Origin: a virus
Reading direction: 5' to 3' (one strand)
DNA length: 47,602 nucleotides
Virus record (IMG/VR): IMGVR_UViG_3300042870_000487
Span: 1-47,602 of that record
In this document: one piece after another, positions 1-47,602 of the stretch
How positions within the stretch are numbered: position 1 is the first letter of the stretch
Layout: the number at the start of each line of letters is the position of its first letter
Notes under the pieces: model-generated
Databases searched by the model: none
What the model was told of the DNA's origin: nothing
What the model saw: the letters and a program-made list of their open reading frames with translations, nothing else
Position numbers and translations under genes: made by a program

Positions 1-87
1 GACGCAATGACAGACTATTTTAATACAGCATACTATGTTGACGTTAATATTGGTAAATGGAATAAATCTTACATTTTGGAGAAATAA
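1..87 (+). CDS. C-terminal fragment of an unknown gene
   Basis: An open frame runs from the first base of the window to a TAA at 85-87 and encodes the last 28 residues of a protein ending in SYILEK. The start lies outside the window. The fragment has no recognisable motif. Only 3 bases separate its stop from the ATG of the HNH gene, so the two genes are probably co-transcribed. Confidence 0.55.
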   Translation, partial: DAMTDYFNTAYYVDVNIGKWNKSYILEK

Positions 88-90
88 ATT

Positions 91-564
91 ATGGTTAAAA
101 TTAAAATGAAACCAATCAAGGGTTTTAAAGACTATCATATCACAGAAACCGGAGAACTGTATTCTACTAAGCGAGGAGCACCTACCAAGCTTAAGCCGAA
201 TGTCTTTCAGGGATATGAACGGGTTAAACTGTCATCAGTTGAGGGTGGTATTCATAATACTACTATTCATCGGCTAGTGGCAGAAACATATTTGAGAAAG
301 CCTAAAAATAAAAATATTGTCAATCATATTGATGGTGTTAAGAACAACAACAATGTCTCTAATTTAGAATGGACTGACCATCGTGGCAATATGAAGCACT
401 ATGGTGAGAAACTAGAAAAGGGATATCGTGCTAAACGAGGCAAGGTTAAACAGGACCTTGAAAAAGCCAAGCAAACTATTCTGAATTTGGCTTATGACTT
501 GTATTCTAAAACACAAACTCCTGAGGAGTTTGTAAAGTTGTATGGTGCTACCCACAACTTGTAA
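91..564 (+). CDS. HNH endonuclease with NUMOD4-like N-terminus
   Basis: A 157-residue protein of the HNH homing-endonuclease type. Residues about 7-50 (GFKDYHITETGELYS onward) match the NUMOD4 pattern seen at the front of such enzymes. Residues 59-95 carry the HNH core: IHRLVAETYL, then VNHIDGVKNNNNVSNLEW, with the conserved His-Asp and the paired Asn. The C-terminal 50 residues are lysine-rich and probably bind DNA. In the family, the enzyme makes a site-specific cut and spreads its own gene; free-standing copies are common in T4-like phages. It sits directly after an unknown gene and before a promoter, a typical insertion spot. Target site is unknown. Confidence 0.85.
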   Translation: MVKIKMKPIKGFKDYHITETGELYSTKRGAPTKLKPNVFQGYERVKLSSVEGGIHNTTIHRLVAETYLRKPKNKNIVNHIDGVKNNNNVSNLEWTDHRGNMKHYGEKLEKGYRAKRGKVKQDLEKAKQTILNLAYDLYSKTQTPEEFVKLYGATHNL

Positions 565-584
565 AATAATGGGTAACACAATGG

Positions 585-613
585 TTGACAATAAATGGCT
601 ATTGTGTTATCAT
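585..613 (+). promoter_or_regulatory. sigma70-type promoter
   Basis: TTGACA at 585-590 and TATCAT at 608-613 with a 17-base spacer. The bases after the -35 box (ATAAATGG) are the same as in the promoter arrays at 22.8-24.5 and 41.3-42.2 kb. It drives the gene at 674. The leader also contains a short inverted repeat around 621-640 (GTGCTGA / TCAGTAC). Confidence 0.75.
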
Positions 614-673
614 TATAACAGTGCTGAGTGATATCAGTACATTTTTAACTTAGCTTTTAATTAAAGGAAACAT

Positions 674-1063
674 ATGGCTAATTCTAATCAAACTTTCAAA
701 GTCGCTGGTATTACTATTCACAATGGTAACGCTAAAGTTCGTTTCACCGATGACATGGTCCGTCGTATCAAGCAATTCACTAAAGGTGGTGCTAGTCGTG
801 TGGAATTTGTTGAACTACCTTCAGAAATGACAAAAGTAGAAGCATTAAAATATCTTGCTACTCTATCTGAGTTTGCTAGTGCAAGTGATCAGGCAACTAT
901 TGCTGATACACTTGAAGATAAAACTAAAGAAGCAAGTAAAGGTGAAGTTAAAGTAAAAGCTTCTAAAACAAAGCCTAGTATTGATGTTATCAAAGCACGT
1001 GCTAAAAAAGCAAAAGTGTCCGCAGAAGATATTCTTGCGGCAGTTGAAGACGCTCCACTCTAA
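674..1063 (+). CDS. conserved hypothetical phage protein
   Basis: A 129-residue protein of unknown function. The ATG at 674 follows a good ribosome binding site (AAAGGAAACAT). The N-terminal half is a compact mixed alpha/beta sequence (FKVAGITIHNGNAKVRFTDD) followed by a predicted helix. Residues about 85-115 are lysine/alanine rich and look like a flexible basic linker. The last 25 residues could form one more helix. It has its own strong sigma70-type promoter at 585-613 and is followed by a stem-loop at 1069, so it may be an abundant, early or constitutive phage product. No enzyme motif is visible. Confidence 0.75.
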   Translation: MANSNQTFKVAGITIHNGNAKVRFTDDMVRRIKQFTKGGASRVEFVELPSEMTKVEALKYLATLSEFASASDQATIADTLEDKTKEASKGEVKVKASKTKPSIDVIKARAKKAKVSAEDILAAVEDAPL

Positions 1064-1068
1064 TTAAT

Positions 1069-1082
1069 AGGGCTTCGGCCCT
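1069..1082 (+). terminator. short stem-loop after the 674 gene
   Basis: AGGGC-TTCG-GCCCT forms a 5-bp stem with a stable TTCG tetraloop six bases after the stop codon. The following bases (TATAC) are not a real T-run, so it may be a weak terminator or an RNA-processing/stability hairpin rather than a full terminator. Confidence 0.45.
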
Positions 1083-1088
1083 TATACT

Positions 1089-1301
1089 ATGAACTTAAAT
1101 CTATCTACATTCCGTCGCTCGTTTAACCCTCGTAGAGAATTTAATCCTGCAGATAGAAAAGATTTGCTAGAATTTAAATTCTTTAAGAAACATGGTAAAT
1201 GGAAAACAGGGTGTCCTTTCTTTTTAGAGGATCCGTTTGTTGAGATTCCAGCAATGTGTGAAAGTAAATTCACAAACTATATGCTAGAGAAGATGAAATA
1301 A
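1089..1301 (+). CDS. small hypothetical protein
   Basis: A 70-residue basic protein rich in Phe, Lys and Arg (FRRSFNPRREF near the start, FKFFKKHGKWKTGCPFF in the middle). It has two cysteines that do not form a standard zinc site. No good ribosome binding site precedes the ATG; translation may depend on read-through from the gene at 674. It is bracketed by hairpins on both sides, the downstream one a strong terminator, which supports its being a real transcription-unit end. The opposite-strand frame here is treated as a shadow. Confidence 0.55.
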   Translation: MNLNLSTFRRSFNPRREFNPADRKDLLEFKFFKKHGKWKTGCPFFLEDPFVEIPAMCESKFTNYMLEKMK

Positions 1302-1326
1302 AAAAGCCCCTATTGGGGCTTTTTTA
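1300..1326. terminator. bidirectional intrinsic terminator
   Basis: AAAAAAGCCCC-TATT-GGGGCTTTTTT: a GC-rich stem flanked by an A-run on one side and a T-run on the other. It can therefore end transcription from both the plus-strand genes (674-1301) and the minus-strand tail-fibre operon that ends at 1328. Confidence 0.92.
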
Positions 1327-1327
1327 A

Positions 1328-2176
1328 TTATAAATCACCTGTGTTTGTTGAAGGGAAGGCTCTGGTAATGCCAGAAGTGCCAGCCCAAATGATACGTACT
1401 GCACCTCCTCCGTCTGTTCCAAAAGAAGAGCCAACACCACCACCGCCATAATTGCCACCAACTAGAAGGCTAGCACCAATAGTTCCATTACTGCCGGGAT
1501 TACCATTTACTCCGGGAGCACCACCAGTACCACTTGAGGCTTCTCCAAATATTCCTGTGCCTCCACCTGAAGCGCCGTTTGTACTTCCACTTCCAGGATA
1601 CCCGCCACCACCACCAGCGCCACCACCAGCACCAGAAGCTCCAGAAGCTCCTGCATTTCCACCAGCACCGCCAGCACCTGAATATCCACCAGCACCGCCG
1701 CCACCTGCTCTTGAAACTGAACCAAGTATAACCGTACCACTTGCCCCACCTGCCCCGCCAGTGCCATAAATAACTACTCCGCCGGCCGCGGCAGTTCCTA
1801 TAACTGAACCAGTAGCTCCTCCACCCGCCATACAACTTGTAGAATTAAAACTACTGTCTCCGCCGTTTGCGCCACCGAATGACACGCCTACTGCACCGAC
1901 AACAACCGTATAAGAATTTCCGGGAGCAACTGTAATATTATTAGCGTAAGCTAAAGCACCGCCCGCGCCCCATTGAAAAGCATTATTTACAGCTACTGCG
2001 CCCCCTCCGCCGCCGATACAAACTACAGATACAGAAGTTACACCTGCAGGGGCAACCCAAGAATATGTCCCGGCTGTTGTATAGGCTTGTTGACCAGCTG
2101 GAGCTGGAGATGGACCTGGAGCTGGATTTGCAGCGGCCCCGTTCGTACCTATTATTAGAGCTACCATACCACCCAT
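1328..2176 (-). CDS. glycine-rich adhesin / tail-fibre tip-like protein
   Basis: A 282-residue protein with very high glycine content. A short Ala/Pro-rich segment (NPAPGPSPAPAG) is followed by a beta-rich motif, TAGTYSWVAPAGVTSVSVVC, and then long runs of Gly with Ala, Ser and Asn. This is the glycine-rich domain found at the C-terminus of many phage tail fibres and adhesins, where loops of polyglycine II form a surface for receptor binding. The same domain ends the plus-strand adhesin at 14057. The start codon overlaps the stop of the large fibre gene (TAATG at 2176), so it is the last gene of the fibre operon. Likely role is host recognition (inference). It ends at the bidirectional terminator. 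Confidence 0.8.
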   Translation of the reverse strand: MGGMVALIIGTNGAAANPAPGPSPAPAGQQAYTTAGTYSWVAPAGVTSVSVVCIGGGGGAVAVNNAFQWGAGGALAYANNITVAPGNSYTVVVGAVGVSFGGANGGDSSFNSTSCMAGGGATGSVIGTAAAGGVVIYGTGGAGGASGTVILGSVSRAGGGGAGGYSGAGGAGGNAGASGASGAGGGAGGGGGYPGSGSTNGASGGGTGIFGEASSGTGGAPGVNGNPGSNGTIGASLLVGGNYGGGGVGSSFGTDGGGAVRIIWAGTSGITRAFPSTNTGDL

Positions 2177-5100
2177 TATGCTACTCCTGCACCGCTAATG
2201 AACCAAGTATCACTTGCCACCTTCATTAGTGTAGCCATACCATAAGTACCCACAACTCTGTTACCAGCGGTTGCGTTGCCTCCCATATACAACGTTACAC
2301 CCGATGTTGCATTAACTAACACATTACCTGCCGCCTGAACAACAATACTAATTGCTGTACCAGTAGCAAATGCCACGCTAGCGTTAGTTGGAATAGTCAA
2401 TGTCAAGTTACCAGCGGTAGTTGAGTAGTAATGTTTACCTGCATCAGTTAATGCAAGTGTAGCATTAGCTGCCGAAATTTGAGGGACATTCAAATAACCG
2501 ATAGTAAAACCGTTTGTGTTACCTGAGATGTTACCGGTAGTTGAGATGTTGCCACCAATCACATTACCGGCAACACTTATTGTGTTACCATATGTAACTT
2601 CTTTGCTAGTAGTATTGTAGAACATTACTTGAGCAATATTAGCTACATCATTGCGAACTGGTGCTACTGTGAATGTATTGGCTGTAGTTTGATTTAGCTC
2701 AGTGCCAGTAGCATTTAATATGATTGAGTTGCTAGCTTGGTTGGTACCACCAGCAGCAAAACCAACAGCCACTGCTGAAGCACCTTGATTAGCGTAACCT
2801 GCACTTGCACCAATAGCTACTGCTTGAGTACCTTGAGTATTATAACCAGTACTTGCACCAATAGCTAGTGCATAAGTGCCCTGTGAAGTATAACCAGCAG
2901 TGAATCCAATGGCAACTGATAGACCACCTTGAGCATTTGAACCAGCTTCTCGACCAACGCCTACAGAATATCCACCTTGCGCGGTGTTCCCAGCTGCAAA
3001 CCCAATGGCTATTGAACCGGCACCTTGTGATGTATTACCAGCACCTTGACCAAATGCCACAGCATCATCAACAGTATCTTTTATTACTGCACCGTTTGTG
3101 AGTGTGATGATGCCAGTGCTGATGTTGCCGCCAGTCACATTACCAGTAACACTTAATGTTCCTGCTACATTTACGCCAGTTGAAGTAATTACTACTTCAT
3201 TTGGTGCACCTACTGCTGACAAAGAGATGTTACCGTTACTAGTAATAGTGATGTTTGAGTTACCATTCTGTAACAAACCGCTATTGATAGTAGTAATGTT
3301 ACCGGTAGTAATAATTGCAGTTGCAGTACCTAAGTTACCAACATTTGCATTACCTGTAACAGATAGACTTGTTAGTGTACCAACACTAGTAATATTAGGT
3401 TGTGCATTTGTGTACACTGTACCTGATACTAATGCGTTACCTACTTGCCCTGACACATTACCACCAGCTAAGCCAGTCAATGCTTGTCCATTACCTATGA
3501 TATTACCAACGGATACATTACCGGTTGTAGTAATAGTATTGCTACCATAACTAGCCAATAATGTTACAACATTACTATCACCGTACACACCGCCGGCTGG
3601 AGCCGATGCAAAGACACCATTACCGTAAAGAATATTGCTTGCGTTACCGTCTTTGTTTATTGTAGCAATATTACCAATACCACTTACATTAGCTACTGCA
3701 ACACTGTTAGCCGTTGCGGCAAATGATACTGCACCTGATACATTAGCACCGGCTACGGCATTTGCTGTGGTAGCAAATGATACTGCACCTGATACATTAG
3801 CACCTGCCACTGCGTTTGCTGATGCGGCAGATGTTGCTGAAGCCACAGTGCCACTTACATTAGCACCGGCTACGGCATTCGCTGTGGTAGCAAATGATAC
3901 TGCACCAGACACATTAGCACCGGCTACGGCATTCGCTGTGGTAGCAAATGATACTGCACCAGACACATTACCGCCGGCAATGCCGGTCAATGCTTGTCCA
4001 TTACCTATGATATTACCAACACTTACATTTCCTGTAGTAGTAATAGTATTACTGCCGTATGAGGCTAAAAATGTTGCTACATTACTATCACCATATGAGA
4101 CAGCAACAGATGCGGCCGCAAATACACCATTACCATATAATATTTGTGATGAATTGCCATTTAAGTTAATGGTAGAGATATTACCAATACCTGATACGTT
4201 TGCTACTGCTACGCTATTAGCAGTTGTTGCGTATGTGACAGCACCAGATACATTAGCACCGGCCACTGCGTTAGCTGTAGCGGCATAAGTTACTTGCCCT
4301 GTTACATTAGCACCAGCTAAGCCAGTTAATGCTTGTCCATTACCAATTATATTACCAACTGATACATTACCAGTTGTAGTCATTGTATTACTGCCATAAC
4401 TTGCTAAGAATGTTGCGACATTACTGTTACCATAACCTCCACCAGCCGGAGCCGATGCAAAGACACCATTACCATATAATATGTTACTTAAATTACCATC
4501 TAAATTAATTGAAGCAATATTTCCTACTCCGGATACATTAGCTAATGCTACTGCAAAAGCCGTATTAGCAACATTGGCATTAGGTACAAAACCAGATACA
4601 TTAGCACCAACCAATGAACTTAATCCACTAGCGTTACCGGTAAATACACCTGTATTAGCAGTAAATGCCGGTGCAGTAACAGTACCACTAGAATTCAAGG
4701 ATGTTAATGTACCAACACTTGTGATATTACCTTGTGCGGCTGTTGTTACTGTACCTGCAGTAGTTGCACTTGTTGCCGCACCTGTTAACGCACCTGTAAA
4801 TGTAGTTGCACTCACGTTACCAAATGTGCCATTACCAGTAACTGCTAATGCACCGGTCGTTTTGTTGAAAGTAAATGCAGAGTTACCACCAAAAGCACCG
4901 GCATCATTAAATTGAACTTGGGTGTTAGCACCGCCGGGTGATCCGTTTCCTCCACCGCCCCCGGCTGCCCAACTTAAATTACCAGTTCCGTCTGTTTGTA
5001 AATATTGTCCACCTGTACCACCTGTAATTATTAAATTACTCACAGCACCAAGATTAGCTATAGTAGAAACATTTAATATGGTTAATGATGCTAATCCAGC

Positions 5101-5562
5101 AGAACTTATACCACTAGTGTATACAGTACCCGTAACAGTTACATTGCCGGCACCTACTGTACCTGTAAATGTTGGTAAAAAGTTAGCAACGTCATCGTTG
5201 GTATATTCATTTCCTGAATAGGTGTTAACGTTATATGAATTTACTGTTTGATTAACTGCACTAACAGAGATAGCTTTATTGCTATTAAATACAGTTACAA
5301 CATCGGCTGGTTCATTATTAGTTGCTGATGTAATAGTTAATGATGCTCCTGAAACTGTTTGTGTAGCTTGATTATAGGTTATTGTGTCACCAGACACTTG
5401 TGGAGCAATACTTCTAGCTATTGCCGTTCCACCTGAGGTTGCTGAACCTGTACTAGCAGAAACTGTAGGGGGACTTGTTCTTGCTACTGAGGGTTTTTGT
5501 GTTTCTAATGATCTTAATACAGACGGATCAGCTCCACCGATCATTGGGGGTGTTGTTGCCAT
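2176..5562 (-). CDS. large repetitive tail-fibre protein with YadA-head-like repeats
   Basis: A 1128-residue, Ser/Thr/Ala/Asn/Gly-rich, low-charge protein typical of trimeric beta-rich phage fibres. Residues about 180-200 hold the fibre motif GGTGGQYLQTDGTGNLSWA. The middle has several copies of a module with TTTGNVSVGNIIGNGQALTG, linked by 18-residue repeats (GANVSGAVSFATTANAVA). Residues about 830-955 form a series of roughly 16-residue repeats of the type SVAIGFTAGYTSQG, as in the beta-roll head of YadA-like trimeric adhesins. The last 100 residues (DAGKHYYSTTAGNLTLTIP onward) form a compact C-terminal domain shared by many phage fibres. A ribosome binding site (AAAGGACC) precedes the ATG. 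It sits in the adsorption gene cluster. Confidence 0.88.
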   Translation of the reverse strand: MATTPPMIGGADPSVLRSLETQKPSVARTSPPTVSASTGSATSGGTAIARSIAPQVSGDTITYNQATQTVSGASLTITSATNNEPADVVTVFNSNKAISVSAVNQTVNSYNVNTYSGNEYTNDDVANFLPTFTGTVGAGNVTVTGTVYTSGISSAGLASLTILNVSTIANLGAVSNLIITGGTGGQYLQTDGTGNLSWAAGGGGGNGSPGGANTQVQFNDAGAFGGNSAFTFNKTTGALAVTGNGTFGNVSATTFTGALTGAATSATTAGTVTTAAQGNITSVGTLTSLNSSGTVTAPAFTANTGVFTGNASGLSSLVGANVSGFVPNANVANTAFAVALANVSGVGNIASINLDGNLSNILYGNGVFASAPAGGGYGNSNVATFLASYGSNTMTTTGNVSVGNIIGNGQALTGLAGANVTGQVTYAATANAVAGANVSGAVTYATTANSVAVANVSGIGNISTINLNGNSSQILYGNGVFAAASVAVSYGDSNVATFLASYGSNTITTTGNVSVGNIIGNGQALTGIAGGNVSGAVSFATTANAVAGANVSGAVSFATTANAVAGANVSGTVASATSAASANAVAGANVSGAVSFATTANAVAGANVSGAVSFAATANSVAVANVSGIGNIATINKDGNASNILYGNGVFASAPAGGVYGDSNVVTLLASYGSNTITTTGNVSVGNIIGNGQALTGLAGGNVSGQVGNALVSGTVYTNAQPNITSVGTLTSLSVTGNANVGNLGTATAIITTGNITTINSGLLQNGNSNITITSNGNISLSAVGAPNEVVITSTGVNVAGTLSVTGNVTGGNISTGIITLTNGAVIKDTVDDAVAFGQGAGNTSQGAGSIAIGFAAGNTAQGGYSVGVGREAGSNAQGGLSVAIGFTAGYTSQGTYALAIGASTGYNTQGTQAVAIGASAGYANQGASAVAVGFAAGGTNQASNSIILNATGTELNQTTANTFTVAPVRNDVANIAQVMFYNTTSKEVTYGNTISVAGNVIGGNISTTGNISGNTNGFTIGYLNVPQISAANATLALTDAGKHYYSTTAGNLTLTIPTNASVAFATGTAISIVVQAAGNVLVNATSGVTLYMGGNATAGNRVVGTYGMATLMKVASDTWFISGAGVA
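3471..4440 (-). repeat. three long direct repeats of a fibre module
   Basis: Three copies of a roughly 120-base module (about 3471-3590, 3978-4100, 4319-4440) encode near-identical protein blocks around NVSVGNIIGNGQALTG. They are similar at DNA level, differing mostly at third codon positions. A fourth copy is in the neighbouring fibre gene at about 8322-8440. Confidence 0.85.
3688..3975 (-). repeat. 54-bp tandem repeats inside the fibre gene
   Basis: Tandem units starting at about 3751, 3868 and 3922, with degenerate units between, encode the 18-residue repeat GANVSGAVSFATTANAVA. The units at 3868-3921 and 3922-3975 are almost identical. The period is a multiple of three, so copy-number changes keep the frame. 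Confidence 0.88.
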
Positions 5563-5588
5563 TAATGGTCCTTTAATTGTTATACTAC

Positions 5589-5596
5589 TATTTATT
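5589..5596 (-). promoter_or_regulatory. possible late-type promoter element (AATAAATA)
   Basis: On the minus strand AATAAATA lies 27 bases before the large fibre ATG, one mismatch from the T4 late-promoter box TATAAATA. Such short AT-rich boxes occur by chance, so this is weak on its own. Confidence 0.35.
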
Positions 5597-5608
5597 ATAA
5601 TTTAGAAG

Positions 5609-6442
5609 TTATGGATTGTTAACCGACTTAATGATCCAATAATCACTGCTCATATTAGGTTTGATAACATCAAATGGCATGTAGAAGTAACCCTTATCTC
5701 CCCAATAAGGTCCCCAACTGTTTCTGACAATAAAGACTTTCTTACGCTTATCATATCCAACAAGCAACACAGCATGACCACCTAATAGCTTTTCACGTTT
5801 TGTATTTGGATAGGGCATTCTACCTGTTCTAGCAACAGTAGATGACATAAAACTTTGATAAACATGAAAGCCTATTATAACTGGATAACCATTTGTTAAT
5901 GCGTCAATACATCCATTAAAATCATTTACTCTTTCGTATCGTGTTACTTTACGATTCAATGCGTCAATCTTTGCTTCATTGATTGGTTCTAGTCTAAATT
6001 TTCTAATGTTGTACGGCCAATAAGTTTCTAAACTAGCACCATAGTGATTTGTTGCTTTTATACCATCACGTATATAAGCACCACTATCATAGTTAACAGT
6101 ACCCAATAATAGTCGTTCATAGTAATAGATAAACAATCTACTAACATCTGTTGGTTTACCATTACGTTTGTTTAGTAATTCAATAGCACCCGCAATAGCT
6201 TGTCCAGTACAACTTCCCAGATTACCTTGATTTTCAATTGGACTACAATGACTTCTTAAATCAACAAAGTTAGGATTTGTATTTGCTGTTACTTGATATT
6301 TGTAATCTCTTGTATCTGGTCTATCTGTTTTCCATATTAGGTTATATTTGTCAAGTGTCCTAGGTATGACTTTTTTGTCAGCAGGCTTATTAAAGGTATG
6401 ATCCTCAGTTGTGTTTATTATTGAGCGAGGATCTTGTTTCAT
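5609..6442 (-). CDS. papain-like (C1A) cysteine peptidase
   Basis: A 277-residue papain-family cysteine peptidase. All catalytic positions are present: Gln72 (oxyanion hole, in ENQGNLGSC), Cys78, His223 (GGHAVLLVGYD) and Asn241 (RNSWG). The segment WGDKGYFYMPF after the Asn is also typical. No signal peptide is visible; residues 1-55 may be a short propeptide-like extension. It is placed between two tail-fibre genes in the same transcription direction, so it may process fibres or other virion proteins, or be a virion-borne peptidase acting on host surface proteins (inference). Peptidases of this fold are known in bacteria and a few large phages but are uncommon in tail-fibre operons. Confidence 0.88.
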   Translation of the reverse strand: MKQDPRSIINTTEDHTFNKPADKKVIPRTLDKYNLIWKTDRPDTRDYKYQVTANTNPNFVDLRSHCSPIENQGNLGSCTGQAIAGAIELLNKRNGKPTDVSRLFIYYYERLLLGTVNYDSGAYIRDGIKATNHYGASLETYWPYNIRKFRLEPINEAKIDALNRKVTRYERVNDFNGCIDALTNGYPVIIGFHVYQSFMSSTVARTGRMPYPNTKREKLLGGHAVLLVGYDKRKKVFIVRNSWGPYWGDKGYFYMPFDVIKPNMSSDYWIIKSVNNP

Positions 6443-6475
6443 AATAATTCCTTAAATTAATGTGAACAGTTAGTT

Positions 6476-8845
6476 TTACAGTTTAGTGTAGCCATAATTA
6501 ACTACTGCTGTGTTACCACTATTGTTAGTGATACCAAATGTAAACACATTAGCCGTGTTACCTAAATAAGTATTAACATTGCTGATTGAACCTACTGTGC
6601 CAGTAAACTGATTAGGTATTGATGTAAGCACCAACGCATTCCCAACTGCGTAGTACCAACCATATTGTTCACCTAGTACCGGTACATTTGTATTTGTAAC
6701 AACAGCAGTCGCAGTATATGTCACGATACCGTTTGGAATATTACCGTTAACCCAGAGTGCATAAGTTCCATTCAATGGAACACTAATGTTTACTGTATTG
6801 ACGCCGGGTTCAAGAGTCCAACTACTTGTTATTTTTGTTGCAACATTAGATAAACCGCCACCGTTACCGGTAAAGTTGTTGGCTGAAATATTACCAGACG
6901 CACTAATATTGCCACCGGCGATGTTGCCAGTACTTGGTTCAACTGTAGCATAGTTTACATATTTTAGATTACCATCATATGTCATTATACTCATTGCACC
7001 GGTAGAGGTGATATCTTGTGCTACTGTTGGGGCCGGTACGGCTGAAAATATACCGTTACCATACAATACATTGCTTGAACTGCCATCTAAGTTTGTTGCT
7101 ACGATATTACCAAATGCACTTGAACCATTAGCAAAGTTGATTGCTACTGTATTGCCTGGTAGTGTTAAATTACCGGTTTCATCAAAATTCCAAAGCTTCA
7201 CCGTCCCAACATTACCTGAATCAGATTGTGCTTGTAGTACTACCTTGGCAAGATTGTCGCCGGCTCTGCTAACAGCAACAGCCGCATACTGAGATGCCGC
7301 ATCAGGATCTACAGTCCATGCCAGTGCCGCAGAACCACTATTACCTTGTCCTTGAACGCTGAATAGCTTTCCAGAGTCAGCAATGATTCTAGGATACTGA
7401 ATGTTCCCGTTATAATCAATTGATACACCAATAGGTAGTGTTAAACTGCCATCTGTGCCAAATGTCCACATAGCATTACTACTATTACCATCATTGCTGT
7501 TGATCACAACATTGCCGGTGTTGGCCAGTTTGACATACAAGTTATCACTGCCCAAGAACAACTCGGTTGTATACAAGTTTCCACTTGTCATGTGTATATG
7601 GTCACCGTCATTCGCTGTTGGATAAATCAATAACTGTTGATTGGCAGTAGTTCCACCTGTTGGTTTCAAGGCAATAGCACTACCACTAAGTGATTGGTCT
7701 GGAATGTTGGTTTCATAAACAACACTATTCAATGGTAGTGTTAAGTTACCAGTTGTGTCAAAGTTCCAAGTCTTTGTGCCACTGACATTACCGGCCTGTA
7801 TAGCCACGTTGCCGCCCTGTAAAACAGCGACATTGGCTTCTTCATCTGTACCTAAAATCAAATTGGCACCAGCAGCACCGGCTGCCATATGTATATCCGC
7901 GGCCCCGGTCAAGTAAATATTTACATATGCGGCAGCATCAGCAGAGTTTGGTTGCAGATTCAAGTTACCTGTGCCAATGATATTAACGTCATTGAATGTA
8001 ACATTACCTGTATTAGCACCACCTGCTACCGCCGCAAATACTCCGTTGCCGTATAACACATTACTACTATTACCAGTTAAATTGATAGTAGCAATATTAC
8101 CTAAACCTGACACATTTGCGGCTGCAACCGCATATGCTGTATTAGAAACATTAGCATTAGCTACAAATCCAGAGACATTAGCACCAGCCACACTAAATGC
8201 CGTATTAGCAATATTAGCATTAGCTACGAATCCAGAGACATTGGCACCTGCAACCGCAAATGCTGTATTAGAAACATTAGCATTAGCTACAAATCCAGAG
8301 ACATTGGCACCTGCAATATTAGTCAATGCTTGTCCATTACCAATAATATTTCCAACAGATACATTACCTGTAGTTGTTATTGTATTAGAACCAAACGCAG
8401 ATAATAGTGTTACAACATTACTATTACCATATGTAGTAGTATCACTTGCCCAACTTAAAGTACCGTTACCGTTAGTAGATAACAATTGTCCGGCTGTACC
8501 ACCTGCAATATGTAAGTTAGAAACATTACCTAATGTAACATTTGCAGTAGTTGTAAAATTAACTATACCCGTTACATTGCTTACGGTTAATCCAGTTAAA
8601 TTACCCATGCTTGTTATATTTGGTTGAGCATTAGTTAATACAGTATTTGCTGTTGTTGCAGTAGTAGCTTTAGCGGCAGAAACATAGTTACCTCCGGCAC
8701 CTGCTAATACAACATTAGCAATATTACCTAATACTGTTTTTTCTGTAGTAGGAGTACCTGCCATATTAACTACTGGTATAACTGTAGAGCTAGCTAAGTT
8801 TGCACCAATATTTGTTAGTTCTGTAATTTTAATTGTCGTTGTCAT
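6476..8845 (-). CDS. repetitive tail-fibre protein
   Basis: A 789-residue beta-rich fibre-like protein, low in charge and rich in Asn, Gly, Thr, Ala and Val. The N-terminal part contains GTAGQLLSTNGNGTLSWA and one copy of the module TTTGNVSVGNIIGNGQALT that is repeated in the 2176-5562 fibre. Three units of GANVSGFVANAN follow, then recurring WNFDTTGNLTLP-type blocks, which are common in fibres of marine and freshwater myophages. The C-terminal 120 residues are less repetitive and may be a receptor-binding or trimerisation domain. It follows the short structural gene at 8864 with an 18-base gap and precedes the cysteine peptidase, so all are probably co-transcribed as part of the adsorption module. 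Confidence 0.85.
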   Translation of the reverse strand: MTTTIKITELTNIGANLASSTVIPVVNMAGTPTTEKTVLGNIANVVLAGAGGNYVSAAKATTATTANTVLTNAQPNITSMGNLTGLTVSNVTGIVNFTTTANVTLGNVSNLHIAGGTAGQLLSTNGNGTLSWASDTTTYGNSNVVTLLSAFGSNTITTTGNVSVGNIIGNGQALTNIAGANVSGFVANANVSNTAFAVAGANVSGFVANANIANTAFSVAGANVSGFVANANVSNTAYAVAAANVSGLGNIATINLTGNSSNVLYGNGVFAAVAGGANTGNVTFNDVNIIGTGNLNLQPNSADAAAYVNIYLTGAADIHMAAGAAGANLILGTDEEANVAVLQGGNVAIQAGNVSGTKTWNFDTTGNLTLPLNSVVYETNIPDQSLSGSAIALKPTGGTTANQQLLIYPTANDGDHIHMTSGNLYTTELFLGSDNLYVKLANTGNVVINSNDGNSSNAMWTFGTDGSLTLPIGVSIDYNGNIQYPRIIADSGKLFSVQGQGNSGSAALAWTVDPDAASQYAAVAVSRAGDNLAKVVLQAQSDSGNVGTVKLWNFDETGNLTLPGNTVAINFANGSSAFGNIVATNLDGSSSNVLYGNGIFSAVPAPTVAQDITSTGAMSIMTYDGNLKYVNYATVEPSTGNIAGGNISASGNISANNFTGNGGGLSNVATKITSSWTLEPGVNTVNISVPLNGTYALWVNGNIPNGIVTYTATAVVTNTNVPVLGEQYGWYYAVGNALVLTSIPNQFTGTVGSISNVNTYLGNTANVFTFGITNNSGNTAVVNYGYTKL
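8322..8440 (-). repeat. copy of the fibre module shared with the neighbouring fibre gene
   Basis: This stretch matches the three module copies at 3471-4440. It encodes NVSVGNIIGNGQALTN and the flanking residues. Its presence in a second gene indicates duplication or gene conversion between fibre genes. Confidence 0.8.
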
Positions 8846-8863
8846 TTTTATTTCCTAATATCT

Positions 8864-9484
8864 TTAAGCAAATATTGTACCGTTATTACCTATACAAAAC
8901 CACTTATTTGTTATATATTGTAAGGTGCATCCATCACCGATATTATCAAATGTTATGGTACCTGTACCTGAACTTTGCCATCCTGCATTGGTTACGGTGA
9001 TAACCATATCACCACCGTCAGCCACCATCATAAAAGTTTTTATTTGTCCTGTAGTACCGGCTCCTAAAGTAGCTGTACTAGCTACAGATGTGCTAAAGTA
9101 ACTAGCAGTAACTGCTAAGTTTACAGATGACCCTGTTGTTAAATTCTCACTACCACTCAATAATAATTGACCAGTTACCGATACATTTGCAGGTAAATCT
9201 ACAGTCAATGTTCCTGTAGTAGTTAATGGGCTCCCAGTAATAGTTAAATTATTACTAGTTAAAGCTACATTGGTCACGCCTGTATTATTTATATTTACCG
9301 TACCTGTCGTAGCGTTGGCTGTAATAGTTACGCCATTTCCGGTAAATGTATTGTATGGGCTAGCAGACGTAAATAACGTTGCAAAGTTATCTTTTGTCTT
9401 ATTAAATGCTGTGTATAGGCTGTCGCTACCGGTAGATTCGTTTTGTAATCCAATATTAATTACTTGTAGTCCTGAAATTGCCAT
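8864..9484 (-). CDS. short tail-fibre / baseplate-associated structural protein
   Basis: A 206-residue protein that starts MAISGLQVINIGLQNESTG followed by SDSLYTAFNKTKDNF, an N-terminal pattern seen in many aquatic myophage structural proteins next to fibres and probably used for virion attachment. The middle is Thr/Asn-rich beta sequence. Residues 110-206 (SSVNLAVTASYFSTSVAS onward) form a C-terminal domain shared with other phage fibres. It is the first gene of the fibre cluster and has a late-type box (GATAAATA) 18 bases ahead. Assignment as virion protein is an inference from this similarity and context. Confidence 0.75.
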   Translation of the reverse strand: MAISGLQVINIGLQNESTGSDSLYTAFNKTKDNFATLFTSASPYNTFTGNGVTITANATTGTVNINNTGVTNVALTSNNLTITGSPLTTTGTLTVDLPANVSVTGQLLLSGSENLTTGSSVNLAVTASYFSTSVASTATLGAGTTGQIKTFMMVADGGDMVITVTNAGWQSSGTGTITFDNIGDGCTLQYITNKWFCIGNNGTIFA

Positions 9485-9502
9485 AATTTAATCCTTATTA
9501 TG

Positions 9503-9510
9503 TATTTATC
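9503..9510 (-). promoter_or_regulatory. possible late-type promoter element (GATAAATA)
   Basis: GATAAATACAT on the minus strand, 18 bases before the first gene of the fibre cluster. One mismatch from the T4 late box TATAAATA. The same GATAAATACAT string precedes the SOD gene. Confidence 0.5.
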
Positions 9511-9533
9511 AATAAGGACTAAATGTAATATCA

Positions 9534-9860
9534 TCAGGTTGGACTAAAACTTGACCCGCATCCGCATGTTGTTGCCGCATTAGGATTACTAATTTTGAAC
9601 TGAGATCCACTCAAATCTTCAACATAATCTATGCTGGCATTCTGTAAATATTGTGCTGAAATACTATCTACTAACATACTTAATGATCCTGCAGGTATCT
9701 CAAAATCATCTTCATTTTGTTCTTCATCTATGGTAAAACCATACTGCATTCCACTACATCCACCACCTTGAACAAATACACGAATCCTAGCTTTTGGATT
9801 GTTTTCTTCAGCTAAAATATCAGCTATCTTTATAGTAGCATTTTCTGTTATTTCTATCAT
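9534..9860 (-). CDS. A-type iron-sulfur cluster carrier (IscA/ErpA/HesB family)
   Basis: A 108-residue A-type Fe-S carrier, the normal family length. The three cluster-binding cysteines are all present and at the classical spacing: Cys35 in [11 protein letters not shown], and Cys99 and Cys101 in TTCGCGSSF near the C-terminus. In bacteria such proteins accept Fe-S clusters from the scaffold and deliver them to target enzymes. Its ATG overlaps the stop of the superoxide dismutase gene by ATGA, so the two are translationally coupled. HesB-like genes have been reported in some aquatic phages. Which of IscA or ErpA it replaces cannot be told from sequence, so no symbol is given. Confidence 0.93.
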
Positions 9861-10411
9861 AAACTCTTACCCCACCTTGTGTTAATTACATTCCAATTGA
9901 TGATTTTCCACTGCTCTTTTAGATACTTTTGCTTATCACTGCCATAGTCTAATATCCAAGCGTGTTCCCATCTATCAACTAATAGCAATATATCATTACG
10001 TACTTCATGGTTCTTGATTGTTTTAATCTTACCATCATATGCTAAATATACCCAACCTGATCCCTCTAACTTCATGAATTCAGTTTCAAACTGTGACTTC
10101 ATGTTATCATAGTTACCGTAATGTTTGTTGATAAAGCCCATCATAGGACCATTTGGATTGTTTTTGTTTCTTACTTCACGGAATTGGGGGAATAATGTGT
10201 TATGTAAGAAGGCACCCGCATAGTTAAAGTCTTTGTCACCCTCACCCTTGTTATAGCGTTCAGCATAGCCTTTAGCTAGTTTATCATAATGTAGGTCTAG
10301 TGTGTCCTGACTTAATACAGGTTTAACCTCACTCGCAGTGAAGTTTAGTGGTATGATTTCTATATCTTGAGGTTTAGCCTTGTCCTCAAGTAATTGAATT
10401 ATATCTCTCAT
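9857..10411 (-). CDS. Fe/Mn-family superoxide dismutase
   Basis: A 184-residue protein matching the Fe/Mn superoxide dismutase fold. The four metal ligands are all identifiable: His41 ([11 protein letters not shown]), His70 ([12 protein letters not shown]), Asp146 and His150 ([12 protein letters not shown]). The core motif [13 protein letters not shown] also fits. Residues 1-30 have no counterpart in the bacterial enzyme and replace its short N-terminus. The family converts superoxide to oxygen and hydrogen peroxide in the cytoplasm. It overlaps the downstream Fe-S carrier gene, suggesting a joint role in protecting or repairing Fe-S enzymes during infection (inference). Fe versus Mn use is not decidable here. 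A GATAAATA box ends only 5 bases before the ATG, so the mRNA may be leaderless or the start may differ. Confidence 0.88.
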
Positions 10412-10416
10412 ACATG

Positions 10417-10424
10417 TATTTATC
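10417..10424 (-). promoter_or_regulatory. possible late-type promoter element (GATAAATA)
   Basis: GATAAATACAT on the minus strand immediately before the SOD start codon. The very short distance would give an almost leaderless mRNA if this is a promoter. Confidence 0.4.
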
Positions 10425-10444
10425 GTATGAAAGACTATTGGGGA

Positions 10445-10657
10445 TTATCGTCGGCGCACGATTCGGCCTTTTGATAAGTCGTATGGACTAAATTCTAATT
10501 CTACTGTATCTCCAAGTAGAACTTTAATATCATGCTGGCGCATTTTACCAGAGATATAACCTATTACATTTGTGTTATTTACTTTAACACGAAACATGGC
10601 ATTAGGTAACACGTCTGTTACCGTACCATCCATTCGTAAACCTTCTTCTTTTGCCAT
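10445..10657 (-). CDS. infA: translation initiation factor IF-1
   Basis: A 70-residue protein that aligns over its whole length with bacterial IF-1 (usual length 71-72): [40 protein letters not shown] and the C-terminal [14 protein letters not shown]. It is the S1-like OB fold that occupies the 30S A site during initiation. The ATG at 10657 is chosen because it begins the conserved MAKE sequence; an open frame extends upstream to 10816 but that extension overlaps the preceding gene and has no family match. An AAGGAG lies upstream at a rather long spacing of 15 bases. It appears to be the second gene behind the promoter at 11108-11136. A phage-borne IF-1 is rare; it could alter start-site selection in favour of phage mRNAs (inference). 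Confidence 0.95.
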
Positions 10658-10679
10658 GTGTTTTGCTTTACGCTCCTTT

Positions 10680-11075
10680 TTAATTCCTACGCATTGTGCT
10701 AATTGCCTTAGCCTCTTCATCACTAAAGACCGGCACTGCATTACTTTTATGCATAGTGCCAATCCCAATAATTTTATTACCCGTATATTGTGGAATATCT
10801 TTTGTACGAACAGCACCCTTGTGACCGGTATCTAAACTGTTAATACGTACAGTCTCACGACCTGCAGGTGCAGATAGTGTGTATTGTAATGGCTCAGCCG
10901 CTAATGCTCGTTTGCGCTTTTTGTCATCAGCGTCAACTTCCCATTTTTTCTGTAGTTCTTTCCAATCGGCATCAAGTTGACGGGCTTTCTGTGCCTCTGC
11001 GCTATTGCGAAACTTAATCTTGCCCTTACGTTTACCACCGGTACTAAGCCAGGGTCCTTCTAAATGCATGGTCAT
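10680..11075 (-). CDS. conserved hypothetical phage protein
   Basis: A 131-residue basic protein of a family common in phages and without known function. It begins [11 protein letters not shown]; the second Met (11069) may be the true start. A charged helical region (residues about 20-60, rich in Lys, Arg, Asp and Glu) is followed by [18 protein letters not shown] and the family signature [18 protein letters not shown] near the C-terminus. It follows a sigma70-type promoter at 11108-11136 and precedes the IF-1 gene, with which it is probably co-transcribed. No enzymatic motif is visible. Confidence 0.8.
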
Positions 11076-11107
11076 GATGTGTATGTCATAGTTATTAAAC
11101 AGTTTCT

Positions 11108-11136
11108 ATTATAGCGTAATATGGATTATTTGTCAA
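11108..11136 (-). promoter_or_regulatory. sigma70 promoter
   Basis: On the minus strand TTGACA (11131-11136) and TATAAT (11108-11113), both perfect consensus, with a 17-base spacer. It drives the hypothetical gene at 11075 and probably IF-1. The -35 box lies just before the end of the gene at 11140, as in the promoter arrays. Confidence 0.88.
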
Positions 11137-11139
11137 ATC

Positions 11140-11532
11140 TTACTTCTTTAAGATTGACCAAACCTTCTCTTTTTCTAGTAGTTCTTGCTCTAGTTCTTTA
11201 TAGCGTTTACCCAATTCTTTTAACTCATCCCATCTATCTTCTAGTTCAGGATGTGGGTGAAGAATAGCCAATCGTTCGTCAATCTTTTCAAGCATCTCTG
11301 ATAGATTTTTGCCCTTGATAGTTACTTCACCTTCAAAGTCAGCATCACCGTTAACCTTAAGTGTAGCCCCTTTTATATTAGGTTCGATTGAAGTAATAGT
11401 TGATGTACCATTTAAACCCCAATACAACCCGTTTGAAGTATTATTGGGTACAGTAACTGTGCCTGTAGTAACTGTACCTACAGTACTGAATGAATCCCCT
11501 ATCATAGTGTTATTATAATTTGAGTAACTCAT
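11140..11532 (-). CDS. probable structural protein with C-terminal coiled coil
   Basis: A 130-residue protein. Residues 1-55 are Thr/Ser/Asn/Gly-rich, with VGTVTTGTVTVPNNTSNG resembling fibre-type beta structure. The segment ATLKVNGDADFEGEVTIKGK is a short beta motif often found in phage tail proteins. Residues 75-130 form a strongly charged helix (LEDRWDELKELGKRYKELEQ) likely to be a coiled coil. Homologues occur in many aquatic myophages without known function. Its start overlaps the stop of the AbrB-like gene. A role in the virion is inferred from composition only. Confidence 0.75.
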   Translation of the reverse strand: MSYSNYNNTMIGDSFSTVGTVTTGTVTVPNNTSNGLYWGLNGTSTITSIEPNIKGATLKVNGDADFEGEVTIKGKNLSEMLEKIDERLAILHPHPELEDRWDELKELGKRYKELEQELLEKEKVWSILKK

Positions 11533-11714
11533 TTGTTAGCTCGTTTTAAGATGTACTTACCTTTTGAATCTATGGCAAATTCAATCTCATCACCCTCACG
11601 CCAGCCTAATTCATCTAATAATTTCTGTGGTATAGGCAACATTAAATCACCTGTATCAGGATCTTCATGTGTAATTACTTCATAACGAACTAAGTCTTTG
11701 CCGGGTTTCTTCAT
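11529..11714 (-). CDS. AbrB/SpoVT-like small DNA-binding protein
   Basis: A 61-residue protein with the swapped-hairpin AbrB pattern: LPIPQKLLDELGWREGDEIEFAIDSKGKYILKR, that is, a strand, a short helix, a Gly-Trp-x-x-Gly-Asp turn and two strands. Members of the family are dimeric DNA-binding regulators or antitoxins. No toxin gene is adjacent; the next gene downstream is a fibre-like protein that overlaps it by 4 bases. It may be a phage transcription regulator, but the short length leaves function open. Confidence 0.75.
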   Translation of the reverse strand: MKKPGKDLVRYEVITHEDPDTGDLMLPIPQKLLDELGWREGDEIEFAIDSKGKYILKRANK

Positions 11715-11722
11715 ATCATTAC

Positions 11723-12280
11723 TTATCTAGTTAGATAGGGAGCATAAATCTTTTCTAATTCATCAATAGTATGTTGAGTGTTGTCATCTTCATGCTTAAC
11801 CGCAATACCACCGGCATTAGTCCAAAGATTCAAATATTTACCGTAATCATCTACTAATACATTTGGTTCACCATTACTCAATGCGTATTTGTGCTTATGT
11901 TGTGTAAAGATAGCGTTTTGTGTAGCATTTGGATTGTGTTCATCTAACCAATCTTTTTTAGCTCCTACACTGGCTTCAGCATACGGTCCACGCAATGGAG
12001 CACTCAATACAGTGTATGGAATATTGTGTTGATTTAACCATTGTACAACTCTGCCGCCACCCTCTAGAGGTTGTAGTTCTCTAAAAAACTTATATACTTC
12101 TAAGGGGCTACTTGAGGCTAATTCATTGATTGATGTTTCAGTATCAGGAATCTCTTTATAATTACCAACATTATGTTTTGCGGCCCAAGCTCCAAAGAAA
12201 TCAGCTTGTACCCCATCCATATCCAAATATAGATGTGGCATTTTTTTGTTTGTATCTTCCATTAATTCCTTAATTTTCAT
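11723..12280 (-). CDS. HAD-family 5'(3')-deoxyribonucleotidase-like protein
   Basis: A 185-residue HAD-superfamily phosphatase. Motif I is LYLDMDGVQADF with nucleophile Asp20 and acid/base Asp22, motif II is VLSAP (Ser93), motif III is the Lys pair near residue 108, and motif IV is VLVDDYGKYL (Asp144, Asp145). This arrangement fits the 5'-nucleotidase (NT5C-like) group that dephosphorylates deoxyribonucleoside monophosphates. In a phage it could tune nucleotide pools with the dCMP deaminase and MazG-like protein in this window (inference). Start is 12280 or the internal ATG at 12262, which has a better placed AAGGA. Confidence 0.8.
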   Translation of the reverse strand: MKIKELMEDTNKKMPHLYLDMDGVQADFFGAWAAKHNVGNYKEIPDTETSINELASSSPLEVYKFFRELQPLEGGGRVVQWLNQHNIPYTVLSAPLRGPYAEASVGAKKDWLDEHNPNATQNAIFTQHKHKYALSNGEPNVLVDDYGKYLNLWTNAGGIAVKHEDDNTQHTIDELEKIYAPYLTR

Positions 12281-12287
12281 TTAGTTA

Positions 12288-12824
12288 TTATATCGCAAAT
12301 GGTATAACAAGCCAAATGCCTTGGGTCAATAACATTGTTCCAAAAATACTGACACCAATACTTCCCCAAAACATACGCTTGTCTACAGCTAAAATACTAG
12401 CGGAAAGTAATACAATCGCTAACTGAAATGCCATTGCGGCAAAAGTTAACCATGGTGTATGCTTTTTGGCTTCATCACGCTCGGCTTCGATCTTTAATGC
12501 TTTAGCCATTAACTCTTTCTTACCCTCACCCTTATCAGGCTCAGATTCATATCTATCAATCTTGGCTTGTAGTTCTATTCTACGTTTTGGATCTTTGGCA
12601 TCCTCTAATTGCCCTTCGGCAATAGATTGCTTAATTGACTTAGCTTGATAGAAGTTCCATGTATCGTTTGCTTTAATAGTATTGGTCAATATCTTACTAC
12701 TAAACCCACTAGCCATATAAGTTGTAACTGCTAATAGTAATGCAATGACGGTTATGACCCATCCTGCTCTATCTTTAATTTGTGCTTCACGTTCACTGCG
12801 TGATAATGTTTTTTCTTCTGCCAT
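12288..12824 (-). CDS. DUF4337 membrane protein
   Basis: A 178-residue protein with three membrane segments: residues about 22-40 (WVITVIALLLAVTTYMA), 125-145 and 152-175. The loop between the first two is long, charged and helical and includes NDTWNFYQAKSIKQ, the hallmark of the DUF4337 family found in bacteria and some phages. Function is unknown. The ATG is preceded by AAAGGAAAT, and an exact TATAAATA late-type box lies 57 bases upstream. The gene is divergent from the small plus-strand genes at 12911. Confidence 0.82.
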   Translation of the reverse strand: MAEEKTLSRSEREAQIKDRAGWVITVIALLLAVTTYMASGFSSKILTNTIKANDTWNFYQAKSIKQSIAEGQLEDAKDPKRRIELQAKIDRYESEPDKGEGKKELMAKALKIEAERDEAKKHTPWLTFAAMAFQLAIVLLSASILAVDKRMFWGSIGVSIFGTMLLTQGIWLVIPFAI

Positions 12825-12880
12825 TTTATTTCCTTTGTTATGACTTATGCTATTTGATTGAATTTAATCAATTAAATATA

Positions 12881-12888
12881 TATTTATA
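12881..12888 (-). promoter_or_regulatory. late-type promoter element (TATAAATA)
   Basis: An exact TATAAATA on the minus strand in the divergent intergenic region, 57 bases before the DUF4337 gene. It is identical to the T4 late-promoter consensus. Confidence 0.55.
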
Positions 12889-12910
12889 CCCAATCAAAAG
12901 GAGTAAGCCA

Positions 12911-13066
12911 ATGAGTTGGTTCAAGCACAAACCCAGACCTAAAACACCCCCAAAATTACATGTACATCATACAAGCCCTATAGCAGAAAAGATACTAAAA
13001 GAGATAAAACTTGAAGTAACTGGGGTAAAAGCCAAGTTAGCAGAACAAGAAAAAAAGAAAAAATGA
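12911..13066 (+). CDS. small basic hypothetical protein
   Basis: A 51-residue, strongly basic, proline- and lysine-rich protein (MSWFKHKPRPKTPPKLHVHH) ending in a run of lysines. The ATG at 12911 has a clear ribosome binding site (AAAGGAG, 7 bases away); the open frame extends further upstream but without support. Its stop overlaps the next ATG by ATGA. No known motif; the composition suggests nucleic-acid or phospholipid binding, which is only a guess. Confidence 0.65.
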   Translation: MSWFKHKPRPKTPPKLHVHHTSPIAEKILKEIKLEVTGVKAKLAEQEKKKK

Positions 13067-13236
13067 ACAGTAGAGAACTACAGTTAATGTATCAACAATG
13101 GTGTCAGGGAAATGATGACTATAATTTTCGTTGGTTAGCTTTTGTTGAGATGGCTGCAAGACATTTCAAGCAACCAGAAAGTGAAGTACTCAGAGAGTTA
13201 CAGAAACACTACTGGTTTGTTAAAAATAACAAATAA
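13063..13236 (+). CDS. small hypothetical protein, overlapping the previous gene
   Basis: A 57-residue frame that starts within the ATGA overlap with the upstream gene and ends TAA at 13234-13236. The protein (MNSRELQLMYQQWCQGNDDY onward) looks like a compact helical domain with Trp, Tyr and Phe residues and normal amino-acid composition. The overlap and composition support a real, translationally coupled gene. Confidence 0.7.
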   Translation: MNSRELQLMYQQWCQGNDDYNFRWLAFVEMAARHFKQPESEVLRELQKHYWFVKNNK

Positions 13237-13268
13237 ACCCTAAAAAAATTTACTCACATCATTTAGCT

Positions 13269-13276
13269 TATAAATA
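13269..13276 (+). promoter_or_regulatory. late-type promoter element (TATAAATA)
   Basis: Exact TATAAATA 29 bases before the ATG of the gene at 13306, the typical distance for a T4-type late promoter. No -35 box is needed for that class. Confidence 0.6.
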
Positions 13277-13305
13277 TCTCTATACACAACCTATAGAGAG
13301 ATAAA

Positions 13306-13971
13306 ATGGCTTCCAATCTAAATTCAGAATTCAACTACCGTTACCAGGTGATCGGTTCAACACCCTGGGAAAAAATCAAAACACTTCAAGGCTTCTATGT
13401 TGGCAGAAAACGTGCCGCAGTACTTGAAGAATGCGCCGAATTAAAATATCAGGCTAAACTTGAAGAACTAAAACATTTAAAAACAGTACCCGCATTACCA
13501 CACATATTGCTTAATTTACAAGCAGAAATCCTTGAATTAGAATCACATTTGGATGATCAAAAACATGCGTTTGAACTTAATCGTAAAGAGATTAAAATAC
13601 TAGAAAAATATATGGCTGAACTGTATGCTGAAGTTGAGCCAACTAGATTAAAACATGAAGATGGTACTCCCTATACCGATGACGAAATGTTTGAAGCTAA
13701 TGCTAATTATGAATTTACAGTAACTGTTGGTAGAGAAATACAATCTGAAATTATTGCTTTGGGTAGACCTAGTCCAGCTAAACTACTAAATGCAATGAGT
13801 AATCCACAAACATTAAATTCATTAATGCAAATTGGTCTTGTTCCGCAAGGCACTGTATTATTAGAACAAAAAGATATTATGTTAGAACTTACTAATCAAC
13901 CGTCTTCCTCTGCTAATGATGAACAGACTACATTAGATGCCCCTCCTGTAACTAAAAAGTCATCAAAGTGA
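13306..13971 (+). CDS. coiled-coil phage protein, probably virion-related
   Basis: A 221-residue protein. Residues 1-35 include YRYQVIGSTPWEKIKTLQGF. Residues 40-125 are a long charged helix, interrupted once, and likely form a coiled coil. Residues 135-185 (NYEFTVTVGREIQSEIIALG) are mixed, and the last 25 residues are a Ser/Thr/Lys-rich tail. No enzyme motif is seen. It has a late-type TATAAATA box upstream, its own terminator downstream, and is followed by a large adhesin, so a structural or assembly role is inferred. A tail-fibre assembly function would be one testable guess. Confidence 0.7.
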   Translation: MASNLNSEFNYRYQVIGSTPWEKIKTLQGFYVGRKRAAVLEECAELKYQAKLEELKHLKTVPALPHILLNLQAEILELESHLDDQKHAFELNRKEIKILEKYMAELYAEVEPTRLKHEDGTPYTDDEMFEANANYEFTVTVGREIQSEIIALGRPSPAKLLNAMSNPQTLNSLMQIGLVPQGTVLLEQKDIMLELTNQPSSSANDEQTTLDAPPVTKKSSK

Positions 13972-13994
13972 ACGTAATATAATCACACTCAATT

Positions 13995-14016
13995 AGGCTC
14001 TACGGAGCCTTTTTTA
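13995..14016 (+). terminator. intrinsic terminator
   Basis: AGGCTC-TACG-GAGCCT followed by TTTTTT, 23 bases after the stop of the gene at 13306. It separates that gene from the adhesin at 14057. Confidence 0.9.
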
Positions 14017-14020
14017 TTGT

Positions 14021-14028
14021 CATAAATA
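14021..14028 (+). promoter_or_regulatory. late-type promoter element (CATAAATA)
   Basis: CATAAATAC directly after the terminator and 28 bases before the adhesin ATG. One mismatch from the T4 late box; the same CATAAATAC precedes the gene at 44662. Confidence 0.55.
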
Positions 14029-14056
14029 CTACTAAACTTACATAAAAGGTAATTAC

Positions 14057-16324
14057 ATGTCTTTATCTATTGGATCCGGTATCAGTATAGTTGGTGGTAT
14101 TAGCGTAGTACCCGCTACCGGCACGACTATACCGGATAATCCTATAATAGGCACAGCAACAGCAACAGGTTCTACAACAGCAACAGTATCATTTACTGCT
14201 CCTTTAGATAACGGTGGTTCTACTATATTAAGTTATACAGCAACAAGTAGTCCTGGTGGTTTAACTGGTACACTAAGTCAAGCAGGATCTGGTACTATTA
14301 CTGTTACTGGACTAACATCAAGTACAAGTTATACTTTTAGAGTAACTGCAACTAATAGTATTGGAACCAGTTCACCTAGTAATTTTAGCAATAGTATTAC
14401 TACCCTGTCAGGCGCTCCTGTTAATACAGTATCTCCGGTAGTTAGTGGTACAGCTACAGTTGGTCAAATATTATCTACTACTGATGGTACTTGGACTGGC
14501 TCTCCGTCTATAACATATCAATGGCAACGTGCTGGATCAAATATTTCATTGGCAACAAATAATACATATACGTTAGTAAATGCAGATGCAGGTAATGCTA
14601 TTCGGTGTGTAGTTACTGGTACAAATGGTTCTGGATCAAATTCGGCAAATTCTAATGCTACATCTAATGTATCTGCAATTGCTCCGGGAGCACCAACTAT
14701 AGGCACAGCCACTACAACAGGTGCTATAACTGCTACCGTAGCATTTACAGCTCCGGCAAGCAATGGTGGTGCTACAATTTCAAGTTATACAGCAACAAGT
14801 AGTCCTGGTAATATAACCGGTACACTAAACCAAGCTGGTAGTGGTACTATTAACATAACCGGTCTAACAGCAAGTACAAGTTATACATTTACCGTTATTG
14901 CTACCAATAGTGCGGGTAATAGCTCTCCGAGTAGTGCAAGTAATAGTATTGTAACAGACAGTCTTCCAGTTAATACTGTGGCACCGGTGGTTAGTGGCAC
15001 AGAAACATTTGGTTCAACATTATCATGTACAACTGGTACTTGGACTGGCACTGCTACAATAACATATGCATACCAGTGGCAAAGAAATGGGTCTAATATA
15101 GCATTAGCTACAAGTAATACATATGTATTAGTACAAGCTGATGTGTTAAATGTAATTAGGTGCGTAGTAACCGGTACTAATTCATATGGATCGGCTTCTG
15201 CTAATTCTAATTCTACTTTGGATATTTTACCATTAGCACCGGGTGCACCTACAATTGGTACGGCTAATGCAACCGGTCCATTATCTGCAACAGTGACATT
15301 TACTGCGCCGGCAAGCAACGGTGGTAGAACAATAGAAAGTTATACAGCAACAAGTAGTCCAGGCAATATAACGGGTACATTAAACCAAGCAGGCAGTGGC
15401 ACAATTTTTATATCTGGATTAAATGCAAATACAAGCTATACATTTACCGTAACTGCTAATAATGGATTTTATACAAGTTCTCCGAGTAGCGCAAGTAATA
15501 GCATAACAACCGATGCATTGATTATTGAATATCTAGTAGTTGGAGGTGGCGGCGGTGGCGGTGGAGTTGGCCAAACTGGTATTGGTGCAGGTGGGGGAGG
15601 TGCCGGTGGCTATAGAACCGCTACTGGAGTATCTATAACAACCGGAGTTCAATTATCGGTAACAGTTGGATCCGGAGGCGCCAGGGGATCTTCGCCAACA
15701 GTCGGCGGTAATGGAACTGCATCTGTGTTTAATTCGTTATCTGCAGCCGGCGGAGGCGGTGGAGGTACTAAATCATCTAGTATCTTTATTGGCACAAATG
15801 GAGCAGCAGGCGGTTCTGGTGGCGGCGGATGCGGTGGTTCAGATGGTAATAATAATATTTTTGTAGGTGGTGCAGGAAATACCCCATCAACTAGTCCATC
15901 ACAAGGTAATAATGGCGGTAATGGCAAATTCACTGGCCCTGATTTCTCCGGGGGCGGTGGTGGTGGAGCAGGTGGAGTTGGAGGTACACCAAGTATTACA
16001 ACAGCTGGAGTTGGAGTTTCAAATTCTATAGGAGGATCTGCAATAACATATTCAACGGGCGGCCGAGGTGGCTCATATAGTGTTACCGCACTCACCGGCG
16101 TTAGTGGGACGGATAATACTGGTAATGGTGGCGGCGGTGCATCTGGTAGTGGAGGAACCGGGTCAAGTCGTTCTGGCGGTCTAGGCGGTAGCGGTATTGT
16201 TATTATTCGTCATGTTGATACGTATCCTACAGCAACAACTACAGGAATAGCAGCCGGATATCCTATAACTACTGGCGGGTATGTAATTTATCGCTGGAAC
16301 AGTTCCGGAAGTATAACTTTCTAA
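14057..16324 (+). CDS. adhesin with fn3 and Ig-like repeats and a glycine-rich tip
   Basis: A 755-residue modular protein. Three fibronectin type III-like domains (about residues 30-117, 209-302, 393-488) each carry YTATSSPG and the helix-free SYTFxVxAxN signature. Two Ig-like domains (about 118-208, 303-392) each carry the pattern ITYxWQRxGSNI and IRCVVTGTN. Residues 489-755 form a glycine-rich domain (EYLVVGGGGGGG onward) like that of the 1328-2176 gene. No signal peptide is visible, in keeping with a virion protein. Such domain chains in tail fibres or capsid decorations bind carbohydrate weakly. It stands between a late-type box and a stem-loop, so it is probably monocistronic. Host attachment is the likely role (inference). 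Confidence 0.88.
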   Translation: MSLSIGSGISIVGGISVVPATGTTIPDNPIIGTATATGSTTATVSFTAPLDNGGSTILSYTATSSPGGLTGTLSQAGSGTITVTGLTSSTSYTFRVTATNSIGTSSPSNFSNSITTLSGAPVNTVSPVVSGTATVGQILSTTDGTWTGSPSITYQWQRAGSNISLATNNTYTLVNADAGNAIRCVVTGTNGSGSNSANSNATSNVSAIAPGAPTIGTATTTGAITATVAFTAPASNGGATISSYTATSSPGNITGTLNQAGSGTINITGLTASTSYTFTVIATNSAGNSSPSSASNSIVTDSLPVNTVAPVVSGTETFGSTLSCTTGTWTGTATITYAYQWQRNGSNIALATSNTYVLVQADVLNVIRCVVTGTNSYGSASANSNSTLDILPLAPGAPTIGTANATGPLSATVTFTAPASNGGRTIESYTATSSPGNITGTLNQAGSGTIFISGLNANTSYTFTVTANNGFYTSSPSSASNSITTDALIIEYLVVGGGGGGGGVGQTGIGAGGGGAGGYRTATGVSITTGVQLSVTVGSGGARGSSPTVGGNGTASVFNSLSAAGGGGGGTKSSSIFIGTNGAAGGSGGGGCGGSDGNNNIFVGGAGNTPSTSPSQGNNGGNGKFTGPDFSGGGGGGAGGVGGTPSITTAGVGVSNSIGGSAITYSTGGRGGSYSVTALTGVSGTDNTGNGGGGASGSGGTGSSRSGGLGGSGIVIIRHVDTYPTATTTGIAAGYPITTGGYVIYRWNSSGSITF

Positions 16325-16332
16325 ATAGTAAG

Positions 16333-16357
16333 GGTAAATGTGATTAGTACATTTACC
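16333..16357 (+). terminator. stem-loop after the adhesin gene
   Basis: GGTAAATGT-GATTAGT-ACATTTACC, a perfect 9-bp stem with a 7-base loop, starts 9 bases after the stop codon. It is AT-rich and lacks a T-run, so it may be a weak terminator or an mRNA-protecting hairpin. A TATAAT at about 16369 lies between it and the next gene but has no good -35 box. Confidence 0.5.
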
Positions 16358-16393
16358 TCTATCATGTTATAATAAAACGACTAGGAGAATCTT

Positions 16394-16714
16394 TTGAAGT
16401 TAACTTATCTATTAATAATTACGTTGTTATTACTACCAATTAAATCATATTCACAACAAATAGAAGAATCTATAACAATAGATTTACCCTGTTACAATAC
16501 AAAAGAAATCTTTAAGAGTATTAGAGAAAAATATAAAGAGTTACCCTTCATGACCGGACAAGTAGCTGATGAAGCTAGTTCAATAGTAAGTATTTGGTTA
16601 AATCCTGTTGATAATAATTGGACTATTCTAGCAACTAAGAAAGACCTTACTTGTGTAGTTGGTATGGGAACTGATATGAAAATAGTAACTCACAAAAAAG
16701 GAACGGATATATGA
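16394..16714 (+). CDS. secreted hypothetical protein (TTG start)
   Basis: A 106-residue protein beginning at a TTG codon preceded by AGGAG at 8 bases. Residues 1-20 (MKLTYLLIITLLLLPIKSYS) form a clear Sec signal peptide with likely cleavage before QQIEES. The mature part of about 85 residues contains two cysteines (DLPCYNT and DLTCVVG) that could form a disulfide in the periplasm. It overlaps the D-Ala-D-Ala carboxypeptidase start by ATGA, so the two are made together and may act together at the cell wall. No known domain. Confidence 0.78.
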   Translation: MKLTYLLIITLLLLPIKSYSQQIEESITIDLPCYNTKEIFKSIREKYKELPFMTGQVADEASSIVSIWLNPVDNNWTILATKKDLTCVVGMGTDMKIVTHKKGTDI

Positions 16715-17448
16715 TTAAAAAACTTATAGCAATAATAGTATTATCACTATGTGGCACAGCATATGCCGATCCTAATTTTACTGCCCAAGCTTGGTTAGTA
16801 GCTGATAGTAATGGTAAAATACTAGAAGGCTCTAATATGTCTGAAATACGTAGCATTGCTAGTATAACTAAACTAATGACTGCTATGGTTGTACTAGACA
16901 GCGGACAATCACTAACTGAAGTCATTCCAAAAAAACTATACAATAAACATTTAACAAGAGAAATACTAATTGATTTGGCAATAGTTAAATCGGATAATAA
17001 CGCTGCCAAAATGTTATGTGATTACTATCCAGGTGGATATAACAAATGTATTGATGCTATGAATTATAAAGCGGCATCATTACAAATGAATAACAGTACT
17101 TTTACTGATCCAACAGGTAGATTACATACAAACGTTAGTACAGCACATGATTTGATTAAATTAGTATTTGCCGCAAGTACGTATCCATTAATAGTAACAG
17201 CAAGTAATATGGATGCTGTACGATGGAGTATCGGTAAGAAGAAAACAGCAGAATTCAGAAACACTAATACTCTAGTAGGAAATGGTTATAAATTCTTAGT
17301 AAGTAAAACTGGCTTTATCAATAAAGCAGGTGGATGTATTGTTATGATGATGGATACAGCAAATGGAATCAGGACCGTAGTCCTGTTGGGTTCAAAGAAT
17401 ACTACAACTCGTATCCCAGAAGCAAAGATGCTATCTATGCTTTATTAA
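16711..17448 (+). CDS. S11-family D-Ala-D-Ala carboxypeptidase/endopeptidase
   Basis: A 245-residue penicillin-binding-protein-like serine peptidase of family S11. Signal peptide at residues 1-19 (ends GTAYA). The three active-site motifs are present: SxxK as Ser51-Ile-Thr-Lys54, SxN as Ser94-Asp-Asn96, and KTG as Lys199-Thr-Gly201. It is close to the short endopeptidase types (PBP7-like) and lacks the C-terminal membrane anchor of PBP5/6. It should act on peptidoglycan cross-bridges in the periplasm. In a phage, possible roles are lysis or cell-wall change during infection (inference). It follows a small secreted protein in the same operon and is convergent with the gene at 17445 (4-base overlap). 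Confidence 0.92.
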   Translation: MIKKLIAIIVLSLCGTAYADPNFTAQAWLVADSNGKILEGSNMSEIRSIASITKLMTAMVVLDSGQSLTEVIPKKLYNKHLTREILIDLAIVKSDNNAAKMLCDYYPGGYNKCIDAMNYKAASLQMNNSTFTDPTGRLHTNVSTAHDLIKLVFAASTYPLIVTASNMDAVRWSIGKKKTAEFRNTNTLVGNGYKFLVSKTGFINKAGGCIVMMMDTANGIRTVVLLGSKNTTTRIPEAKMLSMLY

Positions 17449-17714
17449 TCTTTGGGTCCAAACTTAGTGATATCTTTCTTAGGAACATAATCAACACCTG
17501 GCACTGGACTATAGTCTTTTGTCAAACTAGGTATCATCTCATCACCGTACTTTAATGTAATATAGCTAAATGTTCCGCTATTAGTAGTTTCTTTCAAACC
17601 AATCATTAAATGTCTATGCCATGATATTTTCATATCAACAACCTTTTTAATGTTGTTGTCTGTTAGTATATCGGTGAAGTTATTGTTTTCACGGTAAAAA
17701 GTATAGTATTTCAT
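17445..17714 (-). CDS. small hypothetical protein
   Basis: An 89-residue protein starting MKYYTFYRENNNF. The ATG at 17714 is chosen because it overlaps the upstream stop as ATGA; a TTG three codons earlier is possible. Composition is mixed, with SWHRHLMIGLKETTN in the middle and a Pro/Lys/Asp-rich C-terminus. No known motif. It is the last gene of the minus-strand operon that includes dCMP deaminase. Confidence 0.65.
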   Translation of the reverse strand: MKYYTFYRENNNFTDILTDNNIKKVVDMKISWHRHLMIGLKETTNSGTFSYITLKYGDEMIPSLTKDYSPVPGVDYVPKKDITKFGPKD

Positions 17715-17911
17715 TTTTTCCAAAGTATAAAGTTTATGTAATCGGGTTCTGTTTCAAAATAGAAATCATATAATCCACCCTCACGTCCTGCCGGTATCTG
17801 ACAATCGTAACCCCAATCATTGGCACAATTACGTTGACACCAATCAATGACAGGTTTTAATTCTCCGTAACCAATTGTTATTCTAGTTTTGTATTGGGTA
17901 TCTGGTGACAC
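17711..17911 (-). CDS. small conserved phage protein
   Basis: A 66-residue protein with the pattern VIDWCQRNCANDWGYDC and a C-terminal FETEPDYINFILWKK, which recurs in small phage proteins next to nucleotide-metabolism genes. Three cysteines are present but no clear metal site. It overlaps the dCMP deaminase gene by 29 bases and the next gene by ATGA, so it is translationally coupled. Function unknown. Confidence 0.72.
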   Translation of the reverse strand: MSPDTQYKTRITIGYGELKPVIDWCQRNCANDWGYDCQIPAGREGGLYDFYFETEPDYINFILWKK

Positions 17912-18383
17912 TTACTTTGCCTTGTTCTAAAAATTCTAATCCTTTTGTATCTCTATATGATTCACGGTAGAACACATTTTTAATACCAGATTGATAGATA
18001 GCTTTTGCACAATGTATACAAGGTGCATGTGTAATAAACAATGTAGCATCCTCACTAGATTCTGTACTTGCGGACACTTTAGCAATTGCATTCATTTCTG
18101 CATGTAATACCTCATCCTTAGTGACTAAACGATATCTACGATTGCTTTCCACATTACTATCATATTCTTCTAGTGGATATAATTGTCCATCCCAAACATC
18201 GCCGGGCATGTATTCTTTGTATTCACACTCGTTAGTCCATCCAGTTGGCATACCATTGTATCCTGTACCTAGAATCTTGTTACCTTTAACAATAACAGCA
18301 CCTACATTTAATCTGATTGCTGAACTTAATTTGCTTGTAAGGTCAGCAATATCCATGTAATAGTCTATAAACTTTTGTTTCAT
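17883..18383 (-). CDS. deoxycytidylate (dCMP) deaminase
   Basis: A 166-residue zinc deaminase. The active site is complete: His94-Ala-Glu96 (LHAEMNAIAK) and Pro121-Cys122-x-x-Cys125 (APCIHCAKAIYQSG), with the substrate-binding GTGYNGMPTGWTN at residues 39-51. The enzyme converts dCMP to dUMP, the substrate of thymidylate synthase, and is common in T4-like phages (gene cd). It overlaps its neighbours on both sides (ATGA upstream). Together with the MazG-like and 5'-nucleotidase genes it forms the nucleotide-pool part of this window. Confidence 0.94.
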   Translation of the reverse strand: MKQKFIDYYMDIADLTSKLSSAIRLNVGAVIVKGNKILGTGYNGMPTGWTNECEYKEYMPGDVWDGQLYPLEEYDSNVESNRRYRLVTKDEVLHAEMNAIAKVSASTESSEDATLFITHAPCIHCAKAIYQSGIKNVFYRESYRDTKGLEFLEQGKVSVTRYPIQN

Positions 18384-18619
18384 TTAACGTAGAATTTTTT
18401 AATATGTTCTTTTGCACTATGATCGGCTAGTATACTTAGTACATAGTTTGGTTCGTCATACTTTTTGCAAAAAGCTTCACCCAGTTTGTAGTCACCTTTA
18501 ATCTGCTCAAACAGAAACTCTTTGCAAAAATCATCAAATTGTTGTTTACTAATCTTAAAATCTTTTTTGCCTTTACTTAGAGTTTGTATATCTAGTTGTT
18601 GCGCCATTTTATCAAACAT
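18380..18619 (-). CDS. small conserved phage protein
   Basis: A 79-residue, mostly helical protein (ISKQQFDDFCKEFLFEQIKG, then CKKYDEPNYVLSILADHSAK). The ATG at 18619 is chosen: it follows the stop of the upstream gene by one base and has GGGAT ahead. A longer frame upstream overlaps the 18621-19157 gene and is not supported. It overlaps the dCMP deaminase start by ATGA. Function unknown. Confidence 0.72.
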   Translation of the reverse strand: MFDKMAQQLDIQTLSKGKKDFKISKQQFDDFCKEFLFEQIKGDYKLGEAFCKKYDEPNYVLSILADHSAKEHIKKFYVK

Positions 18620-18620
18620 A

Positions 18621-19157
18621 TTAATCCCAGAGTGCTCTAAAATATTTACCAAACAGATCCAAACCTTCTTGGATACGATCTTCATGTAGTTGATGCCCTT
18701 CAGCATCATACCAATGGTCATCAGGATTCTTATCAACCATTTGAAATGTATCTTCTACTTTACCTGTCATAGGATTGGGATATGTTTTATCAGTTTTAAT
18801 CCAATCATAGTCACTTTTACCATGATGATATTTGTCACCATAATCTTCAAATGCTATTTGTTGAAAGGCCCAAATCATTTTATCTAATGTTTCATCCCAA
18901 CGTTTAGCACCTTCATTCCATGCCTCATCGTGTGATTCAATATAGAAATCAAAGCTTTGTTGTGTGCTATATTCTTCACCACCAACATCTACAAAATCAC
19001 TAGGGATACCTTGTTTAGTTTGTTTTAGTTGGATTAATGCCGGATAGATAATAGTAGCTAGAGTGTGGTCTGTACTCCAAGTATCAAATCTATCAATTTG
19101 CACATTGATTTTTCTGCGATTACCCTTTCTAGGGTAGTTGCCAATATTTATTTTCAT
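18621..19157 (-). CDS. conserved hypothetical phage protein
   Basis: A 178-residue protein of a family that I recognise from T4-like phages of aquatic bacteria, with the signature DRFDTWSTDHTLATIIYPAL and an aromatic/acidic C-terminal half containing WDETLDKMIWAFQQIAFE. A Lys/Asp-rich insert precedes DEWYDAE-like acidic sequence. The function is not known. It overlaps the upstream gene by ATGA-type spacing and is part of the nucleotide-metabolism operon. Confidence 0.75.
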   Translation of the reverse strand: MKINIGNYPRKGNRRKINVQIDRFDTWSTDHTLATIIYPALIQLKQTKQGIPSDFVDVGGEEYSTQQSFDFYIESHDEAWNEGAKRWDETLDKMIWAFQQIAFEDYGDKYHHGKSDYDWIKTDKTYPNPMTGKVEDTFQMVDKNPDDHWYDAEGHQLHEDRIQEGLDLFGKYFRALWD

Positions 19158-19477
19158 ACTTCTTTATTTACCTTGCCTTCAATAAATGCAACAAAATGTT
19201 CTCCGTGCTTCACTGAAGCATATTCAATTTTCTTGTATTCTTTACTTAGTTGTGCTAGTTGTTCTAATGAATTACCTTGGCAAATAAAATCGTTTGATTC
19301 ACGGTCATATAACAAAATAATATCATCTACTAATCTTGTTTCTAATTTATAAACATTAGATTTGATTGGTTCTTCAATAATCATTAATTGTAGATTTTTA
19401 TGTAGTTTATATATTGTATGAAATTTACCCATAAACCATCCCAAAGCTAGGATTAGAATAATATCAATTAGTGTCAT
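19154..19477 (-). CDS. small membrane-anchored hypothetical protein
   Basis: A 107-residue protein with one N-terminal membrane segment (residues 3-18, LIDIILILALGWFMGKF) and a cytoplasmic domain of about 85 residues with LETRLVDDIILLYDRESNDFICQG. The pattern suggests an anchored soluble domain. It overlaps the downstream gene by 4 bases. No family function known. Confidence 0.7.
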   Translation of the reverse strand: MTLIDIILILALGWFMGKFHTIYKLHKNLQLMIIEEPIKSNVYKLETRLVDDIILLYDRESNDFICQGNSLEQLAQLSKEYKKIEYASVKHGEHFVAFIEGKVNKEV

Positions 19478-19481
19478 AATA

Positions 19482-19763
19482 TTATTTATTAATAGTTAAG
19501 TTAGACCATTTCTTTAATTTCTTAAATTTATTCTTTTTGGCCTGATCTAAACCACCAACTGTAATACCTATATTATTTTCAGTAATCAATTCAACCATAG
19601 CTAATAAGTCACCCAATTCTTCTTCAAGCATTTGGATATTAGTCATTGGTTTGTTTGGTTTCATTTGATCTGGACCGAACCTGAAACACTTGCTAACAGC
19701 TTGTGTAACTTCGGCACATTCTTCTTGTAAGATTAATAGAATTTCTCTTGTATCTTCGTTCAT
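19482..19763 (-). CDS. MazG-like nucleotide pyrophosphohydrolase
   Basis: A 93-residue helical protein with the MazG metal-binding pattern: LQEECAEVTQAVSK (ExxE on the first helix) and LEEELGDLLAMVELI (ExxD on the second). Single-domain MazG-like proteins cleave NTPs or dNTPs to the monophosphate plus pyrophosphate, and in phages have been linked to nucleotide pools or (p)ppGpp control, though direct evidence varies. Its ATG overlaps the upstream stop by ATGA. Substrate cannot be predicted from sequence. Confidence 0.82.
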   Translation of the reverse strand: MNEDTREILLILQEECAEVTQAVSKCFRFGPDQMKPNKPMTNIQMLEEELGDLLAMVELITENNIGITVGGLDQAKKNKFKKLKKWSNLTINK

Positions 19764-19990
19764 TTTTTATTCCATCTAAAGTTGTTTAATTCAGCTACCA
19801 CTTCATCTAATGATTCCTGTACTTCCCATGTACCATGAGGAGGACAAAAAACATATGTAATATTTTCAATTATACCATCTTCTTTTTTAGCAAGATTAGG
19901 TGTATTGAATACTGTTGAAATCAAATCAATATTGATTGCAATTTTATTGCCTTTGTGTGCGTCACTGGCATTTGTAAGAGAGATAAACAT
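19760..19990 (-). CDS. small hypothetical protein
   Basis: A 76-residue beta-rich protein: MFISLTNASDAHKGNKIAIN, IDLISTVFNT, then CPPHGTWEVQESLDEVVAEL. It weakly resembles the small FlbD-like fold (short strands followed by a helix), but no function can be assigned. It overlaps genes on both sides (TAATG upstream, ATGA downstream), giving strong context support. Confidence 0.7.
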   Translation of the reverse strand: MFISLTNASDAHKGNKIAINIDLISTVFNTPNLAKKEDGIIENITYVFCPPHGTWEVQESLDEVVAELNNFRWNKK

Positions 19991-20148
19991 TAAATTCCGA
20001 TCATATTGGTTAAGTGTAAAAAAACAATTGCAAAATTAACTGCAAAAACTAATCCATCCATGTAGTACATCCACTTAGGACTATTAGTATAATCTTTGGT
20101 TGCTAATATGTAACCAAAAAACAATGTAGCAAAAACACTAATTATCAT
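19990..20148 (-). CDS. very small membrane protein
   Basis: A 52-residue frame with two membrane segments: MIISVFATLFFGYILA at residues 1-16 and LVFAVNFAIVFLHLTNMIGI at the C-terminus, joined by a polar loop (TKDYTNSPKWMYYMDG). It starts within a TAATG overlap with the cupin gene and ends in a TAATG overlap with the next gene, so it is a translationally coupled member of the operon. Function unknown; candidates include a holin-like or accessory membrane protein, but nothing proves this. Confidence 0.72.
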   Translation of the reverse strand: MIISVFATLFFGYILATKDYTNSPKWMYYMDGLVFAVNFAIVFLHLTNMIGI

Positions 20149-20660
20149 TATTGTTTCCTATTAGCTTTAGACATTACATATTTTTCATGATAGGGTTTCC
20201 AATCATTTAAGTAATGGTCGTGTTTAATCCAACGATGTATTCCTTTCTTAGCTTCTACTAAGAAACCCCATTCACGTTGCTGTGGTCCCATAAAGAACAT
20301 TGTTGTTGCTGGCTCTTCACCTTCAAGTTCAAGCCAATGATAATCACCTGCATTACGTTTAATAATACTACCGGGCCCACGCCATGTTTGAAATTCTGTA
20401 AGCAATTTACCATCATCATTGAATACAGGGGTATGCTCCCAATAACCACCCTTCAATACAATAGTCATGTAGGGCCAAGGATGGTCATGAAATATAGGAT
20501 CATCACTACGTACAATCTTATGTAATGTAACATTGAGTGGGAACCAACTACGGTCTTTAAGAAACAAATAATAGCGGTGCATGTAATCTAGTCCTGTCCT
20601 ACGATCAGGAATCAAACGATAACGACCTAACTTATTCATTACTTTGTGAAATAAACTCAT
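20148..20660 (-). CDS. cupin-like protein
   Basis: A 170-residue protein with a cupin-type core: HKIVRSDDPIFHDHPWPYMT with two His in the first motif, followed by VLKGGYWEHTPVF and then GDYHWLELEGEEPATTMFF, where the second motif His is found. Such double-stranded beta-helix proteins bind a metal and act as dioxygenases, epimerases or binding proteins. The C-terminal 40 residues are aromatic and basic (GIHRWIKHDHYLNDWKPYHE). Homologues occur in aquatic phages. A promoter with TATAAT lies just upstream. It starts the operon that runs to 17445. Confidence 0.72.
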   Translation of the reverse strand: MSLFHKVMNKLGRYRLIPDRRTGLDYMHRYYLFLKDRSWFPLNVTLHKIVRSDDPIFHDHPWPYMTIVLKGGYWEHTPVFNDDGKLLTEFQTWRGPGSIIKRNAGDYHWLELEGEEPATTMFFMGPQQREWGFLVEAKKGIHRWIKHDHYLNDWKPYHEKYVMSKANRKQ

Positions 20661-20683
20661 TACTATCTCCTATCTGATTGACT

Positions 20684-20712
20684 ATTATAACATACAACTG
20701 AATTAAACACAA
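20684..20712 (-). promoter_or_regulatory. sigma70-type promoter
   Basis: On the minus strand TTGTGT (20707-20712) and a perfect TATAAT (20684-20689) with a 17-base spacer, 24 bases before the cupin gene. It directly follows the terminator of the HTH gene. Confidence 0.7.
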
Positions 20713-20721
20713 GTATAAAGG

Positions 20722-20748
20722 CAGAAAAAGGGTGACGAATCACCCTTT
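20722..20748 (-). terminator. intrinsic terminator of the HTH gene
   Basis: On the minus strand AAAGGGTGA-TTCG-TCACCCTTT followed by TTCTG: a 9-bp stem with a TTCG tetraloop and T-run, about 20 bases after the HTH stop codon. Confidence 0.9.
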
Positions 20749-20769
20749 ATTTACATCTCAAATTTGAGA

Positions 20770-21030
20770 TTAAACTAGACCCATTGCCAAGGCCTTGTAA
20801 CCAGCGGCTACAACTTCACGACTAGGGGTACCCAAACGATACTTAGTGTATGTACCACCGAGTTTGTTTGTACGCTTGTTAGCGTAGATTGCCAAACCGC
20901 TACGCAAGCGCAAATCGCTTACTGTTGCTGTTGGATTAGCAAATCCAAAACGTTGGGTAATTTGCTTCGCAGTCATTTCTGCGCCGTTTTCAAATGCCTC
21001 AATAAGGCGTGCTTGTTTAGTTAATGTCAT
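20770..21030 (-). CDS. helix-turn-helix phage regulator
   Basis: An 86-residue basic protein. Residues 13-42 (NGAEMTAKQITQRFGFANPT plus ATVSDLRLR) form a winged-helix/HTH pattern, and the remainder (YANKRTNKLGGTYTKYRLG) would be the wing. This small family is common in aquatic phages. The ATG at 21030 is chosen for its AAAGGAAAAT site; an upstream extension to 21102 would run through the promoter. The gene is alone between its own promoter, which contains a 16-bp perfect palindrome, and a terminator. That layout strongly suggests autoregulation (inference). Confidence 0.85.
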   Translation of the reverse strand: MTLTKQARLIEAFENGAEMTAKQITQRFGFANPTATVSDLRLRSGLAIYANKRTNKLGGTYTKYRLGTPSREVVAAGYKALAMGLV

Positions 21031-21073
21031 TTTATTTTCCTTTAAAAAATCGCTGTTTTCACAACGTGTTACT

Positions 21074-21102
21074 ATTGTATAACAACTAGTTGTTACATAC
21101 AA
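21074..21102 (-). promoter_or_regulatory. promoter with palindromic operator
   Basis: On the minus strand TTGTAT (21097-21102) and TACAAT (21074-21079) with a 17-base spacer. The spacer is almost filled by the perfect 16-bp palindrome TAACAACTAGTTGTTA (21080-21095), and the two promoter boxes are themselves near inverted copies. Bound protein would block RNA polymerase. It precedes the HTH gene. Confidence 0.75.
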
Positions 21103-21126
21103 TATCTTTTGGTCACCTAGTTTAAT

Positions 21127-21975
21127 TTAGATGTCCAAAAACTTTAACTCAAACATATCTGCTTGAGGGTCAGCACCCTTGTAACCACGAGGATTACATA
21201 CCACGCGGGTAGTGCCAATATTATAATCAAATGGGTCATGCATATGACCATGAGTCCATAAAGTAATTTGTGGATGATCTAAAATGAATTCACTCAATTC
21301 ACTATGATATCCGCCATTCATTATACTATGTACATTATGCTTGTATCTGTCATGTGTACTCATTGCGCTAGGTGCATGATGTCCTACAAATACAACTTTT
21401 TGATCCTTTAAATCAACCAACACTTGTTTCAAATAACTCAATGTTTGTTGATGACGGTACACAGTATGTGCTGGACGTAATTTAGAATATCCATGTTCAT
21501 CATTACGTATTACCCGATAATCATTCATCATGTCAGCTAATGCATGTAATGTTAGTGGATCACCTTTATTACAATCAGTCCACAATGTAGCACCAATAAA
21601 GGACACTTCATTGATAACCTTAATATCATTCTCAAGGAAGTAAACATTAGGATAAACTGCACAGGCTGCACGTAAGTGGTTAATGCTTTCTTTCCATCTT
21701 CCGTGATAGAATTCATGATTGCCTGCAATATAAACAACATGAGGAAACTCATTGCTTACTCTACTGAGGAAAGCACGAAATCTTTGTGCGGCTTTTTGTC
21801 TTGTGCCTAATTCAGTATACGATTCATATGGGCTAATTACTGTTGGTGGATGATTATGTAAATCCTCTGCTAACATAATATCACCGGATAAGATAAGGAC
21901 CTCAGCACCACCAGTGTTCTTAAGGTCAATATCTTCAAACTCTAAATGTAAATCCGAACAAATTCCTATTTTCAT
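21127..21975 (-). CDS. calcineurin-like metallophosphoesterase
   Basis: A 282-residue metallophosphoesterase with all five family motifs: DLH (Asp8, His10), GD (Asp32), GNHE (Asn86, His87), GHHAPS (His199) and THGHMHD (His242, His244). The enzymes use two metal ions to cleave phosphomono- or diesters; the phage substrate is unknown. It overlaps the SWIM gene start/stop by 4 bases. A second, degenerate member of the family is encoded at 27238-27930 and lacks most of these ligands. Confidence 0.92.
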   Translation of the reverse strand: MKIGICSDLHLEFEDIDLKNTGGAEVLILSGDIMLAEDLHNHPPTVISPYESYTELGTRQKAAQRFRAFLSRVSNEFPHVVYIAGNHEFYHGRWKESINHLRAACAVYPNVYFLENDIKVINEVSFIGATLWTDCNKGDPLTLHALADMMNDYRVIRNDEHGYSKLRPAHTVYRHQQTLSYLKQVLVDLKDQKVVFVGHHAPSAMSTHDRYKHNVHSIMNGGYHSELSEFILDHPQITLWTHGHMHDPFDYNIGTTRVVCNPRGYKGADPQADMFELKFLDI

Positions 21976-22304
21976 TTAACTAATTCTGCTATATGTTTAC
22001 ATGTACCACGATACATATATCCTGGGCATGTACAAGTTTTTTCATCAGTATCAATGGAGTAAACATTACCTTTACTACCTGACACTTTAATGATTGTACT
22101 CTTTTCTTTAATTGCTTTGAAAGGATTTGGCTTTACTGGAGTAAACTTACGACCACGCTTGTCTATTGTGATCGGGTTTTTGAAATACTGAGGCGTAGTA
22201 GAACCAACCTTGATGTATGCAACCATTTTGCTCCCGTCAAGTAAGTATGTATGATTAGCATTGTTGCTATCATTCCAAACTGTTGTTTCTACTACTGCTT
22301 CCAT
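21972..22304 (-). CDS. SWIM-type zinc-finger protein
   Basis: A 110-residue protein. The C-terminus carries the SWIM pattern CxCx(n)CxH as CTCPGYMYRGTCKHI. The preceding 95 residues are beta-rich, with KRGRKFTPVKPNPFKAIKEK giving a basic patch, and a short strand (GNVYSIDTDEK) leads into the finger. SWIM domains bind DNA or protein. It lies between the metallophosphoesterase (4-base overlap) and the first member of the small-gene promoter array. Role unknown. Confidence 0.82.
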   Translation of the reverse strand: MEAVVETTVWNDSNNANHTYLLDGSKMVAYIKVGSTTPQYFKNPITIDKRGRKFTPVKPNPFKAIKEKSTIIKVSGSKGNVYSIDTDEKTCTCPGYMYRGTCKHIAELVK

Positions 22305-22305
22305 A

Positions 22306-22797
22306 TTAAGCTACCTCTGTTTCATCTTGTGCAATACGATCTTCTTCGTCCATAATTGCAGACTCTAATGTAACAAAGGCTCCGTCGTGGTCACAAACAA
22401 ACCAAACAGCTTTGCCATCAATGTTGCGCAGGATATAGTCATATTCCTGATGTTCGCACTTATTAAAATAATCATTGATATCATTGTAATAGCGAGCCTC
22501 GCAACCTACTTCACCACGATCACGACCATAGAATGTAGTCATGTCTTTGTACAAATGAGAATATTCAACCAATGTCATGTCTTCCATATCATAGTGACTG
22601 AATGGGTGCTTTGTACCGATCGTTGGACGCAAACTAGAGATATCACCTAAATCAATCAGGTCCCGCATTACGAAGGGATTAGAATAGTATTCCATCAACA
22701 TCTTACCGTTGTGAGCCAAGTAACCATCCCAGTGACAGTATACCTGACCGATAGTACCATCAGCGAATTCTAATGAGATTGTAGAACGAGTAGCCAT
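22306..22797 (-). CDS. conserved hypothetical protein (MATRSTI family)
   Basis: A 163-residue protein beginning MATRSTISLEFADGTIGQVYCHWDGYLAHNG when read in two parts; the start MATRST plus YCHWDGY signature marks a small family widespread in phages and bacteria, with no known function. The C-terminus is acidic (MDEEDRIAQDE). It is the last gene of the 22.3-24.5 kb array and has an array promoter immediately upstream (22832-22860). It may serve early in infection, as promoter strength suggests. Confidence 0.8.
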   Translation of the reverse strand: MATRSTISLEFADGTIGQVYCHWDGYLAHNGKMLMEYYSNPFVMRDLIDLGDISSLRPTIGTKHPFSHYDMEDMTLVEYSHLYKDMTTFYGRDRGEVGCEARYYNDINDYFNKCEHQEYDYILRNIDGKAVWFVCDHDGAFVTLESAIMDEEDRIAQDETEVA

Positions 22798-22831
22798 TTT
22801 TTAAGTCCTTTATTTAACTGTCTAAGATTCT

Positions 22832-22860
22832 ATTATATACCCAAAGTGATTTATTGTCAA
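22832..22860 (-). promoter_or_regulatory. array promoter 1
   Basis: Minus strand TTGACA (22855-22860) and TATAAT (22832-22837), both perfect, 17-base spacer containing the array signature ATAAAT and GGGTA. The TGA stop of the upstream gene lies inside the -35 box. Drives 22306-22797. Confidence 0.92.
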
Positions 22861-23135
22861 GCCTCAAGCCGCTCTATAATCCAACCCTCTTGGACCATAT
22901 ATTGATGAAAATCCCGTGTAGCACGAATCTCGGGAGAGTCGGATGTAGTACCGCACATCTGTAAAGACCGTTCACGCATTTCAACAATTTCTGATCCAGT
23001 CCAAGTTGCAGTTGGATCAGTCATCATTTCATTGAACATGAATTGTTTCGACCTCTTATCCAATGTATTACTGAACGGGTTTAATTGCAAAATAAATCCA
23101 GGACCAAGTGAATAAACTGTTTGAAGACTAGCCAT
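22857..23135 (-). CDS. small array gene, unknown function
   Basis: A 92-residue protein starting MASLQTVYSLGPGFILQLNP, with a helical middle (SEIVEMRERSLQMCG) and a C-terminal FHQYMVQEGWIIERLEA. No recognised domain. The ATG is preceded by AAAGGAG and the array leader. Its stop codon forms part of the next promoter's -35 box. It probably belongs to a set of independently transcribed, early small proteins. Confidence 0.75.
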   Translation of the reverse strand: MASLQTVYSLGPGFILQLNPFSNTLDKRSKQFMFNEMMTDPTATWTGSEIVEMRERSLQMCGTTSDSPEIRATRDFHQYMVQEGWIIERLEA

Positions 23136-23169
23136 TTTAAAACTCCTTTATTTAACTGTCTAAGAATAT

Positions 23170-23198
23170 ATTATAGCACAAATGCCATTTATTGTCAA
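23170..23198 (-). promoter_or_regulatory. array promoter 2
   Basis: Minus strand TTGACA (23193-23198) and TATAAT (23170-23175), 17-base spacer; ATAAATGG follows the -35 box. Drives 22857-23135. Confidence 0.92.
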
Positions 23199-23201
23199 AT
23201 T

Positions 23202-23474
23202 TTACACCAAGTCAACTTGGACTTGTTTGTTGCGGAAAGTATGACCTAATCCTGTAGGAACCGTCTCATTTTTACGTTTGGCTTCATAACGCAAATACGA
23301 CAATTTAATCAATGCATCCCAGCAAACTGTACGGGCTGTATTGGTAGCAAACATTTCCGTCATTTGCTTGATAGTCATATACATACCAACATCGTTTTCG
23401 CTTCCATCACCTTTAAAAATTACACGGAATTTTTGTGAGTTTTTGAATCCGTCAATGATAGTTTTTGTACGCAT
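23202..23474 (-). CDS. small array gene, unknown function
   Basis: A 90-residue basic protein. It has beta-type sequence at the start (FRVIFKGDGSENDVGMYMTI), a helical middle (KQMTEMFATNTARTVCWDAL) and a basic C-terminal third. No known domain. It has its own array promoter and AAAGGAC ribosome binding site, and is followed by another array promoter within 4 bases of its stop. Confidence 0.75.
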   Translation of the reverse strand: MRTKTIIDGFKNSQKFRVIFKGDGSENDVGMYMTIKQMTEMFATNTARTVCWDALIKLSYLRYEAKRKNETVPTGLGHTFRNKQVQVDLV

Positions 23475-23507
23475 TTTTTAGTCCTTTTCTTTACTGTTTA
23501 AGATTCT

Positions 23508-23536
23508 ATTATAGCAGAATACCCATTTATTGTCAA
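23508..23536 (-). promoter_or_regulatory. array promoter 3
   Basis: Minus strand TTGACA (23531-23536) and TATAAT (23508-23513), 17-base spacer with the shared ATAAATGG. Drives 23202-23474. Confidence 0.92.
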
Positions 23537-23540
23537 ATTT

Positions 23541-23801
23541 TTACATTGACCAGTAAGTCTCTGTTGCAGGATTACAACAGTGTGGAGTGTCAGCATCAAT
23601 CTCTATTTCCTTGCCGGTCATCAAGTTTTTGACCGTTTTCTTAGGAAAAACATAGTATGGGTTAAGAACCTTGAATGCTTCCAAAGTTTTTGCGGTTTGT
23701 GCTAACGGGTTAGTTTCAATGAATTTCATCATTGACAAGAAACCCATACCCAAAAACTCTGCATCTTTTTGGATAACTTTGATTGCTGTAACTTCTTTCA
23801 T
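23541..23801 (-). CDS. small array gene, unknown function
   Basis: An 86-residue protein: MKEVTAIKVIQKDAEFLGMG, a helical stretch (MMKFIETNPLAQTAKTLEAF), a beta-type segment with NLMTGKEIEIDADT, and a C-terminal HCC pair. The cysteines could bind a metal but there is no standard motif. Own array promoter and AAGGAC site upstream. Function unknown. Confidence 0.75.
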   Translation of the reverse strand: MKEVTAIKVIQKDAEFLGMGFLSMMKFIETNPLAQTAKTLEAFKVLNPYYVFPKKTVKNLMTGKEIEIDADTPHCCNPATETYWSM

Positions 23802-23832
23802 TTGTGTCCTTTAGTTGACTGTTTAAGATTCT

Positions 23833-23861
23833 ATTATATACCCAAAACCATTTATTGTCAA
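23833..23861 (-). promoter_or_regulatory. array promoter 4
   Basis: Minus strand TTGACA (23856-23861) and TATAAT (23833-23838), 17-base spacer, ATAAATGG and GGGTA signature. Drives 23541-23801. Confidence 0.92.
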
Positions 23862-23864
23862 ATT

Positions 23865-24152
23865 TTAACGTTTGTCGCAATACTCAAAAAGGATCCACTT
23901 AGCACGATTGAGGGCTTGACGGGCATCTTCGGCTCGCATATAGTCAATGTCACCGTACTCGGTATTAATCATTTCTTGTGCATCAGACATAAGACTAGCG
24001 GCCATCATTGCAGGACCTGAGAAGCAAAAAGTACTACTTTGTTCTACAGCCTCACGCATTTGGTCTTCTGTGCAACCATACATGCGGATTTGACGTTTTT
24101 CCTGCTCGTTTGTAGCAATCATTTCACCTATTGTGTCGTAACGTAAACTCAT
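23865..24152 (-). CDS. small array gene, unknown function
   Basis: A 95-residue helical protein starting MSLRYDTIGEMIATNEQEKR. The frame stays open upstream to 24281, but that extension would run across the array promoter at 24183-24211 and part of the next gene; the ATG at 24152, with AAAAGGAG ahead, is therefore used. Middle: EDQMREAVEQSSTFCFSG; C-terminal: ARQALNRAKWILFEYCDKR. No known domain. Confidence 0.75.
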   Translation of the reverse strand: MSLRYDTIGEMIATNEQEKRQIRMYGCTEDQMREAVEQSSTFCFSGPAMMAASLMSDAQEMINTEYGDIDYMRAEDARQALNRAKWILFEYCDKR

Positions 24153-24182
24153 TTCTAACTCCTTTTGACTGAATAAGACTCT

Positions 24183-24211
24183 ATTATATACCCAAAACCA
24201 TTTATTGTCAA
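24183..24211 (-). promoter_or_regulatory. array promoter 5
   Basis: Minus strand TTGACA (24206-24211) and TATAAT (24183-24188), 17-base spacer, ATAAATGG and GGGTA signature. Drives 23865-24152. Its -35 box overlaps the end of the upstream gene. Confidence 0.92.
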
Positions 24212-24474
24212 ATTTGGTATGAGCAATAACCACGAATTTTGCTTTGTTTATTGGTAAAGCTTTCGTTGAATTTAACTTCATACCCTTTAGCTTTAAGAGC
24301 CGTCATTAGTGTTGACAGGTCACAGTCTTCCTCAAGGAAAGCATTAGCACCATTTTGATAACTATAGGGGGTGATTTTATCAGCGATACCAAGACTGACC
24401 AGTCGTGCTTTGGGGAAACGTGCCCAAGCGTGTCCAGGGTCACCGAATACTTTGATAGAAATTTTCTTAGTCAT
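24208..24474 (-). CDS. small conserved protein, array gene
   Basis: An 88-residue protein with the pattern VFGDPGHAWARFPKARLVSL, LGIADKITPYSYQNGANAFL and LEEDCDLSTLMTALKAKGYE, a family I recognise from phages and plasmids but without an assigned function. Own array promoter upstream; its stop overlaps the -35 box of array promoter 5. Confidence 0.78.
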   Translation of the reverse strand: MTKKISIKVFGDPGHAWARFPKARLVSLGIADKITPYSYQNGANAFLEEDCDLSTLMTALKAKGYEVKFNESFTNKQSKIRGYCSYQI

Positions 24475-24506
24475 TTGTAGTCCTTTATTTAACTGTCTAA
24501 GATTGT

Positions 24507-24535
24507 ATTATAGACCCAAAATGATTTATTGTCAA
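24507..24535 (-). promoter_or_regulatory. array promoter 6
   Basis: Minus strand TTGACA (24530-24535) and TATAAT (24507-24512), 17-base spacer containing ATAAAT. Drives 24208-24474. Located 3 bases from the clpP stop codon. Confidence 0.92.
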
Positions 24536-24537
24536 AT

Positions 24538-25134
24538 TTAGGACATGTTGCGTTTTTGCAACAGATTATCTGCTAGGCCATACGCTACTGCCTCACTTGC
24601 ACTCATAAAAAAGTCACGTTCCATGTCTTTTGCAAGCTCCTCAAATGTCTTTCCTACACTATTGTGGTCAACATAGATTTGTGTTAGTGATTTCTTCATA
24701 GCTAGTATTTCTTTAACTTGAATCTCCATATCAGTAGCCTGACCACGGGCACCACCTGAGGGTTGATGAATCATATGCCGAGCATTGGGTAGAATACTAC
24801 GTTTACCTTTTGCACCAGCTTGGCCTAGTAAACTTCCCATTGAACAAGCCTGACCCATAACAATAGTTTGAACATCTGGTCTAATGAATTGCATACAATC
24901 ATAGATTGCCATACCAGCTGTTACTGAGCCACCCGGGCTATTGATATAGATGCTGATATCCTTATCTGAATCTTCACTCTCTAAGTACAGTAGTTGAGCA
25001 ACGATTAGATTTGCCATTTGGTCATGCACCTCACCTTCAAGTAAAATAACACGATCTTTTAGTAGACGGCTGTAAATGTCATAACTACGTTCGCCTTTAC
25101 TTGTTTGTTCTAATACCATTGGGACTAAGCTCAT
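24538..25134 (-). CDS. clpP: ClpP serine peptidase subunit
   Basis: A 198-residue ClpP. The catalytic triad is intact: Ser98 ([10 protein letters not shown]), His123 ([10 protein letters not shown]) and Asp174 (MERDFFMS). The N-terminus is [19 protein letters not shown], which corresponds to the mature bacterial form, so the usual propeptide is missing and no self-cleavage should be needed. The glycine-rich handle and [11 protein letters not shown] stretch are as in bacteria. ClpP forms a double-ring peptidase fed by ClpX or ClpA. Here a phage ClpX with an intact ClpP-binding IGF loop is 6 kb away. AAGGAAAC precedes the ATG. Confidence 0.96.
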
Positions 25135-25158
25135 ATTGTTTCCTTCTTTTAAAAATAT

Positions 25159-25187
25159 TTGCGATAAATACAGAATGGTGCTATAAT
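25159..25187 (+). promoter_or_regulatory. sigma70-type promoter
   Basis: TTGCGA (25159-25164) and a perfect TATAAT (25182-25187) with a 17-base spacer. The -10 box lies in a small inverted repeat GTGCTA-TAAT-TAGCAC. A GATAAATAC late-like string overlaps the -35 box. It drives the plus-strand gene at 25220. Confidence 0.7.
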
Positions 25188-25219
25188 TAGCACTTCATTA
25201 ACTATTTGAGATATTATAC

Positions 25220-26293
25220 ATGAGATATACTGAATTTACAAGAACTTTGGTTGAAGCTGTTGACCAAATTAAAACTGTTACCAAGCACGATGTGGAACAG
25301 ACATTGCGTAAAGCTGGGTATGAAGATTTCAAAGTTAACGGTAATAAAATCAACGTTTTGGTTCAGATTCCCTCTGGGCAACAAGAAAACGAGTTCCGTG
25401 TGTCTATGTTAGAAGAAATATTAACAATACTAAAGAAAGTATACGGAAATCAAGTATCATTCAGTAATGATCCGGGACTGAGTAGTTTGGGTGGGGTTGT
25501 GTTTGATGATGGTCCGGTATCAGTTGTTGTTAAAGATATTGGTAAACAAGGTAACAACAGTGCAGGTGTTGGTAACGAATTAGAAATGGCTGGTTTAATA
25601 GCATCTGTGATTCAAAAATATACGACGGCAAACATTACATTTGTTGATCCACGTGGTAAGAAAATGACTATTAAAAATTGTACAAACGTTGACGTTAAGG
25701 GTCGTGACACCGCAGATAGAAAAAAAGCTGACGTTGTGTTGTCTAGTGATAAAGGTAGTCTACCTATTAGTATTAAAAAACTTAATGCTGATATGTGGGA
25801 AAGTGCTGATACTATGATTGGTTCAAGGGCCCGTGTTATTCTTGACAAACTAGTTAAAGAAGGTTTAGTTAAATTAAAAAAGATTGGCGAAAGAAAAACC
25901 AGATCTGGGTCAGTTCCTGTATACGCTTTATCTAAAGAGATTGTTATGGAGCCAACTGAAGAAGAAGCACTAAGTGCTGTGTTCGGTAATGACTTAAACC
26001 CTAAGGGCGGAATTGTTGTTCAAACGTTTAAGCCAGAGCATTTTGTACAAGACGGTCCTACAGTAACTATTGATTGCCACGCGGTTATTACTAATGCTTC
26101 AGAGATTCCAGAAAGTCATTTAATGGTTTGGTTACTGCGTAATGACAGCACACGCAATGGCGGAACATTGGGTGTTGCGGGCATTCGTCCATTAGGTGTA
26201 ACATTATCACGTGGTATCGGTAAGAAGGGTACAAAAGACGTTATCTTGGTAGATCAGTACGGTAACGTAGTAGATAATCCAAATATCAAGTAA
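25220..26293 (+). CDS. large conserved hypothetical protein, possible nuclease-like fold
   Basis: A 357-residue protein of unknown function. Residues about 115-200 contain GVGNELEMAGLIASVIQKYT, then VDVKGRDTADRKKADVVLSS and GSLPISIKKLNADMW. The spacing of an early Glu, a later Asp and a following Ile-Lys resembles the PD-(D/E)XK nuclease core, although the second acidic residue before the Lys is replaced by Ser. Residues 205-250 look like a small winged helix (ARVILDKLVKEGLVKLKKIG). The C-terminal part is beta-rich and lysine-poor. The gene stands alone on the plus strand behind its own promoter and converges with the SprT-like gene. Confidence 0.7.
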   Translation: MRYTEFTRTLVEAVDQIKTVTKHDVEQTLRKAGYEDFKVNGNKINVLVQIPSGQQENEFRVSMLEEILTILKKVYGNQVSFSNDPGLSSLGGVVFDDGPVSVVVKDIGKQGNNSAGVGNELEMAGLIASVIQKYTTANITFVDPRGKKMTIKNCTNVDVKGRDTADRKKADVVLSSDKGSLPISIKKLNADMWESADTMIGSRARVILDKLVKEGLVKLKKIGERKTRSGSVPVYALSKEIVMEPTEEEALSAVFGNDLNPKGGIVVQTFKPEHFVQDGPTVTIDCHAVITNASEIPESHLMVWLLRNDSTRNGGTLGVAGIRPLGVTLSRGIGKKGTKDVILVDQYGNVVDNPNIK

Positions 26294-26785
26294 TTAGCAT
26301 TTAGCAAAAGTTTGATGCTTAAGCCAACGCTTTTGGCCATGACCTACTTTTAATGATATCCCGTGTTTAGCAAGTCTTTCTCTATGTTCATAGAAGCTAG
26401 GACCATGACTCATTAGACGTTGTTTACCTTCACGTTCACGTTTTACTCCGTCAATATCCCATTGATATTGATGTACCATTTCATGTGCTAGAGTAGTGAT
26501 TAACCATTGTTTACAGAACCACTTGTCCATAAGACGTATTTTACAATAGGTTTTACGGTATTTAACTATATCATAACTAGCATAGCACATACCCCAGTAT
26601 TTTCTACAACGGCCAATAACCTCAAATTCAGGCATGTCTAGTTTATTGTTAAAACAAGCTTTATTGATTAGTTTATATAGTTCTATTACTTCAGCTTCAT
26701 TGGTTCGATAGCTTAGACGTTTTTGATAACCGATACTTGGTAGCGGTTCACGCATTAGTTTGGAAAGTTCGGATTTTTTTGTCAT
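26294..26785 (-). CDS. SprT-like zinc metalloprotease
   Basis: A 163-residue SprT-like protein. The zinc motif HExxH is present as LAHEMVHQYQW, and the third ligand region SHGPSFYEHRERLAKHGI follows at the expected distance. The N-terminal helix LYKLINKACFNNKLDMPEF and the strand with GRCRKYWGMCYASY are typical. In eukaryotes the SprT domain of Spartan cuts proteins cross-linked to DNA; bacterial SprT is less studied. In a phage it might clear DNA-bound host proteins (inference). An AATAAATA box lies just before the ATG. Confidence 0.88.
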   Translation of the reverse strand: MTKKSELSKLMREPLPSIGYQKRLSYRTNEAEVIELYKLINKACFNNKLDMPEFEVIGRCRKYWGMCYASYDIVKYRKTYCKIRLMDKWFCKQWLITTLAHEMVHQYQWDIDGVKREREGKQRLMSHGPSFYEHRERLAKHGISLKVGHGQKRWLKHQTFAKC

Positions 26786-26883
26786 ACTATATTTATTGTA
26801 GCAGGACCCTGTAATCTAGCAATATATTAGGAAAAATAACCAATTTATTGTCCTAGAGTAAATATATGTTTAGGAGAAATTAA

Positions 26884-27222
26884 ATGGAAATTATTATAGG
26901 ATTGGTTATTTTGGGCGGCGTAGCTTGGTTCTTTTTCATGCGTGATGGAAAGACAACAGAAGTAGCGGCACCTTATAAGGTAGAAGCACCTGCTCCGGTA
27001 GAAGAGCCAGTTAAGGTTGAGGCACCTAAAGTAGAAGCACTACCTGCTGGAACAGAAGCTTTATCAATTGTAGCACCTGCAACAAAAGCCATGGCACCGG
27101 CTAAGCCTAGAGCGGCCGCTAAACCTAAGGCACCTGCTAAAACAGCTGCCAAAGCACCAGCTAAAGCCCCGGCAAAAACTGCTAAAGCCCCTGCTAAGCC
27201 AAAAGTGTCAGTAGCAAAATAA
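26884..27222 (+). CDS. membrane-anchored Lys/Ala/Pro-rich protein
   Basis: A 112-residue protein with one N-terminal membrane segment (IIIGLVILGGVAWFFFM) and a long unstructured tail. The tail changes from an acidic, Glu/Pro/Val part (EAPAPVEEPVKVEAPKVEA) to a basic part of KAPAK-type repeats (residues about 75-112), like histone H1 or TonB-type linkers. AGGAGAAATTAA precedes the ATG. It may bind nucleic acid or bridge membrane and wall, but there is no direct evidence. A similar Lys/Ala/Pro-rich secreted protein is at 44321. Confidence 0.72.
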   Translation: MEIIIGLVILGGVAWFFFMRDGKTTEVAAPYKVEAPAPVEEPVKVEAPKVEALPAGTEALSIVAPATKAMAPAKPRAAAKPKAPAKTAAKAPAKAPAKTAKAPAKPKVSVAK

Positions 27223-27237
27223 CTATTGATTTGATTA

Positions 27238-27930
27238 ATGAAAATAGGATTTGATGTAATTAGTGACTTGAATCTTAAGCCCAATGAACTATTTGGGTGG
27301 GAAGGAAAAGCGACAAGTCTCTATTGTATTATAGCAGGTAACATCAGTAATGATTTACGTACTATACATCAAATCCTATTACATTTATCACATTTTTATC
27401 AAGGTGTGTTCTACACCGCAGGAACATTAGAATATGAAGGTGTGACTAATCTAGCACATCGCACAGACGAACTTTTCAACTTATGTAAAAGCATACGCAA
27501 CGTAGCTTATTTACATAACCATGTAGTCATTATAGATGGTATTGCTATTGTAGGGTCTAATGGTTGGTTAACTCTAGAGGATAAATATCCTTTACTACCA
27601 ATTGATGCTATAGAACAGGAACGATATCAAGACATTGGTTATTTAAGTAATGCTATAGAAAAACTTCAGCTACATCTAGATGTGAAGAAAATCATAGTAG
27701 TTAGCCACTCAGCTCCTAGCTATGAATTATTATTTGGAGAAGAACCTGATATAATATATTCAATTCCTCCACTTAAATTATCACTAATCAAAGACCTAGA
27801 AAGTAAAGTAACTCATTGGATATACGGCGATTATGACAAAACTGTTGATATTGTAATTGATGGGATCAACTACATTAACAACAGTTATTATAAAAGAAAC
27901 CCGTATTGGGCTAAGAGAATAGAAATTTAA
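27238..27930 (+). CDS. degenerate metallophosphoesterase-like protein (probable pseudoenzyme)
   Basis: A 230-residue protein whose layout follows the metallophosphoesterase at 21127 but with most metal ligands replaced. DLH becomes DLN (Asn12), the GD motif becomes GN (Asn35), GNHE becomes GTLE (Thr63, Leu64), GHHAPS becomes SHSAPS (one His kept), and GHMHD becomes GDYDK. The start MKIGFDVISDLN and the hydrophobic core strands are preserved. The open frame is intact, so it is not a decaying pseudogene but likely a protein that kept the fold for binding or scaffolding. It converges with clpS (4-base overlap). A distinct metal site using Asp cannot be excluded. Confidence 0.72.
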   Translation: MKIGFDVISDLNLKPNELFGWEGKATSLYCIIAGNISNDLRTIHQILLHLSHFYQGVFYTAGTLEYEGVTNLAHRTDELFNLCKSIRNVAYLHNHVVIIDGIAIVGSNGWLTLEDKYPLLPIDAIEQERYQDIGYLSNAIEKLQLHLDVKKIIVVSHSAPSYELLFGEEPDIIYSIPPLKLSLIKDLESKVTHWIYGDYDKTVDIVIDGINYINNSYYKRNPYWAKRIEI

Positions 27931-28235
27931 GTAGTCTCGGACTCTACTTTAACTTGTAGAGGGTAGCCTTGACTACGTGCTAATACCGTTACTTCAATAC
28001 CTTTTTGTTCGGCAATTTCGTAGGGTAAGACAGCAACAACTGCACTACCATTACTATGAATATTTTCTGTAATATGTACTGCGGTATCATCAGTATAATT
28101 GAAATATTCAATTAAACTACTCACAACAAATTCCATACTGGTTACTTCATCATTCAAATAAATGATTTTGAATAATGGGGGTTCTACTAAACTCAAGTTT
28201 GGTTTAATTGTGGTTTTAATTTCTGTTTTTGCCAT
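27927..28235 (-). CDS. clpS: ClpS adaptor of the N-degron pathway
   Basis: A 102-residue ClpS. The core matches the family: LFKIIYLNDEVTSMEFVVSS, NIHSNGSAVVAVLPYEIAEQ and LARSQGYPLQVKVE. Residues that form the N-degron pocket in the E. coli protein are mostly kept: Asn28, Asp29, Glu30 (for Asp), Thr32, Met34, Val37 and His60. The flexible N-terminal tail that engages ClpA is present (residues 1-18). ClpS normally hands substrates with Leu, Phe, Tyr or Trp at the N-terminus to ClpAP. No ClpA is in the window, so it may use the host ClpA. A TATAAATA box and hairpin precede it. Confidence 0.92.
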   Translation of the reverse strand: MAKTEIKTTIKPNLSLVEPPLFKIIYLNDEVTSMEFVVSSLIEYFNYTDDTAVHITENIHSNGSAVVAVLPYEIAEQKGIEVTVLARSQGYPLQVKVESETT

Positions 28236-28252
28236 AGATTTAATTTAGTTGT

Positions 28253-28274
28253 GAGTGCGAGTTTCCCCGCACTC
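28253..28274 (-). promoter_or_regulatory. hairpin in the clpS leader
   Basis: GAGTGCG and CGCACTC form a 7-bp stem with an 8-base loop between hsp20 and clpS. On the minus strand it lies in the clpS leader downstream of the TATAAATA box, with no following T-run. It could act as an attenuator, an hsp20 3'-end stabiliser or a translational control element. Confidence 0.55.
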
Positions 28275-28275
28275 T

Positions 28276-28283
28276 TATTTATA
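28276..28283 (-). promoter_or_regulatory. late-type promoter element (TATAAATA)
   Basis: Exact TATAAATA on the minus strand between hsp20 and clpS, 41 bases before the clpS ATG. Confidence 0.55.
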
Positions 28284-28297
28284 GAAGTTTTATTATA

Positions 28298-28747
28298 TTA
28301 CTTAGTATAAGTTATTGCAATAGATTTTGGCTTCTTTTCTTCTGGAACTTTGCGTTCTAAATAAACAGAAAGAATTCCGTTCTTTACTTCAGCATGTATT
28401 ACTTCTACATGTTCAGCTAATGGGAATGTTTGTGTAAAATCTCTATTACTCAATCCTCTATGTAAATATTCATAGTTGAGCATTTCTTCACGTGCTTTTG
28501 ATCCAGATATAATTAATGCATTGTTATCTAATTTAATATCTAAATCACTTTCCCCAAAACCAGCCACAGCGACCTCAATAGTGACAGTCTCCTCACCTGT
28601 TTTAATAACGTTGTGAGGTGGATAATTGGTATTTGTTTGTCCAGCAGTTACCCGTAGTAACTCATCTAGCATGGAATCAAATCCGATTCCAAATTTGTGA
28701 ATTGATGGGATATCAATAGCACGAAGGGTTAGTGTTTTTGTTGTCAT
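28298..28747 (-). CDS. Hsp20 / IbpA-type small heat-shock protein
   Basis: A 149-residue small heat-shock protein. The N-terminal region (SIHKFGIGFDSMLDELLRV) is the usual IbpA-like start, followed by the alpha-crystallin domain at about residues 42-135: PPHNVIKTGEETVTIEVAVAG begins it, then NALIISGSKAREEM and NGILSVYLERKVPEEKKP close it. The C-terminal IxI-type motif appears as SIAITYTK. These proteins hold unfolding proteins for refolding by DnaK, here encoded just upstream. Small Hsp20 genes are known in cyanophages. The leader has a possible ROSE-like element next to the ribosome binding site. Confidence 0.93.
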   Translation of the reverse strand: MTTKTLTLRAIDIPSIHKFGIGFDSMLDELLRVTAGQTNTNYPPHNVIKTGEETVTIEVAVAGFGESDLDIKLDNNALIISGSKAREEMLNYEYLHRGLSNRDFTQTFPLAEHVEVIHAEVKNGILSVYLERKVPEEKKPKSIAITYTK

Positions 28748-28753
28748 GTTTTT

Positions 28754-28768
28754 CTCCTAATAAGCAAG
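28754..28768 (-). promoter_or_regulatory. possible ROSE-like RNA thermometer at the hsp20 start
   Basis: On the minus strand the transcript reads UUGCU, a 4-base loop (UAUU), then AGGAG just before the ATG. UUGCU facing AGGA is the core of ROSE thermometers, which hide the ribosome binding site of hsp20 genes. The stem outside the core is weak, so this is tentative. The same UUGCU...AGGAG is found in front of dnaK. Confidence 0.35.
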
Positions 28769-28788
28769 TTTATGACGATATCGGGCCC

Positions 28789-28800
28789 GCCGAATGCGGC
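28789..28800 (-). other. GC-rich stem-loop between dnaK and hsp20
   Basis: GCCG-CATT-CGGC on the minus strand in a short GC-rich island (also containing GGGCCC) inside an AT-rich gap. It may be a transcript processing or partial termination site between dnaK and hsp20; no T-run follows. Confidence 0.4.
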
Positions 28801-28817
28801 ACCCAATGTTGTTTAGA

Positions 28818-30713
28818 TTAAGTTGATTCCTTAACCTCTGCATCTACCACATTGTCGTCAGATTTTTGTGATTCAGATGTTTCTTTAGCTTTTTGTTCCT
28901 CTTCAGATTTAACTTTAGTAATAGGACCAATAGCTTCATATAGTTCTTTGACCTTGTTGTCAATTTCTTCAACTTCAGACCCAGCTAATGCAACTTCTAG
29001 TGCATCAATAGCATTAGATGCTTTTTCTTTTTCTTCTGCTGTAACTTTGTCACCGTATTTTTCATAGTCTTTACGGAAACTATTTAATGTTGATTCACCG
29101 CTATTTTTTGCTTGAATGAATTTAACTTGTTTAGCATCAGCCTCAGCATTTTCTTCAGCATCATTAACCATCTGTTGAATTTCTTTTTCAGTTAGTCCTG
29201 AATCTGATTTGATAGTGATTTTATTTTCTTTGCCTGTACCTTTGTCTTTGGCACTGACATTAAGAATTCCATTAGCATCAATATCTAATGTAACTTCAAT
29301 CTGAGGAACACCACGCATTGAAGGTGGAATACCCTCTAAATTAAATTCACCTAATATCTTATTGTATGTAAACAAATCACGTTCACCTTGTGCAACCTTA
29401 ATAGTTACAGCTGGTTGATTGTCATCTGCTGTTGAAAACACTTGTGAATGTTTAGTTGGAATAGTTGTATTCTTCTTAATCAACTTAGTAAACACACCGC
29501 CTGATGTTTCAATACCCAAACTTAATGGGGTAACATCAAGTAACAATACATCTGTACGTTCACCGGCTAACACACTACCTTGAAGTGCCGCACCCGCTGC
29601 CACTGCCTCGTCTGGATTAACATCCTTGCGAGGTGCTTTACCGAACAATGATTCAACAATTTCTTGTACTTTTGGCATACGTGTCATACCACCAACAAGA
29701 ATAACTTCGTCAATATCAGATGTAGAAACACCTGCATCAGTCATTGCTTGCTTACATGGTTGAATACTACGTTGAATTAATTCATCAACTAATGATTCTA
29801 ATTTAGCACGACTTAACTTAACATTCAAATGTTTAGGACCATTAGCATCGGCTGTAATATATGGTAAGTTAACATCTGTTTGTGCTGAACTTGACAATTC
29901 AATCTTAGCCTTCTCAGCCGCTTCTTTTAAACGCTGTAGTGCTAGCATATCTTTCTTAAGATCAACCGCATTGTCTTTCTTAAACTCATCAACCAAATAA
30001 TCCATGATACGTTGGTCAAAGTCTTCACCACCTAAGAATGTATCACCGTTAGTTGATAATACTTCAATTTGAGTTTCGCCCTCAACATCTGCTAATTCAA
30101 TAATAGATACGTCAAATGTACCACCACCCAAGTCATAGACAGCAATCTTGCGATCCGTTTTATCTTGTTTATCTACACCGTATGCTAGAGCAGCCGCTGT
30201 AGGTTCGTTAATAATACGTAATACTTCTAATCCTGCAATACGTCCTGCATCTTTAGTAGCTTGACGTTGACTATCATTGAAGTAAGCTGGCACTGTGATA
30301 ACTGCTTGAGTAACCGTTGTACCCAAATAGTCTTCCGCAGTCTTTTTCATTTTGCGTAGTACTTCAGCACTAATTTGCGGAGGTGCTAATTTTTTATCTA
30401 ATACTTCCACCCATGCATCACCATTCTCGTTTTTAACGATTTTATATGGCATTAAATCAATATCTTTTTGAACAGCGTTTTCTGTGAACTTACGTCCAAT
30501 TAATCGCTTGGCAGCGTAGATAGTATTTTTGGGATTTGTAACTGATTGACGTTTGGCACTTGCACCTACTAGAATCTCATCATTGGCATAGGCAACGATT
30601 GAGGGTGTAGTTCTTGCACCTTCACTATTTTCAATTATTTTGGGGATTCCGTTTTCAATAACGGCTACACATGAATTTGTGGTACCTAGATCGATACCGA
30701 TTACTTTGCTCAT
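28818..30713 (-). CDS. dnaK: DnaK (Hsp70) chaperone
   Basis: A full-length, 631-residue Hsp70 (E. coli DnaK is 638). The ATPase domain has [59 protein letters not shown] and [14 protein letters not shown]; the linker [19 protein letters not shown] leads to the substrate-binding domain and helical lid. The C-terminus ends [10 protein letters not shown] and so lacks the EEVxD-type tail of bacterial DnaK. The ATG at 30713, with GGAG ahead, starts at the conserved [10 protein letters not shown]; a 17-codon extension is not supported. No DnaJ or GrpE is present in the window, so host partners would be used. Full DnaK in a phage is rare. Confidence 0.97.
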
Positions 30714-30719
30714 AGTTTT

Positions 30720-30735
30720 CTCCTTTGTAAAGCAA
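30720..30735 (-). promoter_or_regulatory. possible ROSE-like RNA thermometer at the dnaK start
   Basis: On the minus strand UUGCU, a 6-base loop (UUACAA), and AGGAG precede the dnaK ATG. This repeats the pattern before hsp20 and fits the core pairing of ROSE elements (U-A, C-G, G-G, U-A). The predicted stem is short. Confidence 0.35.
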
Positions 30736-30775
30736 GATTTTTTCTCTATAGACCCGTTAGGCATCTACAGAAAAG

Positions 30776-30783
30776 TATTTATT
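30776..30783 (-). promoter_or_regulatory. possible late-type promoter element (AATAAATA) for dnaK
   Basis: Minus strand TATAATAAATAC in the 108-base gap between rpsU and dnaK. It overlaps a TATAAT without a good -35 box. The gap also holds a leader of about 60 bases and the possible thermometer element. Confidence 0.4.
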
Positions 30784-30821
30784 ATAATAGATTGTGTAAA
30801 AAAATATATTATTTAGGGAAA

Positions 30822-31040
30822 TTAGTACAACTTTTTAGGCAATTGCTGGTCACGCAAATATTTGTCCCAACGTCTTTTAGCTTGACTTTTAGCTAGTTTA
30901 CGTTTAACAGTAGGTTTCACAAATTCTTGTCGGTCACGGGTTTCTTGTAAAGTACCATAATCTGTAATCATTTTCTTGAACTTACGTAAGGCCTTTTCTG
31001 TATTTCCGTCATTAACTAAAACTTTTCGTCCTCTAATCAT
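30822..31040 (-). CDS. rpsU: ribosomal protein bS21
   Basis: A 72-residue protein that matches bS21 over its length: [19 protein letters not shown] corresponds to the N-terminal helix, and [19 protein letters not shown] to the conserved basic stretch (EKPTxxRKRAKASAxKR in bacteria). bS21 sits on the 30S platform near the anti-Shine-Dalgarno and helps start translation on natural mRNAs. It is coupled to clpX by an ATGA overlap. Phage bS21 genes are known from some marine and large phages and are thought to steer ribosomes to phage mRNA; with IF-1 in the same genome the case is stronger here. Confidence 0.94.
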
Positions 31041-32242
31041 ATTGCGGCTTTTGGCTGTAAAATTTGCTCCTGATTAATATTTATCTTTTTAATGTTATTT
31101 TCACGGTACTTCTTAGTGTTATACATATGAGGCATCAAAACCTTTTCAATCTCTGTATGTAAACCACGGGCACCGGTCTTTAATTTCATTGTATTTTCGG
31201 CTAGTTGTGAGATGGCATCTTCTGTAAAATCTAATTCAATGTCATCTAAACTTAATAGATATTTATATTGGTCAATATAGTTGTTTTTAACTTTGGTTAG
31301 AACCTGAATCATTTCATCTTTAGTCAAATTATCTACATTAACTGTAGTAGTGAAACGTCCAATGAATTCAGGAATCATTCCAAATCGTGTTAAATCATCT
31401 GGACTAACCATAGATAAATCACCATCTTTACGTGAGTCCTTAATATCAGCACCAAATCCAATACTAGTTCCATTTATCCTATTGTTAACAATATCCTTTA
31501 ATCCAACAAAAGCTCCGCCCGCAATGAACAGAATGTCTTTTGTATTAACTTCAATCATATCACCGCTAGGATGTTTACGTCCACCACCTGCTGGAATACG
31601 ACATACAGTACCTTCAACCATCTTCAATAATGCTTGCTGGACGCCTTCACCTGATACGTCACGGGTAATACTAGCACCCTCACTCTTACGGGCAATCTTG
31701 TCAATCTCATCAACAAACACTATACCACGTTCTGCTAACTTAGGATCTCCCCCGGCAGCGTTGACTAGCATACTAATCATTGATTCAACATCATCACCTA
31801 CATATCCGGCTTCTGTTAAACTTGTAGCATCAGCAACAATGAAGGGCACTTTGAGATATTTTGCTACTGTTTTAGCAAGCAAGGTTTTACCTGAACCAGT
31901 TGGTCCGATCAATAATACATTGCCCTTATGTATCTCTAAATCTTTAGGAGGATTGTTAATACGTTTATAGTGATTAGCGATAGCTACACTAAGAACCATT
32001 TTAGCATTAATTTGACCAATAATATGTTGGTCTAAGAAATCTTTAATAGTTTCTGGATCATATCTAAGATGGTCTTTTTCAATGACCTCATCTGAAGTAT
32101 TATTTTCATCTACCATTAATTGAGTACATAACTCAATACAGTCGCTACAAATAGCAACATCTTCTCCGACGATTAATTTATTAACGGTATCTTTATGATT
32201 ACCGCAGAATGAGCAATGACTTAATTTTGTTTCTGTTGACAT
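31037..32242 (-). CDS. clpX: ClpX unfoldase ATPase
   Basis: A 401-residue ClpX. Zinc-binding domain: Cys10, Cys13, Cys32, Cys35 ([20 protein letters not shown]). Walker A is GPTGSGKT at residues 113-120, Walker [13 protein letters not shown] near 174-185. The pore loop GYVG is at 146-149, the RKH loop at 222-224, and the IGF loop that docks on ClpP at 261-263 (SIGFGADIK). Sensor 2 Arg is in [13 protein letters not shown]. All elements for a working ClpXP are there, including the surface for ssrA-type tags. It lies between a lipoprotein gene and rpsU (ATGA overlap). Confidence 0.97.
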
Positions 32243-32255
32243 ATTAATACTTATC

Positions 32256-33263
32256 TTAATTATTTTTCACACACACTTTTTTAGGTACTACTGATAATTC
32301 AATTTTAGATAAATTTTGCATAAAATATGCTAACTTACTATTCTGTTGAATTTTTACCTTAATACTAGCTTGTTCACTGGCTGTTCTATTAATACCAACG
32401 TTAATTGTTTTTACATAATTAATATTATAATAATCCCCCACTCTACTATGTAATTGTTTAGGAACAAAACATTCACTATATTGTGTTTTATTATATAGGT
32501 CTTTAATTTCCATATTAATTCTAACTTCATTCCAATCCATAAAAGAATCTAAAATTTTATTAGGAATAACAAATTCGTTAAAGTAATATTTTTCGGACCC
32601 TACTCGGATCATAGCAGGATACTGTTGAGCAAATCCTTTTTCTGCCGTCCAAAGTGATGGTTTACCATCTGCTACTATTTTTATAGCGTCATTTAATGAT
32701 GCTACATAATTTGGATTCCAAGATAATGTATAGGGAATAGTTAATGTTAAATTCCTGTATGTATCTATCTTAACAATATAATTACTCTGCTTGATATCAT
32801 ATGCCCGTTTAGGATAATCGTTCAATACACTAGCAAGTATCCTATCACCATTTTGTTTGTTCTCTAGGAAGGATTTATATTGGCTATTATGTTTAGTACC
32901 ATCAAGATTTTTACTATCCTTACCCTTAGAAAGAATCCTATCACTTATTCTTAATAGGGACAACTTAACATCCACTACTACTTGAACCTTATTACCGATG
33001 TTTTGTTGTGAGATAATTTTATACTCATCAACAAACGCTGAACTGTAGGCTAGTATTTCATTTTTAATAAGTTTGTCATTGTATGATTCACGTTCACTAG
33101 CAATTACTACACCTACTTGGTATTCAATTGCTTCCTTAAACGCATTAGTTTTTGCTTCTTCGTAAGTATTACCTAGACCGGTAGTACGAATGTAATTATC
33201 AGATTTAGAGGTAGAAGCACATGCGGTAAGTATAAAACATACCGCTATCAACAATAAACGCAT
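32256..33263 (-). CDS. lipoprotein, LPP20-like
   Basis: A 335-residue lipoprotein. Signal peptide and lipobox: [18 protein letters not shown], with Cys15 as the lipidated residue. The first part of the mature protein ([20 protein letters not shown] onward, [13 protein letters not shown]) is an LPP20-like alpha/beta motif that occurs in bacterial outer-membrane lipoproteins. The rest is beta-rich and unassigned, ending with [12 protein letters not shown]. It starts two bases after the stop of another lipoprotein and precedes clpX by 13 bases. A phage lipoprotein might change the host envelope or block superinfection (inference). Confidence 0.8.
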
Positions 33264-33265
33264 AA

Positions 33266-33901
33266 TCAGTTACCGAATTTTTTACGCAATTGATTTGAAA
33301 CTTTTTCGGATTCTTTATCCCAGCGAATTGTTACAGCTACTTCCTGTGCTCCAACAACTTCTTGTTTAATTACTTTAAAACCTCGTAAAATACCCTGAGC
33401 ATTAACCCGAATAGTTTCACTTAATTGATAAGCGGTGTCATTGCTATTTTCACGGATTGAATGATTAGTGTCTTTTTCAGCATCAGTATCACTCATTGCA
33501 ACAACTTCTCCTGTTGTTGTGCGAGATTTCATTCTATCGTTTGCTTTTTCAACATTCTTGGCAAGTGTGTTTTGAACACGTGTACTAGAAACATCTTCCT
33601 GAATAAAGTGACGTACACCTGCACGGGCACGATCACCTGCACGAATCAATGCTGTTCGGCGGTTGTTTTCACTATTGCCATTAGAACTAGCAGTACCTAC
33701 AGACTCAATACTAATAACCTCACAATTTGATTTGTTTAGTGTGTACCAAGCACAATCAGTTTCAATACGAATAGTATCTTGTTTAAATGAGGTGGATAGT
33801 TTTTGATTACGAATTTGTTCAAATTCACCCTCACCCCGTTTCATGCCAGAACAGCCCGCTAGTGAAAGAGCAGTTACTAAAGCTAATAATTTGAAAGTCA
33901 T
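33266..33901 (-). CDS. lipoprotein of unknown function
   Basis: A 211-residue lipoprotein. The ATG at 33901 is chosen because it starts the signal sequence MTFKLLALVTALSLAGCSGM with lipobox LAGC (Cys17); the open frame upstream to 33949 is not supported. Mature part: a motif with DCAWYTLNKSNCEVISIESV (two Cys that may pair), then ALIRAGDRARAGVRHFIQED, and a C-terminal beta part (VVGAQEVAVTIRWDKESEK). It has some similarity in layout to the neighbouring LPP20-like gene. It is the first gene of the clpX-rpsU unit and has a TTGACA promoter. Confidence 0.78.
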   Translation of the reverse strand: MTFKLLALVTALSLAGCSGMKRGEGEFEQIRNQKLSTSFKQDTIRIETDCAWYTLNKSNCEVISIESVGTASSNGNSENNRRTALIRAGDRARAGVRHFIQEDVSSTRVQNTLAKNVEKANDRMKSRTTTGEVVAMSDTDAEKDTNHSIRENSNDTAYQLSETIRVNAQGILRGFKVIKQEVVGAQEVAVTIRWDKESEKVSNQLRKKFGN

Positions 33902-33930
33902 TTCAATCTCCAATAAGTTAAGATACGTGT

Positions 33931-33959
33931 ATATTAACACACTATCCAATTATTGTCAA
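33931..33959 (-). promoter_or_regulatory. sigma70 promoter of the lipoprotein-clpX-rpsU unit
   Basis: Minus strand TTGACA (33954-33959) and TAATAT (33931-33936) with a 17-base spacer. ATAATTGG after the -35 box resembles the array promoters. It overlaps the last bases of the gap after the 33960 stop codon. Confidence 0.8.
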
Positions 33960-35495
33960 TTATTTTTGATTCTTTAGGAACAATTCTATCTGTTCTTTTT
34001 CAGTTTCGGACAACAAATCCAAATCATATTCGCCCTTTTCTATCTTTTCAACCAAATATTTGATATATTTTTGGTTGTGCAGATAGGTATCTGATTGGTC
34101 CTTTTGTATCTCAATCCATTTGCGACCATCATACTTGTAAACATGGTTTGGTAATGAATCTACCCTTACAAATACGTCTCCTTTATTGGCAACATCTGGA
34201 AATTTTATTCCAAAATTTGTACTAATAGTCCGTTGACTGTCAGCCGTTACCATAAATACGTCTGGGCGTAAACTCTTTAATGCATCCATTTGGTAATGCT
34301 TATCCTCAAACATTACATATCCACCTTCTAATTCCTTATAAGGTTTTGATGGTTCAAGTAATACTTCTGTATCTATTTCTTCAATTGGTTCTTCTTTTGG
34401 AGCGACCATTGGCTTAGTATCAAAATGAACAAACGGTTTACTTAAGTAAGGATGTTGTTCTAGTATTGATTCTTCTTCAAAAGGTCCATCTCTAACATCA
34501 CATAATTTGTTTGGACAGAATAGACCGATGCCAGTAGCGTTTACCAATTCAGTACCGCACATGTAGCAGTTAATAGGATGTTTGGGGGTTCCCGCCATTG
34601 CAATAATCTGTTTAATCTGTTCATCAGTTAACGGACCATCGTCTTGTTCATATTCAGGTTCAGTGACAGTGGGAGTCGATGGTGTTTCATTCCCTAGAGG
34701 GCTGTCACCCTCCTCATCTTCTTTTTCTTTATCCCATTCTTTACTTGCATTAGCCGCAAGTACAAGTGCAATAGCTAATGGATCAAATACAATGACCAAT
34801 AAAATAATAACCCAACGTACCGCTGCCTCTAACATATTGTTATCAGCATTATCACCGTATATCAATGCGGCAATGTATTTAATAGGTCCTACTTCAGCTT
34901 CAATCTTACGATTCTCTGCCGCAATAGGTGCTCGTTCTTCATTTAGTTTAGCAATTTCTTTTTGAGCATCACCTATTTCTTTTTGTAGTTTAGTACGCTC
35001 GCCTGCTTGTTGTCTACGAATTTGAACAGCACGTTCAGCACTTGTTTCACTATCACCACGACTCAATCGTTGGTCAACTTGATTGTCCATTTGAGTTAAT
35101 GCTTTACGGGCTAACTCAATGTTGTCTCGTTGTGTTTTAATCTTTTCATCATAGAGGGATAGTTTGGCTTGACTATCACCGGTGGAGATACCTTGTTCCA
35201 TATGTGCTTTACTTAAAAAGCCAAAGATACCCATAGAGGTAAGTAATGCCAATGCAACTACTGCAGGTACTAGATAGAGCTTGAGCATAAAGCCACAACG
35301 ATTCCAGTACTTGCGTAGCCAAACAATTGTGGTGATCTTTCCTACTTCAAGAATACCCCCCATAATGATAACGGGAATAACCGCACCTGCAAAGATAGCG
35401 GTTAAGCCGATGATACTATACCAGGCAGCTACTGAACTAAGTGATAGTGCTACTAATAGTGTGAGATTTGAGAATGATAAAAAATTAAGGCGCAT
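33960..35495 (-). CDS. polytopic membrane protein with coiled coil and zinc ribbon
   Basis: A 511-residue protein. Four membrane segments: residues about 8-28, 30-52, 72-96 and 225-250. Between the third and the fourth is a long charged coiled coil (residues 105-205). After the last segment, residues about 290-345 carry a Cys4 zinc ribbon (CYMCGTEL, then CPNKLC), and the remaining 160 residues are soluble and acidic. This is a conserved but uncharacterised protein of T4-like aquatic phages. The long soluble tail with zinc ribbon suggests a cytoplasmic docking part. Role unknown; envelope takeover or a phage assembly platform are guesses. Confidence 0.8.
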   Translation of the reverse strand: MRLNFLSFSNLTLLVALSLSSVAAWYSIIGLTAIFAGAVIPVIIMGGILEVGKITTIVWLRKYWNRCGFMLKLYLVPAVVALALLTSMGIFGFLSKAHMEQGISTGDSQAKLSLYDEKIKTQRDNIELARKALTQMDNQVDQRLSRGDSETSAERAVQIRRQQAGERTKLQKEIGDAQKEIAKLNEERAPIAAENRKIEAEVGPIKYIAALIYGDNADNNMLEAAVRWVIILLVIVFDPLAIALVLAANASKEWDKEKEDEEGDSPLGNETPSTPTVTEPEYEQDDGPLTDEQIKQIIAMAGTPKHPINCYMCGTELVNATGIGLFCPNKLCDVRDGPFEEESILEQHPYLSKPFVHFDTKPMVAPKEEPIEEIDTEVLLEPSKPYKELEGGYVMFEDKHYQMDALKSLRPDVFMVTADSQRTISTNFGIKFPDVANKGDVFVRVDSLPNHVYKYDGRKWIEIQKDQSDTYLHNQKYIKYLVEKIEKGEYDLDLLSETEKEQIELFLKNQK

Positions 35496-35502
35496 CTAAT
35501 AT

Positions 35503-35715
35503 TTAGTCTGGTGTTATATCAAATAAGTGACTATAATAACTAAGGAATTCAGCTACAGGTAAAACAAGTTTTTGAGGTATATTAGGGCCGCGAGTCACAT
35601 GATATGTAACTAAATAGTCACCACGATCCTCGTCAGTCTTTTTTACTTGTATTACTTCAATCTTGTTACCATCTTCAAATACATAAGACTTACCAATTAA
35701 ATCAAATGGGTTCAT
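35503..35715 (-). CDS. small conserved phage protein
   Basis: A 70-residue beta-rich protein (LIGKSYVFEDGNKIEVIQVK, then YLVTYHVTRGPNIPQKLVLP) with an SH3-like strand pattern. It overlaps the upstream acidic gene by 4 bases and precedes the membrane protein by 7 bases. Function unknown. Confidence 0.72.
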   Translation of the reverse strand: MNPFDLIGKSYVFEDGNKIEVIQVKKTDEDRGDYLVTYHVTRGPNIPQKLVLPVAEFLSYYSHLFDITPD

Positions 35716-36953
35716 TTTGTATTATGATATACATCAAACTGCGCCCACTGACCTCGCCAGTTGTCATGCTCGCCATCCATACCTTCATCATCAAGTTCAT
35801 CACCATCATATACTAATCGTGTGATAACACTTGTGCCTTGAATATCCCAATTAAATACTTTAAGTTTCTTAGGTTCAAACACACCCTCGATACTAGTTTG
35901 AATACAAGAGCCTTTACCACCTTGAGTCCACATCAACCAGTAACCCTTACCTAGATGTTCTGGATATAGTTCTTCTAATTCTTCAGAGCAATCATAACGA
36001 CTATCTTCTTCACCGTGTGCGTCACTAAAGAACGATTCTATGTCACCATCATAGATTGTCTCGCCTTCACTATTCTCAATAGTCATGTGAGTATCGTCTT
36101 GGTCAAAGCCCCAGAACGAATGTTTACCTTGATACTCATAGTAAGGCAAATCAAATTGTGCCGCCTTAGGAGTCTTGTTCTCATCGTAGTCATAGTTCTC
36201 ATTAAGTGCATCGCTCAAATCATCTTCGTGTTCTTCACTACTCCAATGTTCGTATTGTTGTTTCTTAATCTTATGTACGCCGATCTCACGTGTACGACCC
36301 CAAACACGAATGGTGTATGTATCTTCGGGATAACTTTCCTGTAGTGAACCATCATCTTCTGTAGTCAATGTTTTAAACTCTGCTTTGAGTTCTTCCAATG
36401 CTTCTTCTAGTTCAGCTTCATCAACTAGTTCTTCATCTTCTTCCTCAGTTTCCTTAGCCCATCGTGCTGTACGTTCAGCACTTTCTTTTTCTGCTATGAC
36501 ACCGGCTTCTGTTAACTCAGTGTCACTTTCACAGTACGGGCAAACTTTTCTAGGATCATCAATTTCAGTTCCGTCTTTAGCTACCCAAGACCATTCAGCA
36601 TCATAACTCTGACCAGTCCACTTACAATTAGTACATTTGTGAGTATGTGGTGCTGGCTCAGGTTCACTATGCCAACTATCTTCATCACCTAGTTCATAGG
36701 TAACATCATAACCACCTTTACGATCAGTCCAACAATCATCGTATTGAAATTCCCATTCAATCTCTACGTCATTCTCATAGGCATCATTAATAACATCTTC
36801 GTAATCAACCTCGCCGTCTACGATTTGCTTTAATTTTTCAGCAATCTCATCCTCATCTAAGTCAGGATAAATTTCACTTAATAGTGCTTCATCAATCTCA
36901 ATAGCATATTGTCTATCATGTTGATGCCATTCGTGTTTAACTATTGTTACCAT
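35712..36953 (-). CDS. large acidic protein with zinc ribbon
   Basis: A 413-residue, extremely acidic protein (many Asp/Glu clusters, for example EIYPDLDEDEIAEKLKQIVD and ETEEEDEELVDEAELEEALE). A Cys4 zinc ribbon is seen at residues about 104-142 (HKCTNCKWTG and VCPYCESD). The C-terminal half has YRYDCSEELEELYPE-like acidic and aromatic sequence, ending with a beta-rich domain (WRGQWAQFDVYHN). The strong negative charge raises the chance that it mimics DNA or binds basic proteins such as nucleases or histone-like proteins; this is speculation from composition. It precedes the DNA ligase gene's operon neighbours. Confidence 0.78.
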   Translation of the reverse strand: MVTIVKHEWHQHDRQYAIEIDEALLSEIYPDLDEDEIAEKLKQIVDGEVDYEDVINDAYENDVEIEWEFQYDDCWTDRKGGYDVTYELGDEDSWHSEPEPAPHTHKCTNCKWTGQSYDAEWSWVAKDGTEIDDPRKVCPYCESDTELTEAGVIAEKESAERTARWAKETEEEDEELVDEAELEEALEELKAEFKTLTTEDDGSLQESYPEDTYTIRVWGRTREIGVHKIKKQQYEHWSSEEHEDDLSDALNENYDYDENKTPKAAQFDLPYYEYQGKHSFWGFDQDDTHMTIENSEGETIYDGDIESFFSDAHGEEDSRYDCSEELEELYPEHLGKGYWLMWTQGGKGSCIQTSIEGVFEPKKLKVFNWDIQGTSVITRLVYDGDELDDEGMDGEHDNWRGQWAQFDVYHNTK

Positions 36954-36977
36954 TATGTTCTCCTATATTCAATTATA

Positions 36978-38312
36978 TCACTTGTCGTCACGGAAACGAA
37001 CAAATCTGGGGAAACGCAAACTATATGTTCCATCTTGATTCTGTGTAATCACATCACATAAGACTTCAGCAGTGCGACCAATGACCAAATTACGGTTAGT
37101 CCAATAGTCATCTCTATCAGCATCACTAAAGCCACTACCCACATTGACTGTAATTTCTTTCCCGTCGTCAACTCCATGACAAACCAGTGCTCCAAGTCTT
37201 CCCAAGTTTCTACCAGTACCTTCTTCAACACCTACGACCTCCAAGTCTACAGTTAATGTTGGCTTCCATTTCATCCAGTCAGTACTACGCTTACAGATAT
37301 ACGGAGCCTCTAATTCTTTAATCATAATGCCTTCAAATCCTGCATTAACTTGATCCTTAGCATAACGTTCAAGTTGATCCTTACCTGCGGCTGTATCTAA
37401 GTCAACCATAATATGTGGTAATAGTTCAACATTAGGCATAGTGTCAACTACATGCCGAATATGTTCAAGTATATTAATACGTTTACGTAGTTGAGCATTC
37501 CAATGACCTTCACGGAAATCACTTAAAGGAATAATATCAAAGATATTAAACACACTGTCATCCGCTTGTACATCAGTCTTGCGGCGTGCTTGTCGCATTA
37601 GTTCCTGGAATGTATTACCAATCACTTCACCATCTAACACAAATCCATTAATCAATGCGTTCTGATGTCCTCTAGCAATCTTAACAAAGTTGTTGCTAAT
37701 CTGTTCTTCAATATGACCAAAGTTATCAAATACTTTACCATTACGACTGAAACAAATAGTAGTTACTCCCTCACTTGCACTAGGTATAACCATCAACAAT
37801 ACACGTACACCATCCAACTTAGGCTCTAAACGTTTAGTGCCTTTCATCTCAGGACGACCTTCACTATTAGTTGCTAGTTGACAACCAAAGATAGGGATTT
37901 CATATTCTGTTTTCTTACAGATTTTGTTAATTGTTTTGTCACTAATACCTGCACGTAAATCTCTACGAATAACAGGAGCACAGAATGTATTCCATTCTAT
38001 ACTATCAAAACGTTCACTGATTTCATTGATAGCATCTAGTGCGGCATTACCTGACAAATCACGTTGTGATAACATAGTAAGTAATGTATTAAACTCACTC
38101 CAAGGATTTTCAGCATCAATGATGCCTGCTGTATCAGGAACTTTTCTTACACCAAACGTCACGTAGGGATTATAACAAGCTTTAGTCAAACCCAGAAAAA
38201 TCTGAGCATTAGTGCTACCTAGGACACTTGCCTCAAGCGCCTGTAAAATGATATCTTCTTTATGAAGGCGGCTATCTGATTCGTTTAATTTATTAATCCA
38301 ACTTGCACTCAT
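36978..38312 (-). CDS. ATP-dependent DNA ligase (T4 gp30-like)
   Basis: A 444-residue ATP-dependent DNA ligase. Motif I is EPKLDGVRVL with nucleophile Lys165; motif III FVLDGEVIG; motif IV EGIMIKE; motif V WMKWKP. The N-terminal 150 residues match the extra domain of T4-type ligases, and the C-terminal OB domain (LEVVGVEEGTGRNLGRLGAL) is present. Start at 38312 is chosen since it overlaps the upstream stop by ATGA and has GGAG ahead; the ATG at 38336 is less likely. It seals nicks during phage DNA replication and repair. Confidence 0.95.
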   Translation of the reverse strand: MSASWINKLNESDSRLHKEDIILQALEASVLGSTNAQIFLGLTKACYNPYVTFGVRKVPDTAGIIDAENPWSEFNTLLTMLSQRDLSGNAALDAINEISERFDSIEWNTFCAPVIRRDLRAGISDKTINKICKKTEYEIPIFGCQLATNSEGRPEMKGTKRLEPKLDGVRVLLMVIPSASEGVTTICFSRNGKVFDNFGHIEEQISNNFVKIARGHQNALINGFVLDGEVIGNTFQELMRQARRKTDVQADDSVFNIFDIIPLSDFREGHWNAQLRKRINILEHIRHVVDTMPNVELLPHIMVDLDTAAGKDQLERYAKDQVNAGFEGIMIKELEAPYICKRSTDWMKWKPTLTVDLEVVGVEEGTGRNLGRLGALVCHGVDDGKEITVNVGSGFSDADRDDYWTNRNLVIGRTAEVLCDVITQNQDGTYSLRFPRFVRFRDDK

Positions 38313-38545
38313 AGTTTCTCTCCGCAATGTGGACACAGTCGGGTATTGGCATTACGCATTTCCTTCAGTGTCTTGTTAAGTTTCTTAGCATCGGCTAGCT
38401 GACTTTTAATCATCTTACGATCCCTATCATGTTTGGCCTTGCCTAATTCAGCTTTAAGGTGTAGCTTCATTTTGTTAAGCCTACCCTCAAAGATTTCAAT
38501 AAAGCCCGTTATGCCCGGGCCTTTGTCTGCTGGTGTAACATTCAT
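38309..38545 (-). CDS. small coiled-coil protein with CxxC end
   Basis: A 78-residue protein: a lysine-rich amphipathic helix (NKMKLHLKAELGKAKHDRDR) that likely forms a coiled coil, and a C-terminal CPHCGEKL with one CxxC. A dimer could complete a zinc site. Stop overlaps the ligase ATG by ATGA, so it is translationally coupled to it, which suggests a link to DNA metabolism (inference). Confidence 0.75.
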   Translation of the reverse strand: MNVTPADKGPGITGFIEIFEGRLNKMKLHLKAELGKAKHDRDRKMIKSQLADAKKLNKTLKEMRNANTRLCPHCGEKL

Positions 38546-38548
38546 ATT

Positions 38549-39058
38549 TTATCCTGAGAATGGCCACGCTGTTGTTGCTACAAAAGGTGGACGGGGTTTA
38601 AGTTCTACTGTTTCAATACTCTCATTATACACGTCCTCGTCAATTTTGTCAACTACAAACGGACCCAAAATAGTAATAGTATCTTCTTCTACTTCCCATT
38701 CGCTATAATCATATAACCAAGCCGCACCACTACGTTCATATTCATCATTTGGGTCACCGTTTGCCCAAAGTTCTTCAATTTCTTCTTTTTCTTCATCGGT
38801 AAAACTGTCATCAAACTCAAAATCTACGGCACAGAGGTCCTCAAGTTCACAACCCCAACCGATAGTAGGATCTACTGAATGATATCTATCATCACTAAAG
38901 GGCAACTCGGATTCATCTTCTACAAAGCCTTGACCCCAGCGATATAGTTCGGTGACACTCCAACCACGGATGTTGCCTTGTTCATCTTTGCTGAAAACAT
39001 CGTAGAATGCTTCAACTGATTTTTTATCAGTGGGTTTGATGCGATATAAGATAGCCAT
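38549..39058 (-). CDS. acidic hypothetical protein
   Basis: A 169-residue protein, acidic in its middle and C-terminal parts (DEKEEIEELW-type and EVEEDTITILGPFVVDKIDED). The N-terminus has YRIKPTDKKSVEAFYDVFSK, a small alpha/beta motif. No enzyme signature. It lies between two small genes in the ligase operon and shares the high acidity of the 35712 protein. Confidence 0.72.
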   Translation of the reverse strand: MAILYRIKPTDKKSVEAFYDVFSKDEQGNIRGWSVTELYRWGQGFVEDESELPFSDDRYHSVDPTIGWGCELEDLCAVDFEFDDSFTDEEKEEIEELWANGDPNDEYERSGAAWLYDYSEWEVEEDTITILGPFVVDKIDEDVYNESIETVELKPRPPFVATTAWPFSG

Positions 39059-39240
39059 TATTTTGCCTTACGGTTATTACATTCTTCGGTTACTTCAGTT
39101 GGTACATGTTCATATGTACCTAATTTGGAACATTGATACTCTAACACAATATAATCAGGATCATCTGTGCTTTCCCGTACTAACCACAATATTCCTACAA
39201 CTACTAGCATTGTTATAATTGTTGTTTTAATAGTATCCAT
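39058..39240 (-). CDS. small membrane-anchored protein
   Basis: A 60-residue protein with one membrane segment (IKTTIITMLVVVGILWLV) and a short polar tail with two cysteines (EYQCSKLG and EECNNRK). The ATG at 39240 is chosen for AAGGAG seven bases ahead; this ribosome binding site is inside a hairpin (39247-39260). The frame upstream to 39273 is not supported. Function unknown. Confidence 0.68.
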   Translation of the reverse strand: MDTIKTTIITMLVVVGILWLVRESTDDPDYIVLEYQCSKLGTYEHVPTEVTEECNNRKAK

Positions 39241-39246
39241 GATGTT

Positions 39247-39260
39247 ACTCCTTACGGAGT
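39247..39260 (-). promoter_or_regulatory. hairpin that hides a ribosome binding site
   Basis: On the minus strand ACTCC-GTAA-GGAGT forms a 5-bp stem in which the AAGGAG ribosome binding site of the 39240 gene is paired. This could lower translation until a ribosome from the upstream gene opens it. Confidence 0.5.
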
Positions 39261-39266
39261 ATTTAG

Positions 39267-39695
39267 TTACCAACTGCTATTGTAAAATACTTTTAGTCCT
39301 AAGAACACTTCTGCCTTAGCGTTGTTTACAAATTCAAGGTCTTGTTCATAGTAATGATTATCAGATGGATTACCAAAGAAGAAACCTTCTGTATCTGGAA
39401 GTTGACCGTGACGAATGGCTCGTTCAAGGTTATCTAAGTCATCCCATGTTAGTTCTAACTCAATGCCGTTGAATATAGGCCAACCAACACTTTGCCTTGG
39501 ACGACCTTTACTAACCCAGAGTTGTTCCATCCAACCATGTAAGTTAGGATGCTTACGCCAATACGCAATCTCGTACGGCTTAGTAACTGTATCACTTTCA
39601 AAATCATTTGTTGTTCCATTAAACTCTGCATTTTCGTAGAATTCATTGTATTGCCCTCTTTTGCTGGCAACATAAGCATACATATCTAGTCCCAT
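39267..39695 (-). CDS. conserved hypothetical protein (MGLDMY family)
   Basis: A 142-residue protein beginning MGLDMYAYVASKRGQ, then KPYEIAYWRKHPNLHGWMEQ; this is a well-spread family in phages and bacteria without known function. Start at 39695 is chosen from GGTGGAGGATATT ahead and the family start; the upstream extension to 39728 is not supported. Rich in aromatic residues. Confidence 0.8.
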   Translation of the reverse strand: MGLDMYAYVASKRGQYNEFYENAEFNGTTNDFESDTVTKPYEIAYWRKHPNLHGWMEQLWVSKGRPRQSVGWPIFNGIELELTWDDLDNLERAIRHGQLPDTEGFFFGNPSDNHYYEQDLEFVNNAKAEVFLGLKVFYNSSW

Positions 39696-39724
39696 AATAT
39701 CCTCCACCTTTTTACGTTTATATT

Positions 39725-39853
39725 TCACTTAGCTTGTTCAACAGTTACCTGTTTAACTTTTTCCACACCGTTGTCAGCCATTTTAGCAATACCGCTAAAG
39801 CCTACAGTTGATACAATAATACCAAGAACAAAACCTATTAATAAATTTGTCAT
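39725..39853 (-). CDS. very small membrane protein
   Basis: A 42-residue frame with one membrane segment (MTNLLIGFVLGIIVSTVGFS) and a short polar tail (GIAKMADNGVEKVKQVTVEQ). A GGAGATTTAAA site precedes the ATG. This type of tiny membrane protein recurs in aquatic phages. It fills the gap between the MGLDMY gene and the next gene. Function unknown. Confidence 0.7.
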   Translation of the reverse strand: MTNLLIGFVLGIIVSTVGFSGIAKMADNGVEKVKQVTVEQAK

Positions 39854-39854
39854 T

Positions 39855-40085
39855 TTAAATCTCCGGAAATTCATACTTTTGCCAATTTTCAGCATACTCT
39901 GTTTCTAAAACAGTTGCCGCATCTGTATAGCCATGATTGACTAATGTTTGAGTACAAGACTCAATAACCAACCTAGCAAACTTATCAGGATCAAAATCAT
40001 GTGCATAGGTAAAAATATTACCGTCCTCATCAATTTCAATATAACCACCTGCTTGCTTAAACATAATTTGCATATCTTTATTCAT
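39855..40085 (-). CDS. small protein of the FAKLIV paralogue family
   Basis: A 76-residue protein that contains DPDKFARLVIESCTQTLVNH, matching the neighbouring gene (DTEKFAKLIVKECDRYARSV) and the gene at 47403 (NSEKFAELIVRKCADIADTA). The ATG at 40085 has GAGGAGATGAGTG ahead; a GTG just before is also possible. It overlaps the upstream paralogue by 8 bases. The family is common in phages and has no known function. Confidence 0.75.
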   Translation of the reverse strand: MNKDMQIMFKQAGGYIEIDEDGNIFTYAHDFDPDKFARLVIESCTQTLVNHGYTDAATVLETEYAENWQKYEFPEI

Positions 40086-40305
40086 CACTCATCTCCTCAA
40101 TTCCAAAATGGATTAACAGGTCTCTACCTAACAAAGGACCATGTTCCCACACACTACGGGCATAACGGTCACATTCTTTGACAATCAGTTTTGCAAACTT
40201 TTCAGTATCAAACCGATCAACCATATAATTGTCAAACGCATTAGTACCACGTACTTCACGCACGATACATTGTGCCTTTAACTTTTGAATCAATTCTGTA
40301 TTCAC
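40078..40305 (-). CDS. small protein of the FAKLIV paralogue family (GTG start)
   Basis: A 75-residue protein starting at GTG within a GTGA overlap with the upstream gene. Core: DTEKFAKLIVKECDRYARSV; the C-terminus LLIHFGIEEMSDE resembles SDLIKQHFGVE in the 47403 paralogue. A short helical family, function unknown. Confidence 0.76.
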   Translation of the reverse strand: MNTELIQKLKAQCIVREVRGTNAFDNYMVDRFDTEKFAKLIVKECDRYARSVWEHGPLLGRDLLIHFGIEEMSDE

Positions 40306-41045
40306 GCAATCACCTTTACACGATTAAGTTGGGTACTGTTATCTCTATGTGCTTTAACAGTACCTTGAATTTCAAGTACTTTGCCAATATCCAATGCTTC
40401 TTTATAAGCAAAGAACACTACTTGGTCATCAGTAGTAATACCAGTAACATAGTTTGTATTCCATTTCATTGAAAATACTGATTTCAATACTTCAATAGAA
40501 GCATTCACCTTGTCATTAGCTTTACCAATAAAACCACCTGTAGCAAAGTTAATACGTTGATCCGCCGATTGACGTACAACACCACGCTCGTAGCATGAAG
40601 GCAAACTAGCAATAACAGCAACATCATAATTACCAGTGATAACATCACGATTAGCAATAAGCATTGCGGTGTTGTCAAAATCACTTAGTTGTTTACCTTG
40701 CAGGATCTTGAATGTATATGCTTGATAAAAAGCACGAACCTTTACACCCTGTTCACGATCCTTGTCGGTGATACCTGATAGGTCTGCTAACAATTGTTCA
40801 ATAATCATACGATTGGATAGTTTTGTTGTAGCAGGATCTGATTCTGAAACCACGCTCAACTTGATATAACTACCATTGATACGTTGAGCCGCACATGCCG
40901 CACTCCACACATCATCGGCATTGTAATTCACAACAACCTTTTGAGTTTTGGTTCTTGCACGATAAGGAGTAGCATCATCCTCGTGACCCATACGTTGAAT
41001 TTGACGACTAGTCATATTTGATACGTTAGCAAATCCGTACATCAT
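40302..41045 (-). CDS. conserved hypothetical protein, possible nucleic-acid-binding
   Basis: A 247-residue basic protein. Residues about 55-70 include DVWSAACAAQRINGSYIKL. The middle is helical (ADLSGITDKDREQGVKVRAF). The C-terminal part with QVVFFAYKEALDIGKVLEI and GTVKAHRDNSTQLNRVKVI looks like an OB-type beta barrel strand pattern and recurs in phage proteins near replication genes. AAGGAG precedes the start. It overlaps the next gene by GTGA. An ssDNA- or RNA-binding role is only inferred. Confidence 0.7.
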   Translation of the reverse strand: MMYGFANVSNMTSRQIQRMGHEDDATPYRARTKTQKVVVNYNADDVWSAACAAQRINGSYIKLSVVSESDPATTKLSNRMIIEQLLADLSGITDKDREQGVKVRAFYQAYTFKILQGKQLSDFDNTAMLIANRDVITGNYDVAVIASLPSCYERGVVRQSADQRINFATGGFIGKANDKVNASIEVLKSVFSMKWNTNYVTGITTDDQVVFFAYKEALDIGKVLEIQGTVKAHRDNSTQLNRVKVIA

Positions 41046-41052
41046 CTTCTCC

Positions 41053-41319
41053 TTAAATTTCAGTTTCGTATTCGTAAAACTTAACAGATGGATCCAACTG
41101 TTTCAATTGTTTAGCGGCAGTCATCAACTCCTTATATCTCCGATTGACCTCTGCGCGGGGAAGTTCACCATCGCAGGTCAAGTTCTCAGGGCTAAGAGCA
41201 GAATCAATTTGATCTGCCAAACGTTGACGACCTTGGGCAGTAGCAATTTCGTATTGCTCACCTTTGAAGAAACTGTTCCAGTGATTCTTCTGGTCAATGT
41301 ATTTTTGCAATGCTTTCAT
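41053..41319 (-). CDS. small array gene, unknown function
   Basis: An 88-residue helical protein (MKALQKYIDQKNHWNSFFKG, ATAQGRQRLADQIDSAL, LPRAEVNRRYKELMTAAKQL). No known domain. It is the first member of the second promoter array: TTGACA/TATAAT promoter at 41354-41382 with the same leader as the 22.8-24.5 kb array. Confidence 0.75.
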   Translation of the reverse strand: MKALQKYIDQKNHWNSFFKGEQYEIATAQGRQRLADQIDSALSPENLTCDGELPRAEVNRRYKELMTAAKQLKQLDPSVKFYEYETEI

Positions 41320-41353
41320 GTTTAACTCCTATTGTTTAACTGTTTAAGATTCT

Positions 41354-41382
41354 ATTATATACCCAAATTGATTTATTGTCAA
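41354..41382 (-). promoter_or_regulatory. array promoter 7
   Basis: Minus strand TTGACA (41377-41382) and TATAAT (41354-41359), 17-base spacer, ATAAAT and GGGTA signature. Drives 41053-41319. Confidence 0.92.
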
Positions 41383-41384
41383 AT

Positions 41385-41705
41385 TTAGGAGCCTGTAGTC
41401 ACAAATAAGATTTCAGGGTCAATTGAGCTTTGTTTGAAAGACTCAATAAAAATGTGATGGTTGTCACCACTGTTACTGATAAGAGTATCAGCCGCAATAT
41501 ACAATGACTTCCAAGTATTACCTTCAATAGCAACCTCATGATCACCGGATCCATAAGCCTGATAGATAACTTTTGTGACACCTTTGAAAGGATGAGTTTC
41601 GTGCAAGGCGTCAACCTCGTAGATTGACCAAACGGCATTCAAACCCAACTCGTCACGTGCTTTATCAAAATAAGCAAATTTAACATCAAATTCTTGGTCT
41701 GTCAT
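41385..41705 (-). CDS. small array gene, unknown function
   Basis: A 106-residue slightly acidic alpha/beta protein (EFDVKFAYFDKARDELGLN, then VIYQAYGSGDHEVAIEGNTW and SNSGDNHHIFIESFK). No known domain. Own array promoter and AAAGGAC site. Its stop is 3 bases before array promoter 7. Confidence 0.75.
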   Translation of the reverse strand: MTDQEFDVKFAYFDKARDELGLNAVWSIYEVDALHETHPFKGVTKVIYQAYGSGDHEVAIEGNTWKSLYIAADTLISNSGDNHHIFIESFKQSSIDPEILFVTTGS

Positions 41706-41737
41706 TTTATGTCCTTTATCTAACTGTCTAAGATTCT

Positions 41738-41766
41738 ATTATAAGCCCAAATCCATTTAATGTCAA
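41738..41766 (-). promoter_or_regulatory. array promoter 8
   Basis: Minus strand TTGACA (41761-41766) and TATAAT (41738-41743), 17-base spacer. Drives 41385-41705. Confidence 0.92.
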
Positions 41767-41768
41767 AT

Positions 41769-42101
41769 TTATGCGGCTAATTTTTGTTGCATTTTTGCAA
41801 CATTATCTTGGACCAATTGCTCAAATCCTGATTTAGTAACTGAGTAACCCTGTTCTTTGAGCATCTTTTTAATGTGGGGTTGAATAAAACCCTTAGACTG
41901 TAGGATTTCTAGCGGGGATTCACTTTCCAAACGGGCAAAGTATTCCTCAACTGTAAAGTTCTTTGTAAGGAATGTAAGGAAACTTGCTTTGCTACCTTTA
42001 GCATATTTGAAACGTACTACAAACTTTGTAGTACCGTCAACTGGGTTTGTATAGTCAACATACTCTGTACCGTAGAAGTTGCCCTTGATGAATTTAGTCA
42101 T
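41769..42101 (-). CDS. small array gene, unknown function
   Basis: A 110-residue basic protein: an N-terminal beta part (FIKGNFYGTEYVDYTNPVDG, TKFVVRFKYAKGSKASF) and a C-terminal helical part (KKMLKEQGYSVTKSGFEQLV, NVAKMQQKLAA). No known domain. Own array promoter at 42135-42163. Confidence 0.75.
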   Translation of the reverse strand: MTKFIKGNFYGTEYVDYTNPVDGTTKFVVRFKYAKGSKASFLTFLTKNFTVEEYFARLESESPLEILQSKGFIQPHIKKMLKEQGYSVTKSGFEQLVQDNVAKMQQKLAA

Positions 42102-42134
42102 AATTTAGTCCTTTTCTTTACTGTCTATGTATGT

Positions 42135-42163
42135 ATTATATAGCCAAATCCATTTAATGTCAA
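42135..42163 (-). promoter_or_regulatory. array promoter 9
   Basis: Minus strand TTGACA (42158-42163) and TATAAT (42135-42140), 17-base spacer. It starts just after the terminator of the glycosyltransferase gene, so the array genes are insulated from upstream transcription. Confidence 0.92.
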
Positions 42164-42171
42164 ATTTTGGG

Positions 42172-42205
42172 CATAAAAAAGCCCCGTTTCCGGGGTATTT
42201 TTTTT
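42172..42205. terminator. intrinsic terminator
   Basis: AAAAAAGCCCCG-TTTC-CGGGG followed by TATTTTTTTT: GC-rich stem with A-run and T-run. On the minus strand it ends the glycosyltransferase operon directly before the second promoter array. Confidence 0.93.
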
Positions 42206-42210
42206 GAATA

Positions 42211-43116
42211 CTAACGTACTACACTTTTATTAGAACCGTCTCCACCACCAAATTTGCTTTCCCAATCTTTGTCCATTATGACATTATATTTCTTTATATT
42301 TGCCATCCAACTAATTAAATCTCGTTCCATTTCTCCTACCTTACCTACATTGTTTGGAACTTTAACTGTATTGTTAGGTAATAGAATTCTGGATTTAGCA
42401 TGATGACCTACAATGTTATTAAAATTTATATCTTTATGCCAAATAGGATCTAAGTATTCTATGCCAAATCTAGTAGCTACACTTAGTGGTGCAAATTTAT
42501 AACCACATGATGCTAATGCCGGTCTAAGTAATCCAGTAAGTTGAACATCCTCATTCCAATTATGAATCCAGGGTTTAGCTTTCTTCATCGAATCATTTTT
42601 TAACATGATAGGTTCAGGACTAGTATGTGTAATTCCTAAAACATTACATGCTTCTAAAAATCTTTTACTTCTTAATGAGAATCCGCCGTTTTGTACAACC
42701 AATGTATTAGGTTTATCAAGCCAATGAAATTGTAAAAACAAATGTTCAATGTTAGAAGCGTCATTACTAAATTGAAATCCACAATGAGTAGGGGGACCAA
42801 TGTAATCATATTCATAAAATTCTTCAGTGAATTTGTCACCGTTAAGTACCCAACCATCATCTTGAACCACTAAACAGTAATCTGTTTTAATAAATGCATA
42901 TAATGAATGCATCATAAAAACAGTATATTGTTTGTAATTTAGAAAATATATGTGCTTCCATTCTATTTCATCTGGAAGATTTTCTGGTTTTTCTATTGAT
43001 AGAAGTAACCCTTTACTGCCGGGTAATTCTTGCATACTTTTCATAATAGAAGGTATGGCAACAGAACCATTATTGTGACCAACTACGGACACAATGGTCA
43101 ATTGATCATGTATCAT
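42211..43116 (-). CDS. DUF5672-type glycosyltransferase
   Basis: A 301-residue glycosyltransferase-like protein of the DUF5672 group. Metal/nucleotide-sugar motif: YCLVVQDDGWVLN (DD pair near residue 82); acceptor region: VVQNGGFSLRSKRFLEACN; and a C-terminal WNEDVQLTGLL with the Glu-Asp expected for a GT-A type enzyme. It probably transfers a sugar onto protein, DNA or envelope glycan; the acceptor is not predictable. Its start overlaps the stop of the 43116 gene. A phage enzyme of this type could alter host surface glycans or modify phage DNA or protein. Confidence 0.85.
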   Translation of the reverse strand: MIHDQLTIVSVVGHNNGSVAIPSIMKSMQELPGSKGLLLSIEKPENLPDEIEWKHIYFLNYKQYTVFMMHSLYAFIKTDYCLVVQDDGWVLNGDKFTEEFYEYDYIGPPTHCGFQFSNDASNIEHLFLQFHWLDKPNTLVVQNGGFSLRSKRFLEACNVLGITHTSPEPIMLKNDSMKKAKPWIHNWNEDVQLTGLLRPALASCGYKFAPLSVATRFGIEYLDPIWHKDINFNNIVGHHAKSRILLPNNTVKVPNNVGKVGEMERDLISWMANIKKYNVIMDKDWESKFGGGDGSNKSVVR

Positions 43117-43385
43117 TATTTTTTGCTAGAAGCCTGATTAACAAAGCCGTACATTTTTTCAGCAGTTTCAAGGATCTTATCTAGACCCGGAAACTCTGGC
43201 ATGTTTACTTTGTTAACAATTTGTCCGGTTTTTTCATCACGTTCGGCACTGACTTCCCAGCCCATATATTTAGCATGATACTCTTGACCTACTAGGTCTT
43301 TAGCCATTGATAAAATATCGGTACGAATTTCGTAACCATTTTTATTGAATTTAACTTCTGGTAGTTTTGGTGTGTAGTCTGACAT
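43116..43385 (-). CDS. small conserved phage protein
   Basis: An 89-residue protein (KLPEVKFNKNGYEIRTDILS, then ILETAEKMYGFVNQASSKK) of a family seen in T4-like aquatic phages; no known function. The ATG has AAGGAAACACA ahead. It overlaps the glycosyltransferase start by one base. Confidence 0.75.
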   Translation of the reverse strand: MSDYTPKLPEVKFNKNGYEIRTDILSMAKDLVGQEYHAKYMGWEVSAERDEKTGQIVNKVNMPEFPGLDKILETAEKMYGFVNQASSKK

Positions 43386-43409
43386 TGTGTTTCCTTACTG
43401 TGTTAATGT

Positions 43410-43505
43410 TCATACAGTATATATTACTTTTTTAGGTTGTTCAAATCTTTCGGGGAAATTAAGTCGTTCCCATTCTTCATCTGACACCGGCCACCAAGTA
43501 GTCAT
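43410..43505 (-). CDS. very small hypothetical protein
   Basis: A 31-residue frame (MTTWWPVSDEEWERLNFPER then FEQPKKVIYTV) that starts in an ATGA overlap with the upstream small gene. Tryptophan-rich and acidic at the start. Size makes prediction unsafe, but three consecutive ATGA overlaps here argue for real translation. Confidence 0.55.
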   Translation of the reverse strand: MTTWWPVSDEEWERLNFPERFEQPKKVIYTV

Positions 43506-43585
43506 TTCATTTTACTTGCTTTGTAGTCTTTGATAGACTGTATTGCCTCTAGTAGGCTGTTGAATAGTTGTTTAAGTGTGTTCAT
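43502..43585 (-). CDS. very small hypothetical protein
   Basis: A 27-residue frame (MNTLKQLFNSLLEAIQSIKD then YKASKMK), one amphipathic helix. Preceded by GGAGATTTCT and overlapping both neighbours by ATGA. Possibly a helix that binds a partner or membrane. Confidence 0.55.
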   Translation of the reverse strand: MNTLKQLFNSLLEAIQSIKDYKASKMK

Positions 43586-43749
43586 AGAAATCTCCAATCT
43601 GATTGTTTGCGATGGAACTCATGGGTCAATCGCTCAATGTCGCCTGCATCTTTTGGATTTCGGCCAACAATATATCTTTCTAACTCTGTTCCGTAGGTAT
43701 CTGTAGAGAAACCCAGGAACGCTATAAGCATCCCTAGAAGTTTCTTCAT
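43582..43749 (-). CDS. small secreted hypothetical protein
   Basis: A 55-residue frame: signal-like start MKKLLGMLIAFLGFSTDTYG, then ELERYIVGRNPKDAGDIERL and a basic C-terminus. The pattern VGRNPKDAGDIERLTHEF recurs in small phage proteins. The stop overlaps the next ATG (ATGA) and the start is one base after the upstream stop. Function unknown. Confidence 0.65.
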   Translation of the reverse strand: MKKLLGMLIAFLGFSTDTYGTELERYIVGRNPKDAGDIERLTHEFHRKQSDWRFL

Positions 43750-43750
43750 A

Positions 43751-44038
43751 TTACTTAACCTTTGTAGATTTAGCAGATTTAGCAGTATTGAAAGCAGGTA
43801 CTATTGCTTTATACTGGTCAGCTAATTGTGTATAAAAATCTTTGCTTGTGAAAATCATACCCAAAGCCATTGCTGATTGCATTCCTGCATCTGCGGCTGC
43901 TTTTGTGTATTTTGATTGTGCATCAACGAATGTATTCATTGCTGTTTTGATGCCTTCGTGTTGAACTGTTTGTTCTACGAATTTCTTTTTAAAGTCTGAA
44001 ACGCCGTCAATAAAGGCGTAAGTTGCTGTGTTAAACAT
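43751..44038 (-). CDS. small helical protein, phasin-like
   Basis: A 95-residue, almost fully helical, Ala/Lys/Gln-rich protein (DFKKKFVEQTVQHEGIKTAM, TFVDAQSKYTKAAADAGMQS). The amphipathic pattern and composition recall phasins, small proteins coating polyhydroxyalkanoate granules, but the match is too weak to call. A CATAAATA late-type box lies about 60 bases before the ATG. It leads the run of three very small genes. Confidence 0.65.
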   Translation of the reverse strand: MFNTATYAFIDGVSDFKKKFVEQTVQHEGIKTAMNTFVDAQSKYTKAAADAGMQSAMALGMIFTSKDFYTQLADQYKAIVPAFNTAKSAKSTKVK

Positions 44039-44100
44039 TTTATATCTCCTATGTGTGTGTTTAATAGTGGGTTTTTATGAAGAACCCCTAACTTCATATA

Positions 44101-44108
44101 TATTTATG
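44101..44108 (-). promoter_or_regulatory. possible late-type promoter element (CATAAATA)
   Basis: Minus strand CATAAATATATATG at the end of the 44104 gene, about 60 bases before the 44038 ATG. One mismatch from the T4 late box. Confidence 0.45.
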
Positions 44109-44400
44109 CCTTCTGATAGATTTTTCTATATTTTGACATAGCTAATTCTCTGGCCAGAAACAATCTTACCTTGACATAATCAGTTAATTCCTCATCGTTA
44201 ATTAAAGAAGTTTGAATCTTTAATATAATACGACGGGAATTGACTAATATATCCTCATCACCAATTAGAACATTATTAGGATCAAGTCCCCAAGTTTTAA
44301 TTGCAATAAGTCTGTATGGATTACTTCTTAGAAGTTTCGGCTTTTTTATCGTCGGCTTTAGCTGGCTTGGCGTCACTTTTTGTGTCTGCCTTGGGAGCAT
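44104..44400 (-). CDS. hypothetical protein with uncertain start
   Basis: A 98-residue frame. The C-terminal 65 residues (RLIAIKTWGLDPNNVLIGDE, then ILVNSRRIILKIQTSLINDE) look like a normal conserved phage protein. The first 27 residues overlap the end of the 44321 gene in another frame and are Lys/Pro/Gln-rich, so the true start may be internal and non-ATG. No clear ribosome binding site was seen. Confidence 0.55.
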   Translation of the reverse strand: MLPRQTQKVTPSQLKPTIKKPKLLRSNPYRLIAIKTWGLDPNNVLIGDEDILVNSRRIILKIQTSLINDEELTDYVKVRLFLARELAMSKYRKIYQKA

Positions 44401-44572
44401 CCTTTTTCTTAGCCAATTTCATTTCTTCTTTTGGTGCTTCTGCTTTAGCAGGTGCAGCCGGTGCTGTTGCTGCCGGTGCCATTTTGGCAATACCTTCAGG
44501 TTGCTTGGCAGCTTGTGCGAAGGCAGAACCAATACTGAAAGAGGCGATGAGTGCGATTGCTAATGTTTTCAT
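44321..44572 (-). CDS. secreted Lys/Ala-rich protein
   Basis: An 83-residue protein with a Sec signal peptide (MKTLAIALIASFSIGSAFAQ, cleavage after AFA) and a low-complexity tail rich in Ala, Lys, Pro, Asp and Glu (PAKAEAPKEEMKLAKKKDAP). AAAGGAAACTTA precedes the ATG. The mature part is probably unstructured and periplasmic. Compare the membrane-anchored KAPAK-rich protein at 26884. Plus-strand frames here are mirror shadows. Confidence 0.72.
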   Translation of the reverse strand: MKTLAIALIASFSIGSAFAQAAKQPEGIAKMAPAATAPAAPAKAEAPKEEMKLAKKKDAPKADTKSDAKPAKADDKKAETSKK

Positions 44573-44649
44573 TTTAAGTTTCCTTTAAGTTAATGAAGTA
44601 GATTTTATAGTCTACATATATATAACGCGGTAGCCAACTGTTTCGTTGA

Positions 44650-44657
44650 CATAAATA
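44650..44657 (+). promoter_or_regulatory. late-type promoter element (CATAAATA)
   Basis: CATAAATAC directly before the ATG of the 44662 gene (4 bases between). If it is a promoter, the transcript would begin at or near the start codon. Confidence 0.45.
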
Positions 44658-44661
44658 CATT

Positions 44662-45144
44662 ATGTTATATATATCTTATCAAGGAATCTTTGACGGAAAA
44701 GACTATGAAGATGCCAATACCCCCGACCAAATAGGAAGATCATTTAATAATGGTTTCTCTTGTATGGTTGATGTTTGGCGCATAGATGATACATTGTGTG
44801 TTGGACCAGAAGCTGCACCTATCCCAGTTACTGACAAATATCTGCAGGGTAATCGTTTTTGGATTAAATGCGGAAATCAAGAAACATATGATTGGTTTAC
44901 TACACAATCATTAAGACAATATCCAAACTACTTCTATCAACCTAATAGTATGGTCAATGCATTAACTAGTAGCAATAAGTTATGGACACCCGGTACAGTG
45001 CCAGTTAATGATACTAGTATCATTGCGCTTCCTGAAATTAAGGACCGCGGATTACTTAGTACAGTACATTTAAGATGCTACGGAATATGTAGCACCTATT
45101 TGAATTTCATTAAACGTATGCGTAATGAGGGTCAGTGGTATTAA
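44662..45144 (+). CDS. degenerate GDPD-like protein
   Basis: A 160-residue protein that resembles a small phage family related to glycerophosphodiester phosphodiesterases (usual features: SHRGN near the start, VEVDVW, then GHDEP). Here the start is YISYQGIFDG with His replaced by Tyr, the middle is MVDVWRIDDTL with the first Glu missing, and the GHD position reads GPEAAP. The hydrophobic pattern and the later WIKCGNQETYDWF are kept. It is probably a non-catalytic relative; remote similarity makes this tentative. The gene is plus strand in a minus-strand region, and converges with the 45141 gene. Confidence 0.6.
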   Translation: MLYISYQGIFDGKDYEDANTPDQIGRSFNNGFSCMVDVWRIDDTLCVGPEAAPIPVTDKYLQGNRFWIKCGNQETYDWFTTQSLRQYPNYFYQPNSMVNALTSSNKLWTPGTVPVNDTSIIALPEIKDRGLLSTVHLRCYGICSTYLNFIKRMRNEGQWY

Positions 45145-45305
45145 CCACCCCTACCCGTTCTACGTACAACACTTGAACCACCAAATCCTTTACTAGGCTT
45201 AGGGGCTTTTTGTTCTGTTTTCTTTCCATTAATCATTGGTGTATTTTTCTTTTTAGCTTCGTTAGCTAAATTAATAAATGGATTTGGGTTTTTCTTTTCT
45301 GTCAT
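45141..45305 (-). CDS. small conserved phage protein
   Basis: A 54-residue basic protein: MTEKKNPNPFINLANEAKKK at the start and PSKGFGGSSVVRRTGRGG at the end. This short Lys/Gly/Arg-rich family recurs in aquatic phages. It starts in an ATGA overlap with the upstream gene, and its stop interlocks with that of the plus-strand 44662 gene. Possibly nucleic-acid binding. Confidence 0.75.
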   Translation of the reverse strand: MTEKKNPNPFINLANEAKKKNTPMINGKKTEQKAPKPSKGFGGSSVVRRTGRGG

Positions 45306-45709
45306 TTTTTTACCTTTATACTATCTAAATATTCGTTTACATTTCCATACAGACTTATCATCATGGCAATTTTACTGTCATAAAATCGTATGTAGGGAAA
45401 ACTTTTCTTTCCGTCTTTATTTACCCCCATGAAATAGGGGCATTTGATTTTTTTATTAAGTTCTAGTATGTAAGCATGATACTGCGTTTCAGGCTGTATT
45501 TTAAGTTCGTACTGATAGAATTCTATTTCAGCCGTTCTAAATGCTAAATCACCTACATCAGTCAAACGTAGTCCGTCTTGGCGCCCAGTCATCCACCACT
45601 TAAAAAGTAGTTTATCTACCGAGCTGTTTTTTTCTTGGAGTAATGAATCAGGAAGTTGAGCCAATACAACTTCTGTTATAGTTTCTTTAAGTGTCTTACG
45701 CTTACTCAT
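45302..45709 (-). CDS. conserved hypothetical phage protein
   Basis: A 135-residue protein with the family signature LLFKWWMTGRQDGLRLTDVG and later LNKKIKCPYFMGVNKDGKKS, seen across phages near replication or structural genes; no known function. ATG at 45709 overlaps the upstream stop by 8 bases; a TTG four codons earlier is possible. Stop overlaps the next start by ATGA. Confidence 0.78.
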   Translation of the reverse strand: MSKRKTLKETITEVVLAQLPDSLLQEKNSSVDKLLFKWWMTGRQDGLRLTDVGDLAFRTAEIEFYQYELKIQPETQYHAYILELNKKIKCPYFMGVNKDGKKSFPYIRFYDSKIAMMISLYGNVNEYLDSIKVKK

Positions 45710-45995
45710 CTGGGTAGACAACTCTACCGGAATTCATAAACACTACGGTAAACTTATCTGTTTTGAATTGTACATTCAATTTACGACATAGATTACGTGC
45801 ATGTCCTGGGTTACTAAAGCTAGTTTTTTTATACTTAGGTGTTGCTTCGTTATCTAAGTAATGTTGGCTTTTTAGATTGATAGGTTGGCCGTCATAAAAC
45901 ACAGCCCATATTCCCGCGGCTTCTACAATTTGGTCACATTTGTATGTTACTTTATCTACTAATTCAAGTAATATTTTAGGTTGTGTTCTACTCAT
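45702..45995 (-). CDS. conserved hypothetical phage protein
   Basis: A 97-residue protein with the pattern WAVFYDGQPINLKSQHYLDN, KYKKTSFSNPGHARNLCRKL and FKTDKFTVVFMNSGRVVYPD, a widespread small phage family. The strands and a conserved Gly-His pair suggest a compact alpha/beta fold. It overlaps neighbours on both sides. Function unknown. Confidence 0.8.
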   Translation of the reverse strand: MSRTQPKILLELVDKVTYKCDQIVEAAGIWAVFYDGQPINLKSQHYLDNEATPKYKKTSFSNPGHARNLCRKLNVQFKTDKFTVVFMNSGRVVYPDE

Positions 45996-46195
45996 TAAAA
46001 TCTACCACCATTCATCTCTACTTGAAATACTGGTTCTACTTTGGTTGTATTTTGTAACAATTCATAGTTATCTGCAAGTAGTTTAGTTAACTCATCACGC
46101 AATCCGCGGGCCTCACCTATAGGAATAACCACATCTCTACCCTGTTTGCCTTCAATCAGGGTTATTTTGTCCACAAATCGCTTAATATGTATCAT
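45995..46195 (-). CDS. conserved hypothetical phage protein
   Basis: A 66-residue protein with the family pattern IHIKRFVDKITLIEGKQGRD and EARGLRDELTKLLADNYELL, common in T4-like phages. Its ATG overlaps the upstream stop (TAATG). Likely a small dimeric helix-strand protein; function unknown. Confidence 0.8.
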   Translation of the reverse strand: MIHIKRFVDKITLIEGKQGRDVVIPIGEARGLRDELTKLLADNYELLQNTTKVEPVFQVEMNGGRF

Positions 46196-46656
46196 TAGTT
46201 ATTTATCATGCTTTTTGCTTCATCTTCTGTTTTAAACGGACCTTGATATGGGTAACGCTCAATAAAGATATATTTAGGACAAAAAACTGTTGTTTTTTCA
46301 CTTCCTTGTTGTATTACAAACCATCCTGCGGCATGATAGCATTTACTTTTAATACCTGTCGTAAACAAATGTAATTTACGTTTGATATCTAACATGCTAT
46401 TGAACACTGTGCCTGTCGTGGGATATACCTTAAAGGGTAAATCGTGTTTAGTTTTATCTGCTTTTTGTACAGTTTCAAACTCAATATTTGTCTTACGTTT
46501 AATAGCCGTAGTGTTTTTATAATGGCTTTTATTACCGTTCAATTTAACTTCAAAGCCAGATCCATCGGCTAATACATTGCCGACTTTTTCTTTGCCATCT
46601 GTAACAATCCAAAATTGATTTTTAACTACGGGTTTTGCAATTAGTGTTTTAGTCAT
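46195..46656 (-). CDS. conserved hypothetical phage protein
   Basis: A 153-residue basic protein starting MTKTLIAKPVVKNQFWIVTD, with KVGNVLADGSGFEVKLNGNK and a C-terminal FIERYPYQGPFKTEDEAKSM. Start at 46656 is chosen from GAGGAATAAAA ahead; the frame to 46683 is not supported. The family is common in aquatic phages, function unknown. Confidence 0.8.
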   Translation of the reverse strand: MTKTLIAKPVVKNQFWIVTDGKEKVGNVLADGSGFEVKLNGNKSHYKNTTAIKRKTNIEFETVQKADKTKHDLPFKVYPTTGTVFNSMLDIKRKLHLFTTGIKSKCYHAAGWFVIQQGSEKTTVFCPKYIFIERYPYQGPFKTEDEAKSMINN

Positions 46657-46685
46657 TTTTATTCCTCTGTGTAAGTATAACATTA

Positions 46686-46970
46686 TTAAATGTATTTGTC
46701 AATCTTTGTACCCAAACTATATAGATATTGGTACTCCTGATATTCTCTTGTAAGTTTTAACGATTCATATCGTTTAACTTCCTGTATGCTTTCTAAAAAC
46801 AGTCTATTTTGATCCAAACGTTTGTCTGATTGTATACTTAATATTTTATCTTTTTCCCGATTATCATCCCTTTTAATATCATTTTTCTTTGTTGTTTCAA
46901 TGATATCTTTTAGCATATTATACCGTAAGGTATAATTAAGTAAGGGAGTGGGTGCGGATACGTTGCTCAC
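46686..46970 (-). CDS. small hypothetical protein (GTG start likely)
   Basis: A 94-residue charged helical protein (KDIIETTKKNDIKRDDNREK, LSIQSDKRLDQNRLFLESI). A GTG start overlaps the upstream stop as GTGA; an ATG at 46916 is an alternative. Coiled-coil likely. Function unknown. Confidence 0.65.
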   Translation of the reverse strand: MSNVSAPTPLLNYTLRYNMLKDIIETTKKNDIKRDDNREKDKILSIQSDKRLDQNRLFLESIQEVKRYESLKLTREYQEYQYLYSLGTKIDKYI

Positions 46971-47206
46971 GTGAATAACCTTATATCTTTGTGTTTAACA
47001 GTTAAAACGTTATATACTACATTTTTGTATTTGATGGGCAAATCTAAATGTACACTAATTCTTGGACCTTCAATCTCATTAATTAATGTGTCATTACCCA
47101 CCGTGCCAACAAAAGGAATCTTATTCCATTTACCTATAACACGGTCACCGATACTATATTTACCCGAGTATCTATTTGCTTTAAAATATTCTGCTAGTGT
47201 TGGCAT
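46967..47206 (-). CDS. conserved hypothetical phage protein
   Basis: A 79-residue beta-rich protein with AEYFKANRYSGKYSIGDRVI, GKWNKIPFVGTVGNDTLI and GPRISVHLDLPIK, a recognisable phage family with an SH3-like strand pattern and no known role. TAATG overlap upstream and GTGA overlap downstream. Confidence 0.8.
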   Translation of the reverse strand: MPTLAEYFKANRYSGKYSIGDRVIGKWNKIPFVGTVGNDTLINEIEGPRISVHLDLPIKYKNVVYNVLTVKHKDIRLFT

Positions 47207-47403
47207 TATAACATAAACTGTTTTAGTACACTATATGCTAAAGACAAATCCTCTACTAGTGGTTCATCTAGCATTTTACGATATTCTACAATAATTTCCA
47301 TAGCATATGCTTGATCCTCATCATCTAATGTATTCCACCACTCATATAATTCATCTGGTGTTTTGTTTAAAATATATTGTAAATTTTTATAATCTCTTGT
47401 CAT
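47206..47403 (-). CDS. small conserved phage protein
   Basis: A 65-residue acidic helical protein (YILNKTPDELYEWWNTLDDE, YAMEIIVEYRKMLDEPLVED). It overlaps both neighbours by TAATG. Function unknown. Confidence 0.75.
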   Translation of the reverse strand: MTRDYKNLQYILNKTPDELYEWWNTLDDEDQAYAMEIIVEYRKMLDEPLVEDLSLAYSVLKQFML

Positions 47404-47585
47404 TATTCAACTCCAAAATGTTGTTTAATTAAATCCGAAGCAAGGAATGGTTCCGCAGTATCAGCAATATCAGCACATTTCCGAACAATCAATTCGGCGA
47501 ATTTTTCTGAATTATCAACGTTCATCCATTTACCACTTACGTCGGTCCCTACTTGTTCAATCAATTCTTTAATTCGTTCACTCAT
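47403..47585 (-). CDS. small protein of the FAKLIV paralogue family
   Basis: A 60-residue protein: MSERIKELIEQVGTDVSGKW, then NSEKFAELIVRKCADIADTA and SDLIKQHFGVE. It is a third relative of the genes at 39855 and 40078. AAAGGAAG precedes the ATG at 47585. Its stop overlaps the next start (TAATG). Function unknown. Confidence 0.78.
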   Translation of the reverse strand: MSERIKELIEQVGTDVSGKWMNVDNSEKFAELIVRKCADIADTAEPFLASDLIKQHFGVE

Positions 47586-47602
47586 ACTAAACTTCCTTTA
47601 TA

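Follow-up and report, generated by a model that had tools for sequence, protein, structure and literature searches.

We analysed the IMG/VR virus record IMGVR_UViG_3300042870_000487 as one stretch of 47,602 nucleotides, which is called the window below. An array of six promoters, each followed by one small gene, is located on the minus strand between positions 22832 and 24535. The original prediction had placed these promoters at 22832, 23170, 23508, 23833, 24183 and 24507 without naming the strand, and all six were present there. In the direction of transcription, promoter-leader unit 1 (24475–24535, with its -35 box at 24535) serves the F9 gene (24208–24474; 88 amino acids), unit 2 (24153–24211) the F7 gene (23865–24152; 95 amino acids), unit 3 (23802–23861) the F11 gene (23541–23801; 86 amino acids), unit 4 (23475–23536) the F0 gene (23202–23474; 90 amino acids), unit 5 (23136–23198) the F38 gene (22857–23135; 92 amino acids) and unit 6 (22798–22860) the F5 gene (22306–22797; 163 amino acids). 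As predicted, perfect TTGACA and TATAAT boxes with 17-bp spacing and the same ATAAAT after the -35 box were seen in all six promoters, and the stop codon of the upstream ORF lies in or near the -35 box, ending between -5 and +3 bp from its start in every case. In the units at 22860 and 24211, the TGA within TTGACA is itself the stop codon of the upstream gene (F38 and F9 respectively). A gene for a ClpP-type protease (24538–25134, minus strand; Pfam CLP_protease, 8e-80) lies directly upstream of the array. The minus strand further encodes a full-length DnaK homologue (28818–30764) with about 65% identity to annotated DnaK and an ATP-dependent DNA ligase (36978–38336; phrog_114, 1e-88).

The whole window contains 11 perfect TTGACA-15..19-TATAAT sites, whereas 100 dinucleotide shuffles of the window gave 0.19 sites on average and never more than 3. 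Nine of them are one and the same element, namely the six listed above and three further copies on the minus strand that the original prediction had overlooked (41354–41382, 41738–41766 and 42135–42163). These three belong to promoter-leader units that serve the F13 gene (unit 42102–42163, with a terminator-like hairpin upstream; gene 41769–42101, 110 amino acids), the F19 gene (unit 41706–41766; gene 41385–41705, 106 amino acids) and the F4 gene (unit 41320–41382; gene 41053–41319, 88 amino acids). A tenth, divergent copy with TATCAT as its -10 box is found on the plus strand at 585–613, within a promoter-leader region (585–673) that precedes the F18 gene (674–1063; 129 amino acids). The other two perfect sites, at 11108 and 38624, are not followed by ATAAAT. 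The former (11108–11136, minus strand; TTGACAAATAATCCATATT-N2-GCTATAAT) also lacks the leader of the unit and is conserved in sister contigs, at G001:223455 and G018:24841. A general sigma70 scan of positions 19000–27000 returned 35 sites against 32 expected, so that only sites matching at 12 of 12 positions are informative.

The element can be written as TTGACA-WTAAAT-N11-TATAATA-NA-N-(T/A)CTTA-NNCAGT-...-AAGGA/GGAG-...-ATG. Conservation extends over approximately 60 bp and includes ATAAAT, bases of the spacer and the leader with its ribosome-binding site. The leaders of the six array promoters, which had been described as very similar, have in common a TATAATA-NA-N-TCTTA-NNCAGT motif and an AAGGA/GGAG Shine-Dalgarno sequence.

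The products of the array genes had been described as small proteins without assignment, which our searches bear out: the six proteins have 86–163 amino acids, and neither they nor the other unit genes of the window gave a significant match to Pfam or PADLOC. Among the six, a clear PHROG match was obtained for F5 only (phrog_1987, 6e-27); this group, like phrog_22119, to which F13 belongs, has no known function, and the same is true of F9, F7, F11, F0, F38 and F4. The F9 family comprises 15 members with 70–97% amino acid identity to the F9 protein of the window, and F0, with 27 members, is the joint largest family. AlphaFold models were confident for F0 (alpha/beta; pLDDT 88) and F7 (predicted to be all-helical; pLDDT 86). 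Neither model had a significant match in the PDB, and for F0 one structural match, to an uncharacterised viral protein, was obtained. The unit products are probably dispensable, host-directed accessory proteins.

At least 120 stretches of IMG/VR contigs, which are up to 352 kb in length, matched the full promoter-leader pattern, whereas 84,980 prokaryote genomes had no copy of it; a core-only pattern likewise had no copies in prokaryote genomes. Since these genomes lack copies of both patterns, a family of host promoters was ruled out. When 20 long contigs were scanned over their whole length, 2–15 unit copies were found in each, clustered in arrays, compared with none in the reversed control. 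Altogether, 512 distinct copies were collected across 161 loci; all relatives are metagenomic contigs and were sampled through the motif itself. An ORF with a ribosome-binding site follows 462 of the 512 copies, usually 26–34 nucleotides past TATAAT. These ORFs have a median length of 90 amino acids and fall into 109 small-protein families, including 50 singletons. At these loci, which were chosen by the motif, perfect hexamers go together with WTAAAT in 424 of 540 cases, and conservation was also seen for TTTGGG in the spacer and for CTTAGACAGTTAA in the leader. The same promoter core may be followed by other leader classes (ACTTGTATTGATTGATTAAAGGAG, GAGTCTTATTCAGTCAAAAGGAG and ACATACATAGACAGTT) or by a very short type, CACTTATGAACT, which may be leaderless; such alternative classes were seen at many loci (e.g. 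L012 1711, L059 783 and L009 11573).

The Gp23 capsid protein (PF07068, about 1e-99) is encoded on the four longest relatives (G001–G004). By the Gp23 gene, the nearest named phages are RaK2-like jumbo phages, with about 67% nucleotide identity. Megablast gave no match in named phages. A 37-bp match to 121Q and its relatives, which starts at the -10 box, was taken as chance because it is weak (E 0.5), occurs at a single place per genome and lies mostly under an annotated gene. A known RNA element as the identity of the unit was rejected, as there was no Rfam match.

Terminator-like sequences were found in the 90 bp upstream of 5.1% of the copies compared with 1.1% of random positions, and the leaders are unfolded (mean MFE -0.5). 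An inverted repeat around the -35 box (TACCCAAAC...GTTTGGGTA) was rejected as part of the unit, with dyads of at least 8 bp in 5.5% of the copies compared with 2.2% in the control. In a minority of units, the end of the upstream gene and the spacer do match as a perfect inverted repeat on either side of the -35 box, over up to 14 bp and slightly more often than expected by chance (e.g. L148 4949, L095 6763, L140 5244 and L167 3983). Because terminators between the array genes are mostly missing, transcripts are likely to overlap as a nested polycistronic set and not to correspond strictly to one per gene. The hexamers and their spacing represent the sigma70 optimum; it is this perfect host-type promoter sequence that would argue for early expression and a role in host takeover.

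Comparison of the relatives showed that the arrays adjoin fixed anchor genes and that the content between anchors differs. Island A is anchored by F5, followed in some contigs by a metallophosphoesterase gene, island B by F3, island C by the AAA ATPase F1, island D by F13 and island E by F20/F35, a MoxR-type ATPase plus a VWA protein. A further anchor, F31, resembles an ATP-dependent DNA ligase as read from its sequence and not from a search. Island A reads F9-F7-F11-F0-F38-F5 in the window and F9-F7-F11-F56-F0-F5, without F38, in L070; shorter variants are F0-F19-F5 (L144) and F0-F59-F5 (L168). The families F0, F4, F8, F9, F11, F12 and F24 are found in several islands, with units of F9 in at least three. 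In island D, homology between the window and three contigs (L131, L022 and L080) runs through the second promoter-leader up to the start codon, after which F8 replaces the F19 of the window; it resumes 5–6 bp before the next -35 box. In two others (L116 and L063) the whole F19 unit is missing and the flanking alignments to the window overlap by approximately 74 bp, the trace expected if a unit were excised or inserted through the repeats.

When the loci were taken together, 17.6% of the ends of alignment breaks were no more than 20 bp from a unit compared with 4.3% expected, an excess that is itself partly expected because the repeat is common to every unit. Genes with 93–96% nucleotide identity occur in different islands between flanks at background identity, for example F22 in L147/L024 and F9 in L158/L130. 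Both flanks were unrelated for 43% of unit-gene pairs (n = 150) but for only 10% of pairs of size-matched control genes from the same loci (n = 824), the pairs not being independent. As judged from these alignments, whole units have been exchanged, have been lost and have changed position, both from one island to another and from one phage to another. The predicted modular cassette that recombines at the promoter repeats is well supported by breakpoints at the repeats and by units in unrelated contexts, and gene content between the repeats, for which fixed content would have spoken against this prediction, varies among the relatives.

The two parts of the unit behave differently. The A or T after TTGACA is more alike within than between genomes (0.150; maximum of the within-family permutations 0.059), and so is the spacer (0.063; maximum 0.036); this likeness of the core within a genome holds even across different gene families. 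The leader tracks the gene family (0.158; at most 0.031 in permutations) and hardly tracks the genome (0.012). Most simply, a moving unit would bring its own leader along and adopt the local core, either because the crossover falls within the core or because the core is homogenised afterwards, but lineage-specific selection could also give a genome-specific core.

Taken together, we consider it probable that this is an array of mobile promoter-gene units in a clade of large T4-type phages with a Gp23 capsid. In our best reading, the units are host-sigma70 early promoters which double as junctions for homologous recombination. Each would consist of a strong sigma70 promoter, a short leader that has a Shine-Dalgarno sequence but no folded structure, and a single small ORF with its stop codon right next to the -35 box of the following unit. 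The host RNA polymerase with sigma70 would transcribe the units immediately on infection. During mixed infection, the 60-bp promoter-leader could provide the homology for phage or host homologous recombination, so that an incoming ORF would already be expressed and its neighbour left unbroken. Crossovers would fall mostly in the promoter core, or cores would be homogenised afterwards, and in either case a gene would retain its own leader and gain the resident core.

Strong conservation of spacer and leader positions that sigma70 does not need, seen across divergent contigs, might instead point to the operator of a regulon, with a phage repressor, activator or sigma-appropriation factor acting at WTAAAT/TTTGGG and the leader while ordinary illegitimate recombination turns the genes over. 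A co-evolving regulator would also give core types that vary by genome. However, such an operator does not account for swaps that begin and end exactly at the repeats, for the single repeat left behind as a scar where a unit was lost, or for relocation being four times as frequent among unit genes as among controls. We regard it as an unlikely account of the repeats; it is compatible with mobile units as an additional layer. Similarly doubtful is a dedicated phage factor that binds the WTAAAT/TTTGGG core, joins the units into a single early regulon and also stimulates or directs their recombination, amounting to integron-like exchange without a stem-loop or attC; if true, jumbo phages would have an integron-like, exchangeable accessory genome.

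Assemblers can be misled by short repeats and all relatives are metagenomic contigs, so false joining of unrelated fragments at the 60-bp repeats might mimic shuffling. A typical read is, however, longer than the repeat, and the same arrays were seen more than once, in separate contigs that derive from different samples (the window and G018; G001; L070). Anchors and gene order are reproducible, single-copy neighbours are still collinear, and the flanks of swapped units have diverged and are not chimeras of identical sequence, all of which makes an assembly artefact very improbable. Independent evolution of strong promoters at each gene under vertical inheritance is likewise very improbable. 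Selection could keep hexamers at the sigma70 optimum, but the identity reaches beyond the hexamers into spacer and leader, bacterial genomes have no copies, and units with 93–96% nucleotide identity occur in different islands.

Mobile promoter-gene units of this kind recall the PeSL elements of T4-like phages, an early promoter plus stem-loop (Arbiol 2010, via PMC4503421) which, as presented in PMC4503421, has been put forward as the driving force of modular shuffling among T4-type phages. Going by that account, both systems have a host-type early promoter repeated before small plastic genes, although the timing here is deduced from sequence; here the promoter is a perfect TTGACA-17-TATAAT in nine of nine units. 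Small plastic genes are shuffled in the phages that carry the units too, and the phages are T4-type, in our case by the Gp23 capsid of the relatives G001–G004. In contrast to PeSL as described there, a stem-loop or terminator, when tested for, was not part of the unit (5% terminator-like, leaders unfolded), and the unit was therefore not classed as PeSL. The repeat of approximately 60 bp with its conserved spacer and gene-linked leader, and its occurrence in uncultured jumbo phages, also differ from that description.

In the cultured jumbo phages RaK2 and 121Q, which by their capsid gene are the closest named relatives, small unknown genes are likewise preceded by promoters close to the consensus, arranged in arrays. 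Their motif, TTGACA-N8-AGTACTG-TATAAT, differs from the unit in its 16-bp spacer with AGTACTG and the lack of WTAAAT, and in most cases the leader that follows has a strong hairpin, for example GGGATACATAGTGTATCCC. AGTACT occurs 104 times in 15 kb of RaK2 (L178, 226000–241000) and 152 times in 23 kb of 121Q (L179, 133000–156000). The string AGTACTGTATAAT of these promoters was not found in the literature searched, and the paper on the RaK2 genome says nothing about promoters. Because the arrays of RaK2 and 121Q carry another element, the wider group of jumbo phages seems to follow a single strategy that comes in lineage-specific versions.

Other known repeats share single features with the unit. 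SAS and ESAS of cluster K mycobacteriophages are short repeats before many small non-structural genes of various families, but their 13-bp GGGATAGGAGCCC, which lies at the ribosome-binding site 3–7 bp before the start codon, is unlike the unit consensus; ESAS has an inverted repeat, and neither is described as a promoter (PMC3203893). A promoter-like motif before most ORFs of one region of the haloarchaeal virus HGTV-1 was also proposed to drive shuffling, but it consists of an archaeal TATA-like box and an inverted repeat (PMC3950731). Like lambdoid-type morons, the units have their own promoter, but an own terminator is mostly absent. From integron cassette arrays they differ in that, by leader MFE, the repeats have no general folded attC-like structure.

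The motif of approximately 60 bp provides a sequence handle for accessory, probably host-directed genes of a large group of uncultured jumbo phages and marks over a hundred gene families at once, so that gain and loss of phage ORFans becomes testable at base resolution. The units also show that modules can be shuffled at promoters when the stem-loop known from PeSL is missing, and that cultured relatives employ a different, hairpin-bearing version.

Follow-up and report, generated by a model that had tools for sequence, protein, structure and literature searches.

Described phages with Clp and chaperone genes

Genes for Clp and Hsp70 proteins in phage genomes are usually listed singly, as auxiliary genes. 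Agrobacterium phage Atu_ph07 was published with ClpX, ClpP, ClpA, ClpB, ClpS and DnaJ (PMC6102473), and Sinorhizobium phage Phosso encodes a small heat-shock protein besides ClpX, ClpP, ClpA and ClpS, with clpX and clpS about 16 kb apart; unlike the DNA described here, neither gave a match to DnaK. Moraphages, aquatic jumbo phages of Bacteroidota hosts, encode DnaK, DnaJ and Hsp20, and ClpX, ClpP and ClpS are not mentioned in the paper describing them (PMC12619734). Their DnaK is of the Flavobacteriales type, whereas the one studied here is closest to beta/gammaproteobacterial DnaK. In freshwater phages carrying ribosomal protein bS21, the bS21 gene lies near Hsp20 in 127 genomes and near Clp protease families (50 and 47), and is expressed late, but these phages have Bacteroidetes hosts, their bS21 is found beside capsid genes, and DnaK is not mentioned (Chen et al. 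2022, PMC9723584). Among Lak phages there is one genome with both DnaK and ClpX, far apart according to the Lak-A1 record coordinates, and no ClpS match.

In the cultured Pseudomonas phage PA5oct (NC_071039, Arenbergviridae), clpX overlaps rpsU, the gene for bS21, and the pair is followed by hsp20, clpS, a DNA ligase gene and clpP, all in one direction, with a dnaJ-clpA pair further on. The present locus has the same clpX-rpsU overlap and the same clpX-rpsU-hsp20-clpS-clpP order; PA5oct differs in having no dnaK, two additional genes between rpsU and hsp20, and an FtsH gene pair. Paride, Callisto and MIJ3 group with PA5oct, and in this group ClpX is about 42% identical to the one described here and ClpS has the same key residues. 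The literature on the PA5oct relatives and a 2026 jumbo-phage review do not mention the Clp set, and a blastn search of the 9-kb cluster against annotated phages gave no match.

Gene content and conservation of the locus

The window is the whole stretch of virus DNA analysed (47,602 nt, IMG/VR record IMGVR_UViG_3300042870_000487). Within 7.7 kb it holds clpX-rpsU-dnaK-hsp20-clpS, then sprT and clpP. The first-pass annotation had placed ClpP, ClpX, ClpS, Hsp20 and DnaK genes here, and ORF coordinates together with Pfam matches bear out all five, each on the minus strand. The features are as follows.

32256..35495, minus strand: two small lipoprotein-like genes and a membrane protein gene, just upstream of clpX
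31037..32242, minus strand: clpX, 401 aa, complete zinc domain and AAA+ unfoldase with IGF loop
30822..31040, minus strand: rpsU (bS21), Pfam Ribosomal_S21 4e-15, start codon overlapping the clpX stop codon
30776..30783, minus strand: AATAAATA, T4-late-promoter-like motif 5' of dnaK
28818..30713, minus strand: dnaK (Hsp70), 631 aa, Pfam HSP70 7e-258
28298..28747, minus strand: hsp20, phage-type small heat-shock protein, 149 aa, PHROG 432 1e-37, Pfam HSP20 1e-16
28276..28283, minus strand: TATAAATA, T4-late-promoter-like motif 5' of clpS
27927..28235, minus strand: clpS, N-degron adaptor, 102 aa, Pfam ClpS 2e-23
26294..26785, minus strand: SprT-like metallopeptidase, Pfam SprT-like 6e-9
24538..25134, minus strand: clpP, 198 aa, without propeptide, Ser-His-Asp triad intact, Pfam CLP_protease 8e-80

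The SprT-like gene and three plus-strand genes between clpS and clpP had been left out of the first-pass annotation, and rpsU had appeared there only as a synteny check. Upstream of clpX, the order mem511-lipo227-lipo335-clpX is common to the relatives, and these three genes probably share the clpX transcription unit. A structure model of lipo335 gave a weak-to-moderate match to 9hmf_A (E 1.5e-4), a chain of the periplasmic scaffold of the Campylobacter flagellum, and a weaker one to FlgT (3w1e, E 2.3e-3); the model of the neighbouring phrog_12709 gave no confident fold match.

The same gene order was found in dozens of viral IMG/VR contigs with ClpX identities of 72–100%. Downstream sequence of 9 kb was available for 34 non-identical ClpX loci: hsp20, clpS and clpP are present in all 34, the SprT-like gene in 27 and dnaK in 12, or about one third, so that DnaK is an optional member of the cassette; the clpX-rpsU adjacency recurs in the relatives as well as in PA5oct. 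Related phages keep these genes at the locus, so the proposal withstands the refuting condition named in the first pass, that relatives would lack them there. The combined set can no longer be called unusual, as had been supposed, given its conservation across many IMG/VR contigs, the PA5oct order without dnaK and the published Atu_ph07 set. A 348.7-kb relative (ClpX 96% identical) carries the cluster together with terminase (TerL), portal, major capsid protein (MCP), tail sheath, a gp21-type prohead protease, a T4-type DNA polymerase and UvsX; the window itself is part of the genome of such a T4-like jumbo phage. These phages probably infect freshwater Burkholderiales, an assignment made from two characters, DnaK similarity and tmRNA type.

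All five proteins have bacterial homologues, as would be expected of an assembly chimera or a bacterial fragment, but that origin is negligibly probable: the cluster stands in the same order in dozens of viral contigs, in the 348.7-kb contig with structural genes and in PA5oct, and the closest bacterial DnaK found is at most 76% identical. With the same junctions present in independent contigs, this reading was rejected. Values of dN/dS between the window and four relatives were 0.03–0.10 for clpX, dnaK, hsp20, clpS and clpP, which indicates that the five genes are under purifying selection, and every signature residue tested in the cluster proteins was intact (about 80–130 distinct relatives per gene).

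Protein features and predicted partners

The best PDB relatives of the phage ClpX are bacterial ClpX proteins (E 2e-116), and Pfam recognizes its zinc finger (2e-13) and AAA_2 domain (3e-30). The zinc cysteines (C4), Walker A and B motifs, pore loop (YV), and RKH and IGF loops read by the first-pass annotation are all there, and are kept in about 106 relatives. The triad that it had read in ClpP, Ser98/His123/Asp174, is correct and occurs without exception in 81 distinct relatives, and its view that a propeptide is missing is also correct, since ClpP aligns over its full length with PDB ClpPs and matches mature bacterial ClpP from residue 1 onward. These features support the view that ClpX and ClpP are equipped to dock with each other. 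Of the earlier proposal that the phage may assemble its own ClpXP, the premises stand (intact genes that belong to the phage and evolve under purifying selection, with docking features on both partners), and the assembly itself is what we infer from them.

PHROG and RefSeq labels would instead make ClpP a head maturation protease: it matches PHROG 94 of that name (1e-50), and the PA5oct ClpP bears the same label. This is very improbable, as 10 of the 13 relatives examined for it have a separate gp21-type (S77) prohead protease, which in relative G002 lies near portal and MCP genes, while ClpP is of bacterial type and is grouped with ClpX and ClpS, far from the head genes. The separate S77 enzyme led us to reject this role.

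In ClpS, the residues contacting the N-degron alpha-amino group, Asn34/Asp35/His66 in E. coli numbering, correspond to N28/D29/H60, and these are invariant in 127 of 127 relatives, as are E73 and E76; K78 is kept in 120 and is Arg in 7. The published ClpA-contact residues of ClpS are Glu79/Glu82/Lys84, and those contacted on ClpA are T81, R86 and E28 (PMC12493166). By keeping the residues for both N-degrons and ClpA, ClpS points to ClpA and not ClpX as its partner. A ClpA gene adjoins dnaJ in all 11 related contigs of at least 230 kb, away from the clpX cluster; the relatives' ClpA has a Clp_N domain and E. coli ClpA as best PDB match (E 5e-182). IGF loops are present in 12 ClpAs, which also keep the ClpS contacts T81 and R86; those with a complete N-terminus keep E28 as well. 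The pairing of ClpS with the phage ClpX was rejected as the default on the basis of this ClpA and the conserved contact residues.

A permuted tmRNA (RF01850) was detected at E<=1e-3 in 10 of the 11 large contigs, seven of them above the gathering score. In all nine examined, the acceptor stem is fully paired and contains G3-U70, the mark of alanine identity, and the tag in the large relatives is of the ClpX type, ending in LAA or IAA, as in ANDSQFALAA. A blastn search of the tmRNA against annotated phages found no match. Both tmRNA and SmpB have been reported from huge phages (PMC7162821); here, tblastn with the E. coli protein found no SmpB in G002, the one genome searched. The ClpA-DnaJ pair and the tmRNA lie elsewhere in the related genomes and had been missed in the first pass; the window, being a fragment, stops short of the dnaJ-clpA locus and contains no tmRNA, and we infer from the relatives that its own genome has them.

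For dnaK, a longer ORF (648 aa) begins at 30764, but AAAGGAG directly precedes the ATG at 30713, in agreement with the earlier length of 631 residues. The protein covers 595 of 599 Pfam positions and has the ATPase motifs, interdomain linker and substrate domain of an Hsp70, with linker and ATPase residues conserved in 79 of 79 sequences. In the DnaK tree, a fully supported split separates the phage DnaKs from those of beta/gammaproteobacteria. The gene seems to move together with its hsp20 allele; the presence of dnaK requires 6 changes on the hsp20 tree against 8 on the clpX tree, and since this gap is small, the argument for co-transfer uses the identity comparison and the L026/L031 case. 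A complete DnaK-DnaJ-GrpE system is not phage-encoded, as DnaJ was found in 11 of 11 large relatives and GrpE in none, and DnaK would thus probably need host GrpE. Neither GroEL nor Aat was found among the related phage genomes. With GrpE, Aat and, in G002, SmpB not found, the phage would have to draw on its host for some steps of each pathway.

Late-type motifs and possible roles of the cassette

T4-type late-promoter-like motifs occur at dnaK, hsp20 and clpS. Counted over the whole window, the motif is no commoner than expected (21 observed, 26.7 expected), so the argument uses the contrast between strands upstream of genes: 5' of dnaK, [N]ATAAATA is present in the sense direction in 63 of 77 distinct relatives and never in antisense, and 5' of clpS the late motif is found in 36 of 122 in sense and in none in antisense. 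No late motif was found upstream of clpX and clpP, and co-expression of the whole cassette may therefore not hold. Taken with the published late expression of bS21, the motifs suggest that the chaperone part acts during mass production of virion proteins.

We favour, at a probability of about 0.6, the reading that these genes are a proteostasis cassette, conserved among T4-like jumbo phages, for quality control and targeted degradation late in infection. The family encodes ClpP, the docking unfoldases ClpX and ClpA, the adaptor ClpS and Hsp20, with DnaK in a subset. Phage ClpXP and ClpAP would be assembled from these subunits, alone or mixed with host ones; tmRNA-tagged or stalled products would pass to ClpX or ClpA, and N-degron proteins to ClpS-ClpA, while Hsp20 would hold misfolded virion proteins for refolding by DnaK-DnaJ with host GrpE. 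More tentatively, and going by gene content, the phage may run an almost full tag-and-destroy system of its own, partly host-independent late in infection, with phage-specific LAA/IAA tags from tmRNA, ClpX, ClpA and ClpP, an N-degron branch under phage control through ClpS, and an exchangeable dnaK-hsp20 pair for refolding.

The phage subunits could also simply join the host pools, with ClpP entering mixed assemblies with host ClpP and ClpX, ClpA, ClpS and DnaK docking on host partners, raising capacity during infection without forming a separate machine. The agreement of the phage interaction loops with the bacterial consensus, the closeness of phage ClpP to bacterial ClpP in alignment and the probable dependence of DnaK on a host factor all fit this possibility, which we consider rather doubtful because the family keeps its own ClpP, both ATPases and an adaptor, more than a one-component boost. 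Less probable again, and in our view unlikely, is that the cassette mainly serves to destroy particular proteins of the host (regulators, antitoxins, defence proteins) and that the chaperones are incidental to this. Host targets were proposed for phage ClpP, ClpS and SprT by Iyer et al. 2021 (PMC7824862), and the substrate-selecting ClpS and the adjoining SprT-like peptidase agree with this, but the late-type motifs at dnaK, hsp20 and clpS would be rather late for takeover and no target-specific adaptor was identified.

In this large freshwater family of jumbo phages, ClpP with ClpX and ClpA, ClpS, DnaJ and Hsp20 form a conserved set, to which tmRNA is often and DnaK sometimes added. The set is not unprecedented, having an annotated counterpart in cultured PA5oct, and the cluster is usually without DnaK. 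Whether a virus can conduct regulated proteolysis of its own, and why the presence of DnaK varies together with one hsp20 allele, become testable questions, and the cultured relatives PA5oct and Paride make deletion tests possible.

The Clp and Hsp70-class gene set and its phage setting

ORF calling and Pfam searches of the window, a linear IMG/VR virus record of 47,602 bases, placed genes for ClpX, S21, DnaK, Hsp20, ClpS, a SprT-like peptidase and ClpP at 24,538-32,242 on the minus strand, confirming the five-gene set (ClpP, ClpX, ClpS, Hsp20 and DnaK) where the first-pass annotation had put it. Its reading of the start sites, the ClpP triad and the ClpX zinc cysteines, Walker motifs, pore, RKH and IGF loops also held, as did the lack of a ClpP propeptide, since the alignment to mature bacterial ClpP begins at residue 1. 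Values of dN/dS were 0.03-0.10 for clpX, dnaK, hsp20, clpS and clpP (window versus four relatives), and the set is shown, at the level of sequence, to be phage-borne, intact and conserved, with matching docking residues.

An IMG/VR search with ClpX returned 259 related stretches, of which 80 loci were kept. Across these the order mem511-lipo227-lipo335-clpX-rpsU-[dnaK]-hsp20-clpS-(sprT)-clpP is maintained (the first three being a membrane protein and two lipoprotein-like genes), and the synteny check found the cassette kept at the same locus. A second contig (L002) has this order with 100% protein identity to the window, and so does the 348.7-kb relative G002 (locus L004; ClpX identity 96%), which encodes terminase, portal, major head protein, tail sheath, T4-type DNA polymerase and UvsX. 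The major head protein shares 64-67% identity with jumbo-phage counterparts, e.g., that of PA5oct, and together these features identify the window contig as phage. Since G002 also has a separate S77 gp21-type prohead protease, found in 10/13 relatives, ClpP is ruled out as the head protease.

For the lipoprotein-like gene immediately upstream of clpX (32256-33263), the structure model matched a chain of the flagellar periplasmic scaffold of Campylobacter (9hmf_A, E 1.5e-4), with a weaker match to FlgT (3w1e, E 2.3e-3). Elsewhere in the window, a papain-like peptidase lies amid tail-fibre-like genes (5609-6442), and genes for an IscA-type Fe-S protein, superoxide dismutase and translation factor IF-1 are consecutive (9534-10717).

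Spread of the cassette and possible mobility of dnaK

The genes were counted in 34 non-identical ClpX loci whose downstream sequence spans 9 kb or more: all 34 have hsp20, clpS and clpP, 28 have rpsU and 12 have dnaK. The cultured Pseudomonas phage PA5oct (NC_071039) resembles the window in that clpX overlaps rpsU, followed by hsp20, clpS, a ligase and clpP, and it has a dnaJ-clpA pair; in Sinorhizobium phage Phosso and Agrobacterium phage Atu_ph07 the same genes are more dispersed. The earlier view that the combined set is unusual is not supported: the cassette is conserved, and PA5oct has it in nearly the same order, lacking dnaK. Among deposited phage records, the sole entry common to the DnaK and ClpS match lists was a split Acinetobacter assembly (MD-2021a) that has a bacterial look, with hscA also present. 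DnaK occurs in Lak and other huge phages, with no ClpS match. A full DnaK, 67% identical to that of the window, lies at 30036-31973 of the 42.6-kb 'Pseudomonas phage Y6' record (GenBank OQ572408.1), a possible case of contamination. The contig G007 (IMGVR_UViG_3300027749_002876, 524,565 bases) carries ClpX, ClpP, ClpA and a DnaJ-type gene twice each, and is possibly two related phage genomes fused during assembly.

In a tree of 53 sampled phage DnaKs and 43 beta/gammaproteobacterial DnaKs, the latter picked by similarity to the window DnaK, one fully supported branch divides the two; the best bacterial match of the window DnaK is from Burkholderiales (76%). For genome pairs with ClpX identity of at least 90%, which are not independent, mean Hsp20 identity was 0.90 where both carry dnaK, 0.86 where neither does and 0.60 in discordant pairs, and ClpS identity was steady at 0.88-0.95. 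At the DNA level, dnaK and hsp20 of loci L026 and L031 are 85-87% identical to the window, versus 74-78% for the flanking clpX, rpsU and clpS. These contrasts fit a joint exchange of dnaK and hsp20, which is only suggestive because tree label counts for dnaK presence differ little.

Promoters and timing

Octamers of the form NATAAATA, which is of the T4 late-promoter type, have a strong strand bias upstream of G002 genes (GATAAATA: 32 sense versus 5 antisense). In distinct relatives, a late-type octamer precedes dnaK in 63/77 (none antisense), hsp20 in 63/125, clpS in 36/122, clpX in 2/102 and clpP in 0/80; matches for rpsU fall within the clpX coding sequence and were left out of the evidence. 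The bS21 of other freshwater phages is expressed late (PMC9723584). The PHROG 12709 gene (25220-26293), of unknown function and with no confident match to its structure model, has GATAAATA upstream in 26/28 relatives and is probably a late gene. Near-identical strong promoters, TTGACAATAAATGG-N-TATAAT, occur nine times or more, at 22788-24535, 41310-42163 and 585-613, and a wider pattern has 11 matches in the window versus 0.42 expected; several stand immediately before small unknown genes, and they are probably an early-gene array.

ClpA, tmRNA and the proposed working of the kit

In all 11 related contigs of at least 230 kb, DnaJ adjoins an unfoldase of the ClpA-like, double-AAA kind that has a Clp_N domain at its N-terminus and, among PDB entries, matches E. 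coli ClpA best (E 5e-182). Twelve phage ClpAs have IGF loops and all keep E. coli ClpA Thr81 and Arg86; Glu28 is retained wherever the N-terminus is complete, and Glu23 is frequently Gln. Equivalents of the E. coli ClpS contacts to ClpA (Glu79, Glu82 and Lys84; PMC12493166), along with the N-degron triad, are kept in essentially all of 127 distinct ClpS sequences. The presence of ClpA in relatives and these contact residues point to ClpA as the natural partner of the cassette ClpS. A second J-domain protein of 200 aa (G002:C1:197457-198062) is restricted to three of the DnaK-carrying large contigs (G002, G007 and G018).

The tmRNA of G002 is permuted and of betaproteobacterial type (RF01850, 91.2 bits; gathering score 84), with the tag ANDSQFALAA:

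G002:C1:38344-38717 (L349, L230:344-717): permuted tmRNA; others at L342-L352

Of the 11 large contigs, 10 have an RF01850 match with E<=1e-3, and in seven of these it exceeds the gathering score. The tags, among them ANDSQFALAA, ANDELYSLAA and ANAANDEVFALAA, vary in sequence and have LAA or IAA as their last residues. In 9/9 tmRNAs examined the 7-bp acceptor stem is fully paired with G3-U70, and the stems have four different sequences with changes on both sides. The window record does not reach this locus, and a tmRNA in its phage's own genome is inferred from the relatives. Phage tmRNAs are already known from Bacillus phage G and some mycobacteriophages (PMC4131195) and from huge phages (PMC7162821), and no paper among those consulted ties one to a phage ClpX/ClpA/ClpP set.

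Searches found no GrpE in the 11 large contigs, no SmpB in G002 and no GroEL. Hybrid operation with host subunits is an alternative to a self-contained kit, and for DnaK may be likely. The variant seen here is DnaK inserted into a PA5oct-type cassette, a kind already known, with tmRNA in the same phage family. In a kit run by phage subunits, ClpX and ClpA would assemble with ClpP into phage ClpXP and ClpAP, ClpS would deliver to ClpA, tmRNA-tagged proteins would be turned over, and the kit may serve late in virion protein quality control.
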